Shown: piece by piece, positions 1 through 64,000 of the stretch | Layout: each line of letters opens with the position of its first letter | How positions within the stretch are numbered: position 1 is the first letter of the stretch | From: Myxococcales bacterium | GTDB lineage: Bacteria; Myxococcota_A; Polyangia; Haliangiales; Haliangiaceae | Length of the DNA: 64,000 nucleotides | NCBI GenBank assembly: GCA_016794525.1 | Contig: JAEUJY010000172.1 | Location: 1 to 64,000 of the forward strand | Direction of reading: 5' to 3' | Program-made: the position numbers and the translations under genes | Notes under the pieces: generated by a model | What the model saw: only the letters and a program-made list of their open reading frames with translations | Database searches by the model: none | What the model was told of the DNA's origin: nothing

Positions 1-180
1 GCGGCGGCCAAGCCTGCGGCGGCGGCCAAGCCCGCGGCGGCGGCCAAGCCCGCGGCGGCGGCCAAGCCTGCGGCGGCAGCCAAGCCTGCAGCGGCGGCCA
101 AGCCTGCAGCGGCGGCCAAGCCTGCGGCGGCGGCCAAGCCCGCGGCGGCGGCCAAGCCCGCAGCGGCGGCCAAGCCTGCG
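1..180 (+). repeat. 15-bp tandem repeat encoding AAAKP units
   Basis: Units of the form GCG-GCG-GCC-AAG-CC(C/T) are repeated about twelve times with only third-position and occasional Ala-codon changes. The 15-bp period preserves the reading frame. Near-identity at the DNA level suggests recent slippage-type expansion, so the copy number probably varies between strains. Confidence 0.85.
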
Positions 181-213
181 GCGGCCAAGAAGCCGCCGGC
201 GAAGAAGAAGTAG
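1..213 (+). CDS. C-terminal tail of an Ala/Lys/Pro-rich basic protein (5' end outside window)
   Basis: The frame is open from base 1 and ends at TAG 211-213, giving 71 codons of a longer protein. The visible part is almost wholly a repeated AAAKP pentapeptide and ends in a Lys-rich PPAKKK tail. Such tails occur on histone H1-like and AlgP-like DNA-binding proteins and as basic extensions on other bacterial nucleoid or ribosome-associated proteins. The functional N-terminal part is not in the window, so no family is assigned. The next gene starts 8 bp after the stop. Confidence 0.75.
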   Translation, partial: AAAKPAAAAKPAAAAKPAAAAKPAAAAKPAAAAKPAAAAKPAAAAKPAAAAKPAAAAKPAAAKKPPAKKK

Positions 214-221
214 CGGCCGCG

Positions 222-1133
222 TTGGAGCTGCTGTTCTGCGGGTCGGGGTGGCTGGACGTCGTCGACGTCATCGCGGCGCGCCTGCCCGCCGGGTGCCGGC
301 TGCGGGCGTGGGATCGCCAGCGGCCGCTGGTCGACGAGGTGCAAGCCGCGCCGCCTGACGTGCTGCTGCCGTCGAACGCCCACGTCGACGCGGCGGTCAT
401 CACCGCCGCCGCGCCGCGCCTGCGGTTGATCCAGCAGCCCGCCGCCGGCACCGACGCGATCGATCTGGCCGCCGCGCGCGCCCACGGCGTCCCGGTGTGC
501 AACGCGCCGGGCGCGAACCAGACCGCCGTCGCCGAGGCGACGCTGCTGCTCCTCTTGATGCTGGCGCGGCGGTGGCCGCTGGCTCAGCGCGCGTTCGCGT
601 CCGCGACGATCGGCGCGCCGCTCGGCCGTGAGCTCGCCGGCCGCCAGCTCGCGATCGTCGGGCTCGGGCGCATCGGCCAGGCGGTCGCGGCCCGGGCCCA
701 GGCGTTGGGCATGCGCGTCGTCGGCGCCACGTCGACCACCTCGCGGCCCGCGCTGCACGCCATGCTCGCCGCCAGCGACGCGGTGTCGCTGCACTGTCCG
801 CTCACCGCGGCCACGCGGGGCCTGATCGACGCCGCGGCCCTGGCCGCGCTCCCGCCGCACGCGCTGGTGGTCAACCTGGCGCGCGGTCCGGTGATCGATC
901 GCCCGGCGCTGGAGGCCGCGCTGGCCCGGGGCCACCTCGGCGGGGTCGGCCTCGACGTGTTCTGGCACGAGCCCTGGGACCCCGCGGACCCGCTGTACGC
1001 CGATCCCCGGGTGGTGACCCTCCCTCACGTGGCCGGCTCGACCCAGGAGGCCTTCGCGGCCATCGCCGGGATCGTCGTCGACAACGTCGCCCGCCTGCAA
1101 CGCGGTGCGCCGCTCGTGCATCGAATCGCCTGA
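222..1133 (+). CDS. D-2-hydroxyacid dehydrogenase family protein
   Basis: 303 aa with a TTG start; no ATG or GTG with better context is visible. This is an NAD(P)-dependent dehydrogenase of the D-isomer-specific 2-hydroxyacid family (phosphoglycerate, glyoxylate and formate dehydrogenase relatives). The nucleotide-binding loop GLGRIG lies at residues 147-152. The catalytic Arg is in NLARGPVID (R221), the Glu in FWHEPW (E250) and the His in LPHVAGS (H269), so the Arg/Glu/His triad is complete. The N-terminal substrate domain is rather short. Substrate cannot be read from sequence. It lies 8 bp after the AAAKP protein and may be co-transcribed with it. Confidence 0.88.
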   Translation: MELLFCGSGWLDVVDVIAARLPAGCRLRAWDRQRPLVDEVQAAPPDVLLPSNAHVDAAVITAAAPRLRLIQQPAAGTDAIDLAAARAHGVPVCNAPGANQTAVAEATLLLLLMLARRWPLAQRAFASATIGAPLGRELAGRQLAIVGLGRIGQAVAARAQALGMRVVGATSTTSRPALHAMLAASDAVSLHCPLTAATRGLIDAAALAALPPHALVVNLARGPVIDRPALEAALARGHLGGVGLDVFWHEPWDPADPLYADPRVVTLPHVAGSTQEAFAAIAGIVVDNVARLQRGAPLVHRIA

Positions 1134-1276
1134 GGCCCGCGACCCACCCCCCTGCGTCCGCGAACCGCCCCGAGAAGGCCCGGCGCCGCGTTGCCGGAAA
1201 CGGCGGATTGTGTTTACCTTCGCGCGCTTCGCCCCGCCGCTCGTCGACGGGGCACACCCTCCACGAAGGATCCGTC

Positions 1277-1957
1277 ATGAGCTGGTTCGTCAGCTACGTC
1301 CGCTCCTCGGTCGGCGCCAAGCAGTTGATGGCCGTCACCGGGCTCGGGCTCGTCCTGTTCGCGATCGTCCACATGATCGGCCACCTCGGCATGTTCAGCG
1401 GGCGAGACCACTACAACGCGTACGCGCACTTCCTGCAGGGCCTGGGCGGCCTCAAGTGGATCGCCCGCGGCGGCCTGCTCACGATCTTCGTGGTCCACAT
1501 GATCACCGGCATCTCGCTGGCCCGCGCCAACGCGGCCGCGCGGCCGCAGAAGTACGTCGTGCAGCGCTACACCCGCACGACCTTCTACGCGCGGACGATG
1601 GCGCTGACCGGCCTCGTCGTGCTGGCGTTCATCGTCTACCACCTGATGCACTTCACGCTCGGCTGGATCCAGCCCGACTACTTCCACCACCTCGACGACA
1701 AGGGCCGCTACGACGCCTACTCGATGTTCGTCCTGGGCTTCAAGAACACCGGCATCCTGATCTCGTACCTGGTGGCGGTGACGCTGCTGTGCCTGCACCT
1801 GGCGCACGGCGCCGGCAGCTGGCTGCAGTCGCTCGGCCTCAACCACCCGAAGTACGCGGTCCTCACCAAGAACGCGGGCCCGGCGCTCGCGCTCATCCTG
1901 ATCGCCGGATACCTCGCGCCGCCGCTCGGCGTCGCGTTCAACCTCATCAAGCTGTAA
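1277..1957 (+). CDS. sdhC: succinate dehydrogenase/fumarate reductase cytochrome b558 subunit
   Basis: 226 aa. The ATG at 1277 is chosen because AAGGA lies 7 bp upstream and the protein then begins with the usual MSWFxxYxxSSVGxK opening. It has five hydrophobic segments with membrane-embedded His residues (for example in [13 protein letters not shown]), as in the single-subunit diheme b558 family (SdhC of Bacillus, FrdC of Wolinella). It anchors the SdhAB dimer in the inner membrane and exchanges electrons with quinone. It is first in an sdhC-sdhA-sdhB operon, 10 bp before sdhA. Confidence 0.93.
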
Positions 1958-1967
1958 GGCCGCCGCC

Positions 1968-3902
<1,935 letters not shown>

Positions 3903-4688
3903 ATGAGCGACATGAACCTGACCCTCCACATCTGGCGGCAAGCCAAGGGCACCGCCGCCGGCGCGATGAAGACCTACCAGGTCAAGGGCATCAGCGAGCA
4001 CGCGTCGTTCCTCGAGATGCTCGACGTGCTCAACGAGCAGCTGCAGGAGAAGGGCGAGGAGCCGGTCGCGTTCGACAGCGACTGCCGCGAGGGCATCTGC
4101 GGCATGTGCTCGCTGGTGATCAACGGTCGGCCCCACGGCCCCGACGCCGGCACCACCACCTGCCAGCTGCACATGCGGCGGTTCAAGAACGGCGACGAGA
4201 TCTACATCGAGCCGTTCCGCGCCGGCGCGTTCCCGGTCGTGCGCGACCTGTGCGTCGACCGCAAGGCGTTCGACGACATCGTCGCCGCCGGCGGCTACGT
4301 GACCGCCAACGTCGGCTCGGCGCCCGACGCCAACGCGGTGCCGATCCCCAAGGAGCAGGCCGACCGCGCGTTCGACGCCGCGGCGTGCATCGGCTGCGGC
4401 GCCTGCGTCGCCGCGTGCCCCAACAGCTCGGCGATGCTGTTCACCGCCGCCAAGGTCGCGCACCTCGCGCACCTGCCGCAGGGCCAGCCCGAGCGGCTGC
4501 GCCGGGTGAAGGCGATGGTCACCGCGATGGACGCCGCCGGCTTCGGCAACTGCTCGAACCACTACGAGTGCGAGGCGGCCTGCCCCAAGGGCATCAGCAA
4601 GGACTACATCGCGCTGATGAACCGCGACTACGCCAAGAGCGTGTTCGTGGCCAAGGACGCCAAGGCCGTCTCCGACGGCGCCGGCTGA
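3903..4688 (+). CDS. sdhB: succinate dehydrogenase/fumarate reductase iron-sulfur subunit
   Basis: 261 aa. The N-terminal ferredoxin domain has 2Fe-2S ligands Cys61, 66, 69 and 87. The C-terminal domain holds the 4Fe-4S motif [12 protein letters not shown] and the 3Fe-4S motif beginning [14 protein letters not shown]. It relays electrons between SdhA flavin and the SdhC hemes and quinone. It starts at the base after the sdhA stop codon. Third and last gene of the sdhCAB operon. Confidence 0.95.
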
Positions 4689-4765
4689 TCGCCGCGGCGA
4701 ACGCGAGGCGGCGGCGGGTAGACCGATCCCCACGCTCGCGCGTCCGACTCCGCATGGAGGCAGAC

Positions 4766-5326
4766 GTGGAGCGACGTGCGTCACGGGCGCGATCGTCGGG
4801 GTGCGCGCGGTCGGGGCGGGCCGGCGCGCGGCGGCGCGGCGCGCTGGCCGCGCTGGTGGCGGTCGCGCTGGTGGGGCTGGGTGGATGCCACGACGAGGCG
4901 TCGCCGCCGGCGGGCCGCGGATCGTCGTCGAGCACGGCCCCGGTCGTGGCCGCGGGACCTGCGGGCGCCGCGGCGGCGGCGGCGGCGACGGCGGTCGACG
5001 CCGGGACGCTCGCGGGCGTGGTCGACGCTGGGGCGCTCGATGCGGTGGTGAGCGCCGACGCGACGTCGGCCACCGCGACCACGCCGCCCGACGCGACGTC
5101 GTGCGGCGGACGGACGTGCGCCGCCGGGACGCGCTGCTACCGGCTGGAGATCGGGAACGGCACGCCGATGGTCACCAGCCCACCCGAGATCCGGTTCGAG
5201 TGTCGCCGCCGGGCGCCGCGCGGCGCGTGGGGGTGCCGCCGGCGCGGCGCCGGCTTCACCTGCACCGCGCTCGTGCCGATGCAGCCCCCGATCCAGTCGA
5301 CCGAGGGGCCCGACGCCGACCGATGA
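4766..5326 (+). CDS. putative lipoprotein, unknown function
   Basis: 186 aa from GTG 4766, chosen because GGAGG at 4756-4760 is well spaced for it; ATG 4754 in the same frame would add four residues. A long Arg-rich N-region is followed by a hydrophobic stretch and lipobox LGGC. A low-complexity Ala/Ser/Thr linker comes next, then a C-terminal Cys-containing domain (CGGRTCAAGTRCYRLE and later FECRR, FTCTA). I do not recognise the family. Extensive Ala/Asp coding makes the exact N-terminus uncertain. Confidence 0.6.
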   Translation: MERRASRARSSGCARSGRAGARRRGALAALVAVALVGLGGCHDEASPPAGRGSSSSTAPVVAAGPAGAAAAAAATAVDAGTLAGVVDAGALDAVVSADATSATATTPPDATSCGGRTCAAGTRCYRLEIGNGTPMVTSPPEIRFECRRRAPRGAWGCRRRGAGFTCTALVPMQPPIQSTEGPDADR

Positions 5327-5482
5327 TGCGTCCGGCTCACCCGGCCAGCGCGTGCAGGCCGGCCAGCGCGGCGTTCCCGGAGGGTGAGGCGAAGCGCCGC
5401 AGGCGACCGCGGTTGCACCGGCGGCGCGCGGCCCCAGCCTGTTCGCGAGAGCCCGAGCGGCCTCTCGCGAGGAGCGTACGCC

Positions 5483-6445
5483 ATGTCTCGCAGTCCCTGC
5501 TGGTTGTTGGCCCTGGCGGTGGCGGCGTGTGGCTCGGCGCCACCGGGGGTGGCGCGCCCCGATCAGCACGGCGCGACCGGCCCGGTGGTGGGGCCGACCG
5601 CGGCGACGCCGCCGTCGTGGGGCGACACGCTGCGCGGCGAGAACCTCGCCGACGTGCTGGTCGACTTCGTCCAGGGCCGGGCGGTGCCGTCGAACTTCTC
5701 GTCCCTGGCCCAGGGCCCCGAGCTGGCGCTGGGCAGCGTCTACGTGGTCAAGGCGCGCCCGGGCAAGACCTGCGCGTCGACCAGCGCCGCCGACTACGAG
5801 GACGCGCGGCTGCCCGACTTCCGCCTGCGCACGCCGGCGTGCGTCGTGAAGATCTTCCCCAAGGCGCAGCGCAAGGACCAGACGGTCCGCGGCAGCGTCC
5901 GCGGCGGCCTGCAGTTCATCGTCGGCGGCAGCCAGGTCAGCGCCGACGCGGTCTACCAGCTGTCGTTCGAGGACACCCAGGCGGTGTTCGAGAGCACCTC
6001 GGACTGCATCGACCTCGAGCGCCTGGCCAAGGCCCGGCTGCCCGAGCGCACCTGCGCCGCCAAGTACATCAGCGGCGCCGTGCTGACGACGATCACCTGG
6101 CGCGACTTCCAGAAGGCCGACGCCGCGGTGACCGGCTCGTACACCTCGCTGGTCAAGGTCGGGCTCGACATCTACGGCTCGACCTCGGGCATGACGATGA
6201 CGCCGGTCCTGAGCTTCGACACCATCGACCTCGAGGCGTTCCGGCTGGTGACCCAGGGCCCCGACGGGTTCCTGCAGGTCGCGCCGCCGACCAAGGCGAT
6301 CGCCTTCGACGACATCCGCCACGCGATCGCGCTGGGCGACGACGCGTTCCGGGCGCTGGCGCGCGGCGACGACCCGCGGTGGAGCCAGCTGTTCGGCCCG
6401 GGCGCGACCTACGCGGTGAAGCTCGACGGCGTCGCCGACGAGTAG
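5483..6445 (+). CDS. putative lipoprotein, unknown function
   Basis: 320 aa. ATG 5483 follows GAGGAG with 8-bp spacing and gives a lipoprotein signal peptide ending in LAVAACGS. The mature protein is a soluble domain with scattered Cys (CASTSA, ACVVKIF, DCIDLE, RTCAAKY) and no recognised motif. It probably sits on a periplasm-facing membrane surface. Neighbours give no functional hint. It is convergent with the minus-strand gene ending at 6474. Confidence 0.75.
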   Translation: MSRSPCWLLALAVAACGSAPPGVARPDQHGATGPVVGPTAATPPSWGDTLRGENLADVLVDFVQGRAVPSNFSSLAQGPELALGSVYVVKARPGKTCASTSAADYEDARLPDFRLRTPACVVKIFPKAQRKDQTVRGSVRGGLQFIVGGSQVSADAVYQLSFEDTQAVFESTSDCIDLERLAKARLPERTCAAKYISGAVLTTITWRDFQKADAAVTGSYTSLVKVGLDIYGSTSGMTMTPVLSFDTIDLEAFRLVTQGPDGFLQVAPPTKAIAFDDIRHAIALGDDAFRALARGDDPRWSQLFGPGATYAVKLDGVADE

Positions 6446-6473
6446 CCCGACCGGCGGGGCGGCGGCGGCAGGG

Positions 6474-7346
<873 letters not shown>

Positions 7347-7411
7347 GGCCGAAGCCTACGCCATCGGCCCCGGCGAGGACGTCCGGCCGGCGGGGAAGGC
7401 CGGCATCCGCG

Positions 7412-7729
7412 TCACAGCGCGAGCATGGCGATGACCACGACCAGGGCCGCGGCCAGGAGCGCGGCCGCCATGAGCTGCGCGATCAGGTCGAGGCGCGTCA
7501 TCGGCCGCGGCGGCGGCGCCTCGTCCGGATCGGCGATGGGGCGGGGCGGGCGTGGCGCGTCGGCCTCGGCGGGCGCGCGCGTCAGCGCGTCGGCGAGGCG
7601 GGCCCGCTCGGCCTCGCTCGCGTCGAGCGCCTGGCGCGCGGTCGCCGCGTCGGCGCGGGCGGCCGCGAGCTCGACCTCGAGGGCCTCGGCCCGTCGCAGC
7701 GCCGCCTCGTGGTCGTCGCGGTAGGTCAC
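7412..7729 (-). CDS. small coiled-coil protein with C-terminal membrane anchor (paralogue 1)
   Basis: 105 aa. It begins MTYRDDHEAALRRAEALE, continues as an Ala/Glu/Arg-rich coiled coil to about residue 50 and a Pro-rich linker, and ends in a single hydrophobic segment (about residues 80-105). The layout is that of a tail-anchored membrane protein with a cytoplasmic coiled coil. It lies 9 bp downstream of a gene for a protein of the same design, so the two form a tandem operon. No known family recognised. Confidence 0.72.
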   Translation of the reverse strand: MTYRDDHEAALRRAEALEVELAAARADAATARQALDASEAERARLADALTRAPAEADAPRPPRPIADPDEAPPPRPMTRLDLIAQLMAAALLAAALVVVIAMLAL

Positions 7730-7738
7730 GGCGTCACC

Positions 7739-8008
7739 TTAGCGCGCCGCGCCGCCGATCAGCGTGGCGACGGCGATCGACAGCAGCAGCACCGCCAGCA
7801 AGACCGCGACGGTGAAGCCGACCGGATCGTCGGCGGGCGCGGCGGGCGCGGGCAGCGCCGGCCCGGTCGGGGCCTGCTGCCGCGCGCGGCGCTCGGCGGC
7901 GGCGGCGCGGCGCTCGGCGGCGGCGGCCTGGTCGCGGGCCCGGCGGAGGTCGCGCTCCAGGGCCGCGGCCCGGGCGACCGCGGCGGCGTGATCGTTGCGA
8001 TAGCTCAT
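7739..8008 (-). CDS. small coiled-coil protein with C-terminal membrane anchor (paralogue 2)
   Basis: 89 aa from ATG 8008, chosen because this start gives MSYRNDHAAAVARAAALE, which aligns with the start of the downstream neighbour (M-S/T-Y-R-N/D-D-H). An Ala/Arg-rich coiled coil, an Ala/Pro linker and one C-terminal transmembrane helix follow. It is the first gene of a two-gene operon created by tandem duplication. Function unknown. Confidence 0.7.
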   Translation of the reverse strand: MSYRNDHAAAVARAAALERDLRRARDQAAAAERRAAAAERRARQQAPTGPALPAPAAPADDPVGFTVAVLLAVLLLSIAVATLIGGAAR

Positions 8009-8198
8009 CGAGGGATCAAGCTGGGGCCGCCGCCGGGGCCGGCAACGGCGAACCGGACCGCGGGGTGTAATCGTGCAGCGCGCGGCGTGGGAAGAAGTCG
8101 GAGGTGGCGCGTTGGGCCGGCGCACAGCGGGCCGCGATCGCGGCGGCCGGCCGAGCGCGCCGTGCGGGCGCGCGTGCGCCTTGTCCCAGGAGCGACCG

Positions 8199-10145
8199 AT
8201 GTCACGCACCCTCCGTCTCACCACCCTGGCCACGCTCGCGCTGGCCACCACCGCCGCCGCGGCCCACGCCGAGACCATCCGCGGCGTGCTCCGCTACACC
8301 GACGCCGACGGCTCGGCCAAGCCGATCCGCAACGCCAAGGTCGAGGTGTGGCGGCTGCGCCCCGGCGCGGTGTTCTGGAGCAACGATCTCACCACCGCCA
8401 CCGACGGCAACGGCGGCCTCGACGCGCCGATCGGCTTCGTCGGCGTCGGCACCAAGACCGCGCTGCGGGTGTTCGCCACCAACGACGCGGCCCAGGTCAT
8501 GACCCAGGACCTGCTGGTCCCGTTCTACCGCGAGCCCGGCCGGCCCGGCACCGAGATCCAGCGCACCACCGCCACCGCCGGCGACTTCCTCGACTTCACG
8601 TTCACGTTCCCCGACGCGTGGGCCAACAACCACTTCAACATCGCCGACGCGATCAAGTGGGCGCGCGACTACGCGCAGGGCCGTCGCGATCCGCGCGAGA
8701 CCGACCTGATCAACCGGGTCGACGTGCACTTCAACAGCCTCAACACGTACTACGACCCGATCCTGCACGCGGTGCGGCTCGATCCGACCTTCGCGATGGA
8801 CGACTTCACCGTGGTCCACGAGTACACGCACTACCTCGAGGAGTCGATCGGCAGCTTCTACGGCATCGCCTCGATCCACGATGGCTGCGCCGCGACCACC
8901 GCGGGCGTCGACGTGCGCGGCCCCGGCCTGGCGTGGATGGAGGGCTTCGCCAGCTACCTGCCGCAGGCGGTGCAGCGCGCGACCGGCGCGCTGGTCGGCA
9001 CGCCGGTCACCGGGAGCATCCCGGCCGGCACCCTCGAGAACCCGGCGTGCCCGCCGACCAACCTGCCGCCCAAGTCGCTCGAGCGGCCGGTGGCCGGCGC
9101 GCTGTTCGATCTGCTCGACGATCCCAACGAGCCGTTCGATCAGCTGGCCAAGCGCGACGTCGAGATCTTCCAGATCTTCGATCGCGAGCTCGACCTGGGC
9201 TGGACCAACCCGACCTTCGATCAGTTCGGCGCGGCGTGGATCGCGCGCGGCCTCGACGCGCCGCAGTTCCTGCAGTCGATCGGCGCCAACGGCATCTTCC
9301 TCGCCGGGCCGGCGCCGACCGAGTTCGTCGCCTACGACCACGCGCCCGCCGCCAACGTCGCGGTGTACCGATCGAGCGACGCCAGGTGGTACGTGCTCGG
9401 CGGTGAGCTGGCCCCGTTCCCGTGGGGCGGCGTGGCCAACGACATCCCGGTGCCGGCCGACTACGACGGCGACGGCCTGACCGACCTGGCGATCCGCCGC
9501 ACCGCCGACGCCACCTGGTGGGTGAAGAACTCGGCCAACGGCACGATCCGCACCTTCACCCAGGGCATCGCCACCGACCGCCCGCTGGTCGCCGACTACG
9601 ACGGCGACGGCGAGGACGACTTCGCGCTGTTCCGCGCCAACGGCCAGCTCACGGTGTTCGGCGACACCGCGCTCGAGCAGCGCACGTTCTACTCGTTCGC
9701 GATCCCCGGCGGCATCCCGGCGGTCGGCGACTTCATCGGCGACAGCAAGCCCGACCTGGCGATCTACGAGCCGTCGACCGGCGCGTTCTGGATCACCTCG
9801 CTGTTCGGCACCGGCGGCTGGTCGTTCCCGACGGTCGGCCGCGCCTTCGCCGACGACGTGCCGGTGGTCGGCGACTACACGCTGGGCGGCAAGCAGGAGC
9901 TCGCGGTCTACGAGCCGTCGACCGGCAACTTCCGCGTGCTGCCGTTCATCGGCGGCACGGTCACCGCGACCTGGTGGGGCGTCACCGGCGAGCGCCCGGT
10001 GCCCGCCGACTACGACGGCGACGGCGACACCGACATGGCCACCTGGAACCCGAGCAACGGCTGGTGGTACATCCGCACCAACACCGGCGGCCTGCGCAGC
10101 CAGCAGTGGGGCACCGCCGGCGACGTCGCCGTCCCGGCCCCGTGA
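8199..10145 (+). CDS. secreted zincin-like protein with FG-GAP/VCBS repeats
   Basis: 648 aa. ATG 8199 follows AGGAG (8188-8192) and yields a Sec signal peptide ending AAAHA. The N-terminal region has a fibronectin/CarboxypepD-like start. A metallopeptidase-like block follows with HEYTH at 207-211 (HExxH) and a candidate third ligand in WMEGF (E248), as in gluzincins. The C-terminal part (about 430-648) has at least five propeller-type repeats with DYDGDG or DFxGD calcium-binding signatures. It is probably an extracellular or surface protein. Protease activity is inferred from motifs only. It is convergent with the tRNA gene. Confidence 0.82.
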   Translation: MSRTLRLTTLATLALATTAAAAHAETIRGVLRYTDADGSAKPIRNAKVEVWRLRPGAVFWSNDLTTATDGNGGLDAPIGFVGVGTKTALRVFATNDAAQVMTQDLLVPFYREPGRPGTEIQRTTATAGDFLDFTFTFPDAWANNHFNIADAIKWARDYAQGRRDPRETDLINRVDVHFNSLNTYYDPILHAVRLDPTFAMDDFTVVHEYTHYLEESIGSFYGIASIHDGCAATTAGVDVRGPGLAWMEGFASYLPQAVQRATGALVGTPVTGSIPAGTLENPACPPTNLPPKSLERPVAGALFDLLDDPNEPFDQLAKRDVEIFQIFDRELDLGWTNPTFDQFGAAWIARGLDAPQFLQSIGANGIFLAGPAPTEFVAYDHAPAANVAVYRSSDARWYVLGGELAPFPWGGVANDIPVPADYDGDGLTDLAIRRTADATWWVKNSANGTIRTFTQGIATDRPLVADYDGDGEDDFALFRANGQLTVFGDTALEQRTFYSFAIPGGIPAVGDFIGDSKPDLAIYEPSTGAFWITSLFGTGGWSFPTVGRAFADDVPVVGDYTLGGKQELAVYEPSTGNFRVLPFIGGTVTATWWGVTGERPVPADYDGDGDTDMATWNPSNGWWYIRTNTGGLRSQQWGTAGDVAVPAP

Positions 10146-10166
10146 GCCGGTGCAGCGAGGAAGACG

Positions 10167-10249
10167 TGCGAGAGAGGGGACTCGAACCCCTACGGGTGAT
10201 GCCCGCTAGTACCTAAAACTAGTGCGTCTACCAATTCCGCCACTCTCGC
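10167..10249 (-). tRNA. tRNA-Leu (anticodon UAG)
   Basis: On the minus strand a complete class II cloverleaf can be folded. The acceptor stem is GCGAGAG/CTCTCGC with discriminator A. The D-loop has GGTAGACGC. The anticodon stem is CTAGT/ACTAG around loop TTTAGGT, giving anticodon TAG. A variable arm GCGGGCATCACCCGT and T-arm GGGGTTCGAGTCCCC follow. CCA is not encoded. It decodes CUA/CUN leucine codons. Confidence 0.97.
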
Positions 10250-10313
10250 GTGGCGGATCTCTTAGCACGGCGGCTGCGGCGCAGGCCACGGCCGCGGATC
10301 AATCCACGGCGAC

Positions 10314-11507
10314 TCAATCCACGGCGACCGGGCCGAGGTGCCACAGGGCGGGGCCGCGGTAGGTCGGCGTGCTCCAGACGCTGCGGCTGGTGCGGGCGCG
10401 GCCGAGCAGATCGATGGCGTCGCCGCGCAGCGTGCCGCCGCCGAAGCCGGCGCGGAACCAGCCGGTGGTGGGCTCGACCTCGAGCCAGTCGAGCGCGTCG
10501 ATCACCAGCGCCCCGTCGGCGCGCAGCTGGTCGTCGTCGGCGTCGCCGGGCGGGACCACCAGGCCGCGGACGCCGCCGTTGGGCAGCTCGCCGCGCAGCG
10601 CGGCCTCGCGATCGTCGAGGCCGAGCCCGACGGCGACGCCGCGGTTCACCAGCGGGAAGCGCCGCACCGCCTCGCCGCGCGCGCCCAGCGGCGCCGAGTA
10701 CCAGCCGAACGGCAACGTGCCATCGCTGGTGAGCGTCAGGGTCGCGGCGGCGCCGATCGCCTGCCCGGGCCGGTAGCGGACCAGGCCCTGGCGCTCGAGC
10801 CGCGGATCGGCCTGGGCGACGAACGCCGCGAGCAGGCCGCGGTCGCCGTGCAGCAGCGCGGCGGCGGTCAGCACCACCGGGTAGCGGCCGGGCGGCAGCG
10901 GCGCGGCGGTCGGCGTCGCGCGCGCGCGGGTCAGCGCGCCGGCGAGATCGAGGTCGGCCGCCCGGCGGGCGCGGGCGTCGATCGCCGCGCTGGCGGCGCC
11001 GCGCAGCGTCGCGCGCGCGGTGACCGCGGTCTCGCGCCAGGCGGCGCGCTGCGCGCGGCGGGTCACCAGCTCGACGTCCGCGACCTCGGCGGTCACGTCG
11101 GCGGTGGCCAGCTCGGCGGCGGGCAGCGCGGCGAGCAGCGCGTCGACCGCGCCGGCCGGATCGGCGGCCACGTCGGGATCGCTGGTGTCGACGCGCGCCG
11201 GCGCGGCGGGCGCCGGGCTCGCCCACGACGGCCCCAGCGCGGCGTCGGCCCGCGCCACCGCCATCGCCAGCAGCGGGCGCGCGTCGGCGCCGGCGGCCAC
11301 CGTGAAGCTCGCCGTGCCGCGACCGGCCGGTGCGTCGCGGTGCAGCGTGACGGTCAGCGTCGCCCCGGTCGCGGTGCCGCGGCCGGCGAGCTCGCCCAGC
11401 CGGCGCCACGCGCGCTGGGCGGTCACGACCCGCACCGACCAGTCGGCGAGATCGCGGCGGGCCCGCAGCGCGTCGAGCACCGCGGCGCGATCGGCGGCGA
11501 CCGTCAC
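10314..11507 (-). CDS. TldD/PmbA-like (TldE-type) protein
   Basis: 397 aa from GTG 11507, which overlaps the stop codon of the upstream gene (GTGA). Its general layout (an N-terminal SVRV-type strand region, a long middle domain, and a C-terminal block with GWFRAGFGGGTLRGDAIDLLG and RTSRSVWSTPTYRGPALWHLGP) resembles the non-catalytic PmbA/TldE partner of TldD peptidases. It has no HExxxH motif, as expected for that subunit. It very likely forms a heterodimer with the product of the overlapping upstream gene. Assignment rests on architecture and context. Confidence 0.6.
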   Translation of the reverse strand: MTVAADRAAVLDALRARRDLADWSVRVVTAQRAWRRLGELAGRGTATGATLTVTLHRDAPAGRGTASFTVAAGADARPLLAMAVARADAALGPSWASPAPAAPARVDTSDPDVAADPAGAVDALLAALPAAELATADVTAEVADVELVTRRAQRAAWRETAVTARATLRGAASAAIDARARRAADLDLAGALTRARATPTAAPLPPGRYPVVLTAAALLHGDRGLLAAFVAQADPRLERQGLVRYRPGQAIGAAATLTLTSDGTLPFGWYSAPLGARGEAVRRFPLVNRGVAVGLGLDDREAALRGELPNGGVRGLVVPPGDADDDQLRADGALVIDALDWLEVEPTTGWFRAGFGGGTLRGDAIDLLGRARTSRSVWSTPTYRGPALWHLGPVAVD

Positions 11508-12847
11508 GCGGCGCCTCGCGATGGCACCAGCGCGGCCCGGGTGACCAGGCCCGGCGTCACGATCGCCTGCGGCACGTCGTCGTCGCCGTGCGCCACCGTC
11601 ACCGTCGCGACCCCGACGGCGGTGGTGGCCGCGAGCAGGCCGCGCGCCGACCCGCGCAGCTCGACGTCGCGCCACGCGTGGCCGGTGAGGCGACCGCGCT
11701 CGAGGCGGCGCACCCGGGTCGCCCGCAGCGCGAGCTGATCGCCGCGGCCGCCGACGTCGGCGACGCCGTCGACCAGGAACGCCTCGGCGCCGGTGGCGGC
11801 GGTCAGGTCGGCGACGGTCCCGGGGGCGACGACCAGGTTGGCGAACGCCGCGACGGTGCGGCCGTCGCGATCGCGGCGCAACCAGCCGGCGCGCTGACCG
11901 GCGGTCGGGCGCCCCAGATCGTCGACCGCGAACGAGCCGTAGCCGGCGCCGTCGGCCAGCTCGCCAGGATCGTCGACGATCGCCACCGGGCCGTCGGCCA
12001 CCGCGCCGACCCGCGCGATCAGCGTCGCGGCCACCGCCGGCGCCAGCACGACCGTCGCGTCGGGCTGCGCGGCGAACGCGCCCGGCGTGGTCAGCGCGAG
12101 CGCCTCCTGGTTGATCGCGGTCAGCGCCGCGGTGGTCAGCCGCGCCGTGTCGGGGCCGAACGCGCCGGCCACCTCGACCGCGCCGGCGATCGGCGCGCTG
12201 CCGTGCCACGCGACCGCCACCGCGCCGATGCGCGAGCGCACGCGCCGCTCGCGGTGGTCGCCGGCGGCCGACACCACCCAGCGGGTCTCGTCGTCGGTGA
12301 TCGCGTAGACCGCGCGGTAGACGACGCGGCTGTTGCCGCCGCTGGCGGCCCGGGTCGCTAGCTCGTCGAGCCGATCGCGCCAGTCGGTCAACGCGAGCGT
12401 CGCGGGATCGCGGTCGACCGGCGGGGCGAGGTCGGCGATCGGGCCGGGCACCACCGCCGCGCCGGGCCCGGCGGGCGCGGTGGCGATCAGCGTGCGCGCC
12501 GCCGCCTGCACCAGGGCCGGCTCGACGCGGTCGATCGCGTGCTCGCGCCACTGGCCGTCGGCGCCGCGCCCGGCCAGCACCACCAGCGCGACGGTGTCGT
12601 CGGCGACGTCGCGCTCGAGCAGGTCGACCGCCGCGCGGATCCGGCGCCGCAGCCGCGCGAACACGACCGGCTCGGTCAGCCGGGTGGCCAGCACCGCCAG
12701 CGCGTCGCGCAGCGCCGGCCGCAGCGCGGGATCGACCTCACGCACCGGCGCCGCCGGCGGCGTCGGGGTGCGGCAGCCGAGGTCCCCGACGATCGATGCC
12801 GCGACGCCGACGCCGGCGGCGCGCAGCAGATCGCGGCGGCTCCACAC
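11504..12847 (-). CDS. Tat-exported TldD/PmbA-family protein lacking the HExxxH site
   Basis: 447 aa from GTG 12847; in-frame ATG 12877 adds ten residues. The start is chosen because it places the twin-arginine motif SRRDLLRAAG directly at the N-terminus. A Cys in VGDLGC may be a lipobox. The C-terminal third follows TldD: AIVDDPGELADGAGYGSFAVDD, then EAFLVDGVADVGGRGDQLALR and a final ITPGL-like end. Where TldD has HExxxH, this protein reads TLIARVGAV, so metal ligands are missing. The overlap with the next gene signals a complex. Degenerate, exported TldD-like subunits occur in several bacterial groups; activity is doubtful. Confidence 0.68.
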   Translation of the reverse strand: MWSRRDLLRAAGVGVAASIVGDLGCRTPTPPAAPVREVDPALRPALRDALAVLATRLTEPVVFARLRRRIRAAVDLLERDVADDTVALVVLAGRGADGQWREHAIDRVEPALVQAAARTLIATAPAGPGAAVVPGPIADLAPPVDRDPATLALTDWRDRLDELATRAASGGNSRVVYRAVYAITDDETRWVVSAAGDHRERRVRSRIGAVAVAWHGSAPIAGAVEVAGAFGPDTARLTTAALTAINQEALALTTPGAFAAQPDATVVLAPAVAATLIARVGAVADGPVAIVDDPGELADGAGYGSFAVDDLGRPTAGQRAGWLRRDRDGRTVAAFANLVVAPGTVADLTAATGAEAFLVDGVADVGGRGDQLALRATRVRRLERGRLTGHAWRDVELRGSARGLLAATTAVGVATVTVAHGDDDVPQAIVTPGLVTRAALVPSRGAA

Positions 12848-13003
12848 GCGCCAAGGGTAACACCGCGCCGCTGTCATCGGCACCACCGGGCGTCGTGACG
12901 ACGACGACGCGGCCCCGCCAGCGGCGCCTGGCGCGGCCTGGGGCTGGTACGGCCGGTGCACCAGCGTCGCGCGGTGCCGTCGACGGCGCCCGAGGAGGAA
13001 CCC

Positions 13004-13555
13004 ATGAACAAGCTGGTCCCCATCATCCTCGCGGTCGGCGTCGCCGCCGCGTGCAAGAAGTCCGACAAGCCCCAGGCGCAGCCCGCGCCTACCACCGCGG
13101 CCCAGCCCGTCGAGGCCAAGCCCAGCGCGCCGCCGCCGCTCGATCCCAACAACATCGTCTCGATCGCCGTGAGCTCGAAGGACCACACCACGCTGGTCGC
13201 CGCGCTGCGCGCCGCCGACTACGTCACCGCCATCGCCAACCCCGGTCCGCTGACCGTGTTCGCGCCCACCGACGCCGCCTTCGCCAAGCTGCCCGCCGGC
13301 ACCGTCGACGCGCTGGTCAAGCCCGAGAAGCAGGCCGACCTGAAGGAGATCCTCAAGTACCACGCGACGACGTCGGTCTGGGAGGCCAAGGACCTCAAGG
13401 ACGGCATGACGCTCGGCATGTCCAACGGCAAGAAGGTCGCGATCAAGGTCGTCGACGGTCAGATCATGGTCAACGACGCCAAGATCCTCGCCTCGGTCCG
13501 CGCGTCGAACGGCGTCGTCCACGTGATCGACACCGTGCTGCTGCCGCCGCAGTAG
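13004..13555 (+). CDS. fasciclin (FAS1) domain lipoprotein
   Basis: 183 aa; ATG 13004 with a strong GAGGAGG site. The signal peptide has lipobox VAAAC. One FAS1 domain spans roughly residues 45-183, with GPLTVFAPTDAAFAKLP and the H2 block NGVVHVIDTVLLPP. FAS1 domains mediate surface adhesion and are often membrane-linked. It ends 308 bp before the 3' end of the convergent nos cluster. Confidence 0.9.
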   Translation: MNKLVPIILAVGVAAACKKSDKPQAQPAPTTAAQPVEAKPSAPPPLDPNNIVSIAVSSKDHTTLVAALRAADYVTAIANPGPLTVFAPTDAAFAKLPAGTVDALVKPEKQADLKEILKYHATTSVWEAKDLKDGMTLGMSNGKKVAIKVVDGQIMVNDAKILASVRASNGVVHVIDTVLLPPQ

Positions 13556-13556
13556 G

Positions 13557-13858
13557 GCGGGGAGCGGGGGAGCGGGGGAGCGGGGGCTGGGACGGAGATC
13601 GGGGATCGGGGACGGGGACGGGGACGGGATCGGGATCGGGATCGGGGACGGGATCGGGATCCGGATCCGGATCCGGATCCGGAGCCGGAACCGGAGTCGG
13701 AGCCGGAGCCGGAGCCGGAACCGGAGCCGGAGCCGGAGCCGGAGCCGGAGTCGGAACCGGAGTCGGAACCGGAGTCGGAGTCGGAGCCGGAACCGGAGTC
13801 GGAACCGGAGCCGGCGTCGGAACCGGAGCCGGAACCGGAACCGGAGCCGTTGTCGGCC
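13557..13858 (+). repeat. G-rich degenerate hexanucleotide array between convergent genes
   Basis: This roughly 300-bp gene-free stretch is a tandem array. It starts as GGGGAGC/GGGGAC/GGGATC units and passes into CCGGAN(C/T) hexamers (GGATCC, GGAGCC, GGAACC, GGAGTC variants). It fills nearly the whole gap between the fasciclin gene and the last nos gene. The GGGG runs every six bases could form G-quadruplexes on the plus strand. The frame is open but the product is a simple Gly-Thr/Gly-Ala copolymer, so I do not call a gene. Confidence 0.9.
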
Positions 13859-13862
13859 CCCG

Positions 13863-14549
13863 CTACGCCGCCGCCGGGCTCTCGGCCACCGTCGGCGCGG
13901 CCTTCGCGGCCTTCGCGGCGCGGTTCGCGGCGATGCGGCCGGCGACCAGGTGCCACGCGGCGATCCCCATCACGCCGGTGGCGAAGACGCCGATCCAGAT
14001 CGTCCCGCTCTGCGGGTAGCTGCTCGTCGTGAAGTTGGCGATCTGCTTCGAGCCGAAGATCGCCGGCGTGAACGGCTTGATCTTCAGCGGCGCCTCCGGG
14101 TCGAGCTCGTGCCCGAACACGTACAGCTTGTAGACGAACCGCCCGAACGCGAACGCCGACACATATCCGGTGATGACCACCAGATCGAGCAACGCCCGGA
14201 CGTTGCCGATCGCCGCGCACCGCAGCGTCAGCACGACCAGCAAGCCGAGCGCGAACGGGATCCAGTCGAGGTCCTTGAGCTCGGCGCGATCGATCTTGTG
14301 CATGCCGATGTAGTGGTTGAGCGTGTTGATCTCCTTGATGTCCTGCCCCTTGTGGCCGCCGTCGACCTTGTACGTGTAGACGTCCATGTACAGGCCCTGC
14401 GGGTACTGCGGCGCCTTCATCGAGATCCGCCACAGCGGTCGCGACGCGCCGATCACCAGCGGGATCACCAAGAGCGCCAGCACCAGCCGCGACGACAGGT
14501 ACAGCGGGCGATCGAGGAACTCGTAGAACTTCTCGAGAGCAGACCGCAT
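13863..14549 (-). CDS. conserved nos-cluster membrane protein
   Basis: 228 aa with about four to five transmembrane helices. Distinctive blocks are LPLWRI-like [46 protein letters not shown] and [18 protein letters not shown] recall proteins with the same blocks (LNHYIGM, GHxLDPxAPIK, GSKQLxNF) in clade II nos clusters of other phyla such as Bacteroidetes, where they are usually left unnamed. It is the last gene of the cluster, 27 bp after nosY. The extracytoplasmic loop with conserved His could bind metal; the role in N2O reduction is unknown. Confidence 0.78.
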
Positions 14550-14576
14550 GGGAGACTCCTCGGCGCCAGGCGCCGT

Positions 14577-15416
14577 TCACACCAGGTCGCTCGTGCGGAA
14601 CCGCACGAACGCGAACAGCCAGGCGCCGGCGCCGACCACCGCCGGCCACGCGACGCCCAGCGCGTACAACGTCGAGGCGCCGACCTTGTTGGCCAGGTAG
14701 AAGCCCACCGGGCCCAGGTTGGACAGCTCGGGCTCGAGCCCCGACAGCAGCGCCATCCGCGCGTCCTGCACCGGGTTCATCGCCGCCAGCGTGAACACCG
14801 CGCGGGCGTCGACCCGCCAGCGCAGGAGCACGCCGATCAGCCCGAAGTCGAGCAGCGCCACGCCCAGCGCCCACGCCAGCACGACGTAGGTGGTCACCCG
14901 CGCCGGGTTGCGCACGACCGTCGAGATCGCCAGGCCGATGCCGGCGAACGCGGCGAGCAGCGACGCGCTGACCGCCAGCGCGCGCACGACGAACGCCCAC
15001 GGCACCCGCTGGCCCATCGCGAGCTGGCCGTACAGCGCCAGGCCCACCATCAGCGCCACCAGCGGCAGCACCAGCACCGCGTAGCGGGTCGCCGACACGC
15101 CGACGAACCACGCGCTGCGCGACAGCGGCTGGCTGAACAGCAGCTCGAGCGAGCCGTCGTCGCGGGCCCGGCCGATCACCGACGCCACCGCGGTCAACGC
15201 GAGCAGCGGCAGGATCAAGAGCAGCGCGTTGCACAGGGACATCAGCACCCGGCCCATGCCGGTGAAGCCCATCACCGTCGACTCGCGCAGCCCGACCAGC
15301 ACGAACACCACCGCGAGGATCAGGTAGGCGGCGCCGCAGAACCACAGCCAGCGCGAGCGGCGTACCTCGGCGAGATCGAGCCGCGCGGCGGCCAGCACCT
15401 GTCGTCCGAACGTCAT
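14577..15416 (-). CDS. nosY: NosY-type ABC transporter permease
   Basis: 279 aa. ATG 15416 overlaps the nosL stop (ATGA). It has six hydrophobic segments; RDDGSLELLFSQPLSRSAWF is the typical ABC-2/NosY cytoplasmic loop that contacts the ATPase. With NosF and NosD it forms the transporter complex that assembles the CuZ sulfide/copper site of NosZ. It is translationally coupled to nosL. Confidence 0.9.
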   Translation of the reverse strand: MTFGRQVLAAARLDLAEVRRSRWLWFCGAAYLILAVVFVLVGLRESTVMGFTGMGRVLMSLCNALLLILPLLALTAVASVIGRARDDGSLELLFSQPLSRSAWFVGVSATRYAVLVLPLVALMVGLALYGQLAMGQRVPWAFVVRALAVSASLLAAFAGIGLAISTVVRNPARVTTYVVLAWALGVALLDFGLIGVLLRWRVDARAVFTLAAMNPVQDARMALLSGLEPELSNLGPVGFYLANKVGASTLYALGVAWPAVVGAGAWLFAFVRFRTSDLV

Positions 15417-15889
15417 GGCATCGCTCCGGGTTGGGCCGGGCCGCCGTCGCGGGTGGCGACCACCGCGCGGGCGCCGGCGAGATCGAGCAGGCCGGGGCGG
15501 CGCTCGGCGGCGGTCAGCCCCCAGCCCATCGGCGTCATCGCGCCCTGGGCGAAGCCGACCTCGTCGGCGCCCAGCCAGCGATCGGCGCTGGGGTGGTGGA
15601 ACCACAGCCGGTGCACCCGCGGGTGGTGCTCGTCGAGGTAGCGCAGCAGGCAGCCGACGTCGTCGAAGTTGGCGACGGCGCCGTCGGTGGTGACCAGCTG
15701 CGCGGCGTAGCTGGGATCGCCGATCGCCATCCGGCAATGGGCGCAGCTCTCGCGGTTCCACACCACCGGCACCGGGCGATCGGGAGCGCGCGGGCTGCCG
15801 CCGAGCACCACCACCACCACCACGCCGACGGCGAGCAGCGCCGCCAGCGCCGCGCCGATCGCGCTCCACGGCAGGGCGCGCTCACGCAT
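15413..15889 (-). CDS. nosL: NosL copper chaperone
   Basis: 158 aa. An N-terminal membrane anchor is followed by the Cu(I)-binding motif ESCAHCRMAI and the family signature MTPMGWG near the C-terminus. Unlike most NosL it shows no clear lipobox, since the first Cys is in the metal site, so it is probably anchored by its N-terminal helix. It delivers copper to NosZ/NosD in the periplasm. It overlaps nosF by 8 bp upstream and nosY by 4 bp downstream. Confidence 0.9.
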   Translation of the reverse strand: MRERALPWSAIGAALAALLAVGVVVVVVLGGSPRAPDRPVPVVWNRESCAHCRMAIGDPSYAAQLVTTDGAVANFDDVGCLLRYLDEHHPRVHRLWFHHPSADRWLGADEVGFAQGAMTPMGWGLTAAERRPGLLDLAGARAVVATRDGGPAQPGAMP

Positions 15890-16757
15890 GGCCCACCTCC
15901 CCGAGCTCGAGCCGATCGCTGTCGCGGATCACCAGGTCCTCGACGCCGGCGCCCAGCGCGGCCAGCGCCGCCGGCACCAGCGCCAGCTTCTCGGCGGCGG
16001 CCACCGCCTTGGTCCACCAGCCGCCGTGGCCGGCGACGAAGCCGGCCGCCGCCAGCCAGCGCGGATCGGGGCCGCGGTAGCGCAGCTCGATCACCGCCGC
16101 CAGCCGGTCGGCCAGGTACGCCGCGGCCGGGCCGTCGTGGACCACGCGGCCCTCGGCCAGCACGACGACGTGGTCGACCAGCGCGCGCAGCTCGTCGAGC
16201 CGGTGCGAGCACAGGATCACCGTCGCGTCGGCCGCGACCCGGGCGAAGTGGTCGAAGAACCGGGCCCGCGCCGTGGCGTCGAGGCTGGCGGTCGGCTCGT
16301 CGAGGATCAGCAGCTCGGGCCGGCTGGCCAGCGCCAGCGCCAGCAAGAGCTTCTGCCGCATGCCGCCCGACAGCGCCCGCATCGCGCGGCGCCCGACCTG
16401 CGCGAGGTCGAGGCCGAGGTCGCCGGCGATCGTCGCCACCGCGGCGCGGGGGAAGCCGCGCAGCTCGCCGATCGCGCGGACGATCTCGTCGACCGAGGCC
16501 GCCATCTGCGGCGCGATCTGCGGCACGTAGGCCAGCCGCCCGGCGATCTGCAGCCGGTCGGTCAGCGGCGTGCCGTCGATCAGGATCTCGCCGTCGGCGG
16601 CGATCAGGCCCATCAGCGCCCGGGTCAGCGTGGTCTTGCCCGAGCCGTTGGGCCCGAGCAGCGCCACCTTGGCGCCGCGCGCGATCGTGAGGTCGACGTC
16701 GGTGAGCGCCGCGGTCGCGCCGAAGCGCTTGCCGACGTGCTTGAGGACGAGCTGCAC
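15882..16757 (-). CDS. nosF: NosF-type ABC transporter ATP-binding protein
   Basis: 291 aa. Walker A GPNGSGKTT is near residue 36, the signature LSGGMRQK mid-protein, Walker B LLILDEPTASLD, and the H-loop LCSHR. The roughly 60-residue C-terminal extension after the nucleotide-binding domain is common in NosF. It powers the NosDFY complex from the cytoplasmic side. It sits 1 bp from nosD and overlaps nosL. Confidence 0.92.
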   Translation of the reverse strand: MQLVLKHVGKRFGATAALTDVDLTIARGAKVALLGPNGSGKTTLTRALMGLIAADGEILIDGTPLTDRLQIAGRLAYVPQIAPQMAASVDEIVRAIGELRGFPRAAVATIAGDLGLDLAQVGRRAMRALSGGMRQKLLLALALASRPELLILDEPTASLDATARARFFDHFARVAADATVILCSHRLDELRALVDHVVVLAEGRVVHDGPAAAYLADRLAAVIELRYRGPDPRWLAAAGFVAGHGGWWTKAVAAAEKLALVPAALAALGAGVEDLVIRDSDRLELGEVGHA

Positions 16758-16758
16758 G

Positions 16759-18069
16759 TCACTCCTCCTGGCCGCCGGCGCCCGAGGCGGCCGGCTGCAT
16801 GCGCGGGTGGGGATCGATCAGCACCGGCTTGGCCGCGAACAGCGGGTCGAGCCGGCTGGCCGCGTCGGCCATCGCCAGCGCCGGCGTGCCGGTGAAGAAC
16901 TCGAGGTTGGGGTGGCGGTCGAACAGCGTGTGGGTCCACGAGCGCAGCTCGTAGGGCACGTCGCCGCGGCCGTCGTCGTCGAGGTCGTAGCCGGCGTAGT
17001 CGTCGAAGTAGTTGCCGGCCCAGGTCACGTCGAGCGCGTCGCCGCCGCCGTCGACCCGGCTGTGGGCGTCGTTGGCGATGAAGTCGTTGCCGGTCACGTC
17101 GGTGGCGTGGCCGCTGGCGTGGAACACCAGCGCCGCGCGGCACAGCCGCAGCTGGTTGCCCGCGATCACGACGCGCTGGTTGGGGCCCTGGGGCGTGGCG
17201 TCGAGGTAGATCCCGACCTGATCGTGGACCAGCAGGTTGTCGGTGATCGTGACGTTGCCCGAGTCCTTGAGGCCCAGCGCGATGCCGGCCGAACCGGCGG
17301 CGTTGGCGACGACGTTGCCGATCAGCCGGATGTCGTGGCTGTACATCACGAACACCCCGACCGTGCCGTCGACGTACTGGTTGCGCTCGACGTCCGAGCC
17401 GTCGCTGTACATGAAGTGCGTGCCGTAGCGACCGCGGATGATCCGGTTGTCGGTGATGCGGTTGCCGCGCGAGTACCAGACGACGACGTCGCGGCCGTCC
17501 TCGATCAGGTTGCCCGACACCTCGGAGTCGTAGGTCTCCCACAGCCGCAGCGTGTCGCCGCGCAGGCCGATCGACGGGTCGGTGCTGCCGCGGATGTGGT
17601 TGGCGTGCAGCGTCACCCGGTGGGCCTTCTCGACCAGCAGGCCGTAGACCGCGTGCTCGATCGTGACCCCCGCGACCTCGACCTCGTCGGCCGCGATCAG
17701 CACCGCGCCGTCGAGCTTGTCGTACCGCCCGCCGGAGCCGTCGACGGTCAGGCCCAAGAGCCGGGCCCGCGGCGCGACGATCCGCACGGTCGTGCCGCTG
17801 CCGGTCGACGCGATCACCGCGTCGGCCGGCCCCCACAGCGTCACCGCGTGGCGCACCTCCACCGTCCCCGGGTACCGCCCCGGCGCCAGGCACAGCGCGT
17901 CGCCGTCGCCGGCGGCGTCGAGCCGCGCCTGGAGGTCCTCGCCTTCGGCCACGGGCGCGCACGCCTCCGGGCGCGGCGGCCGGGGCAGCTCGCCGGCGGC
18001 GTCGTCGGCGACGGCGCGCCCGCCGCAGGCGGCGGCGAGCGCGAGGGCGGGGAGGGTGAGGGCGCGCAC
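16759..18069 (-). CDS. nosD: NosD periplasmic right-handed beta-helix protein
   Basis: 436 aa with an N-terminal signal peptide that may be lipidated (LAAACGG). The body is a right-handed parallel beta-helix built of CASH/NosD repeats such as NHIRGSTDP, NLIEDGRDVVVWYSRGNRITDN and RGRYGTHFMYSDGSDVERN. It contains the GxHFMYSxxxxxxxN block seen in NosD proteins. In the NosDFY complex it is the periplasmic part that receives copper from NosL and hands it to apo-NosZ. It lies 21 bp downstream of nosZ. Confidence 0.93.
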   Translation of the reverse strand: MRALTLPALALAAACGGRAVADDAAGELPRPPRPEACAPVAEGEDLQARLDAAGDGDALCLAPGRYPGTVEVRHAVTLWGPADAVIASTGSGTTVRIVAPRARLLGLTVDGSGGRYDKLDGAVLIAADEVEVAGVTIEHAVYGLLVEKAHRVTLHANHIRGSTDPSIGLRGDTLRLWETYDSEVSGNLIEDGRDVVVWYSRGNRITDNRIIRGRYGTHFMYSDGSDVERNQYVDGTVGVFVMYSHDIRLIGNVVANAAGSAGIALGLKDSGNVTITDNLLVHDQVGIYLDATPQGPNQRVVIAGNQLRLCRAALVFHASGHATDVTGNDFIANDAHSRVDGGGDALDVTWAGNYFDDYAGYDLDDDGRGDVPYELRSWTHTLFDRHPNLEFFTGTPALAMADAASRLDPLFAAKPVLIDPHPRMQPAASGAGGQEE

Positions 18070-18090
18070 GGCGGGCTCCTTGGCGGCTCG

Positions 18091-20052
18091 CTACTTGGGC
18101 TCGACCAGCAGGTAGCCGGCCATCTCGAGGTGCAGCGCCGAGCAGAACTCGGTGCAGTACATCGGGAACACGCCGGCGCGATCCGCGACGAACGTGATGT
18201 CCGAGGCCTCGCCGGGCTCGATCGACACGTTGACGTTGTACGAGTTGATCGCGAAGCCGTGGGTCGCGTCGTAGGCCTGCTCGAGGTTGGTCAAGTGCAC
18301 GTGCACGGTCTCGCCCTCCTTGACCCGGATCACGTCGGGCGTGAAGTGCGAGCGGATCGCGGTCATGTAGACGTGGACGCCATCGGGCCGGCGCTCGATG
18401 CGCTCCTTGCCGCCCTCGGTCGCGTTGGGCGACAGCTGGCTGGTGACCGCGTCCTCGCCGGGCTTGTAGACGTCGACCGGCGCGAGCTTGTCGGCCTTGA
18501 TCATCTGCGCGTAGTGCGGCTCGCCCAGGCCGATCGGCAGGTCGTACAGCACCGTCATCTTCGGCGTGGTCAGGTCGACCAGCTGGAAGTTCTGCGGCAA
18601 GAGCGGGCCGACCTTGTTGAACCGGTCGAGCGCCCACTTGTTCATCGCGATGAGGTACTTGCCGTCGGGGCTGACGGTGTCGCCCTCGGCCGCGGTGAGG
18701 TGGCCGATGTTGTAGTGGGTCGACACCTTGTCGACGACCTTCAGGTCCTTGAGCGACCACTTGGCGACGACGGTCTCGAGGAACATCGAGGTGTAGGCGA
18801 AGCCCTGGTTGTCGTAGACCGTGTGCAGCGGGCCCAGGCCCAGCTCGACCTGGCCGCGGATCGACTCCTTGAAGTCGAGGATCGGCACGCCGAAGTCGTC
18901 CTTGCCGGCGTACTTCTTGGCGTCGATCAGCGCCTTCATCTTGGCGAACGAGTAGACGGTGCCGTGGGTGTCGAGCTTGCCGCCGACGACGATGTCCTGG
19001 CCGTCGGGGGTGACGTCGACGCCGTGCGGGCTCTTGGGCTCGGGCACGAAGGTCAGCACGCCCTCGGCCGCGGCGACGTCGAGCCGCAGCACCCTCATGC
19101 CGCCGATCATCTCGGTCTTGCCGGCCTTGACCAGCTCCTCGGCCTTCTTCCAGTTGACGACGTGGAGGTAGTCCATGTCGTTCTGCGAGCTCCCCGACTC
19201 CATCGGCGGGTTGCCCTCCATGTTCCCGCCCCACGACAGCTCGGTGTTGATCGAGTTGAAGAACGCGTAGCCGTCGCTGGCCAGCTTGCCGGCGTCGGCG
19301 AGGTCCTGGGTGTACGGCGGGAACTCGACCGCGAACGACGCGTCCTTGTCGATGCGGCCCTTGGCGCGATCGAACTTCCAGAACACCGCGGCGCCGCGGT
19401 ACTTGGTCTTGTACTCGGTCTTGGGGTCGGCGAAGCCACCGCCGAACGGGGTCGGGTACTGGGTGGTCTCGATGACGTAGTCGGTGTTCGGGGTGACGAA
19501 CGCCGCGCCGTGATCCGAGCCGATCAGCTGGGACGACACGATCTGCTTGGTGGTGAAGTCGGCGAGGTCGATCACCGCGACGCGGGCGTTGGCCTTGTCG
19601 CCGATGAACAGGAACTTGCCGTCGTAGTCGCCGCCCTGCTCGGACAGCGCCGGGTGGTGGGTGTCGGCCCAGCTCAGGTTGCGGCCGTGGCTGTCCGAGG
19701 CCAGGAGCCCCTTGGTCTGGTCGTCGAAGCCGTAGCCCTGCCACGGCTCGGGCGTGAACACGGCGATGTACTTGAGGATGCGCATCGACGGCACGCCGAT
19801 GACGACGACCTGGCCCGAGTGACCGCCCGACGCGAACGTCAGGTACTCGTCGAACTTGCCGGTGGGGGTGTAGGTCTTGAGCGCGGCGGTGACGTCGGCC
19901 TCGCTGAGCCCGCGGGCCTTCATCAGCTCGACCACGCCGCCCGACGGCGCCGGGCCCGAGCCGCCGCCGGCGGAGGATTGCTTGCCGCCGCTGCAGGCGG
20001 CGACGACGAGGCCGGCGGTGAGCCAGCCGAGACCAGACAGGGGCAGACGCAT
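18091..20052 (-). CDS. nosZ: clade II nitrous-oxide reductase, lipoprotein type
   Basis: 653 aa. ATG 20052 has an ideal AGGAGG site. The signal peptide is Sec-type with lipobox VVAACSG rather than the Tat signal of clade I NosZ, so the enzyme is probably membrane-anchored. The seven-bladed propeller carries the CuZ His ligands (DSHGRNLSWADTHHP, SPHGVDV, GPLHTVY, THYNIGHL, GEPHYAQ). The C-terminal cupredoxin holds CuA ligands Cys633, Cys637, His641 and Met644. It reduces N2O to N2. Cytochrome c upstream; nosDFLY downstream. Confidence 0.97.
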   Translation of the reverse strand: MRLPLSGLGWLTAGLVVAACSGGKQSSAGGGSGPAPSGGVVELMKARGLSEADVTAALKTYTPTGKFDEYLTFASGGHSGQVVVIGVPSMRILKYIAVFTPEPWQGYGFDDQTKGLLASDSHGRNLSWADTHHPALSEQGGDYDGKFLFIGDKANARVAVIDLADFTTKQIVSSQLIGSDHGAAFVTPNTDYVIETTQYPTPFGGGFADPKTEYKTKYRGAAVFWKFDRAKGRIDKDASFAVEFPPYTQDLADAGKLASDGYAFFNSINTELSWGGNMEGNPPMESGSSQNDMDYLHVVNWKKAEELVKAGKTEMIGGMRVLRLDVAAAEGVLTFVPEPKSPHGVDVTPDGQDIVVGGKLDTHGTVYSFAKMKALIDAKKYAGKDDFGVPILDFKESIRGQVELGLGPLHTVYDNQGFAYTSMFLETVVAKWSLKDLKVVDKVSTHYNIGHLTAAEGDTVSPDGKYLIAMNKWALDRFNKVGPLLPQNFQLVDLTTPKMTVLYDLPIGLGEPHYAQMIKADKLAPVDVYKPGEDAVTSQLSPNATEGGKERIERRPDGVHVYMTAIRSHFTPDVIRVKEGETVHVHLTNLEQAYDATHGFAINSYNVNVSIEPGEASDITFVADRAGVFPMYCTEFCSALHLEMAGYLLVEPK

Positions 20053-20120
20053 GGCGCCTCCTTCGAGAGTGCGGGCCGGGGCCCAGGTGATGCCGGCGTG
20101 CCGGCGGTGGACGTGCGCGG

Positions 20121-20549
20121 CTACTTGCCGCCCAGGCTGCGGACGTGAGCGCGGAGCGCGGCGAGCACCGCCGGATCCGACAGGTCGGGGTTGGCGGGCA
20201 TCGCCGGCGACTTGCCGACCGCCGCGCCGCCGTAGTGGACGATCTTCTCGATGTGCTCGTCGGTGACCGACGCCTGCCACGCCGGGTCGCTGAAGTTCCG
20301 CGGCGGCGGGGTCAGCCCCTTCGACGCGACGCCATCGCCCTTGCCCTCGGTGCCGTGGCAGGGCACGCAGCGCTGGGAGAAGATCTCCTTGGCCTTCGCG
20401 GTGGGATCGCCGCCACCAGCCGGCGGCGTCGGTGCGGGCGCGGGCGCGGCGGTGCCGGAGGCGGTACCGCCGCCGGTGTTGTCAGACTTGGAGCCACCGC
20501 AGGCAGCGGCGGTCAGCACGATCGCAAGGGTAAGGGAGCGTCGGTTCAT
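20121..20549 (-). CDS. c-type cytochrome lipoprotein, likely electron donor to NosZ
   Basis: 142 aa. Signal peptide with lipobox TAAACGG, an Ala/Pro/Gly linker, then a single heme-c domain with CVPCH and a distal Met in AMPANPDLSD. It is first in the nos operon, 68 bp before nosZ. Clade II clusters typically carry such cytochromes, which pass electrons from the quinol pool to NosZ. GAGGA at 20553-20557 lies 3 bp from the start codon. A candidate sigma54 promoter would start transcription 2 nt before the ATG. Confidence 0.92.
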   Translation of the reverse strand: MNRRSLTLAIVLTAAACGGSKSDNTGGGTASGTAAPAPAPTPPAGGGDPTAKAKEIFSQRCVPCHGTEGKGDGVASKGLTPPPRNFSDPAWQASVTDEHIEKIVHYGGAAVGKSPAMPANPDLSDPAVLAALRAHVRSLGGK

Positions 20550-20561
20550 GGTTCCTCAACG

Positions 20562-20577
20562 AGCAAAGGTGATGCCG
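20562..20577 (-). promoter_or_regulatory. candidate sigma54 (-24/-12) promoter of the nos operon
   Basis: The minus strand reads CGGCAT-CACCT-TTGCT, against the consensus TGGCAC-N5-TTGCW: correct GG/GC spacing and two mismatches outside the GG and GC cores. Predicted transcription start is about 20551, two bases before the cytochrome c ATG, so the message would be nearly leaderless. A NorR-like sigma54 activator gene lies immediately upstream. Confidence 0.6.
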
Positions 20578-20585
20578 ATCTCAGG

Positions 20586-20637
20586 TGCGCAACCGCTGCG
20601 ATCGGCGCGAACGCTGCGCAACGGGTGCGCGTTTCCT
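20586..20637. promoter_or_regulatory. direct repeats and operator-like sequence upstream of the nos promoter
   Basis: Two 15-bp direct repeats of pattern TGCGCAAC-N-G-N-TGCG lie at 20586-20600 and 20615-20629, 29 bp apart. The second merges into TGCGCGTTTC (20626-20635), a 10-mer also present, inverted, in the RIC-nirK intergenic palindrome. The position about 35-85 bp upstream of the predicted start fits activator binding. Function is inferred. Confidence 0.45.
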
Positions 20638-20647
20638 GAGCACCGCG

Positions 20648-22210
<1,563 letters not shown>

Positions 22211-22275
22211 GTTGTCGCGGGCACAATGCAGCCATCAGGCCAACGGCCTGTGGGGTGGCCGGCGCGAGCGATCCG

Positions 22276-23187
22276 CTAGCGGGTCGCGGTGCCCTTGACC
22301 CGACGGCGCGCGCCCGTGGCCTTGGCCCGGGCGGCGGTCGGGGCGGGCTTGATCCGCGCGCCCGGCGCGCCGGCGTCGAGCCAGGCGGCGGTCCGCGCGA
22401 AGTCGGCGAACCGGGTGGCCTTGGCCTCGGCGCCCAGGAACGCCAGCAGGTAGCGATGGCCGTCGATCTCGGCGCCGGTGATGAAGCAGTAGCCCGCCGC
22501 GCGGGTGAACCCGGTCTTGCCGCCGGTGACCTTGTACGTGCCGGCGACCATCGGCTGGTTGGTCGAGCCGTAGGCGATCTTGTTGGCGCCCGAGCGCGAC
22601 TTCACGACGTAGTAGGTGGTCCCCATGATCTCGGCCAGCACGGGGTCCTTCTGGGCCGCGCGCAGCGCCAGCGCCATCTCCCGGGCGGTCGAGACGTTGC
22701 CGCGCAGGCCCGACGAGTCGGTGAACTTGGTCTTCTTGAGGCCCAGGTCCTTGGCCACGTCGTTCATCGCCGCGATCAGCTGGTCGCGGGTCATCCCGGC
22801 GGCGCGCCCGAGCGCGGTCGGCGCCCGGTTGTCGGACGAGATCAGCATCGCCCGCAGCAGGTCGTGGTTGCGGAACGACTGGCCCACGTCCAGCCGCGTC
22901 CGCGAGCCGCCCTTCGCGGCGCGGGCGTCGTCGCGGGTGATCTCGGTCCAGTCGTCGAGGGCGATCTTGTGCTTCCGCACCGCCATCGCCACGAAGATCT
23001 TCGTCGTCGACGCGATGGCCCGGACGGAGTCCGCGTCTTTGGCGAAGATCTCGGCTCCGGTGTCGGCGTCGATCACGACCGCCGAACGCGACTTGATCTC
23101 GGGGAGTTCCGACGGCTTATCGGCCATCGCAGGCCCGGAGATCAGCCCCCACAGCAGCAGGGATGTCACGAACGCGGCCGTGCGCAT
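22276..23187 (-). CDS. D-alanyl-D-alanine carboxypeptidase/endopeptidase (PBP, S11 family)
   Basis: 303 aa from ATG 23187, chosen because it begins a Sec signal peptide ending GPAMA; a longer in-frame opening exists upstream but adds a charged leader. All three S11 motifs are present: STTK (IASTTKIF), SxN as SSDN, and KTG as GGKTG. It trims peptidoglycan stem peptides or cross-links in the periplasm. The C-terminal tail is basic rather than the amphipathic helix of DacA, closer to PbpG-type enzymes. Same strand as norR, 65 bp upstream of it. Confidence 0.92.
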
Positions 23188-23351
23188 CGATCCAGATGTA
23201 CCATGCACCACTCGCGGGCGCGAAAAACCAGCAAGACGGACGCCCAAGCCGCCCCCGGGCCACAGCGTCTTACCCGTCGCCACTGTTTGCCGAGGTGACG
23301 GTACGCCGCCCGGCCGCTGGATGCGTTACACTCGAGACTGCGGGAGGACAC

Positions 23352-25142
<1,791 letters not shown>

Positions 25143-25187
25143 GCCGCGTCTCGCGCGCCTCGCGTCTCTCGTTTCCGGAACCCGACC

Positions 25188-26456
25188 ATGACCCACGCCT
25201 ATCGCCTCGTCGCCCTGCTCTCGACCGTCCTCGCCGTTGCCGTCGTCGCCCCTGGCGACGCGGTGGCGCAGCAGAGCGACACGATCCAGCCCAACGACCC
25301 GGAGCTGGTCCCGCCGTCCACCAACGATCCGACCGAGCGCGCCAAGGCGTTCTACATGCGCGGCCGGAAGAACTACGACCTCGGCCGCTTCCGCCGTGCG
25401 ATCGCGCTGTACGAGCGCGCGTACGAGGAGCTGCCCGACGCCGCGTTCCTGTTCAACATCGCGCAGGCCTACCGCCAGCTCGACGAGTGCAAGGACGCCC
25501 AGTTCTTCTACAAGCGCTACCTGTCGGTCGCCAAGGACGTGACCGCGGCGCAGAAGAAGGAGATCGAGGGCCACATCGCCGCGCTCACCGAGTGCGTCAA
25601 GAAGCAGGAGGACATCCGCAACCGCCCGCCCGGCGGCACCATCCCGCCCGACGGCATCGGCACCACCGGCGGTGGCGGTGGCGGCACGGGGGATGGCGGC
25701 ACCGGCACCGGCGGGACCGGCGGCACGGGCACCGGCGGGACCGGCGGCACCGGCACCGGCGGGACCGGCGGCACGGGCACCGGCGGCACGGGTGGCACCG
25801 GCGGCACCGGCGGTGACACCGGCGGCGATCGCGTCGGCGACACCGGCGGCGGCGGCGGGGGCGGTGGTGGCGACATCGACGACGGCGGCGATGGCGGTGA
25901 CGACGGCGAGCCGTCGGCCACCAAGCGCCCGCACCTGGTCGCGCTGTTCGCGCGCGGCGGCGGCGCGCGCTTCGCCGCGGGCGACCTCTCGACCTTCGTG
26001 TCGGCGGCGGGCCTGACCGCGGGCTATCCGCTCGGGCTGAACGACAAGCTGACGCTCGACCTGGGCGCCGCGTTCGGCTTCATGCCGGTGCCGTGGAACG
26101 GCGCGATGAGCACCTCGGGCACGTCGTCGCTCATCACCGTCGGCGCTCACGCCGGCGCGACCTACGAGGTGGCGCCCAAGATCGGCGTCCGCGGCGAGTT
26201 CGACATCGGCGGCCTGTTCCTGACCGGCCTCGAGGAGGGCAACCCCTTCACCACCGGCGCCCGCGCGGCGACCGGCGCGCTGAGCATGCTGTCGGTGCGC
26301 GCCGCGGTGGCCGCCGAGTACGCGTTCAACGCCAACCTGTCGCTGGTCGTGACGCCGGTGGCGTTCACGTACAGCCCGCCCCACGCCGACCTGGCGATGG
26401 GGGTCGACTCGATCACGCGGATCGAGTTCCTGGGTGGCCTCGGCTACCGCATGTAG
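25188..26456 (+). CDS. secreted TPR protein with Gly/Thr linker and outer-membrane barrel-like domain
   Basis: 422 aa. Sec signal peptide ending AVAQQ. TPR-type helices span about 45-145 ([47 protein letters not shown]). A long GGTGTGGTGG low-complexity linker follows (about 160-240), then a domain of alternating strands ([24 protein letters not shown] ... FLGGLGYRM) ending in an aromatic/Met residue, as in small beta-barrels. It probably bridges periplasm and outer membrane. It follows the PEGA kinase and may be its partner; specific function unknown. Confidence 0.78.
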
Positions 26457-26575
26457 CGACGGGCCGAGGTCGCGCCATCCGCTGCGGTTGGCGCGTCGGC
26501 CGATGAGTGGCTAACCGTCGCGTGCGGGGGGCGAAGGCCCGCCGCGCGCGCCGCCGGTGATAGGATGGCCGCGCG

Positions 26576-27310
26576 ATGAAGAAATGCCCGTTCTGCGCCG
26601 AGGAGATCCAGGAGGAGGCCATCAAGTGCCGCTTCTGCGGATCGTTCGTGAGCGCGGCGCCGCCCACGGCGGCCCCCGCCGGAGTTCGGCCGGCGGCCGC
26701 GGTCCCGCCCGCCGCCGCGCCCGCCGCGCCGGCCCCCGCGCCTGCGCCCGCGCCGGCGCCGGCCCCCGCGGGCCCGTTCCAGGCCGCGACCGCGTCGCAC
26801 CACGACGCGCCGAAGGAGCGCAAGACGCTGTACGACGGCGCGCCGTCGTGGCGGGCCTACTTCGGCCACTACTTCTTCGGCGCGCTGGCGACGCTGATCG
26901 TGCCGGCGCTCTTCTACAAGATCTTCTCCTGGATCGGCGCCACCTCGAAGAACCGCTTCCTGGTGTTCCTGGTCCTGCTGACGTGCTGCGCGATCTACTT
27001 CTTCGGGCTGTACCTGTACCGCAAGTCGATCCGCTTCCGCGTCACCAGCACGAACATCGAGACCGAGCGCGGCGTGCTGTCGAAGAAGATCGACATCCTC
27101 GAGCTGTGGCGCTGCCGCGACGTCCGCTACAAGCAGAACCTGCTCGATCGGATCCTCGGCATCGCCCACATCGAGATCTTCACCGCCGACGTCACCACGC
27201 CCCACATCGAGATCATCGGCCTGCCGGCCTCGCGGCAGCTGTTCGAGCAGATCCGCGACAGCATCGAGCTGCAGCGCCAGGCGCGCAACGTCTACGGCGT
27301 CGTGAGCTGA
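26576..27310 (+). CDS. zinc-ribbon and bacterial PH (bPH2/YdbS-like) membrane protein
   Basis: 244 aa; ATG 26576 preceded by AGGATGG. The N-terminal zinc ribbon CPFCAEEIQEEAIKCRFCG has two CxxC pairs. A Pro/Ala linker and two transmembrane helices (about 95-150) follow, then a bPH2 (DUF304-like) domain (YRKSIRFRVTSTNIETERGVLSKKIDILELWRCRDV). Such proteins sit in the inner membrane with the PH domain in the cytoplasm. Precise role unknown. It is convergent with the TPR lipoprotein gene. Confidence 0.85.
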   Translation: MKKCPFCAEEIQEEAIKCRFCGSFVSAAPPTAAPAGVRPAAAVPPAAAPAAPAPAPAPAPAPAPAGPFQAATASHHDAPKERKTLYDGAPSWRAYFGHYFFGALATLIVPALFYKIFSWIGATSKNRFLVFLVLLTCCAIYFFGLYLYRKSIRFRVTSTNIETERGVLSKKIDILELWRCRDVRYKQNLLDRILGIAHIEIFTADVTTPHIEIIGLPASRQLFEQIRDSIELQRQARNVYGVVS

Positions 27311-27377
27311 GCGGCCCCGGTTCCGACTCCGGTTTCGGCGCCGCCTCCGGTGACGCTCGTCGCCAGCGCTGCACGAT

Positions 27378-27506
27378 CTGGTTCACGCCGCGCGACCCGC
27401 CCGACCGTCGCGCCGCGCCCGGGAGGCCACGCGGACAGTCGTCTTGGCGGGGAGGCTCGATCCCGGCTTTGCCGGGGTCGAGGGGAGGTTTGGCGACAAA
27501 CCTCCC
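27378..27506 (-). repeat. dispersed two-hairpin intergenic element, copy B
   Basis: Read outward from the end of the minus-strand TPR gene. Hairpin 1 has a 10-bp stem with GCGA loop (27483-27506); hairpin 2 is CTCGATCCCGGC/GCCGGGGTCGAG (27456-27482). A block with ACTGTCCGCGTGGCC, CCCGGG, CGGTCGGGCGGGT and GCGGCGTGAACC (27378-27443) follows. The same block in the same order follows hairpins at 37217-37283. Hairpin 1 begins 3 bp past the stop codon and may end the transcript, though no T-run follows. Confidence 0.75.
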
Positions 27507-27509
27507 TGT

Positions 27510-28742
27510 CTAACGGATGCCGCCCTTCTTCTTGAGCGACTTGATCTCGGCGGTGGCCTTGCCGCGGTCGCCGTCCTCCTTGGGGGCGAGCGACAGGTAC
27601 TTCTCGAACGCGTCGACGCCGAGCTTGTACTTCTTCTGGGCGCTGTAGACCCAGCCGAGGTTGTAGTAGAGGCTGGCGTTCTTCGGGTCCTTGGCCAGCA
27701 TGTCGGTCAGGAACACCTCGGCCTCGGCGTACTGGCCGGCGTCGTACAGCACCAGCGCGAGCTTGACCGCGGCCTTGGGGTGCGGCGGGGTGCCGTCGAG
27801 CGCCTTCTGGTAGGCCGCCTTGGCCTCGTCGATCTTCTTGTTGATGCGCAGCATCTCGCCGTAGACGTAGGCGTAGGTGCCGACGTGGGGCGCCAGCGCG
27901 GCGGCCTTGGCGGCGCTGTTCTCGGCCTCGATGTTGTCGCCCATGTCGTTCTGGGCGATCGCCAGGTTGAACCACGCCTCGGCGAAGTTGGGGTCGATCC
28001 GCACCGCCTGCATCAGGTAGCCGATGCCCTCCTTCACCTCGAACTGGGCGCGGCGGACCACGCCCAGGTGCATCAGCGCGCGCGGCTCGTCGGGCTTGAG
28101 CTTGAGGGCCGAGCGCAGGGTCAGCGCCGCCTCGTCGACCTTGGCCGCCTTCTCGAGGCCGATGCCGTAGGACAGCTGGTACTCGAACTCCTGGGGCGCC
28201 AGCTCGACCGCCTTGCGCAGGTCCTCGAGGCCCTCGTCGGGGCGGCCGGCGCCGACCAGCGCCCGGCCGCGGGCGTCGAAGCCGGCCGGGTTGGTGCCCT
28301 GGAGGTCGACCACCTCGCCGGCGATCTCGATGGCGGTGGTGAAGTCGCTGGCGGCGATCAGCGCGTTGGCGTAGACCAGCGAGCCGTTCGAGTCGGACGG
28401 CTTGGCCTCGTAGTAGGTCTTGGCGACGCCGACGGCGTCGGCCGCGCGGTCGTGCTTGATCAGCAGCGTCACGTGCTCGGTGACGACCTCGAGGGTCAGG
28501 TCGGCCTTCTCGACCTCGCGGTACTTGGCGTCGGCGGTGGCGACGTCGCCGGCGGCCGCCGCGGTGCGGGCGGCCTGGAGCACCGCGACCACCGAGACCT
28601 GATCGGGCTTGGGGGTCGGCTTCTTGGCCTTCTTGGTCGACGAGCCGCCGCACGCCGCGACGGTGAGGGTGGCGGCGGCCAGGGGCAGGGCGGGGCGAGC
28701 CGCCAGGGCGGCGGCCACGAACAGGCGGCGGAGCGTTGTCAC
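27510..28742 (-). CDS. TPR-repeat lipoprotein
   Basis: 410 aa, GTG 28742. Signal peptide with lipobox LTVAACGG and a Lys-rich linker. About eight tetratricopeptide repeats then run to the C-terminus (for example GRPDEGLEDLRKAVELAPQEFEYQLSYGIGL, NPNFAEAWFNLAIAQNDMG-like and ASLYYNLGWVYSAQKKYKLGVDAFEKYLSLAP). It is likely a periplasmic scaffold for protein-protein contacts. The specific partner is unknown. A hairpin element lies directly after its stop. Confidence 0.86.
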   Translation of the reverse strand: MTTLRRLFVAAALAARPALPLAAATLTVAACGGSSTKKAKKPTPKPDQVSVVAVLQAARTAAAAGDVATADAKYREVEKADLTLEVVTEHVTLLIKHDRAADAVGVAKTYYEAKPSDSNGSLVYANALIAASDFTTAIEIAGEVVDLQGTNPAGFDARGRALVGAGRPDEGLEDLRKAVELAPQEFEYQLSYGIGLEKAAKVDEAALTLRSALKLKPDEPRALMHLGVVRRAQFEVKEGIGYLMQAVRIDPNFAEAWFNLAIAQNDMGDNIEAENSAAKAAALAPHVGTYAYVYGEMLRINKKIDEAKAAYQKALDGTPPHPKAAVKLALVLYDAGQYAEAEVFLTDMLAKDPKNASLYYNLGWVYSAQKKYKLGVDAFEKYLSLAPKEDGDRGKATAEIKSLKKKGGIR

Positions 28743-28831
28743 CCCGCGAGGCTAACCGCTGCCGGCGCCTCACGCAAAGCCCGGCGCGGCGATCCGCGAC
28801 CCGCGGTCTCTGGTAGGATCGACCTGCCCCG

Positions 28832-29887
28832 ATGGCCCGGATCCGGATCGTCGATGAATGGCTGCGCTCTCCGGCGTCGCCCCCGACTCACTATCGATCG
28901 ATCATGGTCGTCGCGGAGCGCTGGGCCGAGCAGCGCGTGCTGATGCGCGCCTACGCCGAGAGCGCGGATCAGACGCGCCCGACGATCGTGCTGCACGGCA
29001 CCGAGCTGGCGATCGGCCCGGCCTCGACCGACCCCAACGGCTCGTGGGGCATCCACGTCCAGCCGCCGATCGACGGCCGCGCCCAGGAGCTGCAGGCCCA
29101 GCTCGAGCTCGCGGCCCGGCGGATGGCCGGGTCCAAGGGCAACGCGCCGCGCCTCGAGGACGAGGGCGGCAACTTCGAGCGCAAGCGCACCAACAACTGG
29201 GCGCCCGGCTCGCCGCGCGACGTGCCCGACGCGCCGATCCCGCGCGCGTCGTGGGATCCGGCGGTGGCGGCGTCGCAGCACCTGCCGGCCTACGTCGCGG
29301 CCGGCGCCAGCGCGGCGACGATGGCGCCGGGGCAGCTGGCGACCCTGGTGCCGGCGCCGACCGCCGTGCCGGTGCCGGCGCAGCCCGCCGCCAGCTACGT
29401 CGCGAGCGCGCCGGCGGCCGAGGTGGTGCCGCGCGGCGCCGCCCACGAGTCGAGCCTGGCGGTGGTCGCCCCGACCAACGCCGCCGTCCGCAAGACCCCG
29501 ATGCCGACCCGCCACGACGGCGGCCGCGCCCGGCGCACCACCGGCGTGAAGCACGCCCGCACCGCGCTGGGCTACTCGTCGGGCGCCGGGGCCCAGAGCG
29601 CGATCATCCGGCTCGGCCTCAAGCCCGCCGCGGCGGCGCGCCTGGGTCGCCTGGCCGAGCGCACCGTCCCGGCCGACTTCCAGATCTCGTCGGTCGAGCG
29701 CGACCTGCTCAACGTGCTGGCCGAGCGCGAGCGGCTGAGCGCGCGGATGGTGCGGGACCTGGTCGGCGTGATCGACGCCGTGGCGTGGATGGAGTCGCTG
29801 ATGGCCAAGCTCGAGAGCTACGGCCTCGACCTGGTCGCGCCGGGCGAGCCCGACGGCAGCGAGCCGACCTACCGCGTGCGCTGGTAG
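28832..29887 (+). CDS. hypothetical protein, unknown family
   Basis: 351 aa, ATG 28832. It is soluble, with no signal peptide. The N-terminal 110 residues form a compact domain (MARIRIVDEWLRSP ... QLQAQLELAARRM). A Pro/Ala-rich disordered middle (about 150-230) and a basic stretch (HDGGRARRTTGVKHAR) follow. The C-terminal helical domain (about 255-351) contains QISSVERDLLNVLAERERLSARMVRDLV, which could be a winged-helix-like fold. I do not recognise it. It is convergent with hpd. Confidence 0.75.
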   Translation: MARIRIVDEWLRSPASPPTHYRSIMVVAERWAEQRVLMRAYAESADQTRPTIVLHGTELAIGPASTDPNGSWGIHVQPPIDGRAQELQAQLELAARRMAGSKGNAPRLEDEGGNFERKRTNNWAPGSPRDVPDAPIPRASWDPAVAASQHLPAYVAAGASAATMAPGQLATLVPAPTAVPVPAQPAASYVASAPAAEVVPRGAAHESSLAVVAPTNAAVRKTPMPTRHDGGRARRTTGVKHARTALGYSSGAGAQSAIIRLGLKPAAAARLGRLAERTVPADFQISSVERDLLNVLAERERLSARMVRDLVGVIDAVAWMESLMAKLESYGLDLVAPGEPDGSEPTYRVRW

Positions 29888-29940
29888 CTGGTTGGTGGGC
29901 GGCTGAGCCGCGGTGCGCCGCGCCGGTTCGGGACCGGATC

Positions 29941-29975
29941 GGGCACGGGCACGGGCACGGGCACGGGCACGGGGC
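29941..29975 (+). repeat. GGGCAC hexanucleotide array between convergent genes
   Basis: Five to six perfect GGGCAC units ending in GGGGCAGG lie in the 129-bp gap between two convergent genes. They have the same 6-bp period and G-run character as the arrays at 13.6 and 42.8 kb. No coding potential is seen in the gap. Confidence 0.85.
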
Positions 29976-30016
29976 AGGTTGACGTCGAACCGCCGCCGGC
30001 GGTTCTCCGCAACCTG

Positions 30017-31072
30017 CTAGTGCGCGGTCGGTCCGAGGTAGCCGCGGCGCTCCTGATCGCGCTCGATCGAGCGGAACAGCGCGCCGAAGTTGCCCTCGCC
30101 GAACGACAGGTGGTTGCGGCGCTGGATCAGCTCGATGAAGATCGGGCCGAGCAGGTTCTTGGTGAAGATCTGCAGCAGGTAGCCCTGGTCGTCGCCGTCG
30201 ACCAGCACTTGCCGGCGGGCGATCTCGGCCCGGTCCTCGCGCACGCCGGGCACGCGGTCGAACACCGTCTGGTAGTAGTCGGCGTCGATGTCGAGGAACT
30301 CGATCGGCGTGCCCTCGAGCGCCGCCAGCGACGCCAGCAGGTCGTCGGTGAGGAACGCCAGGTGCTGGATGCCGGGGCCGTTGTACTCCTCGAGGTACTC
30401 GTTGATCTGGCTCTTGGCCTCGGTGCCCTCGTTGATCGGGATGCAGAAGCTGCCGTCGGGCGAGCGCAGCGCGTACGACGTCAGCCCGGTCTGGACGCCG
30501 CGGATGTCGAAGTAGCGCACCTCGGTGAAGCCGAAGACGTCCTTGTAGAAGCCGGCCCACCGCGGCAGCTCGCCCTTGGCGACGTTGTTGGTGAGGTGGT
30601 CGATCGTCGTGAAGCCCTTGCTCGGCACCCGGTCGGGGGCGGTGAGCGGCGCGAAGCCGAGCGCCTCCCAGGTGGCGTTGGCGTCGACGAAGTACAGGAG
30701 CGAGTCGCCGATGCCGAACACCGCCGGCACCGGCGGGCCGTCGCCGCGGCGCAGGTCGCCGTCGGCGGGGCGGGCGCCGCGGGCCACCGCGGTGGTGGCC
30801 GCGGCCTGGGCGTCGCCCACCTTCCAGCCCATCGCGCAGATGCACGGGCCGTGGGCCGCGGTGAAGCGCGCCGCGAAGCCGTCGGGCGCGCGATCGAGCA
30901 GGAGCGCGATGTCGCCCTGCTGGTACAGATCGACGGCGCGGCGCTGGTGGCGCATCGTGCGCGAGAAGCCGAAGCCGAGCAGCATGCGGTGCAGCGCGTC
31001 GGGATCGGGGCCGGCCAGCTCGATGAAGGCCAGGCCGCGCAGGTCGCAGGGGTTCGCGAGAGAAGCGGTCAT
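30017..31072 (-). CDS. hpd: 4-hydroxyphenylpyruvate dioxygenase
   Basis: 351 aa, near the usual 355-360. Fe(II) ligands: His in TTIDHLTNNV, His in IQHLAFLTDD, and Glu in FIELIQRRN. The C-terminal signature GFGEGNFGALF-like SFGEGNFGALFRSIE is intact. It converts 4-hydroxyphenylpyruvate to homogentisate in tyrosine catabolism. It lies downstream of hmgA on the same strand, separated by 162 bp containing a hairpin element. Confidence 0.96.
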   Translation of the reverse strand: MTASLANPCDLRGLAFIELAGPDPDALHRMLLGFGFSRTMRHQRRAVDLYQQGDIALLLDRAPDGFAARFTAAHGPCICAMGWKVGDAQAAATTAVARGARPADGDLRRGDGPPVPAVFGIGDSLLYFVDANATWEALGFAPLTAPDRVPSKGFTTIDHLTNNVAKGELPRWAGFYKDVFGFTEVRYFDIRGVQTGLTSYALRSPDGSFCIPINEGTEAKSQINEYLEEYNGPGIQHLAFLTDDLLASLAALEGTPIEFLDIDADYYQTVFDRVPGVREDRAEIARRQVLVDGDDQGYLLQIFTKNLLGPIFIELIQRRNHLSFGEGNFGALFRSIERDQERRGYLGPTAH

Positions 31073-31147
31073 CGGAGATCCTCGTCGGGGCGGTGGGGGG
31101 CGGTCGCGGTGTTTCGCGTCGCGTTCGGTCGGGCACCGATCAACGCG

Positions 31148-31223
31148 GTGGGTTCTCGCGTATCGGGCGGGGGACCCACGGGGGCATGACCCCGTGGGGG
31201 AGGGTTTGTCGACAAACCCTCCC
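31148..31223 (-). repeat. dispersed two-hairpin intergenic element, copy C
   Basis: Outward from the hmgA stop: a perfect 26-bp palindrome GGGAGGGTTTGTC/GACAAACCCTCCC (31198-31223), a second hairpin CCCACGGGG/CCCCGTGGG (31175-31198), then the core CCCGATACGCGAGAACCCAC (31148-31167). The same core follows hairpins at 37.1 and 51.6 kb. Here the element lies between hmgA and hpd and could reduce read-through into hpd. Confidence 0.78.
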
Positions 31224-31234
31224 AGACGTTCAGC

Positions 31235-32350
31235 TCAGCGCTGCCAGCTCTGCCAGTAGTCGGGGCGCTCGAAGGCGGTCGCGGGCGCGCACACCTCGAG
31301 CGGGCGGCGGGTGTCGATCATCACGGCCACCTCCTCGGTGCGGGTGGCGGCGCCGGTGCGCTCGAAGGCCCGCGCCTGCGGGCCGTGGTGGATGCCCTGC
31401 GGGTGGAACGTCAGCATGCCGGGGCGGATGCCGTCGCGGCTGAAGAAGTCGCCCGCGTGGTAGAAGAGCACCTCGTCGAAGTCGATGTTGGAGTGGTAGA
31501 AGGGCACCTTGAGCGCGCGCGGGTCGCCGTTCTCGAGGGGCCGCGGCGCGAACGTGCAGATCGCGACGCCGGGCGCGATCAGCGTGGTGTGGGCCGACGG
31601 CGGCAGGTGGTAGCGGTCGCTCGACACCGGGCGGATGTCGCGGACGTTGAGCTGCCAGACCGTCAGCGTGCCCTTCCAGCCGACGGTGTCGAGCGGGCAG
31701 TGGCGGTAGTAGACCGAGGTCAGCGCGCCCTGGCGCTGGATCACGACGCGCCACTCGTCGGGCGCGCAGGTGGCGAGGCCGGCGGCGAGCGTCGACCGCT
31801 CGTCGGGCGACGGCACCTTGATCACCGCCGGATCGAACAGCGCGTGCTGGCCGAGCATGCCGCGATCGGGCACCGCCAGCTCGCCGGCGGTCTCGACCAC
31901 CAGCAGCCGGGTCAGGCTGGTCGGCGCCAGCCGGTAGGCGGTGCCGCGCGGGATCACCAGGTAGTCGCCGGGCTCGTAGGCCAGCGGGCCGAAGTCGGTC
32001 TCGAGCCGGCCGGCGCCGGCGTGGACGAACAACAGCTCGTCGCCGTCGGCGTTGCGGAACAGGTACGGCATCGGCTCGGCCAGCGTCACCGTCAGCACCC
32101 GGGCGTCGGCGTTGGCCAGCACCGGCACCCGCGCCGCCAGGTAGTCGCCGGCGGCGACCTCGCCGAGGTCGTACAGCCGCGGCCGCAGCGGGCCCTCGAT
32201 CCGCGACCACGCGACCGGCGCGTTGGTCCGGTACAGGTGCGCGTAGCGGCCGAAGAAGCCGTTGCGCGCGTACTCCTCCTCGACGGTGCCGTCGGGCAGG
32301 GCGACGTGGGCTTGCTGCGCGACCCGGCCGCGCACGTAGGGGATGTCCAT
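31235..32350 (-). CDS. hmgA: homogentisate 1,2-dioxygenase
   Basis: 371 aa, cupin-type. Fe(II)-binding residues lie in the C-terminal block VPFYHSNIDFDEVLFYHAGDF and FHPQGIHHGPQ. It is shorter than the human-type enzyme (about 440 aa), matching the short bacterial homogentisate dioxygenase clade. It opens the homogentisate ring to maleylacetoacetate. Diverges from a LysR-type gene across a 68-bp region with a perfect inverted repeat. Confidence 0.92.
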   Translation of the reverse strand: MDIPYVRGRVAQQAHVALPDGTVEEEYARNGFFGRYAHLYRTNAPVAWSRIEGPLRPRLYDLGEVAAGDYLAARVPVLANADARVLTVTLAEPMPYLFRNADGDELLFVHAGAGRLETDFGPLAYEPGDYLVIPRGTAYRLAPTSLTRLLVVETAGELAVPDRGMLGQHALFDPAVIKVPSPDERSTLAAGLATCAPDEWRVVIQRQGALTSVYYRHCPLDTVGWKGTLTVWQLNVRDIRPVSSDRYHLPPSAHTTLIAPGVAICTFAPRPLENGDPRALKVPFYHSNIDFDEVLFYHAGDFFSRDGIRPGMLTFHPQGIHHGPQARAFERTGAATRTEEVAVMIDTRRPLEVCAPATAFERPDYWQSWQR

Positions 32351-32378
32351 GGGCCCCAGGCTGGCCCACCGCGCCGTG

Positions 32379-32400
32379 GCAAAGAAAGGACAATCTTTGC
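32379..32400. promoter_or_regulatory. LysR-type operator palindrome between hmgA and its divergent regulator
   Basis: Perfect inverted repeat GCAAAGA-N8-TCTTTGC, 22 bp, in the short divergent region. It contains a T-N11-A-type LysR box arrangement and sits 28 bp from the hmgA start codon and 18 bp from the regulator start. A TACAAT (32404-32409) close to -10 consensus lies just before the regulator gene. Confidence 0.72.
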
Positions 32401-32418
32401 GGTTACAATGTGCACAAG

Positions 32419-33282
32419 ATGCACAGAGTCGACATCACGCTCGACCAGCTGCGCGCGCTCGAGGCGCTGGCCCGCACCGGCACCTTCGCCGCCGCCGCCG
32501 CCGCGCTGGGCCGCGGCCACACCTCGGTGCTGTACCTGATCCGCACGCTCGAGGACGCGCTCGGCTTCGCGGTGGTCGACCGCAGCGGCTACCGCACGAC
32601 CTTGTCGGCCCACGGCCGGCGGGTGCTGGCCGGCGCGCGCGAGGTGCTGGCCGCCGAGGCCGAGCTGCACGCCGCGGTCCACGAGCTGCGCGCCGGCTGG
32701 GAGCCGACCTTGCGGGTGGTGTTCGACGGCATCGTCCCGATCGAGCCGCTCCTGCACGCCGTCGGGCAGCTCGCCCGCGAGCGGGTGCCGACGCAGATCG
32801 ACGTGCGGGCCGAGTTCCTGGCCGGCGTCGAGGACACCTTCGTCCGCTCGGCCGCCGACCTGATGATCGCGGTGGTGCCGCCGAGCGTGGCGCTGACCGC
32901 GGTGCCGCTGCCGGCGCTGCCGGCGTCGCTGGTCGCCCACCGCGATCACCCGCTGGCCCACGGCCGCCACGACACCAAGGCGCTGCGCCGCCACCTCCTG
33001 CTCACGGTGCGCGGCTCGGATCCGCGGCTCGAGCTGCCGACCGCGGCGATCGAGGCCCACGCCACGGTGCACCTCAACGACTTCGGGGCCAAGCGCGCCG
33101 CGGTGCTGGCCGGCATCGGCTACGGCTGGCTGCCCGACGCGCTGATCGCCGACGACCTGGCCCGCGGCCGGGTCCGCCGGATCGCCTGGACCCGGGCGTC
33201 GCGCCACCGCTTCGTGCCGCGGCTCTACCACCGCGGCCACCCCGGGCCGGCCGCCCGTCGGCTGATCGCCGCGATCGCCTGA
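32419..33282 (+). CDS. LysR-family transcriptional regulator
   Basis: 287 aa from ATG 32419; GTG 32410 is in frame and would add MHK. The N-terminal winged HTH is [48 protein letters not shown]. The LysR substrate domain follows from about 85. The position divergent to hmgA, with an inverted repeat between them, suggests it controls homogentisate/tyrosine catabolism. The inducer is unknown. Confidence 0.9.
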
Positions 33283-33337
33283 CCGGCGGGCCCCGCGGCG
33301 CCCCGGACCGCCGCCGGCAGGCGTACACTGGGGCGGC

Positions 33338-34975
33338 GTGGCCGAACTCTCGACGACCCGTGGTCTGCGCCTGTGGCAGCGGTTCCACGTGCGGCTGTCG
33401 GCGATGTACGGCGGGCTGGTGCTGGCGGTGCTGCTCAGCGTGACCGGGTTCTTCTACCTGCGCGGCGTCGAGCGCGAGCTGGCGGCGCTGCAGGCGCGGC
33501 TGCGGATCGCCGCGATGACGCTGGCCGCGTCGACCTCGCCCGACGACGTGCTGGCGATCCGCGGCCCGGCCGACGTCGAGAGCCCGGCCTACCGCCGGCT
33601 GGCGGCGCGGTTCCGCGCGGTGGCCGCGGCCGAGCCCGACTTCAGCGACATCTACGTGTTCCGGCGCGGGCCGACCGCGGCCACGCTGATCTTCGTCATC
33701 GACGTCGTCATCATCGGCGACGCCGCGCCGGGCCAGCCCGGCGAGTCGTACGACGTCGGCAGCGCCCGGGCGATGCTGGCCGGCTTCGACCAGCCGACCG
33801 TCGAGGATCGCCCCTACCGCGACGCCTGGGGCAACGTCCTGTCGGGCTACGCACCGATCGTCGACGCCGACGGCCAGGCGGTGGCGATCGTCGGCGTCGA
33901 CGTGCGCGCCACGCGGCTGGCGGCGATCAAGCGCGAGGCGGCGGTGGTCGCGGTGGCGGTGCTGGCGGTGGCGATCGTCGCGCTGCTGCTGCTGGCGGCG
34001 GTCGTCGCCCGCAGCGTGCGCACGCCGCTGGCGCGGATGGTCGAGGCCACCAACGCGATCGCCGCCGGCCAGCTGTCGGTGCGGGCCAAGCTGCACCGCT
34101 CCGACGAGTTCGGCGTCGTCGGGCGCCACTTCGACGAGATGGCCCACGGGCTCGAGGAGCGCGAGTTCATCAAGGCGACGTTCGGCCAGTACGTCGCGCC
34201 CGAGGTGGTCGAGCGGATGTTGACCGATCGCTCGCACGCGGTGCGCGGGCAGCGCCGCCACGCCGCGGTGATGTTCGTCGACGTCCGCAAGTTCACGACG
34301 CTCTCCGAGGGGCTGGCGCCGGAGGAGGTCGTCGCGATGCTGAACGACTACCTCGACTGCATGACCACCGTCATCACCCGCCACGGCGGCCGCATCGACA
34401 AGTTCATCGGCGACGCGATCATGGCCGACTGGGGCGCGCTCGACGGCGGCGCCCGGCCCGAGGCGCCCGCGGTCGAGGCCGCGCTGGCGATGCTGGCCGC
34501 GCTGGGCACGTGGAACGCGGCGCGGGTCGCGCGCGGGGCCAAGCCGCTGGAGATCGGCATCGCGATCCACGCCGGCGACGTGGTGGCCGGCTCGATCGGC
34601 AGCGCCAAGAAGCTCGAGTACACCGTGATCGGCGACGCGGTGAACGTGGCCAGCCGGCTCGAGGGCCTGTGCAAGACCTACGGCGCGCGGCTGGTGGTGT
34701 CGGGGCCGACGGTCGTCGCCGCCGGCGTCGAGGCCCGCGCCCGCTGGCTCGACACGCTGGTGCTGCGCGGGCGCGCCGAGCCGACCGACGTCTACGAGGT
34801 GCTCACCGACGACGATCCGCGGCGGGCCTGGCTCGACGACTACCGGGCGGCGGTGGCGCTGGTGCGCGCCGGCGATCCCGGCGCCGCGGCGGCGCTGGCC
34901 GCGCTGGCCGGCCGGGGCGACGACGCCGCGGTCGCGTACCACCAGGCGCGGCTGGCCGGCGCCGCCGCGGAGTGA
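33338..34975 (+). CDS. class III adenylate/guanylate cyclase with HAMP and periplasmic sensor
   Basis: 545 aa, GTG 33338. Transmembrane helix 1 is near 25-45, a periplasmic sensor region runs about 50-205, transmembrane helix 2 about 210-232, then HAMP ([25 protein letters not shown]) and the cyclase catalytic domain (about 300-480). Metal Asp residues are in MFVDVRKFT and [25 protein letters not shown] carries the transition-state Asn/Arg region. It likely makes cAMP in response to an external cue. It is convergent with the carbonic anhydrase gene, 4 bp between stops. Confidence 0.92.
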
Positions 34976-34979
34976 TCGC

Positions 34980-35615
34980 CTAGGCGAACAGCCGGTACTC
35001 GGGCGGGATCTGGTCGGGCGAGCTGATCACCATGCCGAGGTCGCGGATCAGGCCGTCGCCGAGCGCGTAGATCCAGGCGTGGACGGTCAGCGACTGGCCG
35101 CGCTGCCAGGCGTCCTGGACGATCGTCGTGTGGCAGACGTTGGCGACCTGGGCCTCGACGTTGAGCTCGGCCAGGCGGTTGGCGCGCGCGTCGGGATCCT
35201 CGATCGCCGACAGCTCCTCGCGGTTCCACAGGTGGACGTCGCGGATGTGGCGCAGCCAGTTGTCGATCAGCCCCAGCCGCTGGGCCTGCATCGCCGCGCG
35301 CACGCCGCCGCAGCCGTAGTGGCCGCACACGATGACGTGCTTCACCTGCAGCACGTCGACCGCGTACTGCAGCACCGACAGGCAGTTGACGTCGGTGTGC
35401 TCGACGACGTTGGCGACGTTGCGGTGGACGAACAGCTCGCCCGAGGCCCGGCCGATGATCTCGTTGGGCGGCAGGCGGCTGTCCGAGCAGCCGATCCACA
35501 GGAGCTCGGGGCGCTGGATCGCCTCGAGGCGTTTGAAGTAGCCGGGGTCTTTGGCGACGGCGGCGGCCGCCCACTGGCGGTTGGCCGCGAAGCATTCATC
35601 GAGGAGGCGGCTCAT
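34980..35615 (-). CDS. beta-class carbonic anhydrase
   Basis: 211 aa from ATG 35615. Zn ligands: Cys in WIGCSDSRLPP, then His and Cys in VCGHYGCGGVRAA; the Asp/Arg dyad is in CSDSR. The length and the motifs LFVHRNVANVV and HAWIYALGDGLI match Can-type proteobacterial enzymes. It interconverts CO2 and bicarbonate in the cytoplasm. Confidence 0.95.
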   Translation of the reverse strand: MSRLLDECFAANRQWAAAAVAKDPGYFKRLEAIQRPELLWIGCSDSRLPPNEIIGRASGELFVHRNVANVVEHTDVNCLSVLQYAVDVLQVKHVIVCGHYGCGGVRAAMQAQRLGLIDNWLRHIRDVHLWNREELSAIEDPDARANRLAELNVEAQVANVCHTTIVQDAWQRGQSLTVHAWIYALGDGLIRDLGMVISSPDQIPPEYRLFA

Positions 35616-35751
35616 CGGCGACCCTGTAGCACGAAGCCGGGGTCCCCCGCTCGCGGCCGGATACCCCGCGCAAGGTCTTGAAAGCACGTGGCGTCACTGG
35701 CTGAACGCGGGCGTTCGCTTTCGCGCCGGGCTGTGGTAACCACGCGGCCCC

Positions 35752-37125
35752 ATGCAGGTCCGCATCGAAGACGTGTCCCCGGTCGAGAAGAAGCTGTTCG
35801 TCGAGGTCCCGTGGCAGACGGTGGCCGATCGCCTGAACGTCGCCTACCGCGAGCTCGGCAAGGGCGTGTCCCTGCGCGGCTTCCGCAAGGGCAAGGCGCC
35901 GCGCTCGGTGCTCGAGCAGATCTACGCGCCGCGGGTCCACGCCGACGTGGCCGAGCAGCTGATCCGCGAGTCGTTCTTCACCGCCAACCGCGAGCACGGC
36001 CTCGGCGCGGTCGCCGAGCCGCGCGACCTCGAGGGCGCGCAGATCAAGCGCGGCGAGCCGTTCGCGTACGCCGCGATCGTCGAGATCAAGGGCGACGTCC
36101 AGCCGGCCGGCTACGAGGGCCTGGCGATCGAGCGCCGCAAGCTCGCCGTGCCCGAGGCCGAGGTCGACAAGGCCCTCGAGCAGCTGCGCAAGGAGCACAC
36201 CGAGCTGGTCCCGATCGAGGGCCGCGAGGTGACCGCCGCCGGCGACGTCGTGATCGCCAGCATCGTCGGCACGATCGGCGAGCACCCGGTGAACCAGCCG
36301 CGCTTCGGGGTCGACCTCGACGACGCCGAGCGCGAGCCGCTGCCCGGCATGCGCGCCGCGCTGACCGGCCTGCCGTTCGCGACCAAGGATCACGCGATCG
36401 AGATCGCGATCCCGGCCGACCACGCCGACGACAACCTCAAGGGCCGCACCGCGCAGCTGACCGCGACGATCGTCGAGGTCCGCGCCAAGAACGTGCCCGA
36501 GCTCAACGACGACTTCGCCAAGGACACCGGCAAGGCCGAGACCATCGACGGCCTGCGCGCCGCGATCCGCGCCGACCTCGAGGCGCGCGAGAACTCGATC
36601 ATCACGCAGGAGGCGCGGCAGAACGCGCTGCGCGCGCTGGTGAAGGCCAACCAGATCCCAGTGGCCCAGAGCCTGGTCGATCGCGCCGTCTTCAACCAGT
36701 ACAACCGGCTGCGCCAGATGCTGGGCATGCCGCCGGACCGCGAGGGCCAGGGCCTCAACGCCGAGCTGGTGGCCAAGATGGCCCCGGGCGGCGCCGACGA
36801 GGTGCGCGGCCAGCTCCTGCTCGAGGCGATCGCCGAGAAGGAGAGCATCACGGTCGCCGAGAACGAGGTCGACCTGCAGGTGGCGATGGCGGCCAAGGCC
36901 AAGAACCAGGCGCCGCAGAAGCTCAAGGCCGAGTGGGCCAAGGACGGCCGCCTCGACAACGCCCGCTGGTCGCTGCGCCAGGACAAGGTGCTCGACTTCC
37001 TGGTGAGCAAGGCCACCGTGACCGAGGTCGAGAAGCTGTCGGAGCCGGTCGGCGCCGAGCTGCCGAGCGCGCCGGTCGGCCACGACGAGCCGGGCCACGT
37101 CCACGGCCCCGACTGCGACCACTGA
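35752..37125 (+). CDS. tig: trigger factor with His/Cys-rich C-terminal tail
   Basis: 457 aa. The N-terminal ribosome-binding domain has GFRKGKAPRSVLEQ (about 40-55). The PPIase (FKBP-like) domain spans about 155-250, and the chaperone arms follow to about 430. It catalyses prolyl isomerisation and holds nascent chains at the ribosome exit. The last 14 residues include GHVHGPDCDH, a probable metal-binding extension not typical of the family. clpPX follow, but with an inverted gene inserted between. Confidence 0.94.
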   Translation: MQVRIEDVSPVEKKLFVEVPWQTVADRLNVAYRELGKGVSLRGFRKGKAPRSVLEQIYAPRVHADVAEQLIRESFFTANREHGLGAVAEPRDLEGAQIKRGEPFAYAAIVEIKGDVQPAGYEGLAIERRKLAVPEAEVDKALEQLRKEHTELVPIEGREVTAAGDVVIASIVGTIGEHPVNQPRFGVDLDDAEREPLPGMRAALTGLPFATKDHAIEIAIPADHADDNLKGRTAQLTATIVEVRAKNVPELNDDFAKDTGKAETIDGLRAAIRADLEARENSIITQEARQNALRALVKANQIPVAQSLVDRAVFNQYNRLRQMLGMPPDREGQGLNAELVAKMAPGGADEVRGQLLLEAIAEKESITVAENEVDLQVAMAAKAKNQAPQKLKAEWAKDGRLDNARWSLRQDKVLDFLVSKATVTEVEKLSEPVGAELPSAPVGHDEPGHVHGPDCDH

Positions 37126-37132
37126 GACCCTC

Positions 37133-37283
37133 GAGGGTCTTTCGCAAAGACCCTCCCCCACAAGACGTGGGGCCCCCACCCGAAACGCGAGATCCCACAT
37201 CACGGGGCCCCCACCCGAGACGGCTGTCCGCGTGGCCGCCCGGGAGGTGCGTGGCGGTCGGGCGGGTGGAGCGGCGTGAACCG
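37133..37283 (+). repeat. dispersed two-hairpin intergenic element, copy A (longest)
   Basis: It begins 7 bp past the tig stop. Hairpin 1 is GAGGGTCTTT-CGC-AAAGACCCTC (37133-37155), hairpin 2 CCCCAC/GTGGGG, and the core CCCGAAACGCGAGATCCCAC (37179-37198). A second CCCACCCGAGACGG repeat then leads to the CTGTCCGCGTGGCC...CGGTCGGGCGGGT...GCGGCGTGAACC block (37217-37283) shared with copy B. It unites the two partial forms seen in the other copies. Confidence 0.8.
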
Positions 37284-37324
37284 GAGCGTGTCGACGACGG
37301 CGATGTCGCGACACGGCGTTGCGG

Positions 37325-38188
37325 TCAGGCGCGGGGGCGGCGGCGGCGGGTGGCGAGCCAGGCGAGGACGAGGCCGAGGGCGGCGGGAGGGAGCGGCCGG
37401 TTGGTCGCGCAGCCGCCGGTGAGCTCGGTGGCGCCGCCGCCGTCGGCGCAGTCGGTGTCGTCGATGGCGGCGCACCCGGCGGGGCAGCAGCCGTCGTCGT
37501 CGACGCAGGCGGTGATCGCCACCGGGGCGCAGGCGGCGGTGCACGCGGCGGCGCTGCCCGAGAGCGTGTTGACGGCGCAGGCGTCGCCGCTGGCGGCGCA
37601 GCTGGTGGGGCAGCTCGCGCCGTCGCAGGTCTCGCCGGCGTCGACCGCACCGTTGCCGCAATTCGCGCTGGGCGCGCCGGGCGCGAACTCGATCGCCACG
37701 CCGGTGAAGCCGCCGTTGGTGAGGCCGGTCTGCGACTGCGGCGCGGCGCCCTTCACGAACGTGAACGTGCCCTGGGCGTTCTGCGCCGCGGTCGACGCGT
37801 TGCTGTCGGCCAGCTCCATGCGGATCGTGTACGTGCCGTCGGGGATCTCGGTGCCGGCCCGGCTGGTGAGGTCCCAGGTCCGGGTCAGCGCGCCGGTGTG
37901 GCTGGCGCGGGTGGCGCCGGACACCGCGTCGGTGTCGGCGTTGCCGGCCTTGGCGATCCACCCGACGAGGTGGCTCTTGCGGGTCGCCGCGTAGCGATCG
38001 ATCGTCCGCACGAAGTTGCCGGCCGCGTCCTCGACCCACACCGCGACGATGTTGCGCGGCGCGTACGGCCCGCCGTGCGGCTGCGTGGTGTAGGTGATCG
38101 TCAGTGAGCCCGCCGCCCCCGCCGGTGGAGCGGCGAGCCCCAGCGCGATCGTGGCGAGCGCGGTGACCAGCGAGGTGCGGAGCATCAT
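37325..38188 (-). CDS. DUF2271 secreted protein with Cys-rich repeat and MYXO-CTERM-like tail
   Basis: 287 aa starting MM at 38188. Signal peptide ends PAGAAG. The DUF2271 domain (about 25-145) has [40 protein letters not shown] and TWDL. A Cys-rich segment with [18 protein letters not shown] follows, a repeat class common in Myxococcota. The end has GGC, a hydrophobic helix and RRRR, as in MYXO-CTERM sorting tails. It is probably processed and surface-anchored. It lies inverted between tig and clpP. Confidence 0.85.
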
Positions 38189-38389
38189 GGGGCTGGACAC
38201 TGCAACCCGGTGGCCAGCGCCAACCCCGTGATCGCAGAAGGCTCGCTGTACGAACGTTGCACGATCGGGCTGGGGGGCGCGGGGCGGCCGGCCCCGGCCC
38301 CGGCGCGATCCGGCCCCCGGATCCCACCCGAAAGGGCAGGCGGCGGTCGCGTTGCGCCGAGGCCGGCTGCCCCGTACAGTCGGGGCCAG

Positions 38390-39004
38390 ATGGACATCAA
38401 GAACTACCTGATCCCGACGGTCATCGAGCAGACCCACCGGGGCGAGCGCGGCTGGGACATCTTCTCGCGCCTGCTCAAGGAGCGGATCATCTTCCTCGGG
38501 TCGGGCATCAACGACGACGTCGCCAACGTCGTCATCGCCCAGCTCCTGTTCTTGGAGTCCGAGGATCCGGACAAGGACATCATGATCTACATCAACTCGC
38601 CGGGCGGTCACGTCACGGCGGGCATGGCGATCTTCGACACGATGCAGCACGTCCGCTGCGACGTGGCGACCATCTGCATGGGCCAGGCGGCGTCGATGGG
38701 CTCGTTCCTGCTCGCCGCCGGCACCAAGGGCAAGCGCTACGCGCTGCCCAACTCGCGGATCATGATCCACCAGCCCCTCGCCGGCTTCCAGGGGCAGGCC
38801 ACCGAGATCGAGATCCACGCGCGCGAGCTGCTCAAGACCCGCGACAACCTCAACCGGCTCCTCGCCAAGCACACCGGCCAGCCGATCGAGAAGATCCAGC
38901 AGGACACCGAGCGCGATTACTTCATGAGCGCCGAGGAGGCCAAGACGTACGGCCTCATCGACGAGGTGTTCATCCGCAAGAAGGTCGAGAAGGACGCCAA
39001 GTAA
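38390..39004 (+). CDS. clpP: ATP-dependent Clp protease proteolytic subunit
   Basis: 204 aa, ATG 38390. Catalytic Ser lies in [11 protein letters not shown] and His in IMIHQPLAG, with the Asp in [17 protein letters not shown]. The N-terminal axial loop [22 protein letters not shown] is intact. It forms the tetradecameric protease chamber that pairs with ClpX, encoded 12 bp downstream. Confidence 0.98.
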
Positions 39005-39016
39005 GGGCCCACGGTC

Positions 39017-40276
<1,260 letters not shown>

Positions 40277-40329
40277 GTGGGGCGGGCGGCGGGTTGCGAC
40301 GAGTCGGCGGGACGCGGCATCGTGTCGCC

Positions 40330-40794
40330 ATGCCGAAGATCGACGCCGAGACCGCGCCGCGCGGGCAGGGCAGCCGCTACCCCGCGCCATTCGACGTGCC
40401 GTGCCGTGAGCGGCGCTGGCTGAAGCTGGGCGACGCCGCCGGGCTGACCCAGTTCGGGGTCAACCTGGTGACGCTGCCGCCGGGCGTGTGGTCGAGTCAG
40501 CGCCACTGGCACTCGCGCGAGGACGAGTTCGTCTACGTCGTCAGCGGCGAGCTGGTGCTGGTGACCGACGCCGGCGAGCAGGTGCTGCGGCCGGGCGACA
40601 GCGCCGGGTTCCCGGCGGGCACGAAGGACGGCCACTGCCTGCAGAACCGCAGCGCGGCCGACGCGTCGTTCCTGGTGGTCGGGTCGCGCGACGACGCCGA
40701 CGCCGGCGAGTACCCGGACATCGACCTGCAGTTCTTGCCCGGGCGCTACAGCGGCGGCGGCGGCTACGCGCGCAAGGACGGGACGCGGTACTGA
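40330..40794 (+). CDS. cupin-domain protein
   Basis: 154 aa, ATG 40330. Single cupin-2 domain: [19 protein letters not shown] (motif 1, His-x-His and Glu) and [21 protein letters not shown] (motif 2 with His). It is a probable metal-binding small-molecule enzyme or sensor. Substrate unknown. It follows clpX by 53 bp, probably its own unit. Confidence 0.85.
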
Positions 40795-40859
40795 TCGCGC
40801 GAGCTAGCGGCGCGCCCGCGGCCGGTGTCGTGAGCCGCCCTCGCCGGACGGACGACGCG

Positions 40860-41045
40860 GTGCGCCGGCGCCGTCCTGCATGACGTGCGCGTCGCATGGC
40901 CTGGCGCCGCCGGCCCCATCGGGGGCGCTGCTGGCGGGCTTGCACGAGGGCGTCCTCGAACCACGCGGCGACCCCGCCGGTGTCGTCGCGCTCCGTCACG
41001 GTCACGACGTCACCGGCCTCTCGAGGTTGGACTGTTACCAGCCTC
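40860..41045 (-). pseudogene. short remnant of an IS481-type transposase N-terminus
   Basis: Translating the minus strand from 41045 gives VTVQPREAGDVVTVTERDD ... VAAWFEDALVQARQQRPRWG, which matches the start of the larger remnant beside it, then diverges. There is no integrase core. It is a truncated second copy of the same element and shares a perfect 30-bp sequence with the larger copy (41011-41040). Confidence 0.7.
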
Positions 41046-41099
41046 CACCTGAACAGACTCGGTGATCCCTGACGTCCGCGCTCGCGGAACGCGGGACTG

Positions 41100-41812
41100 T
41101 GGCAGCCGGCACGGCGACCACGGCGAAGTCGCGCGGCCGAGCCCGCGCCAGCGGGCTCACAGCCGCGAGCGCCCCGTCGAGCGAGCGGTATAGCGGCGCT
41201 CCCGGGCCGGCGACATCTCGCCGGCGAGGGCGGTCGAGATGAACACGCGCCGTCGGTCCCAGCGGATGAATCCACGCTTGTCGACCGGGGGGCCATCGGG
41301 GGCCTTGTCGGCGCTCGTAGGTGTACGCGTACCGGAAGTGCTCGAAGACGCGCTGCGGGGCACGTGCGTGCTCGGCCGGCTCCCGCTCGAGCTCGGCCAG
41401 CGTCCGGGGCTCCATCGCTCGCCGGACCTGTCTTCCGTCGGGCCGGCTGAGCGCGGCGCACGCCACCAAGTACCGGCTGAACGCGTCGGTGATGGTCAAC
41501 GCGTGCGCCAGCGGAGCGGAGTGCTCTGGCGTGCAGCGCCGACGTCGTCGCGGTCGCACCAGACCGTTGCGCCGGATGATGAGCGCAAACGTGCTCACCG
41601 ACGGCAAGTCGGCCTTGGGGTTGGCGCGGAGCATGGCCTGCCCCAGCTTCCGTGGCCCCCACCTGGGGCGCTGCTTGCGCGCGTGCACGATGGCGTCCTC
41701 GAGCCAGCCGGCCACGGCCCGTGGGCTGTGGTGCGGCCGACTCGAACGATCGTCGAGCTCGCAGCCCGCCATGAAGTCACCGGCCTCTCGAGGTTGGACT
41801 GTTACCAACCTC
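41100..41812 (-). pseudogene. decayed IS481-family transposase
   Basis: Minus-strand reading from about 41808 gives the HTH-side motif RPRWGPRKLGQAMLRANPKADLPSVSTF and IIRRNGLVRPRRRRR, then ALTITDAFSRYLVACAAL from the DDE core. It jumps to a C-terminal-like block (LAELEREPAEHARAPQRVFEHFRYAY). A later piece, GFIRWDRRRVFISTALAGE, is in another frame. The W-x-x-DF start of the core and the catalytic Asp/Glu region are deleted, so this copy cannot transpose. Confidence 0.78.
41778..41807. repeat. 30-bp direct repeat (second copy at 41011-41040)
   Basis: The sequence starting CACCGGCCTCTCGAGG and ending ACTGTTACCA is identical at 41011-41040 and 41778-41807. It corresponds to the 5' coding end of the two IS481-type remnants and may include the element terminus. 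The spacing of 767 bp marks the length of one decayed copy. Confidence 0.85.
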
Positions 41813-41880
41813 TATAGACCGGACCCCCGTGACGGGGCCTTGACGAATGGGGCGGTCGTTGCTATCTATGCCGTATTCAA

Positions 41881-42612
41881 ATGGGGCCGCCACGCTGCCG
41901 CCGCACGCCGGTCCAGCTCACGCTGGAGCAGGCACGTCGCCCCACGGGGCATGGCGGCTGGCGTCCCGGCGCCGGTCGGCCGAAGGGCCGCGCCACCTGC
42001 TCCCACCAGGCCCGGCCGCGGTTCCCGGCGTCGGTGCCGCTGCACGTCACGCTCAAGCTCGCCGCCGGCGTGCCGTCGTTCCGCCGCGCCGCGACGATGC
42101 GCGTCGTCCGCGCCGCCATCGCCGCCGGTGGTCACCGCGGCGACTTCCGCGTCGTCCACTACAACGTCCTCGGCGACCACCTCCACCTCGTCGTCGAGGC
42201 CGCCGGCGCCGCCGCGCTCGCCCGCGGCATGCAGGGCCTGTCGGTCCGCCTCGCCCGCCGCGTCAACGCGCTGCTCGGCCGCCGTGGGCGCCTGCTGGCC
42301 CAGCGCTACCACGCGCGCCCGCTGCGCACGCCGACCGAGGTGCGCAACGCCGTCCGCTACGTGCTGCTCAACGCCAGACACCACGGCGCCGAGCGCGGCG
42401 CCGTGATGGCGCGCGGCTGGGTCGATCCGTACTCGAGCGCGCTGTGGTTCGACGGCTGGAAGGCCGCGATCCGCACCGACGCTCCGTGGCTTCGCGCGCT
42501 GGCGAAGGAGGGCCGCCCCACCGCCGATCCGCACACCTGGCTGCTCGCCATCGGCTGGCGTCGCGGCGGCGGTCTCATCGACATCGACGACGTCCCGGGG
42601 CCTGCACCCTGA
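41881..42612 (+). CDS. REP-associated-type Y1 (IS200-like) transposase
   Basis: 243 aa, ATG 41881. The Y1_Tnp domain has FPASVPLHVTLKLA, the HUH metal motif in GDHLHLVVEA, RLARRVNALLGRRGRLLAQRYHARPL, and VRNAVRYVLLNARHHG near the catalytic region. The N-terminus has a GHGGWRPGAGRPKG linker common to this family in Myxococcota. RAYTs are domesticated single-strand transposases acting on REP-type palindromes. REP-like repeats lie 55 bp downstream. It appears intact. Confidence 0.82.
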   Translation: MGPPRCRRTPVQLTLEQARRPTGHGGWRPGAGRPKGRATCSHQARPRFPASVPLHVTLKLAAGVPSFRRAATMRVVRAAIAAGGHRGDFRVVHYNVLGDHLHLVVEAAGAAALARGMQGLSVRLARRVNALLGRRGRLLAQRYHARPLRTPTEVRNAVRYVLLNARHHGAERGAVMARGWVDPYSSALWFDGWKAAIRTDAPWLRALAKEGRPTADPHTWLLAIGWRRGGGLIDIDDVPGPAP

Positions 42613-42666
42613 GCTGGTGCGGGCGCGAGGCGACGCGGGGGCGGCATGTGGGCGCTGTCCGGGAGT

Positions 42667-42724
42667 GGCCGGATCCCGGACGAGAATGGCCGGATTCCGG
42701 ACGATTTGTCCGGCAAACCGGACA
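42667..42724 (+). repeat. REP-like repeats downstream of the Y1 transposase
   Basis: Two 21-bp near-identical direct repeats (42667-42687 and 42688-42708) share GGCCGGAT(C/T)CCGGACGA. A hairpin TGTCCGG-CAAA-CCGGACA follows (42707-42724). Each unit holds a CCGG-N3-CCGG-type mini-palindrome. This arrangement next to a RAYT gene resembles cognate REP sequences. Confidence 0.65.
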
Positions 42725-42789
42725 GACGCGACGAGGTTCTCGAGGGTTGCGACGGGCACGCAACGTGCTCTTGTCGCGGCGTGGGAGGT

Positions 42790-42995
42790 GGACGGGGTCG
42801 GAGACGGGGACGGGGATGGGGACGGTGAGCGGGGACGGGGACGGGGACGGTGAGCGGGGACGGTGAACGGTGACGGTGACGGGATCGGGGACGGGGACGG
42901 GGACGGGGACGGGGACGGGGACGGGATCGGGGACGGGGACGGGATCGGGGACGGGATCGGGATCGGGATCGGTGACGGGATCGGGGGCCGGGGCT
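42790..42995 (+). repeat. GGGGAC/GGGATC hexanucleotide array between convergent genes
   Basis: About 200 bp of GGGGAC, GGGATC and GGTGAC/GGTGAGC units fill most of the 392-bp gap between the Y1 transposase and the HD-domain gene, which are convergent. The same GGGGAC and GGGATC units occur in the 13.6-kb array. The rest of the gap holds only the REP-like repeats. Confidence 0.9.
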
Positions 42996-43004
42996 CTTTG
43001 ACAA

Positions 43005-43571
43005 TCAGGTGCGGCCGGCGAGGCCGAGTTCGGTCGCGTGGGGGCGCAGGGCGTCGATGAGGAACGCCAGGTGGTCGTCGAGGGTGACGTCCAGGAGCTG
43101 CGCGCCGGCGGTGACCTCGTCGCGGTCGACGGTGGCGGCGAAGCGCTTGTCCTTGAGGCGCTTCTTGACCGACGCGACCTCGAGCGAGGCGATGCCGTCG
43201 GGGCGGACCAGGCAACAGGCCATCACGAAGCCGGTGGGCTCGTCGCAGGCGAGCAGGGCGCGGTCGAGGCGGGTGTCGTAGGGCACGCCCCACCTGGTGT
43301 AGTGCGCGCTGATGGCGTGGGCGATCGCCTCGTGGCCACGCTCGCGGAGCCACGCGACGACGCGGTGCGGGTGCTCGTCGGGCCAGCGCTCGTAGTCGGC
43401 GTCGTGCAGCATGCCGGCGATGCCCCAGGCCTCGACGTCGGCGTCGCCGGCGCCGTAGCGATGGGCCGCGGCGCGCATCACCAGCTCGACCGCGCGGGCG
43501 TGGCGGCGCAGCGAGTCGCCCGGCGTCCAGTCGAGCAGGAGGGCCCAGGCGTCGTCGCGGGTGAGCGTCAT
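43005..43571 (-). CDS. HD-domain phosphohydrolase-like protein
   Basis: 188 aa, ATG 43571. HD-domain metal residues: His in LRRHARAVE, the HD pair in GMLHDADYERWP, a downstream His in AHAISAHYT, and Asp in LLACDEPTGF. This fits the small HD hydrolase group often annotated as HDIG/YedJ-like. Nucleotide substrate unknown. It lies 73 bp downstream of the RiPP operon on the same strand and could be co-transcribed. Confidence 0.85.
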   Translation of the reverse strand: MTLTRDDAWALLLDWTPGDSLRRHARAVELVMRAAAHRYGAGDADVEAWGIAGMLHDADYERWPDEHPHRVVAWLRERGHEAIAHAISAHYTRWGVPYDTRLDRALLACDEPTGFVMACCLVRPDGIASLEVASVKKRLKDKRFAATVDRDEVTAGAQLLDVTLDDHLAFLIDALRPHATELGLAGRT

Positions 43572-43644
43572 GGCCGACAGTCTAGAACACCACCTCGCAG
43601 GCGCGCGCCTCGCGACGGCGATGTTCCCGGGCGGGGCGCGCGGC

Positions 43645-44472
43645 TCAATGCGTCGGGAACGAGAGCGTGCCGACCGCGTAGGCCGACAGCGCGTCGGCGT
43701 CCCACGAGCCCATCGAGATGCCGACGGCGAAGGTCGCGAACTGGTCGAGGCCGACCAGCCAGCCCGCCGGGTCCATCAGGTCGATGGGGCCGTTGAGCTG
43801 GTAGGTGCGGCTCTCGATGAACGTCATCGACACCGTGCGGTGATCGTTGGGGTCGGTGATCTCCAGCTCGCTGATGCGGCGGGTGAGCCCGGCGCGCAGG
43901 GCGGGGTCCTTGGTGAGCGGCAGGTCGGCCTGGAGCTGCGCCAGGCGGGCGGCGCGGAACGCCACCGGATCGGACCCGCCGGTGGCCTCCTGCATCAGCT
44001 GGGTGCCGAGCGCGAAGCTGGCGGTGCGGCGGGCGGCGAGCAGCGCCGGCGGCGCGGTGTAGACCGTCAGGTCGGGCTGGCTCGGGTCGAGGTAGTCGCG
44101 GCGGCGGAACCGAAACTCGCCCTGGGTCAGGCTGACGTCGAAGGGCTCGAGGGCCTCGAAGCCCTGGGCCATGACGACCTCGTTGACCGACTCGAACATC
44201 GGCCGGTCGTGGAGCTCGACGATCGCGCCGATCAGCGGGTGCCGGGGCACGTCGACGCCGTCGACCGAGACCGCGCGCACCGCCAGCCCGATCGCCGGGC
44301 CGTGGCTGCGCGGCGCCACCGGATCGTGGGTGCGCAGCACGCGGTCGAGGTCGGGCTCGCCGGGCAGCGCGAAGGTGTAGCCGCTGATGCCGCGGGTCTC
44401 GTCGGGCGGATCGGGGTTGGTCGCGAGCCGGACCTGCAGCCAGCCCGCGAAGTGGCAGACGGTGATGCTCAT
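43645..44472 (-). CDS. unrecognised protein, last gene of the borosin-like operon
   Basis: 275 aa. ATG 44472 overlaps the upstream stop (ATGA). It is soluble, with no signal peptide. Visible landmarks: ATNPDPPDETRGISGYTFALPG near the N-terminus, FRRRDYLDPSQPDLTV mid-protein, and GTQLMQEATGG. I do not recognise a family. Start/stop overlap with a VioB-type gene argues for a joint role, either as an enzyme partner or a binding subunit. Sequence alone gives no catalytic motif. Confidence 0.82.
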   Translation of the reverse strand: MSITVCHFAGWLQVRLATNPDPPDETRGISGYTFALPGEPDLDRVLRTHDPVAPRSHGPAIGLAVRAVSVDGVDVPRHPLIGAIVELHDRPMFESVNEVVMAQGFEALEPFDVSLTQGEFRFRRRDYLDPSQPDLTVYTAPPALLAARRTASFALGTQLMQEATGGSDPVAFRAARLAQLQADLPLTKDPALRAGLTRRISELEITDPNDHRTVSMTFIESRTYQLNGPIDLMDPAGWLVGLDQFATFAVGISMGSWDADALSAYAVGTLSFPTH

Positions 44473-45773
44473 GGGTTGGCCGCCACGTAGGCGCGGACGC
44501 GCTCGGTGAGGTAGGCGACGTTCTTGGCGACGAACGCCATCCGCGCGGGCACGTCGGGCGCCGCGGCCAGCTCGGCGAAGCCGGCCGCCAGGTGCGCGAA
44601 GCGCTCGACGAGCTGCTGGTGAAAGCTGACGCGGTCGCGGTAGGCGCGGATCGGGCCGTCGAGCTCGAAGGTGAACGCGGCGGCGTGGCGACCGTCGCCG
44701 GCGGGCAGCTGCACCAGCATCTCGCCGACCGGGCGCACCACCATCGTCATCAGCGGGAAGAACGCGATGCCCTGGTACATCGCCAGGTCGGCGGCGGTGG
44801 CGTCGCTGGCGCCGTACTGCCGGGTCAGGAGCAGCAGCATCAGCTCGTAGGCGCGCGTGCCGAGCGTGGCCAGCGCCACCGCGCGGCGGTCGGTGAACAG
44901 GCACACCTCGGCGCTGGGATCGACGTCGCCGTGGGGGTAGCTCTGCGGGTTGGCCGGCACGGGGCGCAACGCCGCGGCGCGGGCCGCCGGCGACAGCGCG
45001 TCCCAGGCCGCGCGCATCTCCCGCACCCGGGCGTAGTGCGAGGTGGTGTCGGCGGGCACGCCGAGCATCACCGGCGTCGCCAGCAGGGTCGGCGTCGCGC
45101 CCTCGCCCTGGACGCGGATCAGATCGATCGCCGCCAGCGCGCTCGCCAGATCGTTCACCCGGATCAGCGTGATGCCGTACCAGATCTGGCCGGGGCTCGC
45201 GCCGAACGCGGCGTTGTCGAGCTGCGGCGCGGTGGCGCCGAGGAACAGCGTGTCGGCGGTCGGCGCGCCGGGGGAGCCGAGGGTGACGAAGCCGGCCCGC
45301 AGCCGCTCGTAGACCTCGGCGATCGACGCGTAGTACGGGCCGAGCGGGTGATCGGGCGGCTCGTCGCACGGCGCCTCGAGCCGCTCGGCCAGCGTCAGGA
45401 ACTCGTCGCCGAACGGGGTCAGCGCCAGCGGCAGCTCGACCTGGTAGAAGCGCGGCGGCAACGGCAGGTTGGGGCGGTCGAAGTTGGGCGGCGCGCCGAC
45501 CGCGACCAGCAGGTTGGACACCAGGCCGAGGTGCTCCATCTCCTGCCGCGCGATGTGCAGGCACGAGATCACGAAGCCGCGCACGGTCTCGCTGTCGGCC
45601 GGCGACAGCCCGGGGGCGGTGACGTCGAGCGAGAACGCGGCGTACAGGTACTGCGCCATGATCGCGTGCTCGAGCTCGGCGGCGCGGCCCAGCGCGTCGA
45701 TCAGGTCCTCGCGGGTGCGGATCGGCGCGATCGGCGGCGGCGCCAGCACCGCGGCGATGCTGGCCAGGCTCAC
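44469..45773 (-). CDS. VioB-type ferritin-like domain enzyme
   Basis: 434 aa. GTG 45773 overlaps the methyltransferase stop (GTGA). A ferritin-like four-helix domain has Glu/His iron-site motifs in LGRAAELEHAIMAQYLYAAFSL and ISCLHIARQEMEHLGLVSNLL. The downstream half (TRAYELMLLLLTRQYG ... GIAFFPLMTMVVRPVGEMLVQLPAG) follows the C-terminal part of VioB/RebD iminophenylpyruvate dimer synthases. VioB itself has a long extra N-terminal domain absent here. A probable metal-dependent oxidative enzyme acting on the RiPP; chemistry inferred. Confidence 0.85.
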   Translation of the reverse strand: MSLASIAAVLAPPPIAPIRTREDLIDALGRAAELEHAIMAQYLYAAFSLDVTAPGLSPADSETVRGFVISCLHIARQEMEHLGLVSNLLVAVGAPPNFDRPNLPLPPRFYQVELPLALTPFGDEFLTLAERLEAPCDEPPDHPLGPYYASIAEVYERLRAGFVTLGSPGAPTADTLFLGATAPQLDNAAFGASPGQIWYGITLIRVNDLASALAAIDLIRVQGEGATPTLLATPVMLGVPADTTSHYARVREMRAAWDALSPAARAAALRPVPANPQSYPHGDVDPSAEVCLFTDRRAVALATLGTRAYELMLLLLTRQYGASDATAADLAMYQGIAFFPLMTMVVRPVGEMLVQLPAGDGRHAAAFTFELDGPIRAYRDRVSFHQQLVERFAHLAAGFAELAAAPDVPARMAFVAKNVAYLTERVRAYVAANP

Positions 45774-46570
45774 GGCGCCCCCGCCAGCCCGAAGCGCCGA
45801 CCGTCGAGCCCGAGCCGCGCGATCATCGCCGGGTCGGCGGCGCGGCGCTCGCGCGGCGGCACGAACAAGGTCGACGCGGTGGTGAGCGGCGTCGCCGGCA
45901 GGTCGGCCAGCCGCACGTGGTCGATCCGCGCCCGGCAGGTCGGCAGCTGCGGCGCCTCGTACACGACGACGACGTGATCCTCGCCGTACACCGGGGCCAG
46001 CTCGGCGACCAGCACGCGCAGGTTGTCGGCGTTGGTGCGGCCGGGGTTCCAGGTCAGGTCGCCGACCACGCCGATCTGCCACAGGATCATCGCCGCCGAC
46101 GGATCGGGGCGCCGGCGGTAGACCAGGAAGTCGGTGACCTCGTACTGGGCGCAGCCGACGACCGCGGGATCGAACCCGAGGTCGGCGAACAGGCAGTCCT
46201 CGGCCGAGACGCCGGGCTCCATGATCGCCCGCAGCCCCTCGGCGCGCGCCCGCCGGATCGCGTCGTGCGACGGATACACGAAGACGCCGGGGTGGCCGTA
46301 GAACGCGGCGCACACGGTGCGGCCGGCGCGCACGCCGGTGAGCAGCGACTGCGTCATCGCCTCGTAGGTGTCGTGGCGCGCGCGGCCGATCGCGTAGAAG
46401 CGCGACAGCGACTGTGCGTGCGGTGCCAGCCCCCGGATGGTGGCCTCGGTCAGCGGATCCGCGGCGACGTAGTGGACCTCGTCGGCCGAGGCGATCCACG
46501 CGCGGGCGTCGGCGGTCAGGTGGCCGACGGCCTTGATGCCGGTGCCGACGACGGCGAGCAGCCCGCTCAC
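45770..46570 (-). CDS. borosin-type (OphMA/SonM-like) peptide backbone alpha-N-methyltransferase
   Basis: 266 aa. GTG 46570 overlaps the precursor stop (GTGA). Tetrapyrrole/corrin-methylase fold: SAM-binding VVGTGIKAV, FYGHPGVFVYPSHDAIRRA, EPGVSAEDCLFADLGFDP and ILWQIGVVGD, all strongly like the OphMA methyltransferase domain. Tyr59, Arg65 and Tyr69 keep the spacing of the OphMA catalytic Tyr66/Arg72/Tyr76. No core peptide is fused at its C-terminus, so it is a split borosin system acting in trans on the adjacent repeat precursor. Cytoplasmic. Confidence 0.92.
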   Translation of the reverse strand: MSGLLAVVGTGIKAVGHLTADARAWIASADEVHYVAADPLTEATIRGLAPHAQSLSRFYAIGRARHDTYEAMTQSLLTGVRAGRTVCAAFYGHPGVFVYPSHDAIRRARAEGLRAIMEPGVSAEDCLFADLGFDPAVVGCAQYEVTDFLVYRRRPDPSAAMILWQIGVVGDLTWNPGRTNADNLRVLVAELAPVYGEDHVVVVYEAPQLPTCRARIDHVRLADLPATPLTTASTLFVPPRERRAADPAMIARLGLDGRRFGLAGAP

Positions 46571-47496
46571 TTGGGATCGCTGCCGGTGTCGGTCGGGCTG
46601 GCGGCGTAGACCACCGGCGCGGCGGGGGCGGCCGCGTAGACGACCTGGGCCTGGGGCGCGGCGGCGTAGACGACGGCGGGGCTGGTGCCGGCGGCGTAGA
46701 CGACCTGGCTCTGGCCGGCGGCGTAGACGACCTGCGCCTGACCGGCGGCGTAGACGACCTGCGCCTGACCGGCGGCGTAGACGACCTGGGCCTGGCCGGC
46801 GGCGTAGACGACCTGGGTGTGGCCGGCGGCGTAGACGACCGGCGCGCCCGCGGCATAGACGACCGGCGCGCCCGCGGCGTAGACGACCATCGGGTGGCCG
46901 CCGCCGCCCGCGGCGTAGACGACGGCGGGGTTGTTGCCACCTGCCGCGTAGACGACGGCGGGGTTGCCGGCGCCGGCGGCGTAGACGACAGCGGGGCTGG
47001 CGCCGGCGGCATAGACGACCTGCGCCTGACCGGCGGCGTAGACGACAGCAGGGCTGGCACCGGCGGCGTAGACGACGGCGGGGCTGGCACCGGCGGCGTA
47101 GACGACCTGGGCCTGACCACCGGCGGCGTAGACGACGGCGGGGCTGGCACCGGCGGCGTAGACCACCTGCGCCTGACCGGCAGCGTAGACGACCTGGGCC
47201 TGGCCCGCGGCATACACGACCGCGGCGTGCGGCGCGCCGGCGGCGTAGACGACCGCGCCCTGCGGCGCGCCGGCGGCGTTGACGACCTGCGACGGGCTGG
47301 TGGCGTAGACCACGGCGGCGGCGGCCTCTTGCCCGATCGCGGCGTGGAGCCGGCCCGGATCGCGCGAGCGCAGGGTGGCCTTGTCGGCCTCGGACAGGTC
47401 GGCGGCGGCGATCGCCGCCTCGGGCTGCGCGGCGAAGGCCTGCTGGGCGGCGGGATCACCCGCCAGGTGAGCGAGATACGAGAGCAAGGTCTGCAT
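46567..47496 (-). CDS. multi-core borosin-type RiPP precursor (25 VVYAAG-like repeats)
   Basis: 309 aa, ATG 47496 with an AGGAG site. Residues 1-55 form a helical leader (LLSYLAHLAGDPAAQQAF, QPEAAIAAADLSEADKATL) resembling the SonA borosin-binding domain/Nif11-like leaders. From residue 62 to 300 there are 25 tandem cores: 20 read VVYAAG exactly, the others VVYATS, VVNAAG, VVYAAA (twice) and VVYAAS. Spacers are QAQ, ASPA, AP, GNPA and similar. Ends SPTDTGSDPK. There is no signal peptide. The stop overlaps the methyltransferase start. Expected to be iteratively N-methylated. Confidence 0.9.
   Translation of the reverse strand: MQTLLSYLAHLAGDPAAQQAFAAQPEAAIAAADLSEADKATLRSRDPGRLHAAIGQEAAAAVVYATSPSQVVNAAGAPQGAVVYAAGAPHAAVVYAAGQAQVVYAAGQAQVVYAAGASPAVVYAAGGQAQVVYAAGASPAVVYAAGASPAVVYAAGQAQVVYAAGASPAVVYAAGAGNPAVVYAAGGNNPAVVYAAGGGGHPMVVYAAGAPVVYAAGAPVVYAAGHTQVVYAAGQAQVVYAAGQAQVVYAAGQAQVVYAAGQSQVVYAAGTSPAVVYAAAPQAQVVYAAAPAAPVVYAASPTDTGSDPK
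46597..47313 (-). repeat. tandem core-peptide repeats of the RiPP precursor
   Basis: 25 units of 24-36 bp share GTCGTCTACGCCGC(C/G) on the minus strand with variable 6-18-bp spacers. Spacer types occur in blocks (runs of QAQ; runs of ASPA), suggesting duplication of multi-unit segments. Synonymous changes are few. Confidence 0.93.
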
Positions 47497-47537
47497 GAGG
47501 CTCCTGGTCGTGGGACGGCGGCGTCGGTGGGCGGCGG

Positions 47538-50132
47538 TCAGCGCCCGCGATCATCGAACGAGCGCGCCAGCCGGAACCCGACCGAGATGTCGCGCATGAT
47601 CGACATCGAGTCGTGCCGGGTCGCGGCGCGCAGCAAGAACGAGTCGAACAAGAAGCAGCCGCTGCGCAGCGTGCGGTTGGCCGGCGGCGCGGCGCTGCCG
47701 TCGAGCGGCGGCGCGTAGCGTCCGTCCGGCAGCGGCGGCCCCTCGCGGCGGTAAGCGTCGCCGCACCACTCGCAGACGTTGCCGGCGAGGCTGCGGGCCA
47801 GGTACGGGCTGGTGTCGATCGGGAACAGCGCGATGTCGCGCGGGCGCAGGCCGTCGTCGCAGCTGAGCCGCATGTTGGCCCAGGTCGGGTCGAAGTGATC
47901 GCCCCACGGGAACGCGCGCCCGTCGGTGCCGCGCGCGGCCTTCTCGAACTCGAGCTCGCCGGGCAGGCGGTAGCGGCGGCCGCCGCGCTGCGCCAACCAC
48001 TCGGCGACCGCGACCGCGCCGTGCCACGTCACCATGCAGGTCGGCATCTCGGGCTGCCAGGTGATGCCCTCGTCGTCGGTCGCGAGCGTGAACTCGCCGC
48101 GCTCGTTGCGCGGCCAGATCAGCGTGCCGGCCTCGCCGACGGTCGAGCCGCGGTGCCGCGGGACGATGCTCAACGCCAGCGCCTCGGCCTCCGGCGTGCC
48201 TTCGGCGACCAGCGCGTTGGCCATCGCCAGCAGCTCGCGGTTGGTCACCGGATCGCGGCGCAGGATGAACGAGTCGACCCACACCCGCTGCCGCGGCATG
48301 ACCTCGCCGGCGGCCTGGGGATCGCCGCCGCACCAGTACGGGCCGCCGGCGACGAACACCTCGTCGTCGTCGACCTCGCCCAGCCGCGGCAGCACGACCG
48401 GCGTCGTGGTCGCGTCGCCGGGGCGGATCGGATCCCAGTGCTCCTGGCGGCCGATCGCCACCGGGTAGCGCACCTCGTGGTGGCCCGGGGCGCGCAAGAT
48501 CAACAGGTAGCTGCCGCGCGGCAGCTCGAGCGCGCGGATCGGCGTGACGCCGAGGTCGCGGACGTGCTCGTCGACCAGCCGGCGGCCGCGCAGCTCGTAG
48601 CGGCGCAGCTCGACCTCGGCCGGCGGCTCGGTCACCAGCGTCAGCGCGCCCATCCCGGCCAGGTACGCCGCGTGCTCGCCGCGGTCGTGGGCGCGCAGCA
48701 GCTGCTCGATCGTGCGGGCGTTGGGATCGTGGCGGGCCTCGGCCGCGACGTGCAGCGCGCGGTAGTGGCGGGCCAGCATCGCGTGGGCCTCGGGCAGCTC
48801 GGCCTCGATCAGCGACAGGTCGATCAGCCGGTTCATCTCGACGGTGGCCAGCTCGGCGTCGAGCCGCTTGCCCGCGGCCGCGTCCTCCAGCTCCCAGCCC
48901 GGCTGCTTGGCCTCGGCCGGCGCCGACGGCGGCAGCCCGTCGAGGATGGCCCGCGCCTGGCGGGTCAGGTCGGCGGCCTCGCGCTCGAGCTCGGCGATCC
49001 GCGGGCCGACCGCCTCGGCCTGGGCCAGCAGCTCGCGGGCGCGCTCGCGCTTGCGGGCGCCGTCGAGGAACGCCTCGACCGCCCGCGCCAGCTCGCCGCC
49101 GTCCGGGAACCGCTCGGCGATCGCGTGGCGGGTGGCGCGCTCGGCGATCGCGATCAGCTCGTCGGGGAGCGGCCGCTCGGCGGTGGCGACGATCGGCGCC
49201 AGCACGCCCATCCGCTCGGGCAGGCTCGGCGGCTTGCCGGTCAGGATCTCGCGCAGGATCATGCCCAGCGCGTAGACGTCGGCCGGCGGGCCCAGCTCGA
49301 CCTCGCCGGCGGCCTGCTCGGGGGACATGTAGCCGGCGGTGCCGGCGATCGAGCCGGCCTGGCTCATCAGCGCGTCGTCCTCGCCGCGGGTCGTCGACGG
49401 CCCGCGCACCGCGGCGTCGATCTGCTTGCCGATCCGCGCCAGCCCCCAGTCGAGCACCAGCACCTCGCCGAACGGGCCGAGCATGACGTTGTGCGGCTTG
49501 AGATCGCGGTGGACGACGCCGCGCACATGGGCGAAGCCGACGCACTCGCACACCCGGTGGAAGTAGTCGATGAGGCGGCGGAACGACACGCCGGCCGGCT
49601 CGGGCGTCCAGCCCGCGGCCGACGCGGCGTGCACCGCCTCGATCACCGACGCCAGCGTGCGGCCGCGGATCTCGGCCATCGTGTAGTACGGGCGGCCGTC
49701 GGCGAGCGTGCCGATCTCGTGCACCGGCACGACGCTGGGGTGCTGGAGCTGGGCGGTGACCTGGGCCTCCTGCACGAACCGCGCGATCGCCACCGGATCG
49801 TCGCACCACCACTCGCCCAGGATCTTCATGACCATGTCGCGGCGGAGCTGGCGGTCGTAGACCCGGTACACGTCGCCCTGGCCGCCGCCGGCCAGGTGCT
49901 TGCCGAGCTGGTAGCGGTCGGGCGGGGTGATCCCGCCGACCGGGTGGACCTGGCGCGGGCGCGCGTCGAAGGTCTCGCCGTGGCGGATCGCGCTGCCGTC
50001 CGCCATGGTCGGCGCCTGGCTGGTCGCGGCGGGGTCCGCGCCGTGGTGGCCGAACGGCGTGGTGTCGGCGCCGGTCGCCGCGCCGCCCACCGGCGGCGAC
50101 TCGGCTCCTGGGCTCCCCTTCGGCTCAGTCAC
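47538..50132 (-). CDS. Ser/Thr kinase fused to a SUMF1/FGE-sulfatase domain
   Basis: 864 aa, GTG 50132. Kinase domain about 70-340: AGGGQGDVY, HRDLKPHN, DWGLARI in place of DFG, GTAGYMSPEQ. A coiled coil (about 350-410) and an FHA-less linker follow, with a PEGA-like segment (LPRGSYLLILRAPGHHEVRYPV). The SUMF1 domain (about 570-864) has LPGELEFEKAARGTDGRAFPWGD, GNVCEWCGDAYR, LRSGCF and ISVGFRLAR. There is no transmembrane segment. It lies 41 bp upstream of the RiPP precursor on the same strand, so likely in the same operon. Confidence 0.9.
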   Translation of the reverse strand: MTEPKGSPGAESPPVGGAATGADTTPFGHHGADPAATSQAPTMADGSAIRHGETFDARPRQVHPVGGITPPDRYQLGKHLAGGGQGDVYRVYDRQLRRDMVMKILGEWWCDDPVAIARFVQEAQVTAQLQHPSVVPVHEIGTLADGRPYYTMAEIRGRTLASVIEAVHAASAAGWTPEPAGVSFRRLIDYFHRVCECVGFAHVRGVVHRDLKPHNVMLGPFGEVLVLDWGLARIGKQIDAAVRGPSTTRGEDDALMSQAGSIAGTAGYMSPEQAAGEVELGPPADVYALGMILREILTGKPPSLPERMGVLAPIVATAERPLPDELIAIAERATRHAIAERFPDGGELARAVEAFLDGARKRERARELLAQAEAVGPRIAELEREAADLTRQARAILDGLPPSAPAEAKQPGWELEDAAAGKRLDAELATVEMNRLIDLSLIEAELPEAHAMLARHYRALHVAAEARHDPNARTIEQLLRAHDRGEHAAYLAGMGALTLVTEPPAEVELRRYELRGRRLVDEHVRDLGVTPIRALELPRGSYLLILRAPGHHEVRYPVAIGRQEHWDPIRPGDATTTPVVLPRLGEVDDDEVFVAGGPYWCGGDPQAAGEVMPRQRVWVDSFILRRDPVTNRELLAMANALVAEGTPEAEALALSIVPRHRGSTVGEAGTLIWPRNERGEFTLATDDEGITWQPEMPTCMVTWHGAVAVAEWLAQRGGRRYRLPGELEFEKAARGTDGRAFPWGDHFDPTWANMRLSCDDGLRPRDIALFPIDTSPYLARSLAGNVCEWCGDAYRREGPPLPDGRYAPPLDGSAAPPANRTLRSGCFLFDSFLLRAATRHDSMSIMRDISVGFRLARSFDDRGR

Positions 50133-50326
50133 GAGCCCCGAATCTACCAGCCTTGCGCGCGGGTCTGGTAGTCGCCGGCCGCGGGTTTCCGCGGCGTGTC
50201 GTCGGGGACGACAGCCGACCGCGCCTGCCGGCGACTGGACTAGCCACGGGCCCCGGAGCCGCGCGGAATTGCAGCGGTTGTCGACGCGACGCGGGTGGAA
50301 CGTGGCTTGCTCTTGGGCCCGCCACG

Positions 50327-51547
50327 ATGTCGCTCCGCACGCTGTCTATCGCCGCCGCCCTCCTCGCGTTGCCTGCCTGTGTCGAGAGCGAGCTCGACAA
50401 GGGCGAGGAGGCCGAGGTGCCGGCCGACGGCAAGCTCGACTCGTTCGCGCGCCCGACCGATCACGGCGCGATCGCGTTCGACGCCCCGGCCGAGGGCGTG
50501 CTGTCGACCACCGCGCGCTACCACACGTGGACCTTCGCGCTCACCGGCGCCGCCCAGATCCACGCGTTCACCGGCCCCAGCCTGACCAGCCGCTACAACG
50601 TCGACACCGTGCTGTACCTCTACAAGCAGCGCGCCGACGGCAGCTGGGGCCCGTACGTGGCCCGCAACGACGACTACCAGGGCTCGGTGTGGTCGCACCT
50701 CACCCGCGACCTCGGCGCCGGCAGCTACCGCATCCTGGTGAAGGGCTACGCCGCGTCGACCCGCGGCCAGTTCTCGGCGTCGGTCGCCTGCACCGGCGCC
50801 GGCTGCGCCCCGGCCAACACCTGCCTGTTCGGCGCCACCTTCGGCGACCTGCTCGCGAGCACCGCCTACGCCATCACCGGCGATCGCGAGCTGCACGCCA
50901 GCGACTTCGCCGGGGCGCCGGCCGACGCCCTCGACGCGGTCCGCGTCGTGCGCGCGGTGCAGCAGTCGGCGCACACCGACGTCACGACCGTCGCGCAGGC
51001 GTTCGCCGCGGTCGACCAGCAGGTCATCCGCCGCGTCGACATCTACGACGAGGCCGGCGCCCGCGCGTTCGTCGCGCTCGAGTACGGCGCCGGCGACAAC
51101 AGCTACGGCGCGGTGTTCGCGTACGGCTCGGCGGCGGTGGTGTCGAAGATCCACGACGGCGACCTCGAGGCGTGCACGCCGCGCGCGCAGACCTGCGCGC
51201 TGGGCGCCGACTGGAGCGCCACCCGCGCCAGCGCCGACTTCACCCGCATCAGCGCCAACGTCGTGACCTCGGCCGGCCAGCTCAGCGGCGCCGACGCCAC
51301 CGACGCGCTGGCCGCGATCCGCGTGGCCTACGCCGACGCCACCAGCCTGGCCGACGGCCTGACCAAGATCGACGGCCGCACGCTCAACGTCGTCGACCTG
51401 CGCCACGGGCCGACCGGCACGACGGTGCGCGCGTTCGAGTACGGCGCCGGCGACAACAGCTACGGCGCGATCTTCAAGGCCGGCACCACCGAGCGCCTGG
51501 CGTCGATCGTTGACCTGACCTACTACGACTGCGCGTTCGCGCGCTGA
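50327..51547 (+). CDS. lipoprotein with N-terminal beta-sandwich and duplicated C-terminal domain
   Basis: 406 aa, ATG 50327. Signal peptide with lipobox LPACVES. Residues about 40-155 resemble a pre-peptidase C-terminal (PPC-like) beta-sandwich (YHTWTFALTGAAQIHAFTG ... GAGSYRILVKGY). The rest is an internal duplication, each half ending in EYGAGDNSYGA(V/I)F. Function unknown. A two-hairpin element begins 8 bp after its stop. Confidence 0.8.
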   Translation: MSLRTLSIAAALLALPACVESELDKGEEAEVPADGKLDSFARPTDHGAIAFDAPAEGVLSTTARYHTWTFALTGAAQIHAFTGPSLTSRYNVDTVLYLYKQRADGSWGPYVARNDDYQGSVWSHLTRDLGAGSYRILVKGYAASTRGQFSASVACTGAGCAPANTCLFGATFGDLLASTAYAITGDRELHASDFAGAPADALDAVRVVRAVQQSAHTDVTTVAQAFAAVDQQVIRRVDIYDEAGARAFVALEYGAGDNSYGAVFAYGSAAVVSKIHDGDLEACTPRAQTCALGADWSATRASADFTRISANVVTSAGQLSGADATDALAAIRVAYADATSLADGLTKIDGRTLNVVDLRHGPTGTTVRAFEYGAGDNSYGAIFKAGTTERLASIVDLTYYDCAFAR

Positions 51548-51554
51548 GTTCCTT

Positions 51555-51632
51555 GGAAGGGGCTTTCGCAAAGCCCCTTCCCCGCCGGGGGCAAGCCCCG
51601 ACGGGGCCCCAACCCGAAACGCGAGAGCCCAC
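51555..51632 (+). repeat. dispersed two-hairpin intergenic element, copy D
   Basis: It starts 8 bp past a stop codon. Hairpin 1 has a perfect 12-bp stem GGAAGGGGCTTT-CGC-AAAGCCCCTTCC (51555-51581), and hairpin 2 is CCCCG/CGGGG-type (51582-51610). The core CCCGAAACGCGAGAGCCCAC follows (51613-51632), matching copies A and C at 17-19 of 20 bases. The remaining gap to 51734 shows nothing else. Confidence 0.8.
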
Positions 51633-51734
51633 AGCGCGGGTCGGTATTGGGACACCCTCCGATGGGGCTCCCTCCCCCCGGCGGGGCCGGCCCGCGCGAT
51701 TGACGACGGCGGCGGCGGCGGGCAGGCTGCGGAG

Positions 51735-52337
51735 ATGCTCACCGCCAGCGACCTGGTCGGGCTCCGACCCGGCACCGACGCCGATCTCGCGACGATCAAG
51801 AACGAGGACTGGAAGGACGCGGTCGAGGTCGACGAGCTGCGGGTCCACGAAGGCGACCTGGACCTCGACGAGGACTTCAGCGGCTCCGACGCGGCGCTGA
51901 TCGTGCGCGGCGACCTGACGGTGGCGGGCACGGTGTCGCTCGACGAGACCGCGACGCTGGTGGTGACCGGGCGGCTGCGCTGCCAGAACCTGGCCTGCGA
52001 GGGCAACCTCGAGGTCCAGGGCGACGTCGACGTGGCCGAGGCGATCTTCGGCTACTACGAGGCCGGCATCAGCTTCTTCCTCGGCGCGGTCCGGGCGGCG
52101 CTGTTCGTCCAGGGCAACCACGCGTTCGAGTACGCCCCCGAGCGGCTCGCGGTGGGGACCCACCTGGCGTTCGCCAACTTCCGCGGCCTGCGCATCGGCA
52201 CCGAGGCCCAGGCCCGGGCGGTGCTGTCCGACGACGCCTACGCGGTGCTGGCGCCGCTGATCGGGCTGGTCGAGGGCGGCCCGTCGAGCCAGGAGGCGAC
52301 GCGCCTCCTGCGCAGCGACGGTTTCCTGCGCGGCTGA
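51735..52337 (+). CDS. bactofilin-like/polymer-forming beta-repeat protein
   Basis: 200 aa, ATG 51735. The middle part (about 45-110) is a beta-solenoid-like series of short strands (AALIVRGDLTVAGTVSLDETATLVVTGRLRCQNLACEGNLEVQGDVDV), the pattern of bactofilin/polymer-forming cytoskeletal domains. The rest is unrelated to classical bactofilins. No signal peptide. Role uncertain. Confidence 0.7.
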   Translation: MLTASDLVGLRPGTDADLATIKNEDWKDAVEVDELRVHEGDLDLDEDFSGSDAALIVRGDLTVAGTVSLDETATLVVTGRLRCQNLACEGNLEVQGDVDVAEAIFGYYEAGISFFLGAVRAALFVQGNHAFEYAPERLAVGTHLAFANFRGLRIGTEAQARAVLSDDAYAVLAPLIGLVEGGPSSQEATRLLRSDGFLRG

Positions 52338-52388
52338 GGCCAGCGGCGGGCTTGCCCGCGCGGCGTGGGTCAGCCACGGTGGCGGCCC

Positions 52389-54140
52389 ATGCATCCCATC
52401 GCTCGCCTGTGGCAGTACGCCCGGGCCTACCGCACGCGCATCCGGCTGGCGGTCGTCTACACGATCCTGAACAAGCTGTTCGACGTGCTGCCCGAGGTGC
52501 TGATCGGCATCGCGGTCGACGTCGTCGTCCGCCGCGGCGACTCGTGGCTGGCCGGGTTCGGCGTCGAGTCGGTCGAGACCCAGCTGTACCTGCTGGCCGG
52601 GCTCACCGCGGTCATCTGGATCTGCGAGAGCGGCTTCGAGTACCTGTACGAGGTGGCGTGGCGCGATCTGGCGCAGGCGCTGCAACACGATCTGCGGATG
52701 GACGTGTACCGCCACGTCCAGGCGCTCGACGTCGCGTACTTCGAGGACAAGCAGGCCGGCGCGATCCTGTCGACGCTCAACGACGACATCAACCAGCTCG
52801 AGCGGTTCGTCAACGACGGCGCGTCGCAGATCATCCAGGTGGTCGCGTCGACGATCCTGTGCAGCGTCGCGTTCGTCGTGCTGGCGCCGGGCACCGCGCT
52901 GTTCGCGCTGGCGCCGATCCCGGTGATCCTCTACGGCGCGTACTGGTTCCAGGGCCGGCTCGAGCGGCGCTACCTGGCGGTGCGCGCCGAGGCGGCGGGC
53001 CTGAACGGCCTGGTCGGCAACAACCTCGGCGGGCTGGCGACGATCCGCGCGTTCGGCCGCGAGGACCACGAGGCGGCGCGGGTGCAGGTGCAGAGCGACG
53101 CGTACCGCCGGGCCAACGGCCAGGCGATCCGGCTGTCGAGCGCGATCACGCCGATCATCCGCATGGCGATCATGATCGGGTTCATCGCGACGCTGGTGGT
53201 CGGCGGGCAGCTGACGCTGCGCGGCGAGCTGGCGGTGGGCGCGTACTCGGTGTTCGTGTTCCTGACCCAGCGCCTCCTGTGGCCGCTGACCCGGCTGGCC
53301 CAGGTGACCGACATGTACAACCGCTCGATGGCGGCGATCCGCCGGGCGTTCGCGCTGTACGACACCGAGGTCGCGCACCCGGTGGGCACCGCGCCGCTGG
53401 GCGACGCCGCGCACGGCGACGTCGTCTTCGACGGGGTCGAGTTCGCGTACGCCGCCGGGGCGCCGGTGCTGCGCGGCCTGAGCTTCACCGCGGCGGCCGG
53501 CAAGACCACCGCGCTGGTCGGCACCACCGGCGCCGGCAAGAGCACCGTGATGAAGCTGCTGATGAAGTTCTACCGGGCCACCGGCGGCGCGGTGACGCTG
53601 GGCGGCCAGCCGCTGGCGCCGCTCGACGACGCCGCGGTGCGCGACGCGATCGGCTACGTCGGCCAGGACGTGTTCCTGATCGACGGCACGATCGCCGACA
53701 ACATCCGCTACGGCCGGCTCGACGCCACCGACGCCGAGGTCGAGGCCGCGGCGCGGGCGGCGGCGGCCCACGAGTTCATCGTCGCGATGCCCGACGGCTA
53801 CGCCACCCGGGTCGGCGAGCGCGGCCAGAAGCTGTCGGGCGGCCAGCGCCAGCGGCTGGCGATCGCCCGGGCGCTGGTGCGCGACCCGGCGATCCTGATC
53901 CTCGACGAGGCCACCAGTGCGGTCGACAACGAGACCGAGGCCGCGATCGCCCGCGCGCTGGCGCAGATCACCGCCGGCCGCACGACGCTGATGGTCGCGC
54001 ACCGCCTGTCGACGATCCGCCACGCCGACCAGATCTGCGTGCTCGAGGACGGCCGGGTGATCGAGCGCGGCACCCACGACGCGCTGGTCGCGGCCGGCGG
54101 CGCCTACGCCGCGCTGTGGCGACTGCAGACCGGCGCGTAG
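52389..54140 (+). CDS. ABC exporter, fused permease and ATPase
   Basis: 583 aa, ATG 52389. Type IV ABC exporter: a six-helix membrane domain (about 1-320) followed by an ATPase with Walker A GTTGAGKST, Q-loop GYVGQDVFLIDGTI, signature LSGGQRQRLAIARAL, Walker B ILILDEATSAVD and H-loop AHRLST. It functions as a homo- or heterodimer exporting lipids, peptides or drugs. Single gene, with no partner half-transporter adjacent. Confidence 0.94.
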   Translation: MHPIARLWQYARAYRTRIRLAVVYTILNKLFDVLPEVLIGIAVDVVVRRGDSWLAGFGVESVETQLYLLAGLTAVIWICESGFEYLYEVAWRDLAQALQHDLRMDVYRHVQALDVAYFEDKQAGAILSTLNDDINQLERFVNDGASQIIQVVASTILCSVAFVVLAPGTALFALAPIPVILYGAYWFQGRLERRYLAVRAEAAGLNGLVGNNLGGLATIRAFGREDHEAARVQVQSDAYRRANGQAIRLSSAITPIIRMAIMIGFIATLVVGGQLTLRGELAVGAYSVFVFLTQRLLWPLTRLAQVTDMYNRSMAAIRRAFALYDTEVAHPVGTAPLGDAAHGDVVFDGVEFAYAAGAPVLRGLSFTAAAGKTTALVGTTGAGKSTVMKLLMKFYRATGGAVTLGGQPLAPLDDAAVRDAIGYVGQDVFLIDGTIADNIRYGRLDATDAEVEAAARAAAAHEFIVAMPDGYATRVGERGQKLSGGQRQRLAIARALVRDPAILILDEATSAVDNETEAAIARALAQITAGRTTLMVAHRLSTIRHADQICVLEDGRVIERGTHDALVAAGGAYAALWRLQTGA

Positions 54141-54156
54141 CCGGCCCGAAAATGCG

Positions 54157-54184
54157 CCGGCCCGCCGCGGTGGCGACGGGCCGG
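54157..54184. terminator. candidate bidirectional hairpin terminator
   Basis: Inverted repeat CCGGCCCG-N12-CGGGCCGG in the 68-bp gap between convergent genes (ABC exporter and cadherin-like lipoprotein). No T-run is present, as is common in very GC-rich genomes. Confidence 0.5.
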
Positions 54185-54208
54185 GGGAGGAGACGCGGCC
54201 GAGGCGCG

Positions 54209-57200
54209 TCAGTTCGACGTCAGCGTGCCCAGGTTGTTCGGATCGAACGACAGCCCGGCGTTGCCGCCGGCGCCGTTGAGATCGCAGTAGGTCCAGTTGA
54301 CGCCATCGAGCGAGAAGCGCGACGTGAAGCCGTAGGTGCCGGCCGCCGGCGCGGTGAACTGCGCCTGGTACTCGTCGTCGTTGCCGACCTGGACGTTGAA
54401 CGTGCCGTTGACCCAGGTGTAGCCGGCCTGGTTTTGCGGGTTCACCGAGCGGGGCCCGAAGCCGAACTGGCTCCGCACCTGCGGGTCGCCACCGGCCGGC
54501 GGGGTGACGCCGGCCTCGAACACCCGCGCGTAGAGCATCTCGGTCAGGCTCCCGGCGGTCGCCGAGGTGGTGGGCGGGAACTGCAGGTTGCAGAAGTCCG
54601 CTTCGATGCCGAGGCCGCTCTCGTTCATCGAGCACGCACAGACCAGGTCATTGGCCGCGACGCTGTTGCGCGGCACCGGCGCCGCCGCGACGAAGTCGGT
54701 CGCGTTCTGGTTGGCGTCGGTGCAGCCCGAGCGCCGGCGCTGGACCGACGTGCTGTTCGACGGCGCCGGCGTCGGGCCGGTGCCCTCGAAGCAGTTCGCC
54801 GTGGTGCCGAAGCCGACCAGGTCGACGATCGCTGTCGAGGTCGGGCAGGCGCCGCTCAGCGCGGTGGTGGTGTTGGTCAGGGCGACCTTGCCCGAGGTCG
54901 CGCCCATGGTGAACGGGGACGCCGGGATCAGGTCGGGCGTCGGCAGCGGCGCTGGCGCGGCGGCCCCCGCCGCCTCCTGGATCAGGTAGTAGCCACCCGG
55001 CGCGATGGTCACGGTCGGCAGGGTCTGGACGGCCCAGCCTGTACCCGTCGCGCTGACGAACTGGATCGCGTGGCCGGTCATCGTGATCGGCGCGGGCGTC
55101 GGGTTGTGCAGCTCGATGAAGTCGTTGTTGAACTGCGCGCCCGAGTTGCCGCCGCCGCCATAGACCTGGCTGATGATGAGGCCCGTGCCACAGCGCGCGT
55201 CCGCCGCGGTGGTGAAGCCCGTCGCCTGGGTGAACGTCGCCGCCAGCGCGTTGCCGAACGTGCTCTGCACCGCGGTGGTGACCCGGATCTTGTAGCCACC
55301 GGTGCCGTTGGCCAGCGCCGGCGCCGGCGTGGCGGTCGCGACGGTGTCACCGGCCGACATCGTCGGCGTCGCGGCGGCGAAGCCGAGGCAGCTGGCGAAG
55401 TCGTTGACCGACACCTGGATGCTGCCGGTGCAGGGGCCGGAGGCGGTCTGGGTGGTGAGCGTCGCGGTGTTCATCGCCTGGCTGAACGTGACCGCGATCG
55501 TGGTCAGCGGCGTCACGGCGGTCGCCGCGTCGGCCGGGGTGGTCGACGCGACGGTCGGGAGCACCAGGTTGACCGTGATGCCCACCGTGGCGGCCGCCGA
55601 GGTTAGCGCGCCATCGTTGGCGGTGAACGTGAAGCTGTCGGGGCCCGAGAAGGCGCCGGTCGGGGTGTAGATCACCGACGCCGAGAAGCCGTTGATCGGC
55701 GTGATCGCGCCCAGCGTGCCGCCGGTCGGCGCGGTCCCGATCGCGAAGGTCACCGACGGCGAGTCGACGTCGGTGGCGGTCAGCGTGATGGTCACCGGCG
55801 CGCCTTGGTTGGTGTTGACCGTCTGGCTGTTGGCGACGGGCGGGTCGGCCACCGCGCCCATCGTGACGTTCACCGTGCCGGTGGCGGTGTCGCCGTCGGC
55901 GTCGGTGATCGTGTAGGTGAACGTGTCGGTGCCGTTGTAGTTGGCCTCGGGGATGTAGAGCACGTTGGTCGCGCCCGGGGTCACCGTGCCGTGGGCGGCG
56001 GCGGTGGTGGCGGTGATCGAGACGCCGCCGTCGCCGAGGCCGGTGTCGTTGGTCAAGACGTCGATGAACACGCCGAGGTCCTCGGTCGTGAACGCGTTGT
56101 CATCGACCGCGACCGGTTGGTCGTCGACCGGGTTGACGGTGACGGTGACGTGGGCCGTGGCCGTGGCGCTGCCGTCGGTGATCGTGTAGTCGAAGCCGGC
56201 GGTGCCGCTGAAGTTCGCGGCCGGGGTGAAGGTGGCCACGCCCAGCACCAGCAGCACCGAGCCGTTGGTGGCGTTGCTGACGCCGGTCACGTTCAGCGCG
56301 TCGCCGTCGAGGTCGGTGTCGTTGGCCACCAGCGTCGCCTCGGTGAGGGCGAGGCCGGTGTCCTCGTCCGTCGTCGCGCTGTCGGCGACCGCCACCGGCG
56401 CGTCGTTGACGGAGGTCACCGTGACGGTGACCAGGCCGACGTCGGTCGCGAAGCCGTCCGAGACGGTGTACTCGAAGGAGGCGGGGCCGTTGTAGTTGGG
56501 GTCGGGGGTGAAGGTCACCAGGCCCAGCGCGAGGATCACCGAGCCGTGGACGGGGTTGCCGACCGCGGTCACGCTCAGCACGTCCGGGTCGGGGTCGACG
56601 TCGTTGGCGAGCAGCGTCGCCGCGGTGACGCCCAGGCCGGTATCCTCGGCGGTGGTGGCGGTGTCGTCGGTCGCGACCGGCGGCGTGTTGGTGCTGTCGA
56701 CCGAGATGGTCACGGCGCCGATGTCGGTGAGCGCGCCGTCCGACACCGTGTAGGTGAACGAGGCCACGCCGGAGAAGCCGGCGGCGGGCGTGAAGGTGGT
56801 GACGCCGGCAGCGCGGCTCACCGTGCCGTTGACCGCGTCGCCGACCGCGGCGACCGTGAGGGTGTCGCCGTCGACGTCGGTGTCGCCGGCCAGGAGCACG
56901 GCGTCGGTGAACGTGATCGCGACGTCGCGGCTGGTGCTGCCGGTCTCGTCGTCGGCGACCGGCGCGTCGTTGACCGCCGTGACGGTGACCGTGACGTGGG
57001 CGCTGGCGGTCAGCGCGCCGTCGGTGATCGTGTAGTCGAAGCCGGCCGCGCCGTTGAAGTTGGCGGTCGGGGTGAAGGTGATCGTCGTGCCGGCGAGCGC
57101 GACGGTGCCGTTGGTCGCGGCGCTGACCGCGGTGACGGTCAGCGTGGTGCCGGTGTCGACGTCGGTGTCGTTCGCCAGCAGCGTCGCGGCGGCGATCGTC

Positions 57201-59287
57201 GCGGCGGTGTCCTCGGCGGTGGTGACGGTGTCGGCGTTGGCGACCGGCGCGTCGTTGACCGGCGTCACCGTGACCGTGACCGTGCCGGTCGCGGTGGCGG
57301 TGCCGTCCGACAGCGTGTAGGTGAACGTCGCGGTGCCGTTGAAGTTGGCGGCGGGGGTGAACGTGATCGTCGTGCCGGCCAGCGCGACGGTGCCGTTGGT
57401 GGCCCCGCCGACCGCGGTGATCGACAGCGTCGCGCCCTCGAGGTCGGTGTCGTTGGCCAGGAGCGTGGCCGCGGCGATCGTCGCGGCGGTGTCCTCGGCG
57501 GTGGTGGCGGTGTCGGCGCCGGCGACCGGCGGATCGTTGACCGGGTTGACCGTGATCGTCACGTGCCCGACGTCGGTCAGCGTGCCGTCCGAGACGGTGT
57601 AGTCGAAGCCGGCGGTGCCGTTGAAGTTGGCGGTCGGGGTGAAGGTGATGGTCGTGCCCGCCAGCGCGACGGTGCCGTTGGTGGCGCCGCTGACCGCGGT
57701 CACGGTGAAGGTCGTGCCGGTGTCGACGTCGGTGTCGTTGGCGGTCAGCGAGGCGGCGGTGATCGTCGTCACCGCGTCCTCGTTGATGGTGCGGGTGTCG
57801 TCGACCGCGACCGGCGCGTCGTTGACCGGGGTGACCGTCACGGTCACGTGGCCGACGTCGGTCAGCGTGCCGTCGGAGACCGTGTAGTCGAAGCCGGCGG
57901 CGCCGGTGAAGTTCGCGGTCGGGGTGAAGGTGATGGTGGTGCCGGCCAGCGCGACGGTGCCGTTGGTGGCGGCGCTGACCGCGGTGACCGTCAGCGTGGC
58001 GCCGGCGTCCAGGTCGGTGTCGTTGGTGAGCAGCGTGGCCGCGGTGATCGTCGCCGCGGTGTCCTCGGCGGTGGTCGCGGTGTCGTCGACCGCGACCGGG
58101 GCGTCGTTGGCGGGCGTCACGTTGATCGTCACGTGGCCGACGTCGGTGAGCACGCCGTCGGAGATCGTGTAGTCGAAGCCGGCGGTGCCGTTGAAGTTGG
58201 CGGCCGGGGTGAAGGTGATCGTGCCGGCGCTGAGCGCCAGCGTGCCGTTCTGGGCCGCCGCGAGCGACAGGAAGGTCAGGGTGTCGCCGTCGACGTCGAC
58301 GTCGTTGGTGAGCAGCGACGCGGTGGTGATCGCCAGGGGGGCGTCCTCGGCGGTGGTGCCGGTGTCGTCGGTGGCGACCGGGCCGTCGTTGACGCTGGTC
58401 ACCGTGACCGTGACCAGGCCGGTGTCGCTGTCGGCGCCGTCGGTCACCGTGTACTCGAAGCTGGCCGGGCCGTGGTAGTTGGCCTCGGGCTGGAACCTCG
58501 CCTCGCCGCCGACCAGCGTGACCGTGCCGTGGGTGGCGGCGCCGACCGCCGAGACCGACAGCGTCTGGCCGTCGGCGTCGGTGTCGTTGGCCAGGAGCGT
58601 CGCGGTCGTCACCACGCCGAGCGTGTCCTCGGCGGTGGTCAGCGCGTCGTCGGTCGCGACCGGCGGGTCGTTGGCGCCGCCGACCGTGACGGAGACCGTC
58701 GCGGTGTCGGTGGCGGTGCCGTCGGTCATCGTGTACGTGAACGTCGCCGCGCCGCCGAAGTTGGCGTCGGGGGTGAACGTGACGGTGTCGCCGGCCAGCG
58801 CGACCGTGCCGTGGGTGGCGCCGGCCACCGTGGTGATCGTCAGCGTGTCGCCGTCGACGTCGGTGTCGTTCGCCAGCAGCGCGGCGGCGGTGACCGTGGC
58901 CGGGGTGTCCTCGGCCGCGGCGATCGCGTCGTCGACCGCGACCGGCGCGTCGTTGACCGGGGTCACCGTGATCGACACCGTCGCGGTGACGCTGAAGCTC
59001 GCGTCGGCGACGGTGACCACGACGCTGTCGCTGCCGTGGAAGTCGGCCTCGGGCGTGTACGTGAGGCGGTCGCCGGCGACGGCGATCGTGCCGTGGGACG
59101 GCTGGGTCGACGTGAACGTGAGGCCGGCGCCCTCGGGGTCGCTGGCCGTGACCGTGAACTCGACCGCCGTGTCTTCGGCGGTGGTCACCGTGGCGTCCTG
59201 GGCGGTCGGCGGCTGATCGCCGGGGAGATTATCGCCGCAGGCCGCGACCGCGGCAGCGAGGGATAGCGCGAGCAGGTAGTGCCTCAT
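54209..59287 (-). CDS. giant cadherin-like repeat lipoprotein with Big_5 and lamin-tail domains
   Basis: 1692 aa, ATG 59287. Signal peptide with lipobox AVAACGDN. About thirteen tandem ~95-residue Ig/cadherin-like (VCBS/Big_9-type) repeats, each opening with NDAPVAxDD...TAEDT and containing LLANDTDxDG, cover residues about 25-1230. A Big_5 domain follows (LPTVASTTPADAATAV ... VTFSQAMN), then a lamin-tail domain (LIISQVYGGGGNSGAQFNNDFIELHN) and a final beta domain. Calcium-binding surface adhesin/stalk is likely. The repeats are highly similar. Confidence 0.9.
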   Translation of the reverse strand: MRHYLLALSLAAAVAACGDNLPGDQPPTAQDATVTTAEDTAVEFTVTASDPEGAGLTFTSTQPSHGTIAVAGDRLTYTPEADFHGSDSVVVTVADASFSVTATVSITVTPVNDAPVAVDDAIAAAEDTPATVTAAALLANDTDVDGDTLTITTVAGATHGTVALAGDTVTFTPDANFGGAATFTYTMTDGTATDTATVSVTVGGANDPPVATDDALTTAEDTLGVVTTATLLANDTDADGQTLSVSAVGAATHGTVTLVGGEARFQPEANYHGPASFEYTVTDGADSDTGLVTVTVTSVNDGPVATDDTGTTAEDAPLAITTASLLTNDVDVDGDTLTFLSLAAAQNGTLALSAGTITFTPAANFNGTAGFDYTISDGVLTDVGHVTINVTPANDAPVAVDDTATTAEDTAATITAATLLTNDTDLDAGATLTVTAVSAATNGTVALAGTTITFTPTANFTGAAGFDYTVSDGTLTDVGHVTVTVTPVNDAPVAVDDTRTINEDAVTTITAASLTANDTDVDTGTTFTVTAVSGATNGTVALAGTTITFTPTANFNGTAGFDYTVSDGTLTDVGHVTITVNPVNDPPVAGADTATTAEDTAATIAAATLLANDTDLEGATLSITAVGGATNGTVALAGTTITFTPAANFNGTATFTYTLSDGTATATGTVTVTVTPVNDAPVANADTVTTAEDTAATIAAATLLANDTDVDTGTTLTVTAVSAATNGTVALAGTTITFTPTANFNGAAGFDYTITDGALTASAHVTVTVTAVNDAPVADDETGSTSRDVAITFTDAVLLAGDTDVDGDTLTVAAVGDAVNGTVSRAAGVTTFTPAAGFSGVASFTYTVSDGALTDIGAVTISVDSTNTPPVATDDTATTAEDTGLGVTAATLLANDVDPDPDVLSVTAVGNPVHGSVILALGLVTFTPDPNYNGPASFEYTVSDGFATDVGLVTVTVTSVNDAPVAVADSATTDEDTGLALTEATLVANDTDLDGDALNVTGVSNATNGSVLLVLGVATFTPAANFSGTAGFDYTITDGSATATAHVTVTVNPVDDQPVAVDDNAFTTEDLGVFIDVLTNDTGLGDGGVSITATTAAAHGTVTPGATNVLYIPEANYNGTDTFTYTITDADGDTATGTVNVTMGAVADPPVANSQTVNTNQGAPVTITLTATDVDSPSVTFAIGTAPTGGTLGAITPINGFSASVIYTPTGAFSGPDSFTFTANDGALTSAAATVGITVNLVLPTVASTTPADAATAVTPLTTIAVTFSQAMNTATLTTQTASGPCTGSIQVSVNDFASCLGFAAATPTMSAGDTVATATPAPALANGTGGYKIRVTTAVQSTFGNALAATFTQATGFTTAADARCGTGLIISQVYGGGGNSGAQFNNDFIELHNPTPAPITMTGHAIQFVSATGTGWAVQTLPTVTIAPGGYYLIQEAAGAAAPAPLPTPDLIPASPFTMGATSGKVALTNTTTALSGACPTSTAIVDLVGFGTTANCFEGTGPTPAPSNSTSVQRRRSGCTDANQNATDFVAAAPVPRNSVAANDLVCACSMNESGLGIEADFCNLQFPPTTSATAGSLTEMLYARVFEAGVTPPAGGDPQVRSQFGFGPRSVNPQNQAGYTWVNGTFNVQVGNDDEYQAQFTAPAAGTYGFTSRFSLDGVNWTYCDLNGAGGNAGLSFDPNNLGTLTSN

Positions 59288-59371
59288 CGGGCGGCACTGT
59301 AGGCGATCCTCGGAGGCGGAGAAAGCGAACTCCGGGGGCGGTTCGGTTAGCGTCCGGTGACAGGGATCACG

Positions 59372-59965
59372 CTACTTTGCGGCCTCCTGCGCACCCTCGC
59401 CATCGAGGGGCACCCACTTCTTGTCGCGGGCCGCCCACACCTCGCCCTGGATCTTGCCCTTGGCCGGCGCGTAGCCGCCCTCGTCGTCGGCCGCGGCCTT
59501 GGCCGAGGCCTCGATGGTGCGGGCCAGCTGCTTGGGCAGCCGCGACTTGCCGAGCGTGAAGGTGTTGTCGGACGACGGGCTGTCGCGGTGCGAGTCGATG
59601 CAGAAGACGTCGAGCTTGACCACCGCGGTCTCACCCGGGGCGATGTCGATCGCGGCCTGGCGGTGGTCGTCGTCGGCGCTGGCCAGCTGCAGCGGGCCGA
59701 CCGCGCCGAGCCGCTGCGGCGCGGTGTCGGGGTCACCGTCCGGCACGAAGTACAGGCCCTCGGCCGAGAACCGCTGCGGCTTGCCCGAGGTGTTCTTGAC
59801 CGCGACGGTCAGGACGCCGTTGGTGGCCCCGTCGTACGCGACCACCTTCACCGCCAGCCGGCCCTTGCCGCCGGGCAGCGGGTGGAACTTCTTGTCGGCC
59901 GCCGCGGTGCCGAGCGCCGCGAACAAGGCCAGGAGGAACGCCAGGACCGGGAGGGAGGTGCGCAT
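59372..59965 (-). CDS. secreted protein of unknown function
   Basis: 197 aa from ATG 59965, which starts a Sec signal peptide ending TAAA; GTG 59989 upstream adds eight residues. The mature part looks like a beta-sandwich (GRLAVKVVAYDGATNGVLTVAVKNTSGKPQRFSAEGLYFV) with an acidic segment and a C-terminal helix. I do not recognise the family. It lies between the giant lipoprotein and RIC genes on the same strand. Confidence 0.75.
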   Translation of the reverse strand: MRTSLPVLAFLLALFAALGTAAADKKFHPLPGGKGRLAVKVVAYDGATNGVLTVAVKNTSGKPQRFSAEGLYFVPDGDPDTAPQRLGAVGPLQLASADDDHRQAAIDIAPGETAVVKLDVFCIDSHRDSPSSDNTFTLGKSRLPKQLARTIEASAKAAADDEGGYAPAKGKIQGEVWAARDKKWVPLDGEGAQEAAK

Positions 59966-60050
59966 GCCGCTGGTTGACGCGCGCCCCACGACGTCGATCT
60001 AACCTTCGCCGGCGGTGCAACCGCGGCGCGGCGGCGGTGTCATCGCTGGT

Positions 60051-60716
60051 TCACACGAAGCGCGGCATCAACACGTGGTTCTCGATGTGGACGTGGCGGA
60101 GGACGTCGGCCTCGAGCGCGGCCAGCTCGGCGAACAGCGTGCGGTAGGTGGTGCAGGCCCACGCCGGCGGGGTGAAGTCGTCGGTGATCGTGCGCAGCCT
60201 GCCCAGGCGGTCGCCGATCGCGACGTGATCGTCGAACATCGTGGCCAGCTCGGCGGTCAGCGCGCGGCGGTCGCCGCTCGGGGCGATCAGCCCGGGGAAC
60301 AGGTGCTGCTCCTCTTGATCGAGGTGGGCGTCGAGGTCGGCCGCCAGGGTCTTGCACAGCGCGTCGACCTCGGCCAGGCGCGGCTCCTTGTCGCCGTGGA
60401 CCCGGTGGACCTTGGCGGCGAGCCCGCCGATGAACGGCAGCGCCTTGCGCAGATACGCGTGGTGGGTCGAGACGATGTGCCCGATCAGCTCGGGCGTCGG
60501 CAGCGCCGCCGCGGCGATCGCGCCATCGCCGCGCTCGGCGATGGCGTCCTCGAGCTCGGCCAGGATCCGGGGCAACGCCACGCCGCGCTGATCGCAGGCG
60601 TCGGCGATCGATCGCGCGCCCTGGCAGCAGTAGTCGATGCGGTGGCGGTGGAAGACCTCGGCGCAGGCGGAGTGTGCGAGGACGGTCTGGGCAACGCTGG
60701 CGTGGGGATCGATCAT
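60051..60716 (-). CDS. di-iron Fe-S cluster repair protein (RIC/ScdA/DnrN/YtfE family)
   Basis: 221 aa, ATG 60716. The N-terminal ScdA domain has FHRHRIDYCCQGARS (Cys-Cys motif). The C-terminal hemerythrin-like domain has His/Glu iron ligands in STHHAYLRKALP, HLDQEEQHLFP, FDDHVAIGD and HVHIENHVLMPRF. It repairs Fe-S clusters damaged by NO or peroxide. Divergent from nirK. A near-consensus sigma54 promoter would place its transcript start 2 nt before the ATG, with no Shine-Dalgarno visible. Confidence 0.95.
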   Translation of the reverse strand: MIDPHASVAQTVLAHSACAEVFHRHRIDYCCQGARSIADACDQRGVALPRILAELEDAIAERGDGAIAAAALPTPELIGHIVSTHHAYLRKALPFIGGLAAKVHRVHGDKEPRLAEVDALCKTLAADLDAHLDQEEQHLFPGLIAPSGDRRALTAELATMFDDHVAIGDRLGRLRTITDDFTPPAWACTTYRTLFAELAALEADVLRHVHIENHVLMPRFV

Positions 60717-60728
60717 GGGCCGGCGAGC

Positions 60729-60744
60729 AGCAACGGTCGTGCCG
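60729..60744 (-). promoter_or_regulatory. candidate sigma54 (-24/-12) promoter of the RIC gene
   Basis: The minus strand reads CGGCAC-GACCG-TTGCT, one mismatch to TGGCAC-N5-TTGCW with exact spacing. Predicted start about 60718, two bases from the ATG, implying leaderless translation. This is the best of the three such sites in the window. Confidence 0.72.
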
Positions 60745-60876
60745 TGGCCCGGCGCGCGTGCCGTGAGGTCCTTGCCCCAGATCCACGCGCGGCGTCGATG
60801 TGGTCGCGATGGGCGTCGTTGTCGACGACACAGCGCGAGAGTTGCGCGCGATCGTCCGCGCCGCGCCTCGATCGGG

Positions 60877-60898
60877 CCGAAACGCGCATAGGTTTCGG
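60877..60898. promoter_or_regulatory. operator-like palindrome between RIC and nirK
   Basis: Perfect inverted repeat CCGAAAC-N8-GTTTCGG near the middle of the 399-bp divergent region, about 170 bp upstream of the RIC start and 210 bp upstream of the nirK start. On the minus strand it matches 15 of 22 bases of 20616-20637 upstream of nos. Apart from this palindrome and the two promoters I see nothing else in the 399-bp region. Confidence 0.55.
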
Positions 60899-61073
60899 TG
60901 GAACGGTCGGTCGCTGCGGCGCTTGCGCCCCGCGGGTCGCGCGCCGTGCCCGCGGTGGGCGCCGCACGCACCCGGCGTCCGCGCGCCCGATCGCCGCCGG
61001 CAGTTGTTGTGACCGCGACACCGGCAGCGCATGCTCGTCGATGCGGTAGGCCTCGCCAGCGCACCAGGGCGCG

Positions 61074-61089
61074 CGGCGTGGTGCTTGCT
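61074..61089 (+). promoter_or_regulatory. candidate sigma54 (-24/-12) promoter of nirK
   Basis: The plus strand reads CGGCGT-GGTGC-TTGCT: correct GG/GC spacing and an intact TTGCT, three mismatches in the less critical positions. Predicted start about 61100, leaving a 16-base leader with AGGAGG at 61102-61107 before the nirK ATG. Confidence 0.5.
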
Positions 61090-61115
61090 ACCGGCGGTCG
61101 CAGGAGGTCTCACGC

Positions 61116-62633
61116 ATGTCGAAGATGCTTCGGGTGGTTCTCGGGCTCGGGCTGGCCGGAACCCTGGCCTGCAAGGGTGGCGGCGGCAACGCGGCGGCCG
61201 GCGGTGGCAACCCGCCGCCGTCGGCGGCGCCACCGCCGGCCGACGTCACGAGCGCGCCGGTCGGCGATCCCGTGGTCGCCCAGCTCACCCCGCCGCCGTT
61301 CGTCCCGCCGCCGATCACGCGCGACAAGCCGGCCAAGGTGATCGTCAAGCTCGAGGTGCAGGAGAAGGAGCTGTCGATCTCCGAGGGCGTCCGCTACACG
61401 TTCTGGACGTTCGGCGGCACCGTGCCCGGCAGCTTCATCCGGGTGCGGCAAGGCGACGAGGTCGAGTTCCACCTGCAGAACCACCCCGGCAACAAGATGC
61501 CGCACAACATCGACCTGCACGCGGTGACCGGCCCCGGCGGCGGCGCCGCCAGCTCGTTCACCGCGCCCGGGCACGAGTCGCAGTTCTCGTTCCGCGCGCT
61601 CAACCCCGGCCTGTACGTCTACCACTGCGCCACCGCGCCGGTGCCGATGCACGTCGCCAACGGCATGTACGGGCTGATCCTCGTCGAGCCGCCCGGTGGG
61701 CTGCCCAAGGTCGACAAAGAGTACTACGTCGTGCAGGGCGACTTCTACACGGTCGGCAAGTACCGCGAGAAGGGCCTGCAGCCGTTCGACATGCAGAAGG
61801 GCATCGACGAGAGCCCGACCTACGTGGTGTTCAACGGCTCGGAGGGCGCGCTGGTCGGCGACAAGGCGCTCACCGCCAAGGTCGGCGAGAGGGTGCGCAT
61901 CTACTTCGGCGTCGGCGGCCCGAACCTGTCGTCGAGCTTCCACGTCATCGGCGAGATCTTCGACCACGTCTACCAGGAGGGCGGCAGCAACACCCAGGAC
62001 AACGTCCAGACCACGATGGTGCCGGCCGGCGGCTCGACGATCGTCGACTTCACGGTGAACGTGCCCGGCACGTACATCCTGGTCGATCACGCGCTGTTCC
62101 GCGCGTTCAACAAGGGCGCGGTCGGCATGCTCAAGGTCGAGGGGCCGGAGGACAAGATCGTCTACTCGGGCAAGGAGGTCGACTCGGTGTACCTGTCGGA
62201 CAAGGCCGGCTCGGGCGTCGGCACGACGGTGGCCGAGGCGACCGCGTCGGCCGAGGCCGGCACGCTGACGCTCGACCAGCAGATCGCCGCCGGCCAGGCG
62301 CTGTTCGCCGGGACCTGCTCGACCTGCCACCAGCCCGACGGCAAGGGCCTGCTGCCCACGTTCCCCCCGCTGGCCGCGTCGACCTACATCGCGGCGACCC
62401 CGATGGACACGCTGATCAGCGGCGTGCTCAACGGGCTCACCGGGCCGGTGCAGGTCAACGGCGTCGACTACAACGGCGTGATGCCGCCGATGTCGTACCT
62501 GGCCGACGACGACCTCGCCAACATGATGACGTACGTGTTCAACACGATGGGCAACAAGAAGGGCGCCGTGAGCAAGGCCGACGTCGCGCGGATCCGCGCG
62601 ACCACGCCGCGGCCACCGGGCGCCGCGCATTGA
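61116..62633 (+). CDS. nirK: copper nitrite reductase fused to a C-terminal cytochrome c domain, lipoprotein
   Basis: 505 aa, ATG 61116 after AGGAGG. Lipobox GTLACKGG. Two cupredoxin domains: type 1 and type 2 Cu ligands in [25 protein letters not shown] (His170, Cys171, His180, Met185) and [14 protein letters not shown] heme-c domain follows with CSTCH at 401-405 and a distal Met in VMPPMSYL. It reduces nitrite to NO; the fused heme shortens electron delivery. First gene of nirK-nirV-SCO. Confidence 0.96.
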
Positions 62634-62686
62634 CCGCGGCCGCGATCGCGACGCGACGGAGACGGACCGAGACCGGAGCCACCACC

Positions 62687-63478
62687 ATGCTCGCTCGCAC
62701 GATCATCACGTTGGTGCTGCTCGCGACCGCGACCGCGAGCGCGGGCGTGGGGCCGCGGGTCGTGGTGGGGCCGGGCACGTATCGGCCGGTGTTCCCGACG
62801 TCGCCGGGCGAGGCGACGGTCGCGGTGCCGGCGTTCCAGCTCGACGTCGTGCCGGTGACCAACGGCGAGTTCCTGGCGTTCGTGAAGGCCAACGCGCCGT
62901 GGCAGCGCGGGCGGGTCAAGGCGGTCCGCGCCGACGCCGACTACCTCGCGCACTGGGCGGGGCCGCTGACGCTCGGGCCGCACGCCCCGGCGAAGGCGCC
63001 GGTGGTGCGCGTGAGCTGGTTCGCGGCCAAGGCCTACTGCGCGTGGCGCGGCGGGCGGTTGCCGACCGAGCGCGAGTGGGAGCTCGCGGCCCAGGCCAGC
63101 GCGACCGCGCGCGACGGTACCGACGAGCCGGGCTGGCAGGCGCAGATCCTGGCGTGGTACGCGGCGCAGACCCCGGAGGTGTTGCCGGCGGTCGGCCAAG
63201 GCGCGCCCAACGCGTGGGGCGTGCGCGAGCTGCACGGCCTGGTGTGGGAGTGGGTCTACGATTTCGGCGCGGCGCTGGTCGCGTCCGACGACCGCGAGCG
63301 CGGCGACGCCGACCGCGCCAAGTACTGCGGCGCCGGCGCGGCGCTGGCTCGCGATCCGCGGCAGTACGCGACGTTCATGCGGCTGGCGTTTCGCAGCTCG
63401 CTGCAGGCTCGCTACACCACCCCCAACCTCGGCTTCCGGTGCGCCGCGGACGTGCCCCGGCCGGAACAGGAGCGATGA
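62687..63478 (+). CDS. nirV: NirV-like formylglycine-generating-enzyme family protein
   Basis: 263 aa, ATG 62687. Signal peptide ends ATASA. SUMF1-type domain: FQLDVVPVTNGEFLAFVKAN, VVRVSWFAAKAYCAWRGGRLPTEREWELAAQA, GVRELHGLVWEWVYD and TPNLGFRCA. NirV proteins of this kind are encoded next to nirK in many denitrifiers; their role in NirK maturation or activity is unsettled. It overlaps the next gene by 4 bp. Confidence 0.85.
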   Translation: MLARTIITLVLLATATASAGVGPRVVVGPGTYRPVFPTSPGEATVAVPAFQLDVVPVTNGEFLAFVKANAPWQRGRVKAVRADADYLAHWAGPLTLGPHAPAKAPVVRVSWFAAKAYCAWRGGRLPTEREWELAAQASATARDGTDEPGWQAQILAWYAAQTPEVLPAVGQGAPNAWGVRELHGLVWEWVYDFGAALVASDDRERGDADRAKYCGAGAALARDPRQYATFMRLAFRSSLQARYTTPNLGFRCAADVPRPEQER

Positions 63479-64000
63479 CCATGCGGCTCATCGGTGCGCT
63501 CGCGATGGTGGCGGTGCTCGCCGCGTGCCGCGACGAGCGGCGGACCGCAGGCGCGGCGGGGCGCGTCGACGCGGCGGTGGCGCCAGCGGCGGTCGCGCCA
63601 GCGGCGGTCGCGCCCGCGGCGGTCGCGCCGGTCATGGCCGGCGACTGGGCGTCGCCGCTGGGTGACGGATCGATCTACGACCTCGAGCTGAGCGTCCGCA
63701 CCGCCGAGGGCGCCACCGTGCCGCTGGCGTCGCTGGCCGGCGCGCCGGTGGTCATCACGATGTTCTACGCGAGCTGTCCAGCCGCGTGCCCGCGGCTGAT
63801 CGACGACCTGAAGGGCATCGAGCAGGATCTCGACCCGGCGACCCGGGCGCGGGTGCGGTTCGTGCTGGTCTCGTTCGACCCGGCCCGCGACACCCCGGCC
63901 GCGCTGCGCGCGCTGGCCGACGAGCGACGGCTGGGCGCCGGCTGGCTCCTGAGCGCCACCGCCGACGATGCCGCCCGCGAGCTGGCGGCGGCGCTGGGCA
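63475..64000 (+). CDS. SCO1/SenC-type copper chaperone (3' end outside window)
   Basis: 175 codons visible from ATG 63475 (ATGA overlap with nirV); ATG 63481 is two codons in. Signal peptide with lipobox VLAACRD, a repeated AVAPA linker, then a thioredoxin-like domain with the copper motif CPAACP (CxxxC), FVLVSFDPARDTP and the start of the His-bearing region beyond the window. It likely supplies copper to NirK in the periplasm. Confidence 0.9.
   Translation, partial: MTMRLIGALAMVAVLAACRDERRTAGAAGRVDAAVAPAAVAPAAVAPAAVAPVMAGDWASPLGDGSIYDLELSVRTAEGATVPLASLAGAPVVITMFYASCPAACPRLIDDLKGIEQDLDPATRARVRFVLVSFDPARDTPAALRALADERRLGAGWLLSATADDAARELAAALG

Follow-up and report, generated by a model that had tools for sequence, protein, structure and literature searches.

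The nitrous-oxide reductase (nos) operon in the window, the whole 64,000-nucleotide stretch of DNA analysed here, is very probably transcribed from a sigma-54 promoter, CGGCATCACCTTTGCT, that lies directly in front of its first gene and is conserved in position among relatives. The adjacent gene encodes NorR, an activator that would couple this promoter to nitric oxide. On balance we favor an explanation in which NO-sensing NorR acts on the sigma-54 box by DNA looping and produces a near-leaderless nos mRNA, and we hold this combined reading to be probable rather than secure. Sequence comparison shows the box and its conservation, the NorR identity of the regulator and its linkage to nos, the NorR site triplet and the distance from box to ATG; promoter use, response to NO, looping and leaderless translation are predictions from these. 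The preliminary description of this DNA, which had proposed a sigma-54 promoter for nos beside a NorR-like activator, was largely right. The activator sites lie elsewhere than it had placed them, NorR control is likely but unproven, and the fusion of promoter and start codon was the unexpected part.

In soil, clade II N2O reducers form an important sink for this greenhouse gas, and to our knowledge little is known about what switches their nos genes on. Sigma-54 promoters are a rare promoter type. If sigma-54 control is true, nos would be strictly activator-dependent; if NorR control is true, N2O reduction would be tied to NO and not to oxygen or nitrate via FNR-type factors.

The nos operon and the box in front of it

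On the minus strand, norR is followed after a gap of 98 bp by genes for a cytochrome c lipoprotein, NosZ, NosD, NosF and NosY (Table 1). This is the nos operon that had previously been read downstream of the box; its NosZ is of the clade II, Sec-dependent type, and CGGCATCACCTTTGCT, as a working sigma-54 promoter, would drive all five genes. The start of nosZ was inferred at the lipoprotein-like sequence MRLPLSG. Elsewhere in the window, a gene for a RIC/YtfE-type iron-sulfur repair protein has a sigma-54 box of its own and is likely a member of the same sigma-54 regulon as nos. The divergent gene nirK has only a weak sigma-54-like box (8/11) at 61074. With nirK and nosZ, the window thus holds one NO-producing and one N2O-reducing enzyme.

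Table 1. Positions of genes, promoter elements and putative regulator sites in the window
Feature	Position	Strand	Evidence or remark
nosY-like ABC permease	14577..15869	minus	ABC2_membrane_2; synteny
nosF-like ABC ATPase	15882..16757	minus	ABC_tran; place after nosD conserved
nosD	16759..18069	minus	TIGR04247 316.7 bits, cut-off 300
nosZ, Sec-dependent (clade II) nitrous-oxide reductase	18091..20052 (approximate)	minus	TIGR04246 836.5 bits, cut-off 625
Cytochrome c lipoprotein, first nos operon gene	20121..20549	minus	Pfam Cytochrom_C 32.8 bits; synteny in relatives
Predicted near-leaderless start	20550..20562	minus	13 nt between -12 C and ATG at 20549; SD-like GAGGA would lie inside promoter
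Sigma-54 -24/-12 box CGGCATCACCTTTGCT of cytochrome c-nosZ operon	20562..20577	minus	9/11 to TGGCACNNNNNTTGCW, GG-N10-GC core
Direct repeats TGCGCAAC	20586-20593, 20615-20622	plus	proposed previously; probably not activator sites
norR, sigma-54 activator (GAF, AAA+ with GAFTGA, Fis-type HTH)	20648..22210	minus	NF003451 NorR 659 bits, cut-off 476
Three NorR-type sites in register over norR 5' end	22211-22227, 22188-22204, 22169-22185	minus	PWM 11.9, 8.5, 6.6
RIC/YtfE-type iron-sulfur repair protein	60051..60716	minus	TIGR03652 215.1 bits
RIC sigma-54 box CGGCACGACCGTTGCT	60729..60744	minus	10/11; -12 C 13 nt before ATG
nirK, copper nitrite reductase (NO source)	61116..62633	plus	TIGR02376 373.5 bits; divergent from RIC

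Taken alone, CGGCATCACCTTTGCT is a modest match to the consensus. All box scores given here count agreement with the 11 positions of TGGCACNNNNNTTGCW, a consensus taken as given and not fitted, and on this scale the window box is among the weakest in the family set. In a plain scan, the pattern with two mismatches was found 9 times in the window and 17 times in shuffles; about 0.01 sites like CGGCATCACCTTTGCT are expected in the gap between norR and the cytochrome c gene. The window's genome contains rpoN (Sigma54_DBD, 221.8 bits), and no match to a sigma-70-type promoter or a terminator was found in 20400-22400.

The comparison with relatives carries the argument. We searched 115 genomes, the window's own included, many of the comparison genomes being MAGs. 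NosZ was found above the cut-off in 17, and long partial or divergent matches in three more (G020, G077 and G092) brought the nosZ-bearing genomes to 20. Ten of these (G000-G004, G009, G010, G011, G015 and G020) belong to the window's family, for which Kofleriaceae is a provisional name. In every one of the ten, the cytochrome c gene is preceded by a box scoring 9/11 or better that leads into the lipoprotein start, with the GG-N10-GC core and its position kept. It is because of this positional conservation, not the match in isolation, that we accept the -24/-12 box noted earlier as a predicted sigma-54 promoter. At 80 named nosZ loci, mostly from Myxococcota, coding-strand boxes of at least 9/11 numbered 41 in the 750 bp before nosZ, where 6.8 would be expected from the rate further upstream, and those of at least 10/11 numbered 18, where 0.83 would be expected (P ~3e-18), all counted per site and not per locus. 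Given this excess, sigma-54 promoters look common for nos in Myxococcota. Sigma-54 boxes also precede nos at a few loci titled Planctomycetota.

NorR and other candidate activators

The gene beside the box had been taken for a GAF-domain activator with a GAFTGA motif, and our analysis identifies its product, by the NCBIfam equivalog model, as a NorR with a Fis-type HTH. Its identity to E. coli NorR is 50%, and it keeps the GAFTGA sigma-54 contact loop. An alternative ORF at 20691-22235 was rejected as the regulator, being in the wrong frame and having no family matches. Of the GAF-domain iron site, R75, D96 (which we take to be one of its residues), D99, H111 and C113 are retained, and R81 is kept as well; Y98 is replaced by F, as it is in all seven aligned rows other than E. 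coli, namely those of the window and six relatives. In the accessible part of the source, R75, Y98, D99, H111 and C113 are given as iron-centre residues of NorR (PMC2941729). The adjacent NorR would sense NO at this iron, and its GAFTGA loop and AAA+ ATPase would open the sigma-54 polymerase, tying N2O respiration to NO. In these soil myxobacteria, the position of a sigma-54 box right at the start codon and beside an NO-sensor gene suggests, without proving it, that NO turns nos on.

Linkage of norR with nosZ was found in 8 of the 20 nosZ-bearing genomes. In six, norR immediately precedes the cytochrome c gene and nosZ in the same orientation (G000, G004, G009, G010, G020 and G011), in two it is divergent from nosZ (G104 and G077), and each of the eight carries a sigma-54 box scoring 9/11 or better that leads into nos. 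The norR of G011, a MAG, is split by an apparent frameshift (L063:270-1665) that may be a sequencing error. Across the phylum this adjacency is rare: among 377 sampled genomes, NorR was present in 30 (E ≤1e-140) and NosZ in 114 (E ≤1e-60), and the two were adjacent by coordinates in three. A NorR-level match lies beside nosZ at 4 of the 80 named loci (L089, L091, L093 and L107), the first three being G004, G010 and G009 again by contig and L107 one further case. In a tree of 23 NorRs the nos-linked proteins do not form one clade and three label changes are needed, a pattern compatible with the linkage having arisen more than once.

Several further norR neighborhoods were also seen. In two related genomes moaA comes after norR, and a sigma-54 box separates the two (L077:9431-10477 and L079:8863-9909), making molybdenum cofactor synthesis a possible NorR target. 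At another locus norR lies near a gene for a fused copper nitrite reductase and cytochrome c (L084:8824-10287). A DUF6448 gene divergent from norR (L086:8930-9523), with three NorR-like sites and a sigma-54 box, is a candidate NO-response gene.

Putative NorR sites were scored with a matrix built from 15 training sites, 12 of them from the triplets later recognized and none from the window; 14 of the 15 score 13.7-20 and the weakest (L057) 7.9. The region 22169..22227 holds the window's only triplet in register with all three sites above a score of 3. Its spacing is 23 and 19, and it is imperfect, the middle site being without the G of GT. In G004, G009, G010 and G020, a GT-N7-AC triplet with spacing of 24 and 19 also lies at the norR 5' end. 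When 12 whole genomes were searched for the exact pattern, each of these four gave one match, at norR, and the reversed pattern used as a control gave none. The sole exact match in the window's own genome (G000, C126) was set aside as apparent chance. A RIC-type gene lies divergently on the other side of the norR triplet in G004, G010 and G020. No GT-N7-AC site was found in the gap between norR and the cytochrome c gene in any of the five co-oriented relatives, and the window's one is inside norR. The direct repeats TGCGCAAC, which are also present at 2827 and 42341 of the window, had been put forward earlier as activator sites and did not stand up: they misfit the NorR motif and occur in the promoters of none of nine relatives, and the best NorR-motif score in 20550-20647 is 3.3.

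Outside the family, two loci have sites and promoter side by side. In G104, the classical sites GTCAATATGAC, GTCATATTGAC and GTCAAACTGAC stand at -96, -76 and -63 bp from the sigma-54 box into nosZ. The order at L107 is norR, NorR sites (19.6 and 11.9), a sigma-54 box, and then genes for RIC, cytochrome c and NosZ; the RIC gene there (L107:5784-6701) is in one apparent operon with those for cytochrome c and NosZ. In the window's genome, two strong NorR sites (scores 17.3 and 13.0) precede the weak sigma-54-like box (8/11) of the C64 RIC gene. NorR therefore probably governs NO defence in this organism, with nos a likely second target, perhaps by looping. NorR would probably be held at the three predicted sites that overlap the start of its own gene, some 1.6 kb upstream of the nos promoter, which it may reach through a DNA loop.

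Control of nos by NorR, as raised in the preliminary description, is thus plausible, most strongly in G104 and L107 with their canonical sites and box. It is unproven in the window's lineage, because the sites lie 1.6 kb away at the norR 5' end and because three genomes of the same genus as the window (G001, G002 and G003; completeness 96, 94 and 75%) keep the nos sigma-54 box and have no NorR detectable at E ≤1e-150. At least in those three, then, another activator can serve the box. An NtrC-type response regulator gene beyond nosY in G002 and G003 (L058:207-1592(-) and L066:3-458) is a candidate for this replacement. It is conceivable that such an enhancer-binding protein also activates a sigma-54-dependent nos promoter in the window's organism, that NorR targets RIC and norR itself, and that the linkage of norR with nos is inherited. 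Orthologs of the NtrC-type regulator are present in all ten family genomes searched, the window's included; many loci have sigma-54 boxes upstream of nos and no adjacent norR; other sigma-54 activators stand beside nosZ in further lineages; and in G004, G010 and G020 the NorR triplet adjoins a divergent RIC-type gene. Against this reading, norR stands directly before the nos promoter in six family genomes and divergent from nosZ in two others, NorR sites directly precede the nos promoter in G104 and L107, and the response regulator of the window's genome is encoded on C153, not near nos. We regard control by another enhancer-binding protein as rather unlikely, if the most serious of the alternatives. 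NorR is the activator that we consider probable for the nos promoter in the window's organism. The promoter class is firmer than the identity of the activator, given the norR-less genomes, the NtrC-type regulator and the activators of other lineages.

Spacing between promoter and start codon

With 13 nt from the -12 C to the ATG, the transcript would start about 2 nt before the ATG and would lack the SD-like GAGGA. The predicted start at about 20551 agrees with the one given earlier. The nos mRNA may accordingly be described as near-leaderless, beginning at the ATG or no more than about 3 nt away from it. We had considered that a box this close to the ATG, with GAGGA between, might not be the promoter of this gene, and dropped the idea since the spacing recurs family-wide. 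The distance is 13 nt at the cytochrome c gene of G011, 14 nt at that of G001, and 13 nt at both the window RIC gene and the C64 RIC gene; other cytochrome c promoters have 26-35 nt from box to ATG. In 28 family genomes, the strict core GGCAC-N5-TTGC has an ATG 11-14 nt behind it in 636 cases and 16-19 nt behind it in 158, a roughly fourfold difference, against 28 and 27 for the reversed-pattern controls; in the window's genome the counts are 36 and 5, with controls of 0 and 0, all of these being matches and not independent events, with the ATG not required to be a true start. Among the loci examined, ATG starts at most 60 nt from a strong box lie 11-14 nt from it in 11 of 30 cases in the family, part of them orthologous genes in related genomes, compared with 2 of 45 cases from other lineages (P 0.0005). 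Family genes with a box 11-14 nt before the ATG include ones that have nothing to do with nos or RIC. Leaderless transcription from sigma-54 promoters thus looks habitual in the family.

The same data bear on the possibility that the window box has decayed, nos then being transcribed by read-through out of norR, with the SD-like GAGGA ahead of the cytochrome c ATG directing translation. A score of 9/11, a GAGGA that stands at SD distance and would be absent from a transcript starting at 20551, and a gap of 98 bp without a terminator match speak for this. We nevertheless find it improbable, as the core and position are kept in all ten genomes and the 13-nt spacing is seen again across the family and at the two RIC genes of the window's genome that are linked to sigma-54 boxes. 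That the box is a chance match without promoter function, a view favored by a two-mismatch pattern that shuffles yield at least as often as the window, is countered by its positional conservation and by the excess of strong boxes in front of nosZ, and we give it very little credence.

The sigma-54 promoter proposed here for nos may exemplify something broader. In the boldest form of this proposal, Kofleriaceae routinely fuse sigma-54 promoters to start codons and so produce activator-gated leaderless mRNAs, NorR thereby ties both N2O respiration and iron-sulfur repair to NO, and G104 and L107, with their canonical sites, represent a second, independent NorR-nosZ wiring; we see the case for and against this extension as evenly balanced. 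If true, such fused sigma-54 promoters would represent an unusual way of expressing bacterial genes and would affect start-codon annotation throughout the family.

Comparison with known systems

The arrangement in the window resembles E. coli norVW and R. eutropha norAB in its predicted NO sensor of GAF, AAA+ and HTH domains, its three putative and imperfect sites of the GT-N7-AC type, its predicted sigma-54 promoter and the location of norR beside the likely target. Those systems serve NO detoxification, whereas the predicted target here is an N2O reductase with a cytochrome c and Nos accessory genes, and in Kofleriaceae the sites sit over the 5' end of norR, at a distance of 1.6 kb from the promoter. 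In the accessible part of one survey, the targets given for NorR are norVW, norAB, norB, hmp, hcp, dnrN and nnrS, with nos not among them, and NorR is reported only in beta- and gamma-proteobacteria (PMC1274295).

Clade II (Sec-type) nos clusters have the genes for cytochrome c, NosZ, NosD, NosF and NosY in common with the window, which differs in having a NorR-type regulator and a predicted sigma-54 promoter in front. In Proteobacteria, where FNR, DNR, NnrR or FixK2 regulates nos, nosZ likewise responds to NO or low oxygen, but these are CRP/FNR-type factors, unlike the NorR-type activator considered here. At B. diazoefficiens nosR, no -24/-12 element was found according to the accessible portion of the report (PMC5582078). 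Among open-access titles and abstract openings, there was no recognizable report of NorR control of nos, of sigma-54 nos promoters in Myxococcota, or of family-wide leaderless sigma-54 promoters. Both leaderless and sigma-54 starts have been mapped in S. meliloti, with no link drawn between them in the text available from that study (PMC3616915). The nearest analogue, as far as the available text of the source describes it, is a promoter fused to the start codon across a family or phylum, as we propose here (PMC12340547). The promoters in that case are of the classical -10 type, whereas the element fused to the start codon in Kofleriaceae would be a sigma-54 -24/-12 box.

Follow-up and report, generated by a model that had tools for sequence, protein, structure and literature searches.

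What does a bacterial operon make when it sets a borosin-type methyltransferase between a repeat-rich precursor and a ferritin-like enzyme? The question is raised by a 64,000-nucleotide stretch of DNA from a Myxococcales bacterium (hereafter the window), for which an earlier note proposed a split-borosin-like operon of four minus-strand genes, encoding a precursor, a methyltransferase, a VioB-type protein and an unrecognised fourth protein. We located all four open reading frames and confirmed the 4-bp overlaps joining them on the minus strand (GTGA at 46567-46570, GTGA at 45770-45773 and ATGA at 44469-44472). The four genes are as described, but the unit is larger and includes a kinase-FGE gene at 47538-50132 that had been missed and that ends, in the window, 41 bp upstream of the precursor. 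The features are:

47538..50132, minus strand: kinase-FGE gene (Pfam Pkinase 8.2e-26, FGE-sulfatase 7.2e-27)
46567..47496, minus strand: precursor gene, a LigA-like borosin-binding leader followed by 25 repeat units (leader profile to SonA, 1.7e-6)
46600..47313, minus strand: repeat (core) region, 24 units of VVYA[AT] and one of VVNAA, with variable Gly/Ala/Pro/Gln spacers
45770..46570, minus strand: SonM-type alpha-N-methyltransferase, 266 aa, with a GTG start inside the 4-bp overlap (SonM 7ltc, E 1.2e-60)
44469..45773, minus strand: VioB-type ferritin-like protein, 434 aa, two helical bundles (PF12902 1.7e-29)
43645..44472, minus strand: beta-barrel protein, 275 aa, from a family without a name; obligate partner of the VioB-like gene (model pLDDT 93)

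All five genes, the kinase included, have strong coding periodicity, with GC at third positions of 0.92-0.98, and a GGAG ribosome-binding-like site lies immediately upstream of the precursor ATG. We found no protease or exporter gene within the operon. The HD-domain gene at 43005-43571 was rejected as a member because, while it adjoins the unit in one related genome (G006), it was not seen beside the unit in another (G017). Further downstream, fragments resembling transposon proteins were recognised by reading at 41035-42612 (integrase-like on the minus strand, IS200-like on the plus strand), and between these and the HD-domain gene a short-period repeat at 42820-43060 gives GDGDGIG and SPSPSP frames, on both strands. 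An open frame with GGQACGGGQAR repeats occupies the edge of the window (1-1130).

The gene order recurs, a point that the earlier note had raised as a question. Among 95 genomes around that of the window, three others (G006, G009 and G017), all of the same family, carry all five genes at about 60-83% protein identity (methyltransferase 80-83%, VioB-like protein 63-76%, last protein 63-74%). The kinase-FGE gene, which encodes a Ser/Thr protein kinase carrying a fused FGE-sulfatase (SUMF1-like) domain at its C-terminus, has orthologues directly upstream of the precursor leader in all three. G017 has the complete precursor; in G006 and G009 a contig break falls inside the repeats, and the leader and kinase-FGE gene stand at the end of another contig. 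Because the five genes recur together, the kinase-FGE gene belongs to the unit, and the conserved unit is one of five genes with kinase-FGE first. Large kinases also adjoin the borosin genes of a Sorangium-like genus.

Pfam assigns the methyltransferase to the broad TP_methylase family, and against the PDB at E<=0.01 it matched borosin enzymes only, with SonM at 1.2e-60 and OphMA, dbOphMA and MroMA at 1e-51 to 1e-53. A cobalamin or siroheme methylase, the identity that the earlier note had set against its own reading, can be rejected: Pfam and NCBIfam returned only the general TP_methylase family and YabN far under its cut-off, and since no such methylase was among the PDB matches, the objection does not arise. 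The enzyme has the Tyr59-Arg65-Tyr69 spacing reported for it, with Y59, R65 and Y69 aligned with SonM Y58, R67 and Y71, and Y91 aligned with SonM Y93; the GHPGVF and PGVSAEDCLFAD blocks are likewise both present. Mutation of SonM Y58, R67, Y71 and Y93 showed that these residues matter (PMC8429565), and Y59, R65, Y69 and Y91 are kept in the methyltransferases of the three close relatives. At a separate locus (L110, G362:C5:403000-420000), three borosin-type methyltransferases follow one another, separated by leader-type peptides and large kinases.

The leader of the precursor (residues 1-57), compared alone, matched only gallate dioxygenase, weakly (0.05) and in its LigA-like cap. A profile built from nine leaders of borosin-type loci matched SonA best (1.7e-6), followed by gallate dioxygenase and, at 7.5e-4, the OphMA clasp, in keeping with the published observation that the borosin-binding domain has structural homologues which cap dioxygenase active sites (PMC8429565). 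Together, the PDB matches of the methyltransferase, the leader profile and the recurring gene order bear out the split-borosin reading, which we regard as well supported at the level of sequence. By homology, the LigA-like leader would dock on the methyltransferase dimer, like SonA on SonM, and the enzyme would then use SAM to methylate backbone amides in the hydrophobic V-V-Y-A-A units; leader docking and N-methylation are, on this basis, very probable.

We counted 25 units in the precursor, in agreement with the 25 cores of the earlier note, 24 with VVYA and one with VVNA. They are tandem, short (mostly 8-12 residues) and nearly uncharged; after residue 60 the protein has no Cys, Trp, Phe, Leu or Ile and hardly any charge. 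Across positions 1-5 of the window units, synonymous change (pS 0.25) is far commoner than non-synonymous change (pN 0.015), indicating that the units are under purifying selection as protein and are more than a recent DNA repeat. That the repeats are an artefact of assembly was also rejected, because assemblies made independently have this gene order and Tyr repeats as well. The operon is missing from some genomes of the genus, as it might be if it were decaying or silent and had no product, but this is very improbable given the intact frames, the kept catalytic residues, the pS/pN contrast and a gene set that four genomes share, its proteins about 60-83% identical.

Each genome has its own unit, namely VVYAA in the window (25 units), MVYGA (14), AIYAS (32, on one contig) and MVYAAQ (12, on one contig). 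Tyrosine is present in 82 of these 83 units, and positions 1, 2, 4 and 5 vary. Eight other borosin precursors (L033, L106, L109, L110, L111, L114, L115 and L117) have short tails that lack Tyr repeats, and no VioB-like gene was noted beside them; among the borosin precursors examined, Tyr-centred repeats beside a VioB-like gene occur only in the window and its three relatives. Repeats as such are not unique to this precursor, because two other tails are also repeated. At L107 (8866-9375, minus strand) a borosin-type leader is followed by a repeated Ser/Thr-Arg-Pro tail, possibly of phosphorylated repeats, and adjoins a large kinase; at L116 (5363-6286, on a Burkholderia arboris plasmid) a precursor-like protein near a borosin-type enzyme has a TEVTTEVT tract before a hydrophobic stretch.

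Short, nearly uncharged tandem units that differ in each genome, no evident shared cleavage motif between them and an operon free of protease and exporter genes would also suit an end product other than a set of small peptides: the whole repeat protein is N-methylated, perhaps Tyr-oxidised or cross-linked as well, and acts in polymeric form, for instance as a material that resists proteases or is cross-linked. We hold this possibility only tentatively, since no signal peptide is apparent on the leader by reading, the host may supply proteases or transporters from other loci, and for many published borosin clusters no peptidase is known either (PMC11395268). It is compatible with our preferred explanation, a split borosin whose repeated cores are modified further by the VioB-like and 275-aa proteins.

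The first of these proteins is a clear PF12902 member (103.7 bits against a gathering cut-off of 22.3). It matches the VioB profile TIGR04492 over positions 596-973 (1.4e-22); because the score is 79.4 bits against a curated cut-off of 1250 and covers only the C-terminal half, we call the protein VioB-type and not VioB. Profile comparison with the ferritin part of VioB-family proteins gave 1.1e-28. Its model (pLDDT 90.5) matches 3hl1 with Z 24.3 and rmsd 2.9 over 265 residues at 22% identity, and residues 291-434 form the second helical bundle. The putative metal ligands E35, E78xxH81, E133 and H246 are invariant in an alignment of 35 homologues.

The second protein was called unrecognised in the earlier note, and indeed it has no sequence match in Pfam, NCBIfam or the PDB, nor did sequence profiles of its family find anything convincing in the PDB. 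The family hallmark, FxGWxxxRLATDPDPTDExRGxSGYTFA, lies near the N-terminus, and R15, D21, E39, R199, D258 and D260 are invariant in 41 sequences. Dirigent and AbyU-type barrels top the fold neighbours of the model, at weak Z scores of 5.0-5.9 that are under the reliable level (best match Z 5.9, rmsd 3.5, 129 residues), and a Foldseek search of the model returned no match at E<=0.001. VioE is absent among the fold matches listed, which excludes nothing. We rejected the idea that the protein is the missing N-terminal half of VioB, as profile comparison with the N-terminal regions of the VioB family gave no match (probability 0.4%).

We scanned about 85,000 species genomes with an alignment of the 275-aa family and found 46 loci in many phyla, with a VioB-like gene immediately upstream on the same strand in every one (46/46). 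The VioB-like gene and the barrel gene form an obligate pair, always adjacent; the earlier note had the genes right but did not see this pairing. In nearly all of the 46 loci no borosin gene stands beside the pair, and in most, such as those of Streptomyces, it adjoins genes unlike those of a peptide pathway, which suggests that a small molecule may be what it usually acts on. The host genome itself carries a second pair (L036, G000:C128:119000-130000, at 4440-10791), followed by a gene for a 1307-aa kinase and lacking a precursor and methyltransferase; L037, L038 and L039 are similar three-gene sets of pair and kinase.

Other neighbours of the pair resemble precursors. In two Sorangium genomes and one Pyxidicoccus, a gene just upstream encodes a protein of about 180 residues with C-terminal YQFFC, FRFCC or YRLCC; such aromatic/Cys-ending proteins lie directly upstream of the pair at L050 (4769-5782), L051 (944-1474) and L062 (5987-6529). 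A protein of similar length with an aromatic/Cys end lies near a borosin enzyme at L112 (6626-7153), and the end motifs across the four loci are YRLCC, FRFCC, YQFFC and CFCC. It is possible that these are precursors of another modification. In a member of the Rhodothermia, the gene for a 72-residue LigA-like protein with a C-terminal GIFC comes first, then a diverged methyltransferase-like gene (L049, 3464-4219) and lastly the pair. We rejected this as an independent second borosin case and regard it as a related arrangement only, because the enzyme lacks the catalytic tyrosines, with GHPG kept. In a tree of the barrel proteins, the four from Sorangium, Pyxidicoccus and Rhodothermia group together with moderate support (94/89), separate from the clade of the window (100/100). 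Since that branch also has an upstream precursor-like gene, the pair has more than one peptide-linked context. The four cases that combine borosin genes and pair form one small clade, not several independent ones.

What, then, does the pair do in this operon? VioB works on indole-pyruvate imine, an amino-acid-derived substrate. This activity, the varied neighbours of the pair in loci that nearly all lack a borosin gene, and the host's second pair with a kinase and no precursor would be expected if only the methyltransferase acted on the precursor and the pair made or modified a small molecule that is used separately or attached later. We judge this the less probable course, as four of the genes are joined by 4-bp overlaps, the five-gene unit is conserved in four genomes, Tyr-repeat precursors occur only where the pair is present, and a reading of the open reading frames of the operon showed no gene for a VioA-like amine oxidase. 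An enzyme resembling iron oxidases and its constant partner sit beside the methyltransferase, and oxidation of the peptide by an as yet undescribed route is therefore probable as well.

We slightly favour a split borosin in which the repeated cores are N-methylated and then Tyr-modified by the VioB-like/barrel pair. The VioB-like enzyme, with its carboxylate/histidine metal site, could oxidise the tyrosine of each unit, for instance by hydroxylation or Tyr-Tyr coupling, and the barrel partner could bind or steer the substrate or an intermediate. That the pair modifies these tyrosines, a view based on how the genes are linked, on the invariance of the tyrosine and on a metal site that is intact, is about an even chance. 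The kinase-FGE protein might regulate the system or phosphorylate one of its components. Dirigent proteins steer phenoxy-radical coupling, and a dirigent-like barrel with an oxidase-like partner and a repeated tyrosine offers an analogy to this chemistry that is suggestive, no more. A bolder version, which we put forward as doubtful, is that each N-methylated unit is oxidised or cross-linked at Tyr by a two-component di-metal oxidase, of VioB-type subunit and dirigent-like barrel, and that the same pair is a widespread, undescribed modification system acting on other peptides in other bacteria, such as the precursor-like proteins with aromatic/Cys ends.

To our knowledge, backbone N-methylation of ribosomal peptides is confined to very few RiPP families, the borosins among them, and few borosin end products are known. 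A 25-unit precursor would yield many copies of one N-methylated motif per translation, which would help in peptide engineering. As a two-gene module, the VioB-like/barrel pair is conserved across at least eight phyla, its second gene without a Pfam or NCBIfam family; in this operon the chemistry of the pair can be tested directly, because a repeated candidate substrate is genetically linked to it.

Among known proteins compared with the pair, VioB (iminophenyl-pyruvate dimer synthase) shares its ferritin-like C-terminal half with the window protein, which lacks the N-terminal half and has instead an unrelated barrel partner and a peptide precursor in its operon. The Caulobacter ferritin-like protein CC_0557 (3hl1) has the same fold over 265 residues, to which the window protein adds its second helical bundle. 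Dirigent proteins and AbyU-type cyclases have a weak fold likeness to the 275-aa protein without sequence similarity, which may be one of arrangement only, and they do not have its long helical insertion.

Borosin types have been described by architecture (PMC11395268). The borosin papers examined do not mention a ferritin-like protein; the surveys of types V-X and type 0 and the RODEO borosin module lay outside this comparison and may already list this cluster. The fungal borosins OphMA, dbOphMA and MroMA have a homologous methyltransferase domain and a LigA-like clasp but differ in fusing enzyme and precursor, and we know of no ferritin-like partner gene among them. The closest likeness is to the type IV split borosin SonM-SonA of Shewanella oneidensis (PMC8429565), which likewise has a separate methyltransferase and a BBD-led precursor, with matching catalytic residues. 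SonA carries one short core with two methylations, whereas the window has 25 tandem units together with a VioB-like enzyme, a barrel protein and a kinase-FGE protein; membership of the split borosins (type IV, class 3) holds despite the 25 units because the papers examined define the class by enzyme and precursor being separate, whatever the number of cores. The operon is best explained as a variant of the split borosins in which the precursor is expanded to many cores and an oxidative module is added.
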